Source: a virus | Virus record (IMG/VR): IMGVR_UViG_3300006037_000020 | Span: 1 to 31,915 of that record | DNA length: 31,915 bases | Direction: 5' to 3' (one strand) | Part shown: one piece after another, positions 1-31,915 of the stretch | Numbering within the stretch: position 1 is the first letter of the stretch | Layout: every line of letters begins with the position of its first letter | Made by a program: the position numbers and the translations under genes | The notes under the pieces: generated by a model | Seen by the model: only the letters and a program-made list of their open reading frames with translations | What the model was told of the DNA's origin: nothing | The model's database searches: none

Positions 1-981
1 GTAGAGGCGTGTATGATCGTTAGCAAATGTTTCAGGAAAACTACGATAAGCAGGATAAAGCACATTGCAGCCAAGCGCATCTGCTTCGGAGACGGTGTTG
101 GAGACCCAGTCCTGAAGAGCACAGTTGAACACCACGCGAGAATTATTAACAATATCGTAGTAATCATTTTTTTCTAAGTCTTCGTATACTTGAAGTTGAC
201 CTATGTTGACCATGTGCATCGTACGGTTCATGTAACTTTCATTGTTACTTTTCAAGCTGCCACCACTGCAAACACAGAATTCAACGCCACTACTTGGATG
301 ACGCTTGTGCCATGCTTCAATGAGGTCCATGTAGAAGTCAGGTTGCTTCTCTTGATCCCAACGTGCTGAAAAAACAACACGGTGTGTACGTTCAGTGAAC
401 GACTTGACAGAACTAACACGAGATTGAACTTCACTCTTGCCAAATGCTAACCCACTGATATTGTAAATTGGTGCCTTCCAACCCGCAATCTTCATATGCA
501 TTACCATTTCTTCATTAGTGGCAAGTACACCATCAACGAATGAGTCAACCATGCGTTCATAGTGACCCATAAAGTCAGACATTCCCCAGACATGTACAAA
601 ATCATCTGGATCAATAGACTGAGCGAGACAACGAACAAAGATCCTTGGGCGCGATTCCTCTGGGATTTGTTTAAGGATGTACGGTAAAGATTCAATTCCT
701 GGTTGAAACATATCTTCAAAGTAGATAACATCTTCATTGGTACATTCTCCTGCCTTCATCATCTTTACTAGATTCATAAGTTGCGACATACCAAAGTATG
801 TGCGACCATGTGCATCTAGCACTTGTCCTGTTACAATAGCTTGATCGTCGCTAAGTGTTTCACCAGGAACGATAATGTAGTCGAGATTTCTTTCCTTGAA
901 TACACTTTCATTCCAGTCTTGTAACTGCAATGTGTATCGTGCTTTGTAGGGTTCGAGACCCATGTAATATAGTTTACGCAT
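1..981 (-). CDS. GT-B (GT4-like) glycosyltransferase, C-terminus cut by window edge
   Basis: The reading frame is open from an ATG at 981 to base 1 (327 codons, no stop), so the C-terminus is missing. The product starts MRKLYYMGLEPYKAR. A segment near residues 195-205 (RVVFSARWDQEKQPDF) resembles the opening of the second Rossmann domain in GT-B enzymes. It is followed by a stretch ending YYDIVNNSRVVFNCALQDW and then SNTVSEADALGCNVLYPAY, the usual GT4 donor-site layout with a conserved Glu in 'SEADALG'. It would move a sugar from an activated donor; the acceptor is unknown. It overlaps the upstream sugar-nucleotide gene by 8 bases, which suggests that the two act together, perhaps in decorating a virion protein, DNA or a host glycan. 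Family is fairly sure, substrate is not. Confidence 0.7.
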   Translation of the reverse strand, partial: MRKLYYMGLEPYKARYTLQLQDWNESVFKERNLDYIIVPGETLSDDQAIVTGQVLDAHGRTYFGMSQLMNLVKMMKAGECTNEDVIYFEDMFQPGIESLPYILKQIPEESRPRIFVRCLAQSIDPDDFVHVWGMSDFMGHYERMVDSFVDGVLATNEEMVMHMKIAGWKAPIYNISGLAFGKSEVQSRVSSVKSFTERTHRVVFSARWDQEKQPDFYMDLIEAWHKRHPSSGVEFCVCSGGSLKSNNESYMNRTMHMVNIGQLQVYEDLEKNDYYDIVNNSRVVFNCALQDWVSNTVSEADALGCNVLYPAYRSFPETFANDHTRLY

Positions 982-1744
982 CTTTTCTTTCAATGTCTTC
1001 TTCTACACACTCTTCGCCGTATTGAATCTCTACAATACGACATGGCTTGTCAAATGGATTAGTTAGTTTATGCCAATCACCTAATGGAATTTGAACCTGA
1101 CTAAACTTTACTAGTTTTTGTGTAGGTAACACATAACCACTAGCCAGTTGAGAATCAATGTAACATTCACCTTCAGTAACATGCCAGAACTCATGTCGTT
1201 TGAAATGTCGTTGCATACTCAAACTTTGACCGGGTTCAATGGTGAGTTCTTTAACTTTGCATCCATCAACATCATGTAGTATACAATAGTATCCCCATGA
1301 GCGCAATGTTTTCGGCTGCTTCCACTCACGCAGAATCCAACTACTACTGTTTAGTTTGCTCTCCCCACCTACACCAAATACAAATTTTAAATTTAAGTAT
1401 TGAGTAAGTAATTCCATTTCTGGAATATTTTCTTTGGTTCGGTCTCCGCCGTTAGCAAAGATGATTTCGTGATTAGGAAAGATTTTTCTAGCCTTACGTA
1501 TTGCATCATTGGCAGTGTCGTCGGTATCATCAAAGTTAATCACTCTATCCACATTATACAATGATGATACGATAGTTGCACGTTCTTCCCAAGGCATAAA
1601 AGGTTGACCTTTTTTACGGGTCAACCATTCGTCACTGTTCAACCCGACGATTAGTTTATCGCCGAGTTCTCTAGCGGCATTGAAATATTCAATGTGACCT
1701 GAGTGCAGAGGGTCGAAACCCCCAGTGACTAACACTGCTTTCAT
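974..1744 (-). CDS. Nucleotidylyltransferase-cupin fusion (sugar-nucleotide synthesis)
   Basis: 256 residues from the ATG at 1744. This start is preferred over one 21 bases upstream because it gives an ATGA overlap with the preceding gene. Residues 1-130 are a cytidylyltransferase-like fold with the signature HSGH at 14-17 after VTGGFDPL, as in RfaE/HldE C-terminal domains and glycerol-3-phosphate cytidylyltransferases. Residues about 150-256 form a cupin. The run SLSMQRHFKRHEFWHVTEGE, then IPLGDWHKLTNP, then VEIQYGEECVEEDI matches the C-terminal domain of type II phosphomannose isomerases. The likely role is to make or supply an activated sugar for the neighbouring glycosyltransferase. The two domains are each recognisable; the combined function is inferred. 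It could be an isomerase fused to a nucleotidyl transfer domain of another specificity. Confidence 0.8.
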   Translation of the reverse strand: MKAVLVTGGFDPLHSGHIEYFNAARELGDKLIVGLNSDEWLTRKKGQPFMPWEERATIVSSLYNVDRVINFDDTDDTANDAIRKARKIFPNHEIIFANGGDRTKENIPEMELLTQYLNLKFVFGVGGESKLNSSSWILREWKQPKTLRSWGYYCILHDVDGCKVKELTIEPGQSLSMQRHFKRHEFWHVTEGECYIDSQLASGYVLPTQKLVKFSQVQIPLGDWHKLTNPFDKPCRIVEIQYGEECVEEDIERKDA

Positions 1745-1947
1745 CGACGGATAGCGTCTTCCCATGAATCCTTAGGCCACTTACCAGCAAGCTGCTTGGT
1801 ATGTTGACGATATGCGAAACTGCGCATATCATACAGGGTTGATTCATCAAACTTATAACCGTAATCCACACAGAACTCCTTATAGGCTTCGAGGTCCTCA
1901 AAGAGTTGATAGACACGTGGGTTAGGTTGAAGGTTTAGTTTTGCCAT
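1741..1947 (-). CDS. Conserved small phage protein, 68 residues, unknown function
   Basis: A short acidic-to-neutral protein (MAKLNLQPNPRVYQLFEDLE...) rich in aromatic residues (Y and F at regular spacing), probably a small helical protein. I recall similar small proteins in T4-like cyanophages but can assign no function. It has no signal peptide or membrane segment. Its stop overlaps the start of the nucleotidylyltransferase-cupin gene as ATGA, so the two are translationally coupled. It lies 9 bases after the QueD-like gene. Confidence 0.65.
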   Translation of the reverse strand: MAKLNLQPNPRVYQLFEDLEAYKEFCVDYGYKFDESTLYDMRSFAYRQHTKQLAGKWPKDSWEDAIRR

Positions 1948-1956
1948 TTTGTTTCC

Positions 1957-2403
1957 TTAGATAGCGAGGTTGTTAATAGGTTTAGTTGTGTTGTAATATA
2001 CAGTGCATCCGTTCTCACCGTCTTCTGCGACAGAGATTTGAATGTCACGCTCTGGATAGCGACTAGCAATTGCCTCATAGAGATCATCACTAATTGTTTC
2101 ACAGCTTTTGTCATTCAATACAAGCGTGCCTTGATATAATTTCTCAAGCCAACGTTTGAATTGAATAAACTCAATGTCACGTTCATTGTGGTTTACTTGA
2201 ATACCCACAGTGAAGTGAAAAATATGTCGATGTGGTGTGCCAAGAAAGCTCACATCGAACTCATCACCAGTTGCAAGATCAGGTTGATGACCTGCAGCTG
2301 GATAGCAATGAATGCCTTCTTTACGAAACGTAACCCAAATAGTTCGTTTGGCTTCTTGTCTAATTCGTTGACGCTTTTCGGTCAGTGCTTGTTCTCTTTG
2401 CAT
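1957..2403 (-). CDS. queD: QueD-like 6-pyruvoyl/6-carboxytetrahydropterin synthase family protein
   Basis: 148 residues, the usual size for this T-fold family. Possible zinc ligands are a His in HCYPAAGH (H32 or H39) and the pair H58 and H60 in GTPHRHIFHF, which corresponds to the HGH motif of QueD/PTPS. C33 could be the catalytic Cys. A later segment, SCETISDDLYEAI then ISVAEDGENGCTVYY, matches the family's 'PT-x-E-N' helix and the pterin-anchoring Glu (about E127). QueD makes 6-carboxy-5,6,7,8-tetrahydropterin on the way to preQ0. The gene lies directly after a TGT/DpdA-like gene, which supports a role in 7-deazaguanine synthesis. The sequence is divergent, so the assignment is likely but not certain. 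A leader of 73 bases separates it from the upstream gene. Confidence 0.65.
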   Translation of the reverse strand: MQREQALTEKRQRIRQEAKRTIWVTFRKEGIHCYPAAGHQPDLATGDEFDVSFLGTPHRHIFHFTVGIQVNHNERDIEFIQFKRWLEKLYQGTLVLNDKSCETISDDLYEAIASRYPERDIQISVAEDGENGCTVYYNTTKPINNLAI

Positions 2404-2423
2404 TTAATATTTCCTGTTAAGTT

Positions 2424-2429
2424 ATTATA
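2424..2429 (-). promoter_or_regulatory. Possible -10 element before the QueD-like gene
   Basis: The 73-base gap before the QueD-like gene holds a perfect minus-strand TATAAT at 2429-2424, about 20 bases before its start at 2403, and an AGGAAAT-type ribosome site follows. No good -35 hexamer is visible 17 bases upstream, so it may be a weak promoter, an activator-dependent middle promoter, or chance. Confidence 0.3.
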
Positions 2430-2476
2430 CACTACTTTTGCTGGTTGTGCTGCCTAATTTGCCCGTATTAATAAAG

Positions 2477-4027
2477 TTATTCACCCAATGCTTCATTAAT
2501 CGCATCATCACTGTCTTCTATAACTTCATCAACTTCGGGTTCTGATGCTGTTTCAAATAATTGGTCAAACATAGTCATTGCGTTGACAGTACGTTTACCA
2601 CTGATACCTTGACTACCTGATTGGAATTGCATCCAAAGTCTAGAATTAGCGTTAATCAATTCGATGGCTTCTTGCTTGTTCTTCTTAGAGAAAACTTCGT
2701 CAATAACATCCTTGAACAACACCCTATCAAATTGTTCGTTCATCAACATCTTTGGGACAATGCCCAAATCATATTGACGATTGGCTTCTTGCACTGCTGA
2801 CATGTGAGTGTACACATTATGGCTTTGCAGTAAGGTATAGCTCAGAGTATCCCAGCTGGTCTTTGTTTCTTTACCATGCTGACCAATGAAACCTTGACCA
2901 CGATAGCAAAGGTCCTTAAGCACTAGTTTATCAGTCACCGGACTATCAGTAAACATCTTATGGATACCTTCAGCTAACACAGCATCACGGAACTTGCGAG
3001 TGTCGTTTGCATACGACTTTTTCTCCGCAGTCTTTTCCATACTGTATGACCATTTCTTGTTGTGCTGAATGTTCGTGTTGAAGTACGCAAGACCTTTAGC
3101 TGCACTATAGAATGGGCTAGCACAATCAAACGTGATTTGAAGTTTTGGGTTGTGATACTTACGAATAGCTCGTTGGATATCACTAAAGAGTACAGCATAC
3201 TCTAAGATACTTGTACCCAAACAGTGAATCAAGTCGTGCTTACCTTCTTGCAACAGTCCGTCATGGATGATATCAACCATGCGGGTTAGCATCAAGTGAA
3301 CGTCAATCTTGTTCTGACCCCCGAATGCCCAACCATTAAAGTGGTTGTCAGGATACTGATTTGGGTCGCAGTACTTTTTCATTTCAGCATACCAATCTTC
3401 CGACTGACCGTGATTACGACCCTGCAATACGTTTAAGAACTTACACTTGCCCGAACGATTCTGAATAAAGTACTCATTGTTGATATGGGTAGCAGTAATA
3501 GCTTCTTCAATAGTACTGATACCATGAAGACTTACACCGTTCTTATCCTTCATGCCAAAAGTAGTCAATGACTGTGATGGAATATCGAGACACATACCAT
3601 AGTCCATGTACGTATCCATCCAGTTCAATACAACTTTACGCTTTAACATAGCACGAGGACAGTTAGGATCTTTCCAGTCTGCAGGCCATTGACCTTTAAG
3701 AATCTGAAAGCCACCACTGTCACCTAGCATGAATGTACCGGCTTCACGTTCACGAATGATTGACTCACTGGGATCGTTGACAGTTGTATCTAAGTTAGCG
3801 TGACCAGCAGAGTACAAGCCCCACTTGTAGTAGTATAGACCTTCTTTGCTGTTAAGGAAGTTTAGTTTCTCAACATCGCCGTTGAATTGTGCAGGAATAC
3901 GTGCAGCATCAAAGTATTGTTCACCCTTACGCTGTTTACCTAAGCCACTGATATAGAAACTACTGACTGCGGGTAAAAACAATGCCCAATCGGGATTGTG
4001 ACTTGCTGATAGATTAACTTGATCCAT
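2477..4027 (-). CDS. dpdA: TGT/DpdA-like 7-deazaguanine transglycosylase
   Basis: 516 residues with the tRNA-guanine transglycosylase core. The base-binding motif LGDSGGFQIL is at about 101-110 (D103), a second conserved acidic residue is in MCLDIP (D148), the glycine loop GWAFGG is at 232-237, and the probable nucleophile Asp is in TFDCASPF (D301). Bacterial TGT is about 375 residues and ends in a Cys3-His zinc site. I do not see that cluster here, and the protein is longer, as in the DpdA group that puts preQ0 or derivatives into DNA. Phage DpdA proteins are known to protect DNA from restriction. It sits between the replisome genes and a QueD-like gene and overlaps its upstream neighbour as TAATG. 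The acidic tail (about 490-516) is unusual. Transglycosylase family is secure; DNA rather than tRNA as substrate is inferred from context. Confidence 0.8.
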   Translation of the reverse strand: MDQVNLSASHNPDWALFLPAVSSFYISGLGKQRKGEQYFDAARIPAQFNGDVEKLNFLNSKEGLYYYKWGLYSAGHANLDTTVNDPSESIIREREAGTFMLGDSGGFQILKGQWPADWKDPNCPRAMLKRKVVLNWMDTYMDYGMCLDIPSQSLTTFGMKDKNGVSLHGISTIEEAITATHINNEYFIQNRSGKCKFLNVLQGRNHGQSEDWYAEMKKYCDPNQYPDNHFNGWAFGGQNKIDVHLMLTRMVDIIHDGLLQEGKHDLIHCLGTSILEYAVLFSDIQRAIRKYHNPKLQITFDCASPFYSAAKGLAYFNTNIQHNKKWSYSMEKTAEKKSYANDTRKFRDAVLAEGIHKMFTDSPVTDKLVLKDLCYRGQGFIGQHGKETKTSWDTLSYTLLQSHNVYTHMSAVQEANRQYDLGIVPKMLMNEQFDRVLFKDVIDEVFSKKNKQEAIELINANSRLWMQFQSGSQGISGKRTVNAMTMFDQLFETASEPEVDEVIEDSDDAINEALGE

Positions 4028-4392
4028 TATACTTTAACTTCGTTTTTCATTAGAATCTTGACCATTTCTATTTGATCTTGCTTTTGCTTAATAGTATTCA
4101 GCAAATCTTTGATAGTAGGATTAGTCTCTGCTAATTTTAGGGTAGCAACTTCTTCGTCACGTTTTTGTCTAGCCCAGTCAAGTAACAATTCTGCATCAGG
4201 AGTTAGCCCAACACTTGCATAACTTGAATTCATAACTATCCAACTGTTTCCGTCAAATACTTGCAGGTCACTACCACAGATACGCAACATGCCCTGTATA
4301 GGATTGTTCATATTTTGATTAATATAGGGAACACTAGTGTTCCCAGAAGAAACAACTGTGTACCTACTACTGGTAGCTAGACCCTTGATCAT
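4027..4392 (-). CDS. Phage protein of unknown function with C-terminal coiled coil
   Basis: 121 residues. The N-terminal half contains IQGMLRICGSDLQVFDGNSW, a beta-rich motif seen in phage structural or fibre-associated proteins. The C-terminal half (about 70-118) is charged and heptad-like (LLDWARQKRDEEVATLKL, then IKDLLNTIKQKQDQIEMV), so a coiled coil is likely. It overlaps the sliding-clamp gene (ATGA) and the DpdA-like gene (TAATG), so it is translated as part of the replication block. I can assign no function. A small virion or scaffold role and a replication accessory role are both open. Confidence 0.6.
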   Translation of the reverse strand: MIKGLATSSRYTVVSSGNTSVPYINQNMNNPIQGMLRICGSDLQVFDGNSWIVMNSSYASVGLTPDAELLLDWARQKRDEEVATLKLAETNPTIKDLLNTIKQKQDQIEMVKILMKNEVKV

Positions 4393-5120
4393 TTTGATTG
4401 AGCAGGAAGCAAGTAACGATATGTTGCCATACCACTGTTCACAACAATCTCAGCAGCACCTTGATCGCTGATGCGGAACATCTTATCACCTGGCAAGCCA
4501 AGAATGTTAGACACAACTGTGACAGGCCATTGATATGACTTAGTTAGTACACCGTTCACGCCAGCATGAAACACAAAGTTACCACTGTGAGTACTTACGT
4601 CACCGAAGTAAATCTTCAAGTCGCCATTCTCTGTCTTAGTAACGAATGTGTTTTCTTCACTGTTCGCTTGACTTTGCTTCTTCAAACGCAAGATGCTAGC
4701 AATACTTGGTTCAAATTCAACATTCCAACCAGTACCCTTGAAGGTAAAGCTCTTGACTTTTTCTTCAATGATAGCTTTAGCCATCAAACGATAGTCATTC
4801 ACAAAGTCACCTGCTTTTGTTGCAAAGTGAATTGTGTCGGGAGTGCTAACTCCATCACGATCCTTGCGTGTCAATGTAATGACCGCATTAGAATCGTATT
4901 CATCAAAGCCAAGAATAGTTTTTAGCTTTGGTAAGTTAGGCATACCAAACACACCGACGAGTTCGGGATGCGGATTAGCCAATGTACCTGTAATAACGAC
5001 ACTCTTGTCTTCTGCAATTGCAGCAATTTGTGTTTCTGTATCAGTGCCTGTGATTTTAATCAAATCAATGTTACCAAGACCAGCTGTATACTGGATGATG
5101 TTTTGTAGTGTATCTTTCAT
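4389..5120 (-). CDS. 45: Sliding clamp (DNA polymerase processivity factor, gp45-like)
   Basis: 243 residues, close to T4 gp45 (228). It is a beta-rich protein opening MKDTLQNIIQYTAGLGNIDL and ending in a strand pair (AAEIVVNSGMATYRYLLPAQ). That pattern of an internal repeat plus a short C-terminal Ala/Gln segment is typical of T4-like and cyanophage clamps. It would trimerise around DNA and tether the polymerase. The neighbouring polymerase ends in a short hydrophobic tail of the clamp-binding kind, which supports the call. The start has an AAGGAAAC ribosome site. The 74-base gap before it holds a CTTAAATATT box that only partly matches the late promoter. Confidence 0.75.
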   Translation of the reverse strand: MKDTLQNIIQYTAGLGNIDLIKITGTDTETQIAAIAEDKSVVITGTLANPHPELVGVFGMPNLPKLKTILGFDEYDSNAVITLTRKDRDGVSTPDTIHFATKAGDFVNDYRLMAKAIIEEKVKSFTFKGTGWNVEFEPSIASILRLKKQSQANSEENTFVTKTENGDLKIYFGDVSTHSGNFVFHAGVNGVLTKSYQWPVTVVSNILGLPGDKMFRISDQGAAEIVVNSGMATYRYLLPAQSK

Positions 5121-5194
5121 TTTGTTTCCTTTAGAATATTTAAGAAGAAGTAATGTGTATTGTAGCGGGTTTTATTGCACAAGTCAACACGAGT

Positions 5195-7912
5195 TTAACC
5201 GAATGAGAATAAATCATCAAATGTAGACTTAACGTTAGTGTTGCTTCGGATATCCCAATTCAACACACCTAAAAGGTTATCAATCTTTTCATCGACCAAT
5301 GTCTTTTCCATTTCGTCATCGTCAAATGGTAACTCACAGAACCATGCTGGCAAACGTAGCTCATCAGTTGGGTAAGCAATTGATGTAAAGCCTAATGGAT
5401 TAGGTTTCAGTTTGCAAACTACAACTTTCATACCGTCTACAATACGTTGACTGTATTGATCACCGTGAACTCTGCGCAAGTAGTTGTAGTTCAATGCTGC
5501 ACGAACGTGTCCGGGCATATTTTCTCTACCTTTCTTGCTGTTAGTCTCTAAGTCACCGTAGTATGTAAGTCTGTTCACGCCCTTAGGAGAACCTTTAGTC
5601 CAACTATCCTGCGCACCTAGCTTAAGTTTGAATGCTTTAACGACTTCAACTACTTCCTCACGCGGGCGACCCTGTTGAAGAACCATTTGCAGTACATTCA
5701 TCAAGAACTCTTGCACATACTTAGGAGTATCAGCACGTTTCAAGTCAAGACCCATAGCTTTGATCTCGCCGGGGGAACCATCTTTGTCTTTGCGCTTGCC
5801 TTCTTTATCAAAGATATTGATTGCATAACGCTTTTTAACGATAAAGATAGCACGATCACCGATTAGTTCTCGACCAGCTTTGATAATCTCACCGTTCTTA
5901 CGAGGTGCATGAAATGCTTTCTCCATGAACTGAGGGAAACTGTCGTTAGCTTGTTCGGCGATAGAGTCGTACAAACTAATACAAGTTTCTTTAGACCATT
6001 CCATTGTACCAGCAGCAACTTCACCTTTGATTGCGGGCCATGCACTGAAATAACATGAGTCAGTATCACCATAAACGATTGCATCACCTTCGTGCGTATA
6101 CTCGCCCATGATAGATTCATTGATGTTACTCATCATATGCTTAACAATCTGACGACCACTCAATGTTACACTTTGACCAATACGCTTGTCATAGAATCGG
6201 CAATGCTCGTTCAATAGTGCGCCGTATGCAGAGTTAAGCAAAATCTTACGAACAAGCTGACGCTTATCAAAATAATCATACTGGTCTGTTCCATAAGCTG
6301 CTTTAGCTTTCGCTTGCATTTCTTTACGTTCACTGTACCAACGAGTAAGTAGTCCGGGAACAATACCTTCTTTCTCGTATGAGAAGATTGTACCGTTTGC
6401 ACTTAGCATCCAAGGCTTATTACTATCAAAGACTAACTTCCAAATCTCTGCCGCACTCATTTCTACCGAACGACCATCTTCGTAGTCTAATGTCAGTATA
6501 GTTCCGCGCTCTTGGTTCATAATTGCAGTGTACTCTAAAGCACCGAACAAGTTTTCCCATAGAATAGCACCGGTAACGTCATCGTCACCATCTTTGTAAC
6601 GCTTTTTCTTACTTGCAAGTAGATGACCCTTGTCAAGCATGTACTTGTCAGTTATTGTCTGTCTAACTTGGGCAACGATTGATTCTCCCGCCATGTTAAG
6701 GGCGCGAATAACCGAGGGATAGAGCGAGTTAAGGTCAACTGCTCCGACATATTCGTGCATGCCTTTTTTGGGCGTAGCAACAAAGGCACCTGCCGCTTGC
6801 TGGATTTCATCTGCATCTTCATTCCTTCGTTTTTTATCTGGTACAACAACACCGCGTTCGTGTGCTTCGTTAAAAATTGCCATTTCAATCATAGCCACTG
6901 AACCCATAACTGTTGGAAGCAGTACAGTGTTTTCGTGTGCTAGTTGATTAGCTAGTTCTAGGAACTTAAGTTTCTTGTGAATCTTAAAAACCAACATAGT
7001 ATCTTGTCTGTTGTATTCAATGAACTTTTTAAAGTCCTTATTATACAACTGATCCAGAGTACCTTCATATTGAGTTTTGTTTTCACCTACTTCCATTTCA
7101 CCAATCGCATCTAACTTGTAGCTGTGACGGGATTCATAGTTGTATTTCTTGTAAAGTTGCAAATAGTCCATGTGAACACGACCGACCAAGTCGTAAGTCA
7201 TTTCTTTCTTACCGAATCGTTCGTATTCTCTTGGTTTAGGCAATTGACCCATCAAGCAAAACTTGCGTGTGTCATTTTTACTCATAACTCTAGTAACACG
7301 ATTAACCATATATGGAATATCGTATCCTTCTGAGTTCCAGCCAGTTAATACATCAGCATCTTCAATCAAGTCAAAGAAAACGTCAAACATTTCCTTCTCA
7401 TTATCAAACAATAAGCAGTTATCGAACTGGTCTACAATCTCTTGTGCAGTTTCTTTAGACATATGCTTAGGAGCAATGACCATAGTAACAAGTTGATCTA
7501 ACCAGTCCAAGTAACAACTGATAGCAGTCACTGGATTGAAAGGATCAGAGGTAGGACTGAAACCTTTTACTGGATCAAAGTCTACTTCAATGTCAAAGAA
7601 GCAAGTATGTAGTACGGGTGCATCCGCTTTAAGATAGTTCTCACTGAGACAACGAAAAATAACAGGTACATCTGATTCAAATAATTTCTTATTTGAATGA
7701 ATGCGCCGTTCTTTCTCAAACTCTGCACGTTTGCGAGTACTGAATCTACCCACTGGATCGCCGTAGATGCTACGGTGCTTGCCCTTAGGATCACTGTAGT
7801 AGAGTACATAGTTAGCAGGGTGTTCGACATACTGGCGTTTGCCGTTCGTATCTCGTTCGACAACATAAATCTTGTCTTCATCCCTGCTGTGGATAGCGTC
7901 TACATACGACAT
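5195..7912 (-). CDS. 43: Family B replicative DNA polymerase with 3'-5' exonuclease (gp43-like)
   Basis: 905 residues (T4 gp43 has 898) and uninterrupted by an intein or intron. Exonuclease motifs are complete: FFDIEVD (D107, E109), GWNSEGYDIPY (D198) and YNRQD (Y300, D304). Polymerase motifs are also complete: A in VDLNSLYPS (D393), B in KILLNSAYGAL (K556, N560), C in YGDTDS (D616, D618), and KKRYA near 693. The C-terminus STFDDLFSFG is a clamp-binding peptide like the tail of T4 gp43. It should copy the phage genome with the clamp encoded just downstream. Its start overlaps the dsbA stop as TAATG. This is the most secure call in the window. Confidence 0.97.
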   Translation of the reverse strand: MSYVDAIHSRDEDKIYVVERDTNGKRQYVEHPANYVLYYSDPKGKHRSIYGDPVGRFSTRKRAEFEKERRIHSNKKLFESDVPVIFRCLSENYLKADAPVLHTCFFDIEVDFDPVKGFSPTSDPFNPVTAISCYLDWLDQLVTMVIAPKHMSKETAQEIVDQFDNCLLFDNEKEMFDVFFDLIEDADVLTGWNSEGYDIPYMVNRVTRVMSKNDTRKFCLMGQLPKPREYERFGKKEMTYDLVGRVHMDYLQLYKKYNYESRHSYKLDAIGEMEVGENKTQYEGTLDQLYNKDFKKFIEYNRQDTMLVFKIHKKLKFLELANQLAHENTVLLPTVMGSVAMIEMAIFNEAHERGVVVPDKKRRNEDADEIQQAAGAFVATPKKGMHEYVGAVDLNSLYPSVIRALNMAGESIVAQVRQTITDKYMLDKGHLLASKKKRYKDGDDDVTGAILWENLFGALEYTAIMNQERGTILTLDYEDGRSVEMSAAEIWKLVFDSNKPWMLSANGTIFSYEKEGIVPGLLTRWYSERKEMQAKAKAAYGTDQYDYFDKRQLVRKILLNSAYGALLNEHCRFYDKRIGQSVTLSGRQIVKHMMSNINESIMGEYTHEGDAIVYGDTDSCYFSAWPAIKGEVAAGTMEWSKETCISLYDSIAEQANDSFPQFMEKAFHAPRKNGEIIKAGRELIGDRAIFIVKKRYAINIFDKEGKRKDKDGSPGEIKAMGLDLKRADTPKYVQEFLMNVLQMVLQQGRPREEVVEVVKAFKLKLGAQDSWTKGSPKGVNRLTYYGDLETNSKKGRENMPGHVRAALNYNYLRRVHGDQYSQRIVDGMKVVVCKLKPNPLGFTSIAYPTDELRLPAWFCELPFDDDEMEKTLVDEKIDNLLGVLNWDIRSNTNVKSTFDDLFSFG

Positions 7913-8175
7913 TAGAGAGTCTTACCGACGGTTTCTAGAATTGTGTTGAGTTCTTCGTGGTCTTTGTTTGTCTGACCCAAACTAGCTTTGTGTGCGATAC
8001 GAATCGCTTTCTTCAAAGTGCTTGGTTTGACTTCAATTTCTTCCGCAATCGCTTTGATAGTATCAGTCAATCCGCCATTGAGAGTATCAATCTCGTGCAT
8101 GACTGCCATACCTTCATTAATCAACTGAACCAACTTCAACTTTTGATCACCACTGAACATTTTTGCATCGCTCAT
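7912..8175 (-). CDS. dsbA: DsbA-like double-strand DNA-binding protein
   Basis: 87 residues, similar in length and layout to T4 DsbA (89). An N-terminal helix (QKLKLVQLINEGMAVMHE) leads to a conserved core (LTDTIKAIAEEIEVKPSTLK) and a basic helix (KAIRIAHKASL), then an acidic C-terminal helix. T4 DsbA binds double-stranded DNA and affects late transcription. The gene is first in the replication operon, is preceded by a good ribosome site (AGGAG), and is coupled to the polymerase start. The family call rests on pattern and position, not on an alignment. Confidence 0.65.
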   Translation of the reverse strand: MSDAKMFSGDQKLKLVQLINEGMAVMHEIDTLNGGLTDTIKAIAEEIEVKPSTLKKAIRIAHKASLGQTNKDHEELNTILETVGKTL

Positions 8176-8196
8176 AAATTCTCCTATTAAAAGTCT

Positions 8197-8225
8197 ATTG
8201 TATAGTAAAATGAGTACGGATGCAA
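8197..8225 (-). promoter_or_regulatory. Sigma70-like promoter for the dsbA-polymerase-clamp operon
   Basis: On the minus strand TTGCAT (8225-8220) and TACAAT (8202-8197) are separated by 17 bases, the optimal spacing for host sigma70. It lies about 20 bases before the dsbA start at 8175 and faces left into the replication block. It is the best host-type promoter seen here, which suits early or middle expression of replication genes. The divergent late promoter for the homing endonuclease starts only 10 bases away. Confidence 0.6.
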
Positions 8226-8234
8226 TATATATGG

Positions 8235-8242
8235 TATAAATA
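8235..8242 (+). promoter_or_regulatory. T4-type late promoter (TATAAATA) for the homing endonuclease
   Basis: A perfect T4 late consensus octamer, TATAAATA. It is the only NATAAATA I found on the plus strand, and it lies 68 bases before the start of the only complete plus-strand gene. The expected transcription start, about six bases downstream, coincides with the first base of a hairpin. Confidence 0.7.
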
Positions 8243-8247
8243 GTAGT

Positions 8248-8277
8248 GAGAATCGCGGTATTGTAGTACCCATTCTC
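8248..8277 (+). promoter_or_regulatory. Two-part hairpin at the 5' end of the endonuclease mRNA
   Basis: GAGAAT (8248-8253) pairs with ATTCTC (8272-8277), and inside it GGTA (8257-8260) pairs with TACC (8267-8270) around a TTGTAG loop. It would form at the very 5' end of RNA made from the late promoter at 8235. It does not cover the ribosome site (AAGAAAGGAAC, near 8295-8305), so stabilising the RNA is more likely than blocking translation. Confidence 0.5.
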
Positions 8278-8310
8278 TCTAGTGTTTAATTTTAAGAAAG
8301 GAACACCAGC

Positions 8311-9003
8311 ATGATATTTAGTAGAAGTAATCCGCCCTCAGGATTTTATGTATATGCATATCTCCGAAAAGATAACTCTCCGTATTACATAGGTAAGGGT
8401 AAAATGCAGAGAGCTTGGGTACACGGTAAAAAAGAATTATTTAGAACACCACTAGATAAAACCAGAATAACAATAGTTGAATCTAACCTAACTGAGTTGG
8501 GTGCCTTTGCAATAGAAAGAAGATTAATACAATGGTACGGTAGAAAAGATTCAAATACGGGCATACTCAGAAATAGGACTAGTGGAGGGGAGGGTATATC
8601 TGGTTTCTCTCATTCAGATAACACTAAAGAGAAAATCCGAAATAAGAGATTAGGTTCTAAATCATCAATGACTTCACGAAAAAACCAAAGCATTGCAACC
8701 AAAGGTGTCAAGCGTAGCCCTCATACTCAAGAAAGAAAAACAGCAATAAGTGCAGCAAAACTTGGTAAAAAATTAGAAGGCGCTGGCCTAGAAAGTCTAA
8801 GAGAAGCTAGAAAACTAAAGTGCGGTGTAAAAAGACCCAATCATAGTAAAAACATGCTGGGAGAAAATAACCCGATGTACGGAATTGACCGAGGTTGGAA
8901 TAAAGGGGCTTTGGGATACAAATGGTACACCAACGGCATAGTTTCTGTAATGAGAAACCAATGTCCAGATGGACATTGGCAAGGTCGAACTAAAAAGTTA
9001 TAA
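8311..9003 (+). CDS. Free-standing GIY-YIG homing endonuclease
   Basis: 230 residues. The GIY-YIG core is GFYVYAY (11-17) and PYYIGKG (24-30), followed by the conserved Arg region (R34), a catalytic Glu in ERRLIQWYG (E69) and NRTSGGEG (88-95). Next come Lys/Arg-rich segments such as [15 protein letters not shown] and [19 protein letters not shown]. These resemble NUMOD3-type DNA-binding repeats, which grip the target site. The C-terminal piece ([11 protein letters not shown], then CPDGHWQGR) recurs in phage homing nucleases. It is a selfish gene that cuts DNA lacking it and spreads by repair. It is opposite in strand to all its neighbours and sits between dsbA and the adhesin genes, as expected for an insertion. 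It has its own late promoter and an AAAGGAAC ribosome site. Confidence 0.9.
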
Positions 9004-9074
9004 TTACTTACTACTGTAACAGGAGAAAGTCAACAGTTAACGGAATGTTTCTGAGTGAACTTTACCGTAATATA

Positions 9075-10547
9075 TTATTGGTCTGTAGTCAATGTACTTG
9101 GGAACGAACGTCCTGGTCCCCAGATGATACGAACTGCTCCACCTCCACCGACGCCGCCGCCCGGGACCGATGACCCGCAGCCACCACCACCACCACCATA
9201 TGACCCGCCAGGGCCGGTCTGGTTGCCTGCGCTCCCTCCCGAGCCACCGCCGCCGCCGTAACCATTATAATTACCATCAGTTCCGCCGGCACCACCGCTG
9301 TCGCCTTGCCCGAATATACCAACGCCGCCACCTGATCCAGCACGCCCACCAGCTTGGTTAAAACCACCACCACCACCACCGGCGCCGCCTGTGCCTGCAA
9401 CACCGAACGGGCTACCGCCGTTACCGCCGCTACCGGCATAACCGCCGGCGCCACCACCGCCCGTGCCTGGGCTACCACCATCAAATCCACCAACGGTACC
9501 GCCATATGTACCAGCACCAACTGTACTACTATATCCAGGACTTGATTTTAGTAGTATATTACTGCCTCTAGCAATTGATGTTGTCCCACCACTTCCACCA
9601 TAACTACTGCCACCAGTTCCACCAGCACCTGATAGAATAGTCAATGTTTCTCCAGGGGTTACTGATACAGAATTGATATACCTAAGAGCGCCGCCACTTC
9701 CACCGCCGGCATACTGGCCCGTAGCCGAGCCGCTGCCGCCTGTGCCACCGCCCACAACCACTGCACTAATACTAGTAACCCCGCCTGGCACTGTCCAAGA
9801 ATATGTTCCAGGTGTAGTATATGCAACTTGCCCAGTTGGCGGTGCAGTTGCTACGTTGACGCTGAAATTTCTATCAGTGTCTTGATTCTCTCCGTCGGTT
9901 GCTCTAACCGTGAAGTTATAAGTCGTTGATCCCGAAACAGTGGGCATAGTACCTGAAAGAAAACCAGTAGTACTATTCAATGTTATACCACTTGGCAATG
10001 CTCCTGAAGTAATGCTATATGTAACTGTACTGTCACTAGTTGCTGCCAATGTTGCACTAAATGCAGTTCCCTGAGTATATGCACCTAAGCTACCGGCTGT
10101 AGTCGTCCAAGCAGGAGTTCCTGAATATTGTATACCAGTGATAAGAGTTGCAGTTGCACCGTCTGGATTGAGTACGACTAGTGGATAGTTACCTGCTGTT
10201 TTTGCAGGACTAGTGAATGTTATCTGCGTTGAGTCTACTACTGTGACAACACTAACGGGAATGCCGCCTATATACACTGCTGCACCGTAGTTAAATCCCG
10301 AACCAGTTAGAGTAAGAGTTAGTCCACCTGCAGGAGCGGTTGCAGTATCATCTGCTGTTGCTCCAGTACCATAAACTATTGCAGAGACTCTAGGTATAAG
10401 TGCATTAGTACTAGTCAAACTAGTTCCGGCAATGTTAACATTGCCGCTTAAATAGACATTTCCATATCTGTTATTAGCTGACCCGAGATCGGGGTTAGTT
10501 GTTGGGGCGATTAATGCCGCGTTTTTGATTGAATTATAATTTGCCAT
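9075..10547 (-). CDS. Tail fibre adhesin paralogue 1 (IPT/TIG, Ig-like, glycine-rich tip)
   Basis: 490 residues. The first 50 (MANYNSIKNAALIAPTTNPD...) are almost identical in the next two genes and probably attach to the fibre or baseplate. Residues about 52-143 are an IPT/TIG domain (LTLTGSGFNYGAAVYIGG, then ITFTSPAKTAGNYPLVVLNP). Residues about 146-232 are a putative Ig domain of the He_PIG type (SGALPSGITLNSTTGFLSGT). Residues about 245-475 are very rich in glycine, like the GRM tips of T-even gp38 adhesins. It ends RIIWGPGRSFPSTLTTDQ. The glycine-rich region is a likely receptor-contact surface. The C-terminal sequence differs fully from the two paralogues. It lies 10 bases after paralogue 2, with a TAAGAAAGAAAA ribosome site. 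Confidence 0.85.
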   Translation of the reverse strand: MANYNSIKNAALIAPTTNPDLGSANNRYGNVYLSGNVNIAGTSLTSTNALIPRVSAIVYGTGATADDTATAPAGGLTLTLTGSGFNYGAAVYIGGIPVSVVTVVDSTQITFTSPAKTAGNYPLVVLNPDGATATLITGIQYSGTPAWTTTAGSLGAYTQGTAFSATLAATSDSTVTYSITSGALPSGITLNSTTGFLSGTMPTVSGSTTYNFTVRATDGENQDTDRNFSVNVATAPPTGQVAYTTPGTYSWTVPGGVTSISAVVVGGGTGGSGSATGQYAGGGSGGALRYINSVSVTPGETLTILSGAGGTGGSSYGGSGGTTSIARGSNILLKSSPGYSSTVGAGTYGGTVGGFDGGSPGTGGGGAGGYAGSGGNGGSPFGVAGTGGAGGGGGGFNQAGGRAGSGGGVGIFGQGDSGGAGGTDGNYNGYGGGGGSGGSAGNQTGPGGSYGGGGGGCGSSVPGGGVGGGGAVRIIWGPGRSFPSTLTTDQ

Positions 10548-10557
10548 ATTTTCTTTC

Positions 10558-12075
10558 TTAGAATGTTATTGTGCCGCTAGTGGTCCATTTGTAAACTCTA
10601 TAACCGCCTGCTACTGTTATAGTTGGACTGCCTGTAGTTGATGGTGCAGCATCATATGTGTCTGAGTAGCGAATAATAACGATACCAGAGCCACCTGCCC
10701 CAGCTGGATATGCATACCCAGAACCGTTATATGCACCTGCTCCACCGCCACCACCGGTATTTGGAGTACCGGAAGTTGCAGTTGCTCCATCCAGGCCACC
10801 GCGTCCACCACCGCCGGTTCCACCGGCCCCTGGAGCATAATTTACAGTTGTGTTATAATTACCACCACCACCACCACCACCTGCATAATAAGTAGCAGCT
10901 CCTGATATGCTAGAAGATAATCCAACACCGCCCGGGCCACCACTGGCACCGCCTGTACCAGCAGCACCGGCGCCACCGCCACCACCACGCCCATATGCAG
11001 TTGAAGTTCCACCTGCATAACCTTGACCTGCAATTCCGGCGCCACCTGTACCATTACCGCCAAATGCTACACCAGCGCCGCCGCCACCTGAACCGCCTGA
11101 TCCTGCTTGTATAACTGGTGCTCCGCCTGATCCTGCTGCGCCACCACCACCACCCGTACTAGTAATTGTTCCAAATACTGAGGCGCCACCGTTACCACCA
11201 TTTACTGCATATGAGTCAGTTGAGGCTGCGCCACCAGCACCTACAGTGACTGTAATAGGCGTAGACGGTGTTATTGAATAGCTCGTTGCAGTCAAGTAGC
11301 CCCCGGCGCCACCTCCACCACCGATGCCACCACCACCTCCACCACCAGCAACCACTAAGTATTCTACAGTAGCAGGGGCATTGCTAGGAATTACTGTTAA
11401 ACTAAAGTTTCTAGCAGTATCCTGCTTCTGTGCGTCAATTGCACTAATTGTAAAATTATATGTTGATGAGTTTGTTACTGTAGGAGCAGTTCCTGATATA
11501 AAACCAGTGCTAGCATTCAATGTTACTCCACTAGGTAATGCACCTGAAGTTACACTATAAGTTACAGGTGCATCTCCTGTCGCAGCTACAGTTATATTTA
11601 CGCTAGAAGATTTAACAACACTAGCTAAACTACCTGCACTAGTTGTCCATGCTGGTACACCTGAGTATTGTATACCCGGTACACTAAGTGCAGTGCCTCC
11701 GTCAGGGTTAATAACATACACGACATATCCACCTGCACTCATCGCAGGACTAGTAAAGGTTAGTGTAGTACTGTTTACAAATGTAACTAATGAAACAGGA
11801 GTACCGTTTATTAAAACAGTTGCTCCGGTTTGATATCCAGATCCACTTAATGTAATAGTTTGACCTCCTGCAATGTCTGCCGCAGTGTCATCACCTATAT
11901 AATTAATAGATGTAATTCTAGGAGCGAGAGCATTAGTACTAGTTAGACTAGTTCCCGCAATGTTTACATTACCACTAAGATAGACATTTCCATATCTGTT
12001 AGTTGCACTACCAAGGTCGGGGTTAGTTGTCGGAGCTATTAATGCCGCGTTTTTGATTGAGTTATAATTTGCCAT
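10558..12075 (-). CDS. Tail fibre adhesin paralogue 2 (IPT/TIG, Ig-like, glycine-rich tip)
   Basis: 505 residues with the same layout as paralogue 1: shared N-terminus 1-50, IPT/TIG about 52-143 (ITLSGSGYQTGATVLINGTP), Ig-like about 146-232 (SGALPSGVTLNASTGFISGT), and a long glycine-rich part from about 240. The tip has longer Gly runs (GGGGGGGIGGGGGAGGYL) and a different end (GSGIVIIRYSDTYD, then GGYRVYKWTTSGTITF), a C-terminal cap common to phage glycine-rich fibres. The cap is shared with paralogue 3 but not paralogue 1. Amino-acid changes concentrate in the glycine-rich region, as expected if it sets host range. Confidence 0.85.
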   Translation of the reverse strand: MANYNSIKNAALIAPTTNPDLGSATNRYGNVYLSGNVNIAGTSLTSTNALAPRITSINYIGDDTAADIAGGQTITLSGSGYQTGATVLINGTPVSLVTFVNSTTLTFTSPAMSAGGYVVYVINPDGGTALSVPGIQYSGVPAWTTSAGSLASVVKSSSVNITVAATGDAPVTYSVTSGALPSGVTLNASTGFISGTAPTVTNSSTYNFTISAIDAQKQDTARNFSLTVIPSNAPATVEYLVVAGGGGGGGIGGGGGAGGYLTATSYSITPSTPITVTVGAGGAASTDSYAVNGGNGGASVFGTITSTGGGGGAAGSGGAPVIQAGSGGSGGGGAGVAFGGNGTGGAGIAGQGYAGGTSTAYGRGGGGGAGAAGTGGASGGPGGVGLSSSISGAATYYAGGGGGGGNYNTTVNYAPGAGGTGGGGRGGLDGATATSGTPNTGGGGGAGAYNGSGYAYPAGAGGSGIVIIRYSDTYDAAPSTTGSPTITVAGGYRVYKWTTSGTITF

Positions 12076-12085
12076 GTTTTATTTC

Positions 12086-13525
12086 TTAGAATGTTATTGT
12101 GCCGGTACCAGCAGTAAATGTATATACTCGGTACCCTGTTCTAGTAGTAGTATCTACTGCATACGTAAGTGTACCAGGAATGGTTGTAATCGCTGGAGTA
12201 CTTGATGGATATGCTATTACAACAACACCCGGGCCGCCGGTATACTGCGGATTGTATACGGTCATTGAGCCGCCACCGCCATATGAGGCACCACCACCAC
12301 CTGCCGGGGTTGCACCAGTCTGGCCGCCGCCGCCCCCGCCCGCGTATGAAATGGTTACTCCGGTAATGTTAGATGTTACTCCGGCACCTCCGGCGCCACC
12401 GCTATTGGAGCTCCAAGTATATCGAACCTCGGCTGGGCCACCTGCGCCGCCGCCTCCTCCTCCCCCTTTAGTAGAACTATTTGCGACCGGCGCGTCTGCG
12501 CCCGCATATCCTAAACCGCCCGACGCAGATGCAGGTTGCAGTGCTGCTCCACCTATGAGACCTGATGCTTTTGGAGCTCCTGTCGGAGTAGATCCTTGAT
12601 TAATAGACCCACCACCGCCCGATCCGCCAGCCTGTCCCTCATCGCCACCATTTATTGCAACTAATGATCCAAATATCACCTTGCCGCCCGAGTATGAAGC
12701 AGCATTATTAAATGTGATAACTCTAGTGTCTCCCGGAGCAACAGTAGCTGTACCTGAAATAAATCCGCCAGCGCCGCCACCGCCCCAACTACCATCTCCA
12801 CCTTTACCAATTACAAGATATTCTATTGTAACAGAAGCAGCTACAGTTAGACTAAAGCTACGATTAGTATCTTGTTTCTGTGCGTCAGTAGCACGAATCG
12901 TAAAGCTATATAATGTAGAATTAGTAACTGCTGGAGCAGTACCTGATAATGCACCGGTTGCACTGTTTAGTGTTACGCCACTTGGTAATGTACCTGAATA
13001 TAAACTGTAGGTGACCGGCGCATCTCCGGTCGCAGCTAATGTTATACTTACACTTGCTGAAGCTACTACACCGGTTAATGCGCCGGCAGTAGTAGTCCAA
13101 GAAGGAGTACCTGAATATTGAATTCCAGGTAGTGACATTGCAGTGCCACCATCTGGATTGATGACATATATAACATAACTACCAGCACTCATTGCCGGAC
13201 TAGTGAGTGTTAATTGATTACTGCTAATAAATGTTACTACCCCTACTACCGTTCCACCTATTAGCACACTAGCACCGAATACAAATCCAGATCCATTCAA
13301 TGTAATTGTCTGTCCACCGGCAATGTCTGCCGCAGTATCGTCCCCGATGTAGCCAATGCTTGATACTTTAGGAGTAAGTGCATTAGTACTAGTAATACTA
13401 GTTCCAGCAATGTTAACATTACCACTTAAATAGACATTTCCATATCTGTTACTAGCTGACCCCAAATCAGGGTTAGTTGTTGGGGCGATTAATGCCGCGT
13501 TTTTTATTGAGTTATAATTTGCCAT
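12086..13525 (-). CDS. Tail fibre adhesin paralogue 3 (IPT/TIG, Ig-like, glycine-rich tip)
   Basis: 479 residues and the first of the three to be transcribed. It has the shared N-terminus, IPT/TIG (ITLNGSGFVFGASVLIGGTV), an Ig-like domain (SGTLPSGVTLNSATGALSGT) and a shorter glycine-rich region that starts at about 235 (IGKGGDGSWGGGGAGGF). It ends GYRVYTFTAGTGTITF, close to paralogue 2. It starts 14 bases after the HExxH gene and uses an AAGAAAG ribosome site. Whether all three adhesins are in each virion or act as alternatives cannot be told from sequence. Confidence 0.85.
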   Translation of the reverse strand: MANYNSIKNAALIAPTTNPDLGSASNRYGNVYLSGNVNIAGTSITSTNALTPKVSSIGYIGDDTAADIAGGQTITLNGSGFVFGASVLIGGTVVGVVTFISSNQLTLTSPAMSAGSYVIYVINPDGGTAMSLPGIQYSGTPSWTTTAGALTGVVASASVSITLAATGDAPVTYSLYSGTLPSGVTLNSATGALSGTAPAVTNSTLYSFTIRATDAQKQDTNRSFSLTVAASVTIEYLVIGKGGDGSWGGGGAGGFISGTATVAPGDTRVITFNNAASYSGGKVIFGSLVAINGGDEGQAGGSGGGGSINQGSTPTGAPKASGLIGGAALQPASASGGLGYAGADAPVANSSTKGGGGGGGAGGPAEVRYTWSSNSGGAGGAGVTSNITGVTISYAGGGGGGQTGATPAGGGGASYGGGGSMTVYNPQYTGGPGVVVIAYPSSTPAITTIPGTLTYAVDTTTRTGYRVYTFTAGTGTITF

Positions 13526-13538
13526 TGGTTCTTTCTTA

Positions 13539-14123
13539 TTATTGGAATATTTCGGGATGTTCTTTGCCGTATATCTTAATATACTTCCCTGCCATCATAT
13601 CTGCCATCGCTTCGATGGGTGAACCGGGGTAACTATCATCGGGACCAATCATGTTCAATTGATCTTGTCTCTCATGCACAAGTTCGTGGAACAATGTACG
13701 AAAAATATCTACTAAATTGCGATTTTTGATATAGACTAATATGTGGCCATCGTCTGTGTGCATACCAGTACGATGATTGACTTGTGCGTCTTTAGTATCA
13801 GTGCTTAACTTGATCTTTGGATAAGGTTTTTGAACGTTTAATGTTTTGATTGCCCATTGAACAAAGTCTCTGATTTGGTCTAAGTTTTCAGTATTGTCTA
13901 CTGATTCGTCCATTCTGTTTTTGATCTTTTTCACCCACGTATCAGGAGTGTGACCGTACTTGCTAACAAACATATCATGCAATTTCTTACCGTCAATATC
14001 ATGTCTTGCACTGATTCGCTTCATCAATTTGTCAATTGTACTGTAATCGTGCTTTTTTAGTGACGGGAGTTTGTCTGCTAACTCAGTAGCAGCGGATTCA
14101 AAGATAAATTCATTATAGCGCAT
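13539..14123 (-). CDS. HExxH metallopeptidase-like protein with capsid-targeting-like N-terminus
   Basis: 194 residues. The zinc-binding motif HELVH is at 146-150 (in FRTLFHELVHERQDQ), and a downstream Glu in SPIEAMADMMAGKY (E171) is a plausible third ligand, giving a gluzincin-like arrangement. The N-terminus MRYNEFIFE-S resembles the T4 capsid-targeting sequence MKTYQEFIAE-A, with cleavage expected after E9. The middle (20-75) is basic and helical. If it is packaged in the head and ejected, it could cut a host protein or aid cell-wall passage; this is inference. Alternatively it is a virion assembly protease. A late-promoter octamer lies only 4 bases before the ATG. The upstream 51-residue ORF overlaps it as TAATG. 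Confidence 0.7.
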   Translation of the reverse strand: MRYNEFIFESAATELADKLPSLKKHDYSTIDKLMKRISARHDIDGKKLHDMFVSKYGHTPDTWVKKIKNRMDESVDNTENLDQIRDFVQWAIKTLNVQKPYPKIKLSTDTKDAQVNHRTGMHTDDGHILVYIKNRNLVDIFRTLFHELVHERQDQLNMIGPDDSYPGSPIEAMADMMAGKYIKIYGKEHPEIFQ

Positions 14124-14278
14124 TATATATTTATCAAATTAGTGCTCACTTTAGAGATATCAGGGCACGACTCCATATACTTCTCTGGCCAGCAGCCGGC
14201 CCACACGAAAACCACAAGGGTCCTAAGGTAGTGTGATCTATACAGGACTGTATGGATTACGAAATCTATCGTAACCAT
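14123..14278 (-). CDS. Possible 51-residue protein with one hydrophobic segment
   Basis: An ATG at 14278 with GGAGG three bases upstream opens 51 codons. The stop overlaps the next gene's start as TAATG, the same junction used elsewhere in this phage. The middle (YLRTLVVFVWAGCW, about 17-30) is hydrophobic and the tail reads PEKYMESCPDISKVSTNLIN. It could be a small membrane peptide. The first 15 residues look less protein-like than the rest, so the true start or frame is doubtful. It is the main candidate content of the 199-base gap between the SGNH and HExxH genes. Confidence 0.35.
   Translation of the reverse strand: MVTIDFVIHTVLYRSHYLRTLVVFVWAGCWPEKYMESCPDISKVSTNLINI
14128..14135 (-). 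promoter_or_regulatory. Late-promoter octamer (GATAAATA) 4 bases before the HExxH gene
   Basis: Minus-strand GATAAATA at 14135-14128, followed by four bases and the ATG at 14123. GATAAAT is also complementary to ATTTATC at 14109-14103 inside the gene's first codons, so a 7-bp stem could enclose the start codon in read-through RNA. Confidence 0.5.
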
Positions 14279-14321
14279 CGTCCTCCGGTATTACCGGGTA
14301 TTCATTGTTTCGTTCGCTCAT
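14238..14321 (-). CDS. Possible 27-residue acidic peptide overlapping the 51-residue ORF
   Basis: An ATG 1 base after the SGNH-hydrolase stop opens MSERNNEYPVIPEDDGYDRF and continues to a stop at 14238. It looks protein-like in composition but has no clear ribosome site. It overlaps the 51-residue ORF in another frame. One reading is that the two were a single small protein and a frameshift, real or from sequencing, separates them. Confidence 0.25.
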   Translation of the reverse strand: MSERNNEYPVIPEDDGYDRFRNPYSPV

Positions 14322-14322
14322 T

Positions 14323-15027
14323 TCAGTGCCACTTTGATTGGTAGTAAAAATCTAAACCTTTAGTAGGTCTTACTAAAGATTTCATGTCTATCTCACTATA
14401 TGATCCAGACAATCTATCTAAGAACATTTCAGCTACAATACGATTATTATCTTCTATCATATGACAATTTCTACTATCTCGCAGCTTTTTATTGTAAAAT
14501 TCTTTTCGTACAACGTGATTCATTCCTAAAAACTCATCTTCGTATTTAGTCACTTCATATAATCCAGTATCATTCAGATATGGAACAGTGAAACATGGAT
14601 AGACTATTGCATCTGGTCTTTTTTGCTGTACATCAGATACCATTAACTGATGTAGTGTCTCATCTTTGTCAATATCGTGAATGTATTCATAGTAATCAAC
14701 TAGCAACTTATATTGTTTGTATTCTTCGTTAGTAGAATGCCCTAATTTAACTAGTGCTGCTTCATAGTTTTGATTAGGATAGATAGTGAACTTAAGATTA
14801 GTCAATGTCATACGATGCGGTGCGGTCACAAGAAAGATAACTTTATCAAAATTTTGATGATTCTTTAAGAACAACGCATAACTAAACCACAAGTTAGTAC
14901 CAGTTTCTGCAAAATTAGTGATATCGTAAGTGTTAGTATCTTGGATGAAGTCTACCCAAGACCGTTCTTGGATATCAGGCGCGTCTTTTCTACCATAGCT
15001 ATCGCCAAATATTGCTAATGTCTTCAT
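14323..15027 (-). CDS. SGNH/GDSL-like hydrolase
   Basis: 234 residues. Block I is at the extreme N-terminus (LAIFGDSYG, with S10 as the likely nucleophile), a Gly/Asn-containing block follows in FAETGTNLW, and a candidate catalytic His lies in SRNCHMIEDNNRIVAEMF near the C-terminus. SGNH enzymes remove acyl groups from sugars, lipids or peptidoglycan. The gene lies just upstream of the adhesin region and next to virion-type genes, so deacetylation of a host surface glycan is a reasonable guess. There is no signal peptide, and unlike its neighbours it has no capsid-targeting-like N-terminus. Fold call moderate, substrate unknown. Confidence 0.6.
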   Translation of the reverse strand: MKTLAIFGDSYGRKDAPDIQERSWVDFIQDTNTYDITNFAETGTNLWFSYALFLKNHQNFDKVIFLVTAPHRMTLTNLKFTIYPNQNYEAALVKLGHSTNEEYKQYKLLVDYYEYIHDIDKDETLHQLMVSDVQQKRPDAIVYPCFTVPYLNDTGLYEVTKYEDEFLGMNHVVRKEFYNKKLRDSRNCHMIEDNNRIVAEMFLDRLSGSYSEIDMKSLVRPTKGLDFYYQSKWH

Positions 15028-15028
15028 A

Positions 15029-15796
15029 TTAGCTTTCTTCAGAGTCTTCTAAATCAGCTACGTCAACATAATTGATAGGTACACCTTTGATTGCAGCAGC
15101 TAATGCACGATGATTCCCATCAATGATTCTATCTCCTGAAAGCACAATGACTTTACTTGATAGTGCAGGATCATCTACATATGATTGTACTAGTTCTTTT
15201 CTGTCATCATCTAACATATCTACTACATCGTCAATATGTTCTGCACGATACTGACCAAGCAATGTAATCATTACTTTATGCCTTGCCAATGTTTGAATAG
15301 TTAGTGGTGTATTAAATTCATGCGGACTAACATAGTCCCAGAATGTTTCGTCACGATCTGGATAGTTTCCGTTGTATAATTGCGCTAGAGTAGTAGAACT
15401 TGCGTCTTCTTTCATCAAGTGTTTAGCTTCACCTGACTTCTTCCACGCTTTCCACATCTTCTTACCAGGTGGCAATTGTGAAGCACTAGGTTCTATCGTG
15501 TTGCCTAGCATTCTAGCATAAGCATACATTGTACTTGCGATACCTGATTGTTGATACTCTGGCTGTACTGTTGTTAGTGCGCTTACTAGTGAGTCACCGA
15601 ATGTTGTGTAGAATTTAGCTTGTCCGATCATTTTAGTACGGTTATAGCATCTAATAACAAACAAATCTGCTTTGTGGAATCTATCGGGTTCCAGTGCAGC
15701 GGTATATGTATATGCACCAATCTTTTGCTTGTGACTAAAGCGTGAATCAAGAATATCCGGGTTTATTTCCTCGTTGATAAATTCGGTTGCTCTCAT
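15029..15796 (-). CDS. GNAT-like domain fused to ParB/sulfiredoxin-like domain, capsid-targeting-like N-terminus
   Basis: 255 residues. MRATEFINE at the start matches the proposed capsid-targeting pattern. Residues about 25-100 resemble a GNAT acetyltransferase, with the acetyl-CoA loop motif in VQPEYQQSGIASTMYAYAR (78-96). Residues about 205-250 resemble a ParB/sulfiredoxin fold: VIVLSGDRIIDGNHRALAA then VPINYVDV, where GNHR is the family's nucleotide-binding or catalytic signature. A charged linker (LPPGKKMWKAWKKSGEAKH) joins the parts. The GNAT half may acetylate a host or phage protein; the C-terminal half may bind or hydrolyse nucleotides. The gene overlaps its upstream neighbour as ATGA. 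Each domain is a pattern match only. Confidence 0.6.
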   Translation of the reverse strand: MRATEFINEEINPDILDSRFSHKQKIGAYTYTAALEPDRFHKADLFVIRCYNRTKMIGQAKFYTTFGDSLVSALTTVQPEYQQSGIASTMYAYARMLGNTIEPSASQLPPGKKMWKAWKKSGEAKHLMKEDASSTTLAQLYNGNYPDRDETFWDYVSPHEFNTPLTIQTLARHKVMITLLGQYRAEHIDDVVDMLDDDRKELVQSYVDDPALSSKVIVLSGDRIIDGNHRALAAAIKGVPINYVDVADLEDSEES

Positions 15797-16413
15797 TTAG
15801 TTACCTCAGGTGCAGTTAGTGAAAACTCACTCTTAAAATGTTCTAAATTCCAATTAGGCAATAGGCGTTTTGCCATTTTAGCATATAGTGCTTGTCGTGA
15901 TGATTCCTTGGCAGAAAATATCAACTTAGATATCTGCCCTTTATGTTTCTCTAGGAAGGCTCGTAGGATATCAGTAACAGTAGACATAACTTGTGCAGCA
16001 TTACCTGTACCAGTAACACCAAATCTATTACCTGGGTCACCACCTTCTACTATCTTAAACTCTACTTCCCAAGTTCCGGGTTGTGATGAATACGCATAGA
16101 ATTTGTACTGTATATCACCTATTACAAATGTTGCTTCAGATTCAGTTGGACTGTTATAATCCCATTTCCAATCTTTGTCAGGGGCGAATAGTTCTGTTAG
16201 TTCTACCTCTTTCATCAACTTAGCAACACGAGGCTTGAACAACTGTACTTCACCTTTGTTAGTTTTTAACACAGGTTGATTGTGCTTGTCTTTAGTGAAG
16301 CCTTTAATCTCTGCTGGGCTATTCTTAAATTTACCTTTAAGTATCTTATCACCAACACTTAATTCAGGTGGTTGATATGATTCAGTTTCTGTGATGAATT
16401 CAATTGCTCTCAT
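15793..16413 (-). CDS. Unknown protein with capsid-targeting-like N-terminus
   Basis: 206 residues starting MRAIEFITE-T. Residues about 17-65 are a small beta-rich module (LSVGDKILKGKFKNSPAEIK, then LKTNKGEVQLFKPRVAKLMK) that looks like a short SH3/KOW-type barrel. The C-terminal half (about 80-200) has strands such as GTWEVEFKIVEGG and a helix SSRQALYAKMAKRLLPNW, a motif I recall from other phage accessory proteins, but no known catalytic signature. A further (I/L)xE site (ELTE-LF) lies near residue 73. It is coupled to dps upstream (TAATG) and to the GNAT fusion downstream (ATGA). Function not assigned. Confidence 0.55.
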   Translation of the reverse strand: MRAIEFITETESYQPPELSVGDKILKGKFKNSPAEIKGFTKDKHNQPVLKTNKGEVQLFKPRVAKLMKEVELTELFAPDKDWKWDYNSPTESEATFVIGDIQYKFYAYSSQPGTWEVEFKIVEGGDPGNRFGVTGTGNAAQVMSTVTDILRAFLEKHKGQISKLIFSAKESSRQALYAKMAKRLLPNWNLEHFKSEFSLTAPEVTK

Positions 16414-16853
16414 TACTCTCTATCTTTCTTTAAGATAGAGCGAATCATCCATGATTTCTTACCATAGAAGTCTTGTAGTTCTGCCATGAAGTTTGCAATG
16501 CCCTGCTGACGTTCAGCAGAGGCAACATCAAATATCTCTATTACTAATACGATCATTTTTTGACAGTCCACTAATGATTCAGCAAACATTAGTTCTGCAC
16601 GTGGAATCTTTATTTGATCTTGAATGATTGACAACTCAGCATAGCGAGTTAAACTTGCAGGAGCATATGCATCTAACACCCTGATATACTCTGCAATTCT
16701 ATCTATAGTCGCATATGAATCGTTGTACAGGTTGTCATAGAATTCATGATATTGCGGGAAGTTACTACCTTCAATATTCCAATGAAAGTTACGAGACTTC
16801 AACGAGAACAATTCAGTTGAAGCCAGTAATGTCTTTAAGTTGTCAGATAACAT
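16413..16853 (-). CDS. dps: Dps-like mini-ferritin with intact ferroxidase centre
   Basis: 146 residues. The diagnostic core is FHWNIEGSNFPQYHEFYD followed by TIDRIAEYIRVLD. The iron ligands H24, H36, D40, D51 and E55 have exactly the spacing of E. coli Dps H51, H63, D67, D78 and E82, so the intersubunit ferroxidase site is complete. The C-terminal helix ends in DFYGKKSWMIRSIL, also typical. Dps forms a 12-subunit shell that oxidises and stores iron using peroxide, and some members coat DNA. The Lys-rich N-terminal DNA-binding tail of E. coli Dps is absent. It sits within the run of capsid-targeted proteins but lacks their leader. It might protect infected-cell or packaged DNA from oxidative damage, or sequester iron; both are inference. 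Confidence 0.9.
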   Translation of the reverse strand: MLSDNLKTLLASTELFSLKSRNFHWNIEGSNFPQYHEFYDNLYNDSYATIDRIAEYIRVLDAYAPASLTRYAELSIIQDQIKIPRAELMFAESLVDCQKMIVLVIEIFDVASAERQQGIANFMAELQDFYGKKSWMIRSILKKDRE

Positions 16854-16854
16854 T

Positions 16855-18258
16855 TTAATGCCTTAATAGTAATGTACTTAGTACATTAGGATCGTTGGCA
16901 GAAACATCTCCCTCACCCGGAGCAACGATAACATTATACTTCATGCCAGCAACTTTAGGCTTTGAAGTATATTCATTGTAGCTTAGAATACTTGATGGGC
17001 TGATACTGTACGCCTGACCAATACGTTGCTTCATTTGCTGTAGTGCTTCTGGGCTAGCAGGTTGCCATGCACCATCAGCGGTCTTAACTAAGTTACCCTT
17101 CTCATCTTTAGCTAACAAGTCATAGAATAACTTCTCTGGAACAATACGACTGTTCTTAGTTGTCTCTAAGTTAGGGTCTTGAGCTTTAACTTGTTTCTCT
17201 TGACCAGAACTTGCGCCTTCACTCCAGTTAATAATGAAGTTGTCAGGCTTTTGTGCCATTGCAGCACCTGCCATTTTGGTATAAGCGTAGAATTTAACAT
17301 TAGGGTGAGCAGCAGCCATCTTCAATGCCATGTCTAAGTATTCTGGTGAGAAGAAGTCACCAGCATCGTGCCAACGAACTGTCACTCTCCATCCACCTTC
17401 AAATCCCTTTGATCCTTTTGCGCCATCTCGTTCTTCTTTAGCAATCTCTGCACTTAACTGTTTGAAGAAACCGGTTGGATCATTCAATAGATAAGTTAGA
17501 ATACGACCATCGCTTAACCAAGCAGCTTTGAATTGTACTTTGCCGCCCTTCATAGCGAAACAGTCAACTTTACATGAACCAGCACCTGGGCATGTGTTAA
17601 CTACAATAAGTTTACCAGTAGATTCATCAACTGCGATACCAGTTAATGCTGCAAAACCAACGTTAAAGAATTGTTCAAACTCTCCGTTGCTATGTTTCAT
17701 CTTTTCATTTTGCTTTAACAACTTCTTAGGACGTTGTTGCAATGCAGCAATAACAGCTTCTTCTTTGTATCTCTTTCCACCTTCATCATAATACTCAATA
17801 GCACTACTACGGTGAACATATGGCATCTTATACTTGTCTGTCTTAGTCTTACCAGTAGTATACTGCTGCACACCTTTTTTGTTTACTTTAATCTCGCCGG
17901 TCTTTTTATCAATATCATCGGTTCCTTTGATACGACCCATGTAGTCTTGAAATTCTTGAGAACCTAATTCACGTTGTTGTGCCGGTAGTGCAGTAGCTTC
18001 GTCTAAGTCTTCACCTTTTAGTTTTCGCAGTCTTTCTCTGAAGGCGTTAAAAACTCTATCGTCATCTTCACGGCTATCTTTTGGTGGTGTGCGCTTTTCA
18101 GCTTGACCCATGTCTACTTCTTCTGCAACTTCTTCTTCAGGTTGTTCTTGAGATTGTCCAGCTTGACCAACGAATTGATCCATAGACATAACTTTTACGC
18201 CTTGTGGGGCGCCGGGTAGTTTAGGCGTTGTGCCTTCGTATAATTCTTGAAAATTCAT
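16855..18258 (-). CDS. Gp88-like domain protein with capsid-targeting-like N-terminus
   Basis: 467 residues. The start MNFQELYE-G fits the proposed targeting pattern. Residues 10-100 are low-complexity and acidic. A core from about 140 carries three cysteines spaced C-x5-C-x3-C in NTCPGAGSCKVDCFAMKGG (C223, C229, C233), then VRWHDAGDFFSPEYLD (295-310) and KFYAYTKM (322-329). This order resembles the mycobacteriophage Gene product 88 family, in which clustered Cys and a His-Asp-Gly-Asp segment recur. That family has no firm function known to me. The Cys cluster could hold a metal or Fe-S centre. The start has one base between it and the upstream stop. Domain call is moderate; biochemical role unknown. 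Confidence 0.6.
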   Translation of the reverse strand: MNFQELYEGTTPKLPGAPQGVKVMSMDQFVGQAGQSQEQPEEEVAEEVDMGQAEKRTPPKDSREDDDRVFNAFRERLRKLKGEDLDEATALPAQQRELGSQEFQDYMGRIKGTDDIDKKTGEIKVNKKGVQQYTTGKTKTDKYKMPYVHRSSAIEYYDEGGKRYKEEAVIAALQQRPKKLLKQNEKMKHSNGEFEQFFNVGFAALTGIAVDESTGKLIVVNTCPGAGSCKVDCFAMKGGKVQFKAAWLSDGRILTYLLNDPTGFFKQLSAEIAKEERDGAKGSKGFEGGWRVTVRWHDAGDFFSPEYLDMALKMAAAHPNVKFYAYTKMAGAAMAQKPDNFIINWSEGASSGQEKQVKAQDPNLETTKNSRIVPEKLFYDLLAKDEKGNLVKTADGAWQPASPEALQQMKQRIGQAYSISPSSILSYNEYTSKPKVAGMKYNVIVAPGEGDVSANDPNVLSTLLLRH

Positions 18259-18259
18259 A

Positions 18260-18568
18260 TTAACAGTTCCACTTCTTTAATGATAATGCTTTGCGAGTTG
18301 GTTCACCATGTTCATCCTTCATTGGACCTTCCATGCCACTCATTCTAGCGCAGAAACTTTTTCTACGCTTTGCGTCTTTACTGCCTGCTTTTAATTTTGA
18401 AGGCTTAGTAGTAACTGCTGTTTGTAGTTTACTACCAGGATGTTCTCTACGATATGAGTCAACACCCTTTTGATTCAATCCACCGGTCTTATTCTTACCT
18501 GACTTCTTTTGCCAAGCAGCAACTTCTTTTACATCAATGGATTCAGTGATTAATTCGTTGAGTTTCAT
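18260..18568 (-). CDS. Small basic DUF6321-like protein with capsid-targeting-like N-terminus
   Basis: 102 residues, strongly basic. MKLNELITE-S is the cleanest capsid-targeting-like leader here. The body contains REHPGSKLQTAVTTKPSKLK, then KRRKSFCARMSGMEGPMKDE and TRKALSLKKWNC, a conserved module I recall from many T4-like and uncultured phages (DUF6321). High Lys/Arg content suggests nucleic-acid binding, which would suit a protein packed with DNA as the T4 internal proteins are. It is one base from the next gene in the run. No enzymatic motif is visible. Confidence 0.65.
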   Translation of the reverse strand: MKLNELITESIDVKEVAAWQKKSGKNKTGGLNQKGVDSYRREHPGSKLQTAVTTKPSKLKAGSKDAKRRKSFCARMSGMEGPMKDEHGEPTRKALSLKKWNC

Positions 18569-18570
18569 AA

Positions 18571-19500
18571 TTACTTCTTTGGTACACAGTTAGGCACTGT
18601 CTTGCCACCTTTTTTCTTCATGCCGATTTGCTCGTAACCATCCCAGCAATCTTCTTCTACTTTACCGGCATTATGTGCTTTCCATGTAGTGGCATAAGCA
18701 ATTGATTTTTCTTTAGGAGTTAGTTTGCCGTCTTTAGCATAACCCTTTTTAATGTGCTTTACCATGCGTTCAGCTTTAGCTCCAGGAGGTGCTACTTCCG
18801 CCACACCTTGCTCAGGTGGATTAGGATTTGTAGTAAGCATAAATTGCTTTCCTGAATTGAACGGTTTAGCTTGCATAGTTAATGCTGCTTTGTTTGCTGC
18901 TGCTTTACCATAGAATGTGTAAGGTTGACCAGCTTTATCTTTTACAACTTTACCGTTGATAGCAACATACCATGTGCCGGATTGTTCTTGTTTTTCACGG
19001 GCTCTGTCAATGTGATGATGCTCGTCATCTTCTCTTTCTCTACGCCCCCAATTGCGTGAACCACCATAATCACCTTCGTAGTCACTTGCGTTACTATCCC
19101 ATGTTCCACGACCAGTTGCTTCTTTAGCAATAATATCTTTTGATTTAGGCTTGTTACCTAATTCTTTATCTTTTGCACGGTTGAATATATCTTCACGCTT
19201 TTGTTTAGCTTGTAGTTGTTCTTCGCTCAATTCGTCTTCATTAACTGTATCTTCTTTAATACCAGCCTTTGCACTGTTCGCAAACTTGCTGCTAGTCTTG
19301 ATACCTTGAAACATGCTGCCTTGCCCACGTCTTTGCATCTTGCCCATTGGTTTTGCACTAGGTGCCATACCGCCTGCAGTGCTAGTTCCTACACCTGATT
19401 CTAGCATTTCATCGCTACGACCAAACTTTGCGCCCGGTTGTCCCGGTGATGGCATTGACACTGGGGTAGCCATTGTTTCTGTTAAATTACTGATTTTCAT
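18571..19500 (-). CDS. Modular virion-type protein with capsid-targeting-like N-terminus
   Basis: 309 residues beginning MKISNLTE-T. A disordered Gly/Ser/Pro-rich part (10-75) is followed by a charged region with a short His run. A small module at about 172-218 reads GTWYVAINGKVVKDKAGQ then YGKAAANKAAL. At about 229-234 comes the linker EQGVAEV. The end holds two modules that recur in phage proteins: AERMVKHIKKGYAKDGKLTP and CWDGYEQIGMKKKGGKTVPN. It looks like a bead string of small domains. It heads the run of six tagged genes and is preceded by a late promoter at 19522-19529. Function unknown; a packaged and ejected role is inferred from the leader. Confidence 0.55.
   Translation of the reverse strand: MKISNLTETMATPVSMPSPGQPGAKFGRSDEMLESGVGTSTAGGMAPSAKPMGKMQRRGQGSMFQGIKTSSKFANSAKAGIKEDTVNEDELSEEQLQAKQKREDIFNRAKDKELGNKPKSKDIIAKEATGRGTWDSNASDYEGDYGGSRNWGRREREDDEHHHIDRAREKQEQSGTWYVAINGKVVKDKAGQPYTFYGKAAANKAALTMQAKPFNSGKQFMLTTNPNPPEQGVAEVAPPGAKAERMVKHIKKGYAKDGKLTPKEKSIAYATTWKAHNAGKVEEDCWDGYEQIGMKKKGGKTVPNCVPKK
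18797..18809 (-). repeat. 13-bp coding repeat, copy 1 (encodes GVAE)
   Basis: Plus-strand TCCGCCACACCTT. On the minus strand it lies in the codons for E-Q-G-V-A-E-V. It sits at the junction between the GTWYV module and the C-terminal modules of the 309-residue protein. The same 13 bases occur at 23666-23678 and 24152-24164. Confidence 0.75.
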
Positions 19501-19501
19501 A

Positions 19502-19529
19502 GATAAATTCCGTTTATAATATATTTATC
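19502..19529 (-). promoter_or_regulatory. Late promoter (GATAAATA, 19529-19522) with complementary leader
   Basis: GATAAATA lies 21 bases before the ATG at 19500, a normal leader length, with GGAA as ribosome site. The GATAAAT of the promoter is exactly complementary to ATTTATC at 19508-19502, just before the start codon. A 7-bp stem could therefore form in RNA read through from upstream but not in RNA started at this promoter. Confidence 0.6.
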
Positions 19530-19539
19530 AAAACATCTA

Positions 19540-21330
19540 TTACAGTGCAGCAATTCTTGTTTGGAAGTCAGCAAAGTCAGTGCTAGCTGCCACTAATGTT
19601 TTTAATGATGTTATACTAATAAACTGAGATATACCTGCGCTGTCAACAATGTCGCCACCATTTGGTAGCATTAAATTACCTTCTTTGTTAAATTCCCAAG
19701 TCTGTAATGTTGTACCATCGAGGGTTCTTACAAATACTCTACCTGCTTCTCCGTCAGCAATAACAGATGCAACATTACTTGATGCTGCTCCGCTACTGAC
19801 TAATGTTAAACGGTCATTTCTAGTAATAGAATCAGGAACAGTTAGTGTGCCATTATTGCCAAACGTCCATTCTGGTGCTGTTATTGCCGCGGCATAGTTA
19901 GCAGTCTTTAATATGATTGGAAATTCTGGACTGCTGGTGGTTGCGGCGCCGGAATATGAGATATCAAGGTATAAGCCAACATTACCCTGAGCAATACTTG
20001 TGATAGTTCTTACATCACCGTTAGCGAAAGTGATTGTACTACCCGCTGGATAGGTGTTGATGATAGTGCCATCCCATGGTATATCTACTACTCCAGGAGT
20101 ACCTGCCCCAGTACCACCTTCACTGTCAGTAGCAATAGTCTTCGTAGAACCAACCTGAGGTGTATCTATGCCAGAGGCAATCTTACCGTCGCTAGGGAGT
20201 GTTAATGCACCATCAGTACCAAACTTCCATGTATAGTTGTCAACGCCACCTAGTGTGCGGACAAACACAGATTTGTCTGACGAGCCTAACACAATACCAG
20301 GATCAGTATTGTCATTGCCAGTTATAACACCGTCTTGTAATACTATACTTCCAGGAACTGTTAGCGTACCGCTACTAGCAAAATTAAATTCTACTGCTGG
20401 GCTTGCGCTAGGAGTGAAGTGAATCTTTACATCACCGGTACCAGTCATGGTGTTGTCAGTAAAAGTGATATTTCCAGTAGACGAACCACTATTCACTGTA
20501 GTGAAATGATAAGTACCATTTCCGTATGCGGTCAGCACTTGACCTACTGTCCCGTCGCTAATACCAAAGTCAGCGATAGAAGTGGGGATAGTTGGTTTGT
20601 TGCGCACGTCTTCATAGTTGCCAGTACGGCCAGCAGTAGATATAGTAGGTAAATTAGATAAATCGCTATACAGGCCACTAAATGCAACATCTGCTAAACT
20701 AGTGATGTTTGCTTTGTTAGCTAGTTGAGAAATAATACTGAACTCCGGATTGTCAGTAGCACCGATCACATTGGCTATTTCAGCTAGTGTGTCTAGAATA
20801 CCAGGGGCAGTACCAACTAAGGTATCTATAGCATTTGCTACATCAGTCTGGGTTGCGAGTGTACTGTAGCTTACTGTGCTCCAGGCGTCAGAAACACCAT
20901 TTGTAACTAAGAACTTACCACTGTTACCAACTCTAGAGGGAAGAACATCAGCCCATGAAGTATTACCGTTACCGTCAGTTGTCAGAAAGTTTCTATTAAC
21001 TCCACCACTTAATTTCAAACTATTATTGATTGTAATAGAGTTAGCGATAACAGTACCAGTAGTCAACGTATCCGTAGTGGGCTCAAACTGTAGACCGGTG
21101 TCTCCAACATAGCTACCGTTTTGATTAAACTGGATTGAACCGTTCGCACCTTGCGGAGCATTTATTTGGATAACTTGAGTTACCACCTGAGTTACTTGCT
21201 CTAATACTACATTTTTAGTGACATTTTCAATAGGTGTTAGTGCAACTTGAATTTCACGCTGCATTAAATATTCTAGTGCAGGGTCTTGCAGAGTGTTAAC
21301 TGATGGTGGGGTCTTAATAGGTGCTGACAT
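19540..21330 (-). CDS. Long tail-fibre or structural protein with WxFG repeats
   Basis: 596 residues. A helical N-terminus (LEYLMQREIQVALTPIENVT) precedes a hinge of the common fibre type (GANGSIQFNQNGSYVGDTGL). Then come short beta repeats built on W-x-F-x-x-x-G-x-L-x-(L/V)-P: TWKFGTDGALTLPSDG, EWTFGNNGTLTVPDSI and TWEFNKEGNLMLPNGG. Helical spacers (ANAIDTLVGTAPGILDTLAE) lie between. Such repeats are typical of long phage fibres and fibre-associated proteins in T4-like aquatic phages. No C-terminal chaperone domain is seen; it ends in a short helix. It is expressed with the nucleotidyltransferase gene 12 bases upstream. Fibre role likely, exact position on the virion unknown. Confidence 0.75.
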   Translation of the reverse strand: MSAPIKTPPSVNTLQDPALEYLMQREIQVALTPIENVTKNVVLEQVTQVVTQVIQINAPQGANGSIQFNQNGSYVGDTGLQFEPTTDTLTTGTVIANSITINNSLKLSGGVNRNFLTTDGNGNTSWADVLPSRVGNSGKFLVTNGVSDAWSTVSYSTLATQTDVANAIDTLVGTAPGILDTLAEIANVIGATDNPEFSIISQLANKANITSLADVAFSGLYSDLSNLPTISTAGRTGNYEDVRNKPTIPTSIADFGISDGTVGQVLTAYGNGTYHFTTVNSGSSTGNITFTDNTMTGTGDVKIHFTPSASPAVEFNFASSGTLTVPGSIVLQDGVITGNDNTDPGIVLGSSDKSVFVRTLGGVDNYTWKFGTDGALTLPSDGKIASGIDTPQVGSTKTIATDSEGGTGAGTPGVVDIPWDGTIINTYPAGSTITFANGDVRTITSIAQGNVGLYLDISYSGAATTSSPEFPIILKTANYAAAITAPEWTFGNNGTLTVPDSITRNDRLTLVSSGAASSNVASVIADGEAGRVFVRTLDGTTLQTWEFNKEGNLMLPNGGDIVDSAGISQFISITSLKTLVAASTDFADFQTRIAAL

Positions 21331-21342
21331 TTATTTTCCTTA

Positions 21343-22419
21343 TTATGGTCGTAGCAACGGTGGTCGTCCGTCACGTTGTATATTGCTTCCTAATCTTCTA
21401 GCATTATCTTTGATTGAATTTGGAGTGATATCAACTGTTAGTGCTGTTTTAAATCTTGGATCATTTCTTTCGCTTTCACTAGGAATATAACCGCATTCTT
21501 CTAAGCTAGCTTTTTTAAGTAGCTCATAGTAGTTTGGATTCTCACTTAAATGATCTAATGCAATTTCTGCTGCAATATCAAAATTACTAGTATGCTCGGA
21601 CTCAATACCGATGCCCTTCATTAATTGATCTAATAGATAATCTTTCGATACACGATGTTTTCTTGCCAGGTCATCAACATTTAGTGTACGCTTATCTAAG
21701 TTTTCACTCTCAGGAATACTCAATGTTTCGCTATGCAAGTCATTCAACTTGTCGTATAGTTTCTGAATAACACCCTTGCTACGTAATGCTTTGAATGCTA
21801 AATTTTCAGGACTGAATTCACCCAGTGAATCTAATCCTGCTTGTCTGTACTTCTTTAATGTCTTCAATACATTTTGAATCTTATCTGGTGTTTTCGCTTG
21901 TAGTGCGTACTTAGCTAATCTGTATAATTTACGGTACTTTAGTTTAGTAGCCATTTGATCAAAGTCAGCTTTGCGCTTTCTAGGCAATTTGATCCACTTG
22001 TTGTTCATTACTGAGTATTCACCCAGACTAATTACAGGCTCATCACTATCCTGTACATATACTTCAACTTCATATCCGTTAATCTTAATGTCGTGTTGTT
22101 CGTTATATACCGTCTTTTTTGCGTCAAACAGTTCACGGTATACATCATCGTCTTCAAAACTCTTTATATCTACTAAAATGTGTAGGTCAATGTCGCTGTG
22201 CGCAGTGTATGTGTATGCTGCATTACTACCTGAAATAGTAATGTCCGCTATGTCTATGTCGTTGATTCCTAAATGTTCAACGAAATCTTCTGCAATAAGT
22301 AACAATTTTTTGCGTACATCATCTCTCAAATGATCACCTTTGAACACTGCTGGGTTCAAGTGGTCATGGAAGTGGATGGCATCATCCAGCTTAAATTTAT
22401 CTAATTCTTTAAATTGCAT
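21343..22419 (-). CDS. Pol-beta-type nucleotidyltransferase fold protein
   Basis: 358 residues from the ATG at 22419, chosen because the late promoter 22431-22424 would remove an alternative start at 22434. The nucleotidyltransferase motif is GSNAAYTYTAHSDIDLHILV (64-83): GS, then D76 and D78 as metal ligands. A third acidic residue may lie in YEVEVYVQDSD. A long helical middle (150-300) includes a possible helix-turn-helix (DDLARKHRVSKDYLLDQLM). The end, IKDNARRLGSNIQRDGRPPL, is a module I recall from other uncultured phage proteins. Such enzymes transfer nucleotides to proteins, RNA or antibiotics. The start MQFKEL resembles the tagged proteins but lacks the (I/L)xE site. Target unknown. 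Confidence 0.7.
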   Translation of the reverse strand: MQFKELDKFKLDDAIHFHDHLNPAVFKGDHLRDDVRKKLLLIAEDFVEHLGINDIDIADITISGSNAAYTYTAHSDIDLHILVDIKSFEDDDVYRELFDAKKTVYNEQHDIKINGYEVEVYVQDSDEPVISLGEYSVMNNKWIKLPRKRKADFDQMATKLKYRKLYRLAKYALQAKTPDKIQNVLKTLKKYRQAGLDSLGEFSPENLAFKALRSKGVIQKLYDKLNDLHSETLSIPESENLDKRTLNVDDLARKHRVSKDYLLDQLMKGIGIESEHTSNFDIAAEIALDHLSENPNYYELLKKASLEECGYIPSESERNDPRFKTALTVDITPNSIKDNARRLGSNIQRDGRPPLLRP

Positions 22420-22423
22420 ATTG

Positions 22424-22431
22424 TATTTATA
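22424..22431 (-). promoter_or_regulatory. Late promoter (TATAAATA) 4 bases before the nucleotidyltransferase ATG
   Basis: Perfect T4 late consensus on the minus strand, placed right after the terminator at 22433-22465 and four bases before ATG 22419. RNA from it would have essentially no leader. Confidence 0.65.
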
Positions 22432-22432
22432 C

Positions 22433-22465
22433 AAAAAATGGCTATCACGTTTCCATGATAGCCAT
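22433..22465 (-). terminator. Rho-independent terminator after the GT-A gene
   Basis: A perfect 10-bp stem ATGGCTATCA/TGATAGCCAT (22438-22447 with 22456-22465) and 8-base loop is followed on the minus strand by six T (22438-22433). It ends transcripts of the gene at 22487-23389 and separates them from the late-promoter unit that begins at 22431. A second weak inverted repeat (ATTAGC/GCTAAT, about 22470-22488) overlaps the upstream stop codon. Confidence 0.85.
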
Positions 22466-22486
22466 CGTATTAGCGTTAAATGCTAA

Positions 22487-23389
22487 TTATTGTTGCTTTT
22501 TAGCTTGTTCCTCAACGTACATAGGTCCGATTGTGTTCAACAAGTGATTCTGATTTTCCATACAGAATACATAACTGCCACTGTGACGCAATAATACACG
22601 CTTATCGACATACACTTTACCGCCTAGATCACGCCAGTTTTCACAGAATGTCCAGTCTTCACTGTAATAACGACCCTGACGAACTGCTGTGTCAAAGTAT
22701 GTTTTCAAGTGTGCATCGTACTTTGGATCAAGTCCGATATCGTTCTTGTATTGTTTGACAGCAGGGTGAACCTTTAGTTTTTCAAACACGTGACGTTTCA
22801 TTAGCAAGAATCCAGTACCTGTTTTAGAGACTTCTTGGAAGCCATCTGGTCCTTCTTCTGCACCGTCAAATCCATTAACTACCCACTTGATTGGCATAGT
22901 CTTCATTGGGTATAGTCCACCGATAACGTCAACGTCACGATTCAACAACACTAACAAGTGCCATGGCTCCCAACCAATGTCTGCGTCAACAAAGAACAAG
23001 TGAGTTGAGTCAGCTTGCTCTAAGAATTTAGCAGTTAGTGTATTACGTGCGCGGGAGATGAGTGATTCATTGACCATTGTTTCCAATGTCCAATCAATAC
23101 CAAGTTGACGGGCTGTGTTAGCCCACTTGATAAAACTCATGAATGTAGATTCTGTTAGCATACCACCATAGCATGGCATTGCGATATGAACTTTAGTTGT
23201 CTTTAGAAAGTCAACGTTAACTTGAACTTGTCCTTCTTTTTTCTCAACTTGTTCAGCAGCAGCTTGTTCAGCAATTTCTTGAATCTTTTCTACAGGAACT
23301 GTCTTTGGTTCTTTCGTAGCTTTAGTTGCTTTTACAGGAGCTGCCTTTGTTACAGGTGCTACTAATTCGGTTTTTTTCTTTGTTGCCAT
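22487..23389 (-). CDS. GT-A glycosyltransferase with Lys/Ala-rich N-terminal extension
   Basis: 300 residues. Residues 1-55 are a Lys/Ala-rich low-complexity extension. The catalytic part starts VHIAMPCYGG (67-76) and has the metal-binding DxD motif in LFFVDADIGWEP (DAD at 135-137). GTGFLLMKRHVFEKL follows, and the late acidic segment YYSEDWTFCENWRDLGG carries the probable catalytic base, the usual GT-A order. It would add a sugar from a nucleotide donor to an unknown acceptor. The ribosome site is GAGG six bases before the ATG. The extension is unusual for the family and might bind DNA or another virion protein. Terminator follows directly. Confidence 0.8.
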   Translation of the reverse strand: MATKKKTELVAPVTKAAPVKATKATKEPKTVPVEKIQEIAEQAAAEQVEKKEGQVQVNVDFLKTTKVHIAMPCYGGMLTESTFMSFIKWANTARQLGIDWTLETMVNESLISRARNTLTAKFLEQADSTHLFFVDADIGWEPWHLLVLLNRDVDVIGGLYPMKTMPIKWVVNGFDGAEEGPDGFQEVSKTGTGFLLMKRHVFEKLKVHPAVKQYKNDIGLDPKYDAHLKTYFDTAVRQGRYYSEDWTFCENWRDLGGKVYVDKRVLLRHSGSYVFCMENQNHLLNTIGPMYVEEQAKKQQ

Positions 23390-23402
23390 AAGGTCCTCTT
23401 AA

Positions 23403-23424
23403 TTGATGTAATTATTTACATCAA
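23403..23424. repeat. 9-bp inverted repeat between two genes
   Basis: TTGATGTAA and TTACATCAA flank a TTAT loop. There is no T run after it on the minus strand, so it is not a standard terminator. It may protect the upstream mRNA end or bind a protein. It lies 14 bases before the start of the GT-A gene. Confidence 0.5.
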
Positions 23425-23439
23425 ATCGAAGACCCCGAA

Positions 23440-25056
23440 TTATTTTTCTTCTAGATAATCAGTGGATTCGGAGATATTGCTTTCAGCTACATCTTCGTCA
23501 TAAGTAGGCATTGGTCTTTGTCCCGGACGACCTTTGACGCCACGCTTCTCTGTGCTTGGTGGTTTTGTTGGTGGAACAATGTCTCCCATGTATCTTTGTT
23601 TAGGTTGAGCCTTTTTAGGATTGCGAATATGAATAGGAGCTTGTGCTACTACAATTGGAGCGCCCTCCGCCACACCTTGCTGCTCAAATGTTGGCTCTTT
23701 ACGATCTATTGTAGAATTCTTGTATGACTTGTCAAGTTTAACAACATACTCGTACAATTTTGACCCTACCTCTGAACTTAGTTGATACATTACATTGGAT
23801 TTCACTATTCCGTAAGCAATTTCTTTACCGTATTTTTCAATTAACGAATCTTCTATTCTAGTTGTGATCTCTTGTTGTAGTACAGTACCTATATATGCCC
23901 CGATACCGACGTTAGCACTAAACATAGGAAAACCAAATTTATCAGTTGGGCTAGACTTAATAATTTCAGAAGTTACCTTATTTATAACATCTATATTATC
24001 ATTTACTAATTTGTTATCTTTACTAATAGATTTTCCAATTTTACTAACAAATTCTCCTACTAAATGACCGAGAGTCGCACCTAACATTGCTGCATAGTGA
24101 TTTCCAAAATGATATCCCAATGCTCCGCCGAGCGCCGCGCCCTTCCAGCCTTCCGCCACACCTTTTTCATCACGGTCACTAAAGTCTACATAGTACTTCT
24201 TAGTAACAGGATTCCAACGTGTCTGTGGTTCTTTACCTTTTGCTTTTAATGCTTGCGCTTGTTTAGCCTTTTGACCTACGCTAGCGACTTTCTCGTCCCA
24301 TGCAGGATCTGAATAGTCAGTCTCTTTGTTTTCACTTAGCGCAGTTTTCATCAACTTCATGAACTTCAATTTCATTGCCGGACTAGCTTCTTTTAACAAA
24401 GGACGAATCTTTTGAATTTGTTCGGCTAGTGCCTTGTTCTTTAGTTTATTGATGGCGTTAGGTTTGACTGGCATAGCTGCAGGTTCCTGTGGACTTGTTA
24501 GATACTTGTCTAGCAATGATTTAATCATTTGTTGTTGTTTGCTCTTAGGATATAGTTGTTGAATGATCTGCATTCTACCAGCATCATCCGCTGAACCATA
24601 CATACTACGAACTTGTGAGCCAGAGAATACTTCTTGACCATCAACGGTGAAGTTGTGTTTCTTAGTAACAAATACATAACCATGCTTACTGAACGGAGCC
24701 ATTGGTTGACCTTTAACATACGGTTGATAGTATGCAGGTGTTCCGTCTTTTCTAGTATATCCCACTGGATCACGCTCACTACGAACCATGATATAAACAT
24801 CTTTCTCAGGATCATACTGAGCAAGAATTTCTTGAGGATTGATTGGGTTCTTAGTTTCAACGAATGGATCAACTACACCGGCTTGCTGTGCTAAAAACTG
24901 TTTGTCTTTGAAAGGAATCGGACGCTGTTTAACATCGTTGCTTGCTGCTACGTAGAAAGTTGCACCAGGAAATGCCTTCTTAGCTTGTAAGTAGCTACTC
25001 AAATGACCTTCATGAAATGGCTGAAAGCCTCCGCCGTATACAACAATAGTAGCCAT
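23440..25056 (-). CDS. Multi-module protein: N-terminal nucleotidylyltransferase, glycine-zipper insert, disordered tail
   Basis: 538 residues. Residues 1-190 are a nucleotidylyltransferase of the NMNAT/cytidylyltransferase superfamily: GGGFQPFHEGHL (HEGH at 15-18) and FSGSQVRSMYG with the SGSQVR loop at 145-150. Residues 200-300 are charged and helical. At about 298-303 comes KGVAEG, then a module (303-459) that starts with a glycine zipper (GAALGGALGYHFGNHYAAML, then GATLGHLVGEFV) and looks able to enter a membrane. A second QGVAEG at about 460-465 is followed by a Pro-rich tail. The enzyme part may act in NAD or sugar metabolism. The insert is flanked by a 13-bp DNA repeat. I recall a similar N-terminal domain in T4-like cyanophages. 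Confidence 0.75.
   Translation of the reverse strand: MATIVVYGGGFQPFHEGHLSSYLQAKKAFPGATFYVAASNDVKQRPIPFKDKQFLAQQAGVVDPFVETKNPINPQEILAQYDPEKDVYIMVRSERDPVGYTRKDGTPAYYQPYVKGQPMAPFSKHGYVFVTKKHNFTVDGQEVFSGSQVRSMYGSADDAGRMQIIQQLYPKSKQQQMIKSLLDKYLTSPQEPAAMPVKPNAINKLKNKALAEQIQKIRPLLKEASPAMKLKFMKLMKTALSENKETDYSDPAWDEKVASVGQKAKQAQALKAKGKEPQTRWNPVTKKYYVDFSDRDEKGVAEGWKGAALGGALGYHFGNHYAAMLGATLGHLVGEFVSKIGKSISKDNKLVNDNIDVINKVTSEIIKSSPTDKFGFPMFSANVGIGAYIGTVLQQEITTRIEDSLIEKYGKEIAYGIVKSNVMYQLSSEVGSKLYEYVVKLDKSYKNSTIDRKEPTFEQQGVAEGAPIVVAQAPIHIRNPKKAQPKQRYMGDIVPPTKPPSTEKRGVKGRPGQRPMPTYDEDVAESNISESTDYLEEK
23666..23678 (-). repeat. 13-bp coding repeat, copy 2 (encodes GVAE)
   Basis: TCCGCCACACCTT on the plus strand. 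It encodes the QGVAEG linker between the glycine-zipper module and the Pro-rich tail of the 538-residue protein. With copy 1 it also shares the following GCT, giving 16 identical bases. Confidence 0.75.
24152..24164 (-). repeat. 13-bp coding repeat, copy 3 (encodes GVAE)
   Basis: TCCGCCACACCTT on the plus strand, with one more shared flanking T. It encodes the KGVAEG linker just before the glycine-zipper module. Copies 2 and 3 flank a 486-bp coding segment in the same frame and orientation. Confidence 0.75.
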
Positions 25057-25057
25057 T

Positions 25058-25414
25058 TTAGTAACACACCTTCAAATAATCCACTGTGCCAGAGGTGTAT
25101 GAAATGACATTAGCTCGTAGCCAAGCAAAGTTGCCATTGATATTCATGTAACCAATTTTAGGGGATAATGACGTTCCACCATTGCCGTTGCCAACTGTAC
25201 AAACTAAGTTGTATACTGCGAACCAATCACTGTCGTCGGTTGGATCATCAACTAATGTAGCTTGAACAACAACGGTACCTAAGAAAGCTGAAAGCCTCCA
25301 GGTAAGTGTTTGTAATGTTTTACCGGATACATAATAGCAAGCTGCAGGCTGCTTTGTACCAGTTGTTAACGCAAGAGTTTGCGGTAACAGTGTTAGTGCA
25401 GTTGCTTGGCTCAT
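25058..25414 (-). CDS. Small virion-type protein, unknown function
   Basis: 118 residues, mostly beta: LTLLPQTLALTTGT, LQTLTWRLSAFLGTVVVQAT, then GYMNINGNFAWLRANVISYT. The last part is a motif (GNF-x-W-(L/V)-RA) I recall from T4-like cyanophage structural proteins. It has no signal peptide or membrane helix. It is translationally coupled to the 55-residue protein upstream (TAATG) and is made from the late promoter at 25606, which supports a structural role. It could be a minor tail or head-surface protein. Confidence 0.6.
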   Translation of the reverse strand: MSQATALTLLPQTLALTTGTKQPAACYYVSGKTLQTLTWRLSAFLGTVVVQATLVDDPTDDSDWFAVYNLVCTVGNGNGGTSLSPKIGYMNINGNFAWLRANVISYTSGTVDYLKVCY

Positions 25415-25581
25415 TATGCTCTGTCCACTTCGACAATAACATCACCTGCAACTAATTGCTGCACTACTTCCTCAATAGTCTTGGGAAGGTCGTCAAACCC
25501 AGTAGACTCTACATCTGTTGGGTTATCTCTTACTAATTGACTTAGTTTAACTACGAATACGGTTTCGACAATCTTTGCCAT
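25414..25581 (-). CDS. Conserved 55-residue phage protein, late-expressed
   Basis: An ATG at 25581 opens 55 codons and ends in TAA overlapping the next ATG. The product (MAKIVETVFVVKLSQLVRDN...) alternates a beta strand with helices and ends in VIVEVDRA. Its beta-alpha-beta pattern and acidic character resemble small conserved proteins of T4-like cyanophages, with no known function. GGAG sits 8 bases before the ATG. It is the first gene after a late promoter whose 5' arm can pair with that ribosome site, so its translation is probably restricted to late RNA. Confidence 0.75.
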   Translation of the reverse strand: MAKIVETVFVVKLSQLVRDNPTDVESTGFDDLPKTIEEVVQQLVAGDVIVEVDRA

Positions 25582-25583
25582 GG

Positions 25584-25613
25584 TAAATACTCCATTATTA
25601 TAGAGTATTTATC
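25584..25613 (-). promoter_or_regulatory. Late promoter (GATAAATA, 25613-25606) inside a hairpin that covers the ribosome site
   Basis: The minus strand reads GATAAATA, and TAAATACTC (25611-25603) is exactly complementary to GAGTATTTA (25592-25584) around a 10-base loop. The second arm contains most of GGAG, the ribosome site of the 55-residue gene. Read-through RNA would hide GGAG; RNA started about six bases after the promoter lacks the first arm and leaves it free. Confidence 0.75.
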
Positions 25614-25614
25614 A

Positions 25615-26322
25615 TTAGTCAGGGCGTTTCTCTAGTTTAAACCTACGCTTAATCATGTCTCCGAACATAATACCAATCAATGAGTGAGTACTTTCTTCAT
25701 TGTATTCTATGTAATAATGACTGCTACAATAGCGGTATGCCCAGTATTTTACTTGACCGTTAAGCCAACTATTTAGTGATGAACTAGCAACAATTATAGT
25801 TTGGGTGCCTTTGTATCTATCTACAAACCGTTTCAAATCTTCAACAAATTTGTCTTTGACCGCTTTAGATTTTAGATACACCCTATACTTGTATTTAGGT
25901 TCCTTAACGAAATACTTGACCCCTGTCGGGATGCTTGTATCAATCTCAGTATAGTCAACTGCATCTTTTCCAGCAATAGATTCCAGTGTCTGTAATAGCT
26001 GCAAGTCATTGCTAAACACACCAGCAGTAATCGACTCAACACGAATGAGTACTTGTTTATCGGCTTTATCAATTGGAGTTGCATAGGTGTTTCTCCAATT
26101 GATAAACTTCTCTATACAGTCTAGATCAAGTAATGCTATTTCTTTTTGCCTACCATACTTTTTTAAACGATATAGAACATCAAGCATTGTTTTAGCTTGA
26201 TGTGTTCTATTCAACCCAGCTAGCTTCAACCTAGCTCGGTATTGATATTTGCCATAATACAACGACTCTCTGCGATCTATGCCGATCACTGCCGGCTTAA
26301 CTAATGACGTTGATGAAACCAT
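25615..26322 (-). CDS. Phage protein of unknown function, 235 residues
   Basis: A basic mixed alpha/beta protein. The N-terminal part (YYGKYQYRARLKLAGLNRTH) suggests strand-rich RNA or protein binding. The middle has a helical charged stretch (LKKYGRQKEIALLDLDCIEK), and the end is rich in aromatic residues (KYWAYRYCSSHYYIEY). No catalytic motif is evident. It overlaps clpA by 26 bases, so it is probably translated from the same RNA. I recall similar proteins in T4-like cyanophages but cannot name a role. The chosen start has GGGGTAG upstream; a later start is possible. Confidence 0.55.
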   Translation of the reverse strand: MVSSTSLVKPAVIGIDRRESLYYGKYQYRARLKLAGLNRTHQAKTMLDVLYRLKKYGRQKEIALLDLDCIEKFINWRNTYATPIDKADKQVLIRVESITAGVFSNDLQLLQTLESIAGKDAVDYTEIDTSIPTGVKYFVKEPKYKYRVYLKSKAVKDKFVEDLKRFVDRYKGTQTIIVASSSLNSWLNGQVKYWAYRYCSSHYYIEYNEESTHSLIGIMFGDMIKRRFKLEKRPD

Positions 26323-28570
26323 TACTATCTACCCCTACGTTTAGTTTCTGTGCTATGTCAAAACGTATTTCATCTCCATTCATATTAGCAGTAATTGTGG
26401 TGTTTTTAATACGTTCAAACAGAATCTTCTTACTTAATGGGATGCGTACTAGTTCATCAATTTTACGAGCTAAAGGACGTGCGCCCATTTTAGGATCATA
26501 TCCCTTGTCAGCTAGATAATCTACTACTGGCTCACTAAGATTCAATGTAATGTCATGCACTTCCTTAAGAGATTTCTTCAAGTCATCGGTAAACTTAATA
26601 ACGATTTTTTTAATTGCTAGTATGTCTAGCTTACCAAACTTAGTAATCAGGTCAATACGATTCCTGAATTCTGGCTTGAAGAATTCTTTCAATGCTTTGT
26701 CATCATCACCGATACGTTCTTGACTACCGAAGCCAATGTTGCTACGTTCGCTATCACTAGAACCTAAGTTGCTAGTCATAATAATGATACAGTTTTTAGC
26801 ATTCACTTCTTTACCGTTTGTACCAGTAACACGACCTTCGTCTAACAATTGCAAGAATACGTTAAAGATATCAGGGTGAGCTTTTTCAACTTCATCAAAC
26901 AACAAGATAGAGTGAGGGTGCTTACTCAAGTCATTGATAAGTCTGCCGCCGCCTAAGTTTCCTTCACCGAAGCCTACATAACCAGGAGGTGCGCCTAGCA
27001 AGCCGCTGACGTTAAACTTTTCACTGTATTCACTCATATCGTACTTGAGCAATTTCATGTCCAAGTTCTTACTAAGTTGTTTAGCTAGTTCGGTCTTACC
27101 TGTACCAGTTGGTCCTAAGAACAAGAAACTTGCTAGAGGTTTAGTTTGATTACCGATACCCGCGAATGACACATAGATACGTTCAAGTACTTTATCAACC
27201 GTTTCCTCTTGTCCGTACAATTTATCTTTAACATTAGTTTCTAGATTTTGAATTCTATCAGAAGTATCATCTGTCAACTTGTCAGCAGGAACTCCAGTGT
27301 ACTTTTCAATTTGCTCAAACACTAGTTCCTTAGTGATGACAGCACCTTTGTTTTCCAACACACGTTGTTTAGCACAAGCTGCGTCTAGCAAGTCAATAGA
27401 TTTGTCAGGGTTCTTACGATCTTGAATGTAACGAGTTGCACCTTCTACGCTTGCATTGATTGCTTCGTCGGTGATTTCAACACTGTGGAAATCGCTCAAT
27501 CTTGCACTCAATCCTTTGAGAATTCGAACAGTAGACTCTGGACTTGGTTCATCAATACTAACACGATAGAATCGGCGCATCAATGCACGATCCTTCTCGA
27601 AACTTTCGTAGAATTCTTCCCATGTAGTACTAGCAATAACTTTCAGTGTGCCTTTAGTAATCGCAGGCTTGATCATGTTAGCAAAGTCAACACTTCCATT
27701 GCTGGAGCCGCCTGCACTACGCATGGTATGTGCTTCGTCAATGAACAGAATAGCATTTTCTTTTGCAGCCAATGCTTCTAGTACGTCTTTGACCTTTTCT
27801 TCAAAGTCACCACGATACTTACTACCTGCAAGCAATGAACCGATTTCAAGACTATACAATTCGTGATCTAACAAAAAGTCAGGTACTTCTTTGTTGACAA
27901 TCATCTGTGCGAGACCTTCTGCAATCGCAGTTTTTCCCACGCCAGGATCACCAACCATCAATACATTGCTTTTGAATCGTTTTGCCAGAACGTTAACGAT
28001 ATCATCAATTTCTTTAGTACGACCGATGACTGGCTCAAGTTTGTCTAGCTTAGCCAATTGAGTCATGTTGATAGTAAATTCTTCAAGAATCTCATCAGCT
28101 TGCTCATCTGTCATCTTGACTTCTTTGTGGTCACTCTTGTAGTTTTTCTGCCAGTAAGGAACAAATTCGTTCTTCACAAAGCCATACTTAAGCATAAAGT
28201 AATGCGCGTGACTATTTGTTTCTGCGCTAATACTCAGGTACAAGTCAATCGTAGTCACAACTTTGCGACCAGTGAACAATACTTGAGTTACGCTTCGATT
28301 CATCACACGTTCTAAGCTGTTGGTCTTACGAGGTTGAACTTCTTGACCGGGCTCTACATCTACTGTAATAGCTGTTAAGCTATCCAAATATGCAGTTATG
28401 TCTTTGTTCATAGATTCAGTGTCAATACCGTGACCAACTATACATTTCTTGAATGGTACATAATTAATTAATGCAAGCAACAAGTGCTCGACGGTGCAAT
28501 ACTGATGATTGCGAACTTTCGCCAAACCTACTGCTTGTTCGATGATTGATTCAATTTCGGGTGAATGCAC
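26297..28570 (-). CDS. clpA: ClpA-like AAA+ unfoldase with two ATPase domains
   Basis: 757 residues, E. coli ClpA having 758. An N-domain ([20 protein letters not shown], 10-29) comes first. D1 has Walker A GDPGVGKT (207-214), pore loop KYRG (251-254) and Walker [10 protein letters not shown]2 has Walker A GPTGTGKT (486-493), pore loop GYVG (530-533) and [17 protein letters not shown] at 611-617 is placed where ClpA has its IGL ClpP-binding loop, so docking to a ClpP is possible. It unfolds proteins with ATP. No clpP is in this window, so it may use the host's or one elsewhere. The start is GTG with AAGGAAAC upstream; no in-frame ATG fits. It lies 9 bases after dnaJ, making a chaperone pair. 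Confidence 0.95.
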
Positions 28571-28579
28571 TATGTTTCC

Positions 28580-29377
28580 TTATGAAGTTTTGTGTTGTAA
28601 AATACTGTCAGTTATGCTTTTGTCTATTTTATCAGGAATAAACGGTTTAATCAATATCAATTGGTCACCGTAGCCATTCTGAGTAGGTAAACCTTGTCCG
28701 GCGATGCGTAATGTACTATCAGGTTGTGTTCCTGGTTTAACATCAACTTCGAATGTTTTCCCAGATATAGTAGTGAATGAGAACTTGGTTCCGACAATCA
28801 AGTCTAACACACTAATGCGATGTTGGCACAACAAGTGGCTACCTTGACGTTCGTATACGGGATGCACATGCACTCTAAATTCAACCATAAGTATTCCATT
28901 TGGAATCAAGTTATCAAATCGTAGTTGCGCACCGTTTTCTACTCCTTTTGGAATCTCAATCTTCACTACTTGTATTCCATTTGGTCCTTGCATTTGTAGC
29001 ATTTGTTCGCCACCAGTGAAAACTTGTTCTAGCGATACCCAAATAGTTGTTTTATAAGTTTGTTGGAAATGTTGTTGAAATGGATTTTGTCTTCCACCAC
29101 CAAACATCTGCCCGATGATATCATTAATATCAACTCCACCGTGATGAAAGCTAAAGCCTCCGCCTGGAAAGCCGCCCGGGAAACCCTGCTGCGGTTGTTC
29201 GTATTCTTGTTTCTTTTGGGGGTCGCTTAGTGTTTCGTAAGCTGCTTGAATCTGTTGAAACATAGCAGTATCACCACCTTTGTCCGGGTGATGAATAGCT
29301 GCTAGTCTTCGATATGCTTTTTTGATTTCGTCAGGTGAAGCGTTTCTAGCTACACCAAGAGTATTATAATGGTCCAT
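28580..29377 (-). CDS. dnaJ: DnaJ/CbpA-type Hsp40 co-chaperone
   Basis: 265 residues. The J domain is at 1-65 with the HPD motif (H30-P31-D32 in AIHHPDKGGD). A Gly/Phe-rich linker is at about 66-100 (GFPGGFPGGGFSFHHGG). Two C-terminal substrate domains follow, but there is no CxxCxGxG zinc finger, so it is a type B, CbpA-like protein. It activates a host DnaK and would help fold phage proteins. It is next to clpA, and both look like one chaperone unit. The leader has a late promoter (29421-29414) followed by an 8-bp hairpin, then the ATG. No phage dnaK is in view. Confidence 0.95.
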   Translation of the reverse strand: MDHYNTLGVARNASPDEIKKAYRRLAAIHHPDKGGDTAMFQQIQAAYETLSDPQKKQEYEQPQQGFPGGFPGGGFSFHHGGVDINDIIGQMFGGGRQNPFQQHFQQTYKTTIWVSLEQVFTGGEQMLQMQGPNGIQVVKIEIPKGVENGAQLRFDNLIPNGILMVEFRVHVHPVYERQGSHLLCQHRISVLDLIVGTKFSFTTISGKTFEVDVKPGTQPDSTLRIAGQGLPTQNGYGDQLILIKPFIPDKIDKSITDSILQHKTS

Positions 29378-29386
29378 GATATTGAT

Positions 29387-29407
29387 TGTAGCACATTAGG
29401 TGCTACA
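29387..29407 (-). promoter_or_regulatory. 8-bp leader hairpin at the 5' end of the dnaJ mRNA
   Basis: TGTAGCAC and GTGCTACA pair perfectly around a 5-base loop. It starts 6 bases after the late promoter AATAAATA, so it would be at or near the 5' end of late dnaJ RNA. It ends 9 bases before the ATG. It has no T run, so it is not a simple terminator. Confidence 0.65.
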
Positions 29408-29413
29408 TGTCAA

Positions 29414-29421
29414 TATTTATT
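29414..29421 (-). promoter_or_regulatory. Late promoter (AATAAATA) for dnaJ-clpA
   Basis: NATAAATA match, overlapping the stop of the upstream holin-like gene, 36 bases before the dnaJ start. Confidence 0.55.
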
Positions 29422-30034
29422 ATGCTACTCCGGCTACCTTTTCTTTTGTTCTACCGTATGCTGCGATACCTAGAACTGCACCCATTGCAATGTGATACAA
29501 ACCAGCACCTTGCAGTGTCAATGGTTGCCACTGACTTGTAACTTGACCTTTGCTCAATGCTTGAAGCAATGACCATAACACAGGGAAGATAACAAAGTCA
29601 CACGTGCAAGTCAACATATAAATCCAACCCATCATAGGTCGCATTTTCTTGTTGATCCAATCTGTAGCACCTTGGTCTAGTGCTACAGTAGATTCACCGC
29701 CTTCTTGCATTGCACCACCTGTGCTAGCTAGCATGGCTGGGTTGGGGGCAACTGCTGTTGCGTTAGGGGTACTTGCTGTTGCTGCTGGGGTTGTTGCTGG
29801 AGAACCGAAGCCCCCAGGTGCTGCACCGAATCCTGTTGTCGGTGAGCTATATGCTGTAAACCCTGTCGTTGGTCCTGCTGTTGTTGTCGCTGTGTTGCCA
29901 TTAGTTATTGCTCCGAATGTGCTTGCTGCCGGAAATGCTGATACAGTTGGATCAGCGGCTAATGCATCGTGATGATCGTCATCCAATGCAATCGGAGTCT
30001 CTGTTCCTGCTTTTTTTGCTAGTAGTGTTGCCAT
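29420..30034 (-). CDS. Probable holin with Ala/Gly/Thr-rich N-terminal region
   Basis: 204 residues from ATG 30034 (AGGAC upstream; one base after the previous stop). A longer frame to 30115 would overlap the upstream gene and is not used. Residues 20-110 are low-complexity (runs of T, A, G, P). Residues 124-160 begin WINKKMRPMMGWIYML and hold a first membrane segment through CDFVIFPVLWSLLQAL; residues about 171-193 (PLTLQGAGLYHIAMGAVLGI) form a second. The motif W-x-x-x-x-R-P-x-M-G-W and the pair of helices match holins I recall from T4-like cyanophages. It would open the inner membrane at lysis. The long disordered head is unusual; a membrane-bound virion protein is an alternative. Confidence 0.55.
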   Translation of the reverse strand: MATLLAKKAGTETPIALDDDHHDALAADPTVSAFPAASTFGAITNGNTATTTAGPTTGFTAYSSPTTGFGAAPGGFGSPATTPAATASTPNATAVAPNPAMLASTGGAMQEGGESTVALDQGATDWINKKMRPMMGWIYMLTCTCDFVIFPVLWSLLQALSKGQVTSQWQPLTLQGAGLYHIAMGAVLGIAAYGRTKEKVAGVA

Positions 30035-30035
30035 A

Positions 30036-30569
30036 TTATAGTCCTGCCTTTGATAGAAAATCTCTAAGAAGATTATCTTTTTTACCGTGCACGTTCTTGG
30101 CAGGAAGACCTGCAATTGCTCTCATCTCGTTCAAATCTTCTTCATGTTCAATACGATAATCATGTGGGCTCATAATGATAATTGATTTCAATTGTTCAAC
30201 ATCAGCATCATAATCCTCACCATTGAATTTAACGGTCCATTCAGTTAGTGGAATATCACTTAATGTTTCTAAGTCATCAATCAATTCAATAAGTCTAGCG
30301 GCTGCTGTACTTCTACGAGGAATTTCTACAAAAACTAGATTTCTACCTGGTGTATATTCGCCCTCACTTACTGCTGCGTCAAGAATCCAATCATAACCAC
30401 GTTCAAACCAGTCACTTAAGTCTTGGCTTGCTTGCTCACCTTTTACAATGAAAGCAAAAGTGACAATTTCATCATCACTACCAGCTTGTGCAGAAAATTC
30501 ATCAACACTTACCGTAGGGATAATTTGTCCAACCATATCATGGTGATCTAGATTCTCGTTTAATCTCAT
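30036..30569 (-). CDS. Conserved T4-like phage protein, unknown function
   Basis: 177 residues. After a short lead (MRLNENLDHHDMVGQIIPTV) it contains VTFAFIVKGEQASQDLSDWF, then YDWILDAAVSEGEYTPGRNL and LVFVEIPRR. I recall the pattern from a conserved family in T4-like cyanophages. The C-terminal third is basic (KDNLLRDFLSKAGL). No catalytic motif is seen. It is coupled to the 204-residue gene upstream (TAATG) and lies one base before the holin-like gene. The first residues resemble the tagged proteins of region 4 but lack an (I/L)xE site. A structural role is a guess. Confidence 0.6.
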   Translation of the reverse strand: MRLNENLDHHDMVGQIIPTVSVDEFSAQAGSDDEIVTFAFIVKGEQASQDLSDWFERGYDWILDAAVSEGEYTPGRNLVFVEIPRRSTAAARLIELIDDLETLSDIPLTEWTVKFNGEDYDADVEQLKSIIIMSPHDYRIEHEEDLNEMRAIAGLPAKNVHGKKDNLLRDFLSKAGL

Positions 30570-31183
30570 TACATTGCTCCTGGCTGTTGTTGCGGTGCCG
30601 CCATCGGTGAATCTAATGCGCCACCTTGTTGAGTCGCGGTACTTTCTTCGGCTCCGCCCTCTGCACCTTCTTTATCCAAGTCATCATCGTATGCGTCATC
30701 CAACTCATCTAGATCCAAGGTCTGTCCTGCAAGGTCAATAGAACCTTCACGGATATCGTTCATTAATTCTTTTGGTATTTCAATGCGTACTAACCATACT
30801 GATTTTTCAATCATTTTTGGATAGTGTGTGCCTGGCTTGAAGTCATCATTATCTTCTAGCTTAATAGGTACTTCCATTGTAGTCTTTTTAAAATGAATTC
30901 TGCATCCCAAGTGGGTAAGTCTTTTGCCACCTTTTGGGTTAGGCATTAGTTTCTCTGGGTACATGAAAATACATGCTACTGAGTATTTGTTAGTGATCGG
31001 ACCATCCACTAACTCACCCAAAATCCAATTTTTGAATGCATATAAATCTGATTCGTCTAGTACTCGTTCAAAATCAAGCAATGTGTTGATTGAACCGTCA
31101 CTGGTGTAGATGCCCTTAATAGTATCAATAATACTAGGGTAGTCAATATCGTTGAAAAAATCGTCGGCGGAATGTTTGCTCAT
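30569..31183 (-). CDS. Conserved T4-like phage protein, unknown function, acidic tail
   Basis: 204 residues from the ATG at 31183; another start 21 bases upstream would lie across the late promoter. The main domain (1-150) includes LYAFKNWILGELVDGPITNK, IFMYPEKLMPNPKGGKRL and VWLVRIEIPKELMNDI. I recall this as a conserved family in T4-like cyanophages, likely virion-related but without a known job. The C-terminal 50 residues are acidic, then Gln/Ala/Gly-rich and disordered. It heads an operon whose late promoter is 4 bases upstream. Confidence 0.6.
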   Translation of the reverse strand: MSKHSADDFFNDIDYPSIIDTIKGIYTSDGSINTLLDFERVLDESDLYAFKNWILGELVDGPITNKYSVACIFMYPEKLMPNPKGGKRLTHLGCRIHFKKTTMEVPIKLEDNDDFKPGTHYPKMIEKSVWLVRIEIPKELMNDIREGSIDLAGQTLDLDELDDAYDDDLDKEGAEGGAEESTATQQGGALDSPMAAPQQQPGAM

Positions 31184-31187
31184 AGTG

Positions 31188-31195
31188 TATTTATC
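31188..31195 (-). promoter_or_regulatory. Late promoter (GATAAATA) 4 bases before ATG 31183
   Basis: Third example of NATAAATA followed by exactly four bases and an ATG (31195-31188, then CACT, then ATG). It lies 57 bases downstream of a second NATAAATA (31259-31252). Confidence 0.6.
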
Positions 31196-31251
31196 ATTGT
31201 GCAACTGATTATGCGCAAATCAAATCCAAGAGTGTGTTCCTGTTAGCCTAA

Positions 31252-31259
31252 TATTTATG
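31252..31259 (-). promoter_or_regulatory. Upstream late promoter (CATAAATA) of the same operon
   Basis: A second NATAAATA on the minus strand, 68 bases before the ATG at 31183. RNA from here would have a normal leader, in contrast to the promoter at 31188. Confidence 0.45.
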
Positions 31260-31306
31260 CTAGGAAATTGTGTTAAAAGTATACTAGTATAACTCAATGA
31301 GATGCC

Positions 31307-31314
31307 TTTAAATA
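31307..31314 (+). promoter_or_regulatory. Possible late-type promoter (TTTAAATA) for phoH
   Basis: TTTAAATA differs by one base from the T4 late consensus. It is 43 bases before the phoH start, and a hairpin follows at the expected RNA start. Confidence 0.35.
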
Positions 31315-31317
31315 TCT

Positions 31318-31335
31318 GTGAGTGGAAACACTCAC
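31318..31335 (+). promoter_or_regulatory. 7-bp hairpin with GAAA tetraloop in the phoH leader
   Basis: GTGAGTG pairs with CACTCAC around GAAA, a GNRA tetraloop, which makes a stable RNA hairpin. It ends 9 bases before the AAGGAG ribosome site (31345-31350). Confidence 0.65.
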
Positions 31336-31357
31336 GCTCTACCAAAGGAGACATACT

Positions 31358-31915
31358 TTGAGCAAAAGAAAAACAGGCGCTTTACGCAATCAGGAACAAG
31401 ACACACGTTACCCATCACACGGTAGAAAACAGGACTCACAAACTTACTACGCAAAGGAAACTAAAACTATTAAATTTGATCAAACTCGAACTAGTACTCG
31501 GGTAGACAAAAGACCTATTAATCTTATTCCAAAATCAGTCAACCAAGAGAAATACATTCTAGCACTACTTGACGATTCTACAGATATTGTAGTTGTCGGT
31601 GGACCAGCTGGAACAGGTAAGACTTACTTAGCTATGTTAGCTGCTATCAAAGCACTAAAAGCAGGTGAGACAGACCGTATTATTCTTAGCCGCCCTGCAA
31701 TCGGTGTTGAAGACGAACAACATGGGTTCTTACCAGGTGATATCAATCAAAAGATGGAACCTTGGACTAGACCTTTGTTAGATGTGCTAAGAGAGTATTA
31801 TACAGCCGCAGAAATCGCCCACATGCTAGAAGAACAAATAGTGGAAATCGCACCCCTAGCATTCTGTCGAGGTCGAAACTTCAAGGACAGCTGGATTATA
31901 TTAGATGAAGCTCAA
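31358..31915 (+). CDS. phoH: PhoH-like ATPase, C-terminus cut by window edge
   Basis: The frame opens at a TTG (31358) with AAGGAG seven bases upstream and stays open for 186 codons to the end. No ATG fits the ribosome site. Residues about 5-50 are a basic, disordered lead. The ATPase begins with a Q-containing helix (NQEKYILALL), then Walker A GPAGTGKT (82-89), the family's RPAIGVEDEQHGFLPGD, and Walker B WIILDEAQ at the cut end. PhoH proteins are ATPases often carried by marine phages; their role is uncertain, with RNA metabolism or phosphate stress proposed. It is divergent from the 31183 operon. Confidence 0.9.
   Translation, partial: MSKRKTGALRNQEQDTRYPSHGRKQDSQTYYAKETKTIKFDQTRTSTRVDKRPINLIPKSVNQEKYILALLDDSTDIVVVGGPAGTGKTYLAMLAAIKALKAGETDRIILSRPAIGVEDEQHGFLPGDINQKMEPWTRPLLDVLREYYTAAEIAHMLEEQIVEIAPLAFCRGRNFKDSWIILDEAQ

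Follow-up and report, generated by a model that had tools for sequence, protein, structure and literature searches.

We describe three tandem genes, A1, A2 and A3, in a 31,915-nt stretch of viral DNA (IMG/VR record IMGVR_UViG_3300006037_000020, hereafter the window) that probably encode paralogous receptor-binding proteins at a modular, variable adhesin locus of a T4-like, jumbo-related phage, a reading to which we give a probability of about 0.7. In the arrangement that we propose, a constant base of 50 residues, which probably docks on the tail or a fibre, is followed by a stalk of TIG and He_PIG Ig-like domains and then by an exchangeable tip. The tip here would be a Gly-rich beta-sandwich or loop domain, and its fold relatives make contact with the cell surface probable. 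The variable locus would be the site between a peptidase-like gene and the genes for p87 and DNA polymerase (Table 1). Judging from the copy numbers, copies may be gained through tandem duplication or import and lost through recombination. Tips, along with some or all of the stalk, would be replaced when a crossover falls at the base or directly behind it, and base identity would remain higher inside arrays than across phages. Several tips may be produced at the same time.

Table 1. Features of the adhesin array and its surroundings (positions in the window).
Feature	Position	Strand	Remarks
Adhesin A3	12086..13525	-	first in the array (479 aa); base, TIG and He_PIG, Gly-rich tip; cap GYRVY...GTITF
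A3 base	13376..13525	-	codons 1-50 (150-bp 5' repeat)
A3 stalk	12839..13375	-	"core", aa 51-229; TIG and He_PIG
A3 Gly-rich tip	12086..12838	-	assigned by alignment; no Pfam match
Adhesin A2	10558..12075	-	505 aa; base, TIG-like, He_PIG, Gly_rich_2 tip (PF21722); A3-type cap
A2 base	11926..12075	-	codons 1-50
A2 stalk	11389..11925	-	aa 51-229
A2 Gly-rich tip	10558..11388	-	predicted fold similar to Bxb1 tail tip chain 9d93_Qa
Adhesin A1	9075..10547	-	last in the array (490 aa); base, TIG and He_PIG, Gly_rich_2 tip; cap VRIIWGPGRSFPSTLTTDQ
A1 base	10398..10547	-	codons 1-50
A1 stalk	9849..10397	-	aa 51-233
A1 Gly-rich tip	9075..9848	-	phrog_4474; model too weak for fold search
194-aa protein with HELVH motif	13539..14123	-	conserved; bounds the site on the left
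p87	7912..8175	-	87-aa protein; conserved right boundary, DNA polymerase next
DNA polymerase	5195..7912	-	T4-type (family B); served as kinship measure for the phages
Homing-endonuclease-like gene	8311..9003	+	between array and p87; phrog_314, E 7e-6

The three genes are intact open reading frames separated by gaps of 10 bp. A sequence-only reading of the window had described a constant base, similar IPT/TIG and Ig-like parts and divergent tips, and the alignments bear this out. Between pairs of the three proteins 49, 48 and 48 of the first 50 residues are identical, and identity in the TIG/He_PIG stalk is 60, 60 and 73%. The tips of A1, A2 and A3 differ in length (260, 275 and 249 aa) and in Gly content (38, 36 and 28%); A2 and A3 have a C-terminal cap in common (GYRVY.....GTITF), and A1 has another. 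The Pfam scan found He_PIG in all three proteins, TIG in A1 and A3, and Gly_rich_2 in A1 and A2, while the A3 tip and the TIG region of A2 were unmatched and were assigned by alignment to the sister genes. Each adhesin gene contains one copy of each of two direct-repeat families (280 and 300 nt) at matching spacing which, in our judgement from the alignments, exceeds chance. In DNA the "150-bp 5' repeat" of the earlier reading is less uniform: the bases of the window are only 85-93% identical, with longest exact common words of 23, 35 and 22 nt, so that they are not near-identical and exchange in the window would join imperfect copies.

The 194-aa protein at the left boundary gave no match in the Pfam scan; we read it as peptidase-like. 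Farther along the window, at 19540-21330, a 596-aa protein has PHROG tail fibre matches and is a candidate partner for the base. We read the homing-endonuclease-like gene as being of the GIY-YIG type, its NUMOD3 match lying under the Pfam cut-off, and the related contigs G001, G007, G008 and G010 have no such gene between array and p87. Late T4-type promoters were considered and rejected: TATAAATA occurs 3 times in the window against 2.4 expected, and not immediately upstream of the array. Scans for sigma-70-like promoters (20 against 16.7 expected) and terminators (8 against 4.9) gave counts not clearly above those of shuffled sequences.

The gene order peptidase-like gene, adhesin(s), p87 and DNA polymerase is common to the window and to contigs G001, G003, G007, G008 and G009; in G010, where the left side of the contig is cut off, the order adhesin(s), p87 and polymerase is retained. 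What occupies the site differs. The window has three Gly-rich copies, G001 one Gly-rich copy with an extra Ig domain, G003 two propeller-like copies, G007 one Gly-rich copy and G008 one Lcl_C copy, and both G009 (one Gly-rich and one LamG gene) and G010 (one RCC1 and one RCC1-like gene) carry the latter gene on another base. The DNA polymerases of G003, G007 and G008 are 96.5-98.3% identical, and their tip types are different. Copy number and tip type vary at one site among close phages, in agreement with the earlier suggestion that the tips are exchangeable modules. That suggestion would have failed had the array always been three genes in a fixed, invariant order; between phages, the site holds 1-3 copies with various tips. 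At other sites, tandem arrays on the 50-aa base reach five copies. Four of the tip types are recognised by Pfam (Gly_rich_2, RCC1, Laminin_G_3 and Lcl_C), and to these is added a propeller-like repeat.

A near-identical sister contig with a different tip was not found in the sets searched, which may omit such records. For isolated relatives with the array, a nucleotide search of the phage collection returned a single weak match, covering 7% of the query in annotated surroundings of a different genome type. The protein search of this collection gave 50 partial matches to A2, none covering 80% of it and 48 of them below 60% identity; among the 40 matches listed, identity is at most 44.4%. A pattern search of genome contigs for the array gave 37 matches, of which none was confirmed.

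Recombination through the 5' repeats, as proposed in the sequence-only reading, finds support in one natural recombinant among the relatives, but the breakpoint signals of the window itself are uneven. By its sequence, the adhesin gene of G002 is a clean natural recombinant at the junction of base and stalk: the base is like copy b of G003 (53 of 56 informative sites), and the stalk that follows is like copy a (161 of 177). The breakpoint falls at nt 141-148 of the gene, where the "150-bp repeat" ends (0/5000 permutations). Copies a and b of G004 have an identical run of 83 nt (-5 to +78) at the 5' end and are divergent thereafter. Nine breakpoint triplets were evaluated at all sites; the three from relatives gave 0, 17 and 0/5000, and the six involving window genes gave 1, 6, 26, 93, 182 and 703/5000. 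With third positions only, the six window triplets gave 0, 18, 248, 491, 557 and 606/5000, and both G004 triplets fail (348 and 2055/5000).

Base identity averages 0.79 within arrays (17 pairs) against 0.57 between phages (173 pairs), a difference reached by 0/5000 label shuffles, and stalk identity 0.64 against 0.58 (17/5000), in shuffle tests that ignore shared ancestry. The comparison covers 20 genes on 11 contigs. Loci with a distant base of the MADY[YF]Q..KNQ type (L024-L027, L041, L044, L049, L051, L072, L090), of which the base HMM accepts only L027/L090 and L049, were left aside, as were two with short base-like motifs (L012, L065). Loci on one contig were merged (e.g., L020 = L096; L004 = L006 = L016 = L172; in G002, L007 = L017 = L176).

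Within the window, the 4-fold sites of the base are only 57-59% identical in A1-A2 and A2-A3, so these bases are not recently homogenised. Strong homogenisation is unsupported for the two pairs, whose 4-fold divergence is at the level seen between the window and G001. The contrast between base and stalk at 4-fold sites within the window has p = 0.0009 for A1-A3, 0.25 for A1-A2 and 0.10 for A2-A3. Between the window and G001, 4-fold-site identity ranges over 0.64-0.77 for the base and 0.31-0.52 for the stalk (Fisher test for base above stalk: p = 0.066 for A1, 0.0002 for A2 and 0.10 for A3); in the flanking genes it is 0.58-0.67 in five of six and 0.43 in the sixth, a 121-aa gene. Identity is just 54% between the two bases of G003 and 46% in one G004 pair, and thus the bases in one array are not always uniform. 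Since the base also differs between close phages (39-40/50 for the window and G007, 29-31/50 for the window and G009), whole genes must move too. The base is poorly modelled alone (10-residue block means of 40-53), and a small search of the open-access literature found no description of it or of the array.

The tips of A1 (37.0 bits) and A2 (85.1 bits) exceed the gathering score of 24.3 for Gly_rich_2 (PF21722); that of A3 had no match to this family in the Pfam scan and is joined to the PF21722 tips by alignment alone. Residues 232-471 of the A2 model match the Bxb1 tail tip chain 9d93_Qa (Z 14.5, 180 residues, 31% identity). The Gly-rich domain (positions 306-471) has profile matches to the Pam3 tail fibre chains 7yfw and 7ypx (E 1.8e-4 and 2e-4), and Pam3 is the only solved phage fibre that it retrieved by sequence. 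We take these chains to be the gp24 of a published account in which the Gly-rich domain is proposed as receptor binder (PMC9608196). The A1 and A2 tips alone, searched by sequence against solved structures, gave zero matches up to E = 10, and with a pLDDT of 65.7 (tip mostly <50) the A1 model was not good enough for a fold search. T-even gp38 is absent among the fold and profile matches shown, in lists dominated by Ig domains that could mask it. Among the matches shown, the modelled tip fold is closest to the Bxb1 tail tip, and the tip sequence has a weak similarity to the Pam3 fibre, with nothing that points to gp38 in particular; the earlier label "gp38-type" serves as no more than an analogy and does not name the best structural or sequence match.

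It is unlikely, in our view, that the proteins coat the head or tail, where they would bind polysaccharide or surfaces but have no part in host range. The DNA polymerase is nearest to those of jumbo phages such as Atu_ph07, with CBB also among the matches; whiskers or hair-like fibres are described on the head and the tail of jumbo relatives (PMC7824862), and the LamG, RCC1 and Lcl_C tips are general binding folds. Such decoration fits less well with a best solved match that is listed as part of a tail tip, with the description of the Gly-rich domains of Pam3 (PMC9608196) and gp38 (PMC12892980) as receptor-binding, and with a turnover of tips that would suit receptor arms races. We regard as decidedly unlikely a fixed complex in which all three proteins are needed jointly, each being an arm of a single branched or hetero-oligomeric adhesin instead of an alternative to the others. 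A1, A2 and A3 are all intact and evenly spaced, as such a complex would have them, and the tailspikes of Ackermannviridae are reported to build one branched complex (PMC11414711). In that report, however, the N-terminal docking domains differ between members, whereas the bases here are nearly the same in all three proteins, and the close phages G001, G007 and G008 carry a single copy at the same site.

Less likely still, the genes could be old duplicates that drift without exchange, their bases alike merely through stronger amino-acid constraint. The low 4-fold identity of the bases in A1-A2 and A2-A3 agrees with this, as does a base/stalk contrast within the window that is significant for A1-A3 only; yet drift leaves unexplained both the G002/G003 crossover and the differing tip types of phages with such similar polymerases. 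Invertases and diversity-generating retroelements are familiar means of varying phage tips. We give such programmed switching hardly any credence: nothing favouring it was found, the three genes are co-directional and intact, and neither an invertase nor a reverse transcriptase is named among the scanned window proteins, which are part of the ORFs of a fragmentary contig. An invertible segment was rejected, as suitable inverted repeats were not found; the genes have no long inverted-repeat frame, and the arms are only 16-26 nt with 73-94% complementarity.

The preferred reading, of paralogous receptor-binding proteins at a variable locus, has precedents. In the Ackermannviridae (CBA120/S117), tsp1-4 are described, like the array, as several genes for receptor-binding proteins that resemble one another at the 5' end and vary at the receptor-binding end, and recombination between the conserved 5' regions has been proposed there, a tsp4/tsp5 chimera having arisen in the laboratory (PMC11414711). 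This layout of tandem genes with a conserved 5' end and a variable 3' end is found in A1-A3. Unlike the array, these phages are described as having tailspikes for tips, in addition to the differing docking domains and branched complex (PMC11414711); the array family repeats one 50-aa base, in 1 to 5 copies, under several tip types. The docking domains of that complex are of the XD/TD N-terminal type; the 50-aa base gave no match in the Pfam and PHROG profile scans. The gp38 of T-even phages (T2, S16, PP01) is described as a Gly-rich receptor-recognition tip of T4-like phages with constant and hypervariable segments, a resemblance to the array, and as a protein of its own that is seated on gp37 and has a polyglycine-II sandwich as well as a beta-helix (PMC12892980). 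A1-A3 are not stand-alone, gp37-bound tips without an Ig-like stalk; their tip is fused to base, TIG and He_PIG. Pam3 gp24, unlike A1-A3, is reported to attach through an alpha-helical domain (PMC9608196). By profile and fold matches, the Pam3 fibre and the Bxb1 tail tip have a Gly-rich domain like that of A2, and PF21722 proteins of pelagiphages, cyanophages and uncultured phages belong to the tip family of A1 and A2, often with Ig-like domains. For the T-even adhesins, swapping via recombination between conserved motifs is reportedly the subject of a 1998 study by Tetart et al. The general logic is already shown by Ackermannviridae tailspikes and T-even gp38, and the present case refines rather than overturns it.

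A more far-reaching and distinctly tentative idea is that the 50-residue base is a universal socket that can be loaded with five or more kinds of tip: Gly-rich, RCC1 propeller, a different propeller-like repeat, LamG lectin and Lcl_C. One to five tandem versions would then be made together and compete for the same docking sites, giving mixed virions in each infection, and recombination at the end of the socket would reshuffle the set between copies and co-infecting phages.

In conclusion, the array family is a natural, readable example of where adhesins are cut and joined, at the end of a short constant base, and phages whose polymerases are 96.5-98.3% identical have different binding folds at one site. 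Two questions become testable: do identical bases permit several tips per virion, and does the number of adhesin copies follow host range in jumbo-related environmental phages? By swapping tips at the adhesin locus, such phages may alter which hosts they recognise.

The window, linear and 31,915 bp long, is the full length of one virus record. It is treated as a fragment of a T4-like, presumably jumbo-related phage because its family-B DNA polymerase is closest to jumbo-myovirus enzymes (48.5% for Sinorhizobium phage Phosso, 47.2% for Atu_ph07, 42% for RaK2). The minus strand of 9075-13525 is filled by three genes, read in the order A3, A2, A1 and separated by 10-bp gaps; each encodes a 50-residue base, a stalk with TIG and He_PIG domains and a Gly-rich tip. 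The sequence-only reading of three tandem adhesins with a constant base and differing tips was confirmed: the bases agree at 48–49 of 50 residues, and the tips are 28–38% Gly and end in two caps, one common to A2 and A3 and another in A1. The 150-bp repeats of that reading are present, with bases near-identical as protein, but they are imperfect as DNA (85–93% identity; longest exact common words in the first 150 nt only 22–35 nt).

Coordinates of features in the window and in related loci
Sequence	Position	Feature
Window	974-1765	Cytidylyltransferase-like domain fused to mannose-6-phosphate isomerase C-terminal/cupin domain
Window	8176-9074	Stretch between array and p87 with the gene of the next row inserted; contigs G001 and G010 hold TTGAC...TATACT here
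Window	8311-9003	Homing-endonuclease-like gene, between array and p87
Window	9075-10547 (-)	A1
Window	10558-12075 (-)	A2
Window	12086-13525 (-)	A3
Window	16413-16853	Ferritin-like protein, PHROG 'DNA binding protein', read as Dps-type
Window	26297-28570	ClpA-like AAA+ ATPase, 757 aa, PHROG 'ATP-dependent protease'
L013 (in G002)	25200-45000	Adhesin row, mostly on other bases: RCC1-type propellers, Calx-beta-like repeats, one Gly-rich tip with A1 cap
L143	75-2849	Adhesin-like, different short base, upstream of p87
L099	243-1873	Adhesin-like, different short base, upstream of p87
L020	8005-8877	Adhesin-like, different short base, upstream of p87; Pfam run on this gene only

The role of the tip was approached through a model of A2 built from an alignment of 20 sequences (mean pLDDT 83; about 42–53 in the base); the fold comparison rests on this model, that of the A1 tip being too weak. 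Its top structural match is the Bxb1 tail-tip chain 9d93_Qa (Z 14.5, rmsd 3.4; 180 residues aligned at 31% identity), which covers model residues 232–471, that is, the tip. The remaining 49 rows among the structural matches listed have Z ≤11.9 and align to the stalk. The family profile matches the tail fibre of Pam3 over positions 306–471 (E 1.8e-4); passages of the Pam3 paper describe TNF-like and Gly-rich domains at the end of this fibre as proposed receptor binders and liken it to S16 gp38 (PMC9608196). Because of these two matches, and because the Gly-rich domain of Pam3 is a proposed receptor binder, the likeliest role of the tip, by analogy, is binding of the cell surface; a gp38 fold is not implied.

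Stalk, base and a base profile served as queries for relatives. The base occurs on 11 contigs, window included, with a single copy on the seven that carry no tandem array; the count for G010 may be too low, as this contig is truncated at one end. The stalk is more widespread, with 101 IMG/VR relatives confirmed, and many other N-termini are found on the best 80 of these (78 loci). The base motif DLGS..NRY.NVY.SGN has short, weak matches inside other proteins of G004, G005, G006 and G002, several of them >1000 aa, and this recurrence on the same contigs hints that the base is itself a copy of a widespread fibre repeat.

Same-base tandem copies and content of the adhesin site next to p87
Contig	Tandem copies	Tips in array	Site content
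Window	3		3 Gly-rich
G001			1 Gly-rich, extra Ig
G003	2		2 with six-fold propeller-like repeat
G004	3	2 Gly-rich (1 by Pfam), 1 LamG	
G005	5	4 Gly-rich (2 by Pfam, 2 by sequence), 1 LamG	
G007			1 Gly-rich
G008			1 Lcl_C
G009			1 Gly-rich; LamG gene on another short base
G010			1 RCC1; RCC1-like gene on another base
L089 (eighth contig, partial)			Stalk + Lcl_C-like gene

The order peptidase-like gene, adhesin(s), p87 (an 87-aa protein) and DNA polymerase is conserved in seven contigs, G010 being cut off on the left. DNA polymerase identity is 96.5–98.3% among G003, G007 and G008 and 93.6–96.3% among the window, G001 and G010. Between G008 and G009, blocks of 80–94% identity flank the locus on both sides and the tips are unrelated. 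Over 1035 nt, the L089 and G008 genes share 91% DNA identity. The G003 repeat, read as propeller-like, has no Pfam match in either copy and no PHROG match in the one copy scanned. In a p87-anchored survey (84 loci, from the best 80 among 562 or more relatives), a base-and-stalk gene lies upstream of p87 in just 7 loci (6 contigs) and a stalk alone in 1 more; the remaining 76 loci carry different genes or have upstream sequence that is too short. The array thus marks one phage group. As the RCC1-like and LamG-like genes of L143, L099 and L020, on a different base, also lie upstream of p87, the site may not be restricted to a single base class. It may also be a general cargo site, since more distant relatives (L097, L101, L102, L104, L107, L109, L110, L113) hold unrelated genes there, one read as a 196-aa tRNA-lysidine-synthetase-like protein.

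In G001, G007, G008 and G010 the gap between array and p87 is free of homing-endonuclease-like genes. Two such genes lie nearby in G001, and an HNH gene separates p87 from the polymerase in G003. That breaks made by these enzymes promote local exchange is a guess. The stretch interrupted in the window contains, in G001 and G010, what reads as a sigma-70-like promoter; the window keeps the upstream part (TTGACTTTCTCCTGTTACAGTAGTA) and diverges beyond.

Recombination through the 5´ repeats, as earlier proposed, is supported in relatives by one clean natural crossover at the base end; the signal inside the window is weaker. The base of a G002 gene matches G003 copy b at 53/56 informative sites and its stalk matches copy a at 161/177, with the switch between gene nt 141 and 148 (0/5000 permutations as strong; third positions alone, 21/23 then 76/82, 0/5000). 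Both contigs bear sample number 3300031857, and some L013 modules (G002) are 85–90% DNA-identical to G003 modules; the gene context of the recombinant differs. No nucleotide differs between copies a and b of G004 from -5 to +78, beyond which they diverge; their breakpoint tests give 17/5000 and 0/5000 on all sites and fail on third positions (2055 and 348/5000). Among 20 genes, base identity is 0.79 within arrays (17 pairs) versus 0.57 between contigs (173 pairs), and stalk identity differs slightly (0.64 versus 0.58). The A2 stalk is 0.71 identical to that of G009 and 0.73 to that of A3, its base 0.96 to A3 and 0.62 to G009. The giant stalk-LamG adhesins of L035, L047 and L048, about 94–98% identical in flanks and stalk, are beyond these parts patchworks of conserved blocks and unrelated ones, a further case of tip variation, this one on another base.

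Within the window, breaks were placed in A3 versus A1/A2 at nt 151–152 (6/5000; third positions 248/5000), in A2 versus G001/A3 at nt 177–178 (1/5000; third positions nt 186–198, 0/5000), in A2 versus G001/A1 at nt 201–204 (26/5000; third positions 18/5000) and in A1 versus A3/A2 at nt 163–167 (182/5000; third positions 606/5000); two other triplets gave 93 and 703/5000. Single values are to be discounted because nine triplets were tried in two modes (all sites, third positions), and the shuffles take no account of shared ancestry. At 4-fold sites, base and stalk differ significantly in two of the six window pairs, A1-A3 and A2-G001. Whole genes move besides tips, since even the base differs among close phages (29–31/50 for window and G009); the two bases of G003 are only 54% alike. 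The searches, which may omit such records, showed no near-identical sister contig of the window.

The anatomy is modular, copy number and tip type vary at one site, and one crossover fell cleanly at the base end; a modular adhesin locus is thus well supported, with a predicted function at the cell surface. We propose that the base attaches the protein to tail or fibre and stays matched to its own phage, and that the tip is the part that binds the host surface. A crossover inside the base DNA, or shortly after its end, would swap stalk and tip in a single step, and unequal exchange or import would alter copy number.

The general logic is already known. Receptor-binding tailspike genes of Ackermannviridae are described as recombining via conserved 5´ ends (PMC11414711), to which the base-end crossover may be likened, and the gp38 adhesins of T-even phages, Gly-rich and with hypervariable segments, are a classical case (PMC12892980). 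LamG lectins are reported on jumbo-phage tail fibres (PMC7824862). In the literature searched, we found no description of a 50-aa base common to different tip types, of same-base arrays of up to five or of a natural crossover at the end of such a base. RCC1-like proteins of the jumbo phage phAPEC6 have been suspected of acting on DNA (PMC7247149); the presence of RCC1 on the adhesin base described here points to another role for some such proteins at least.
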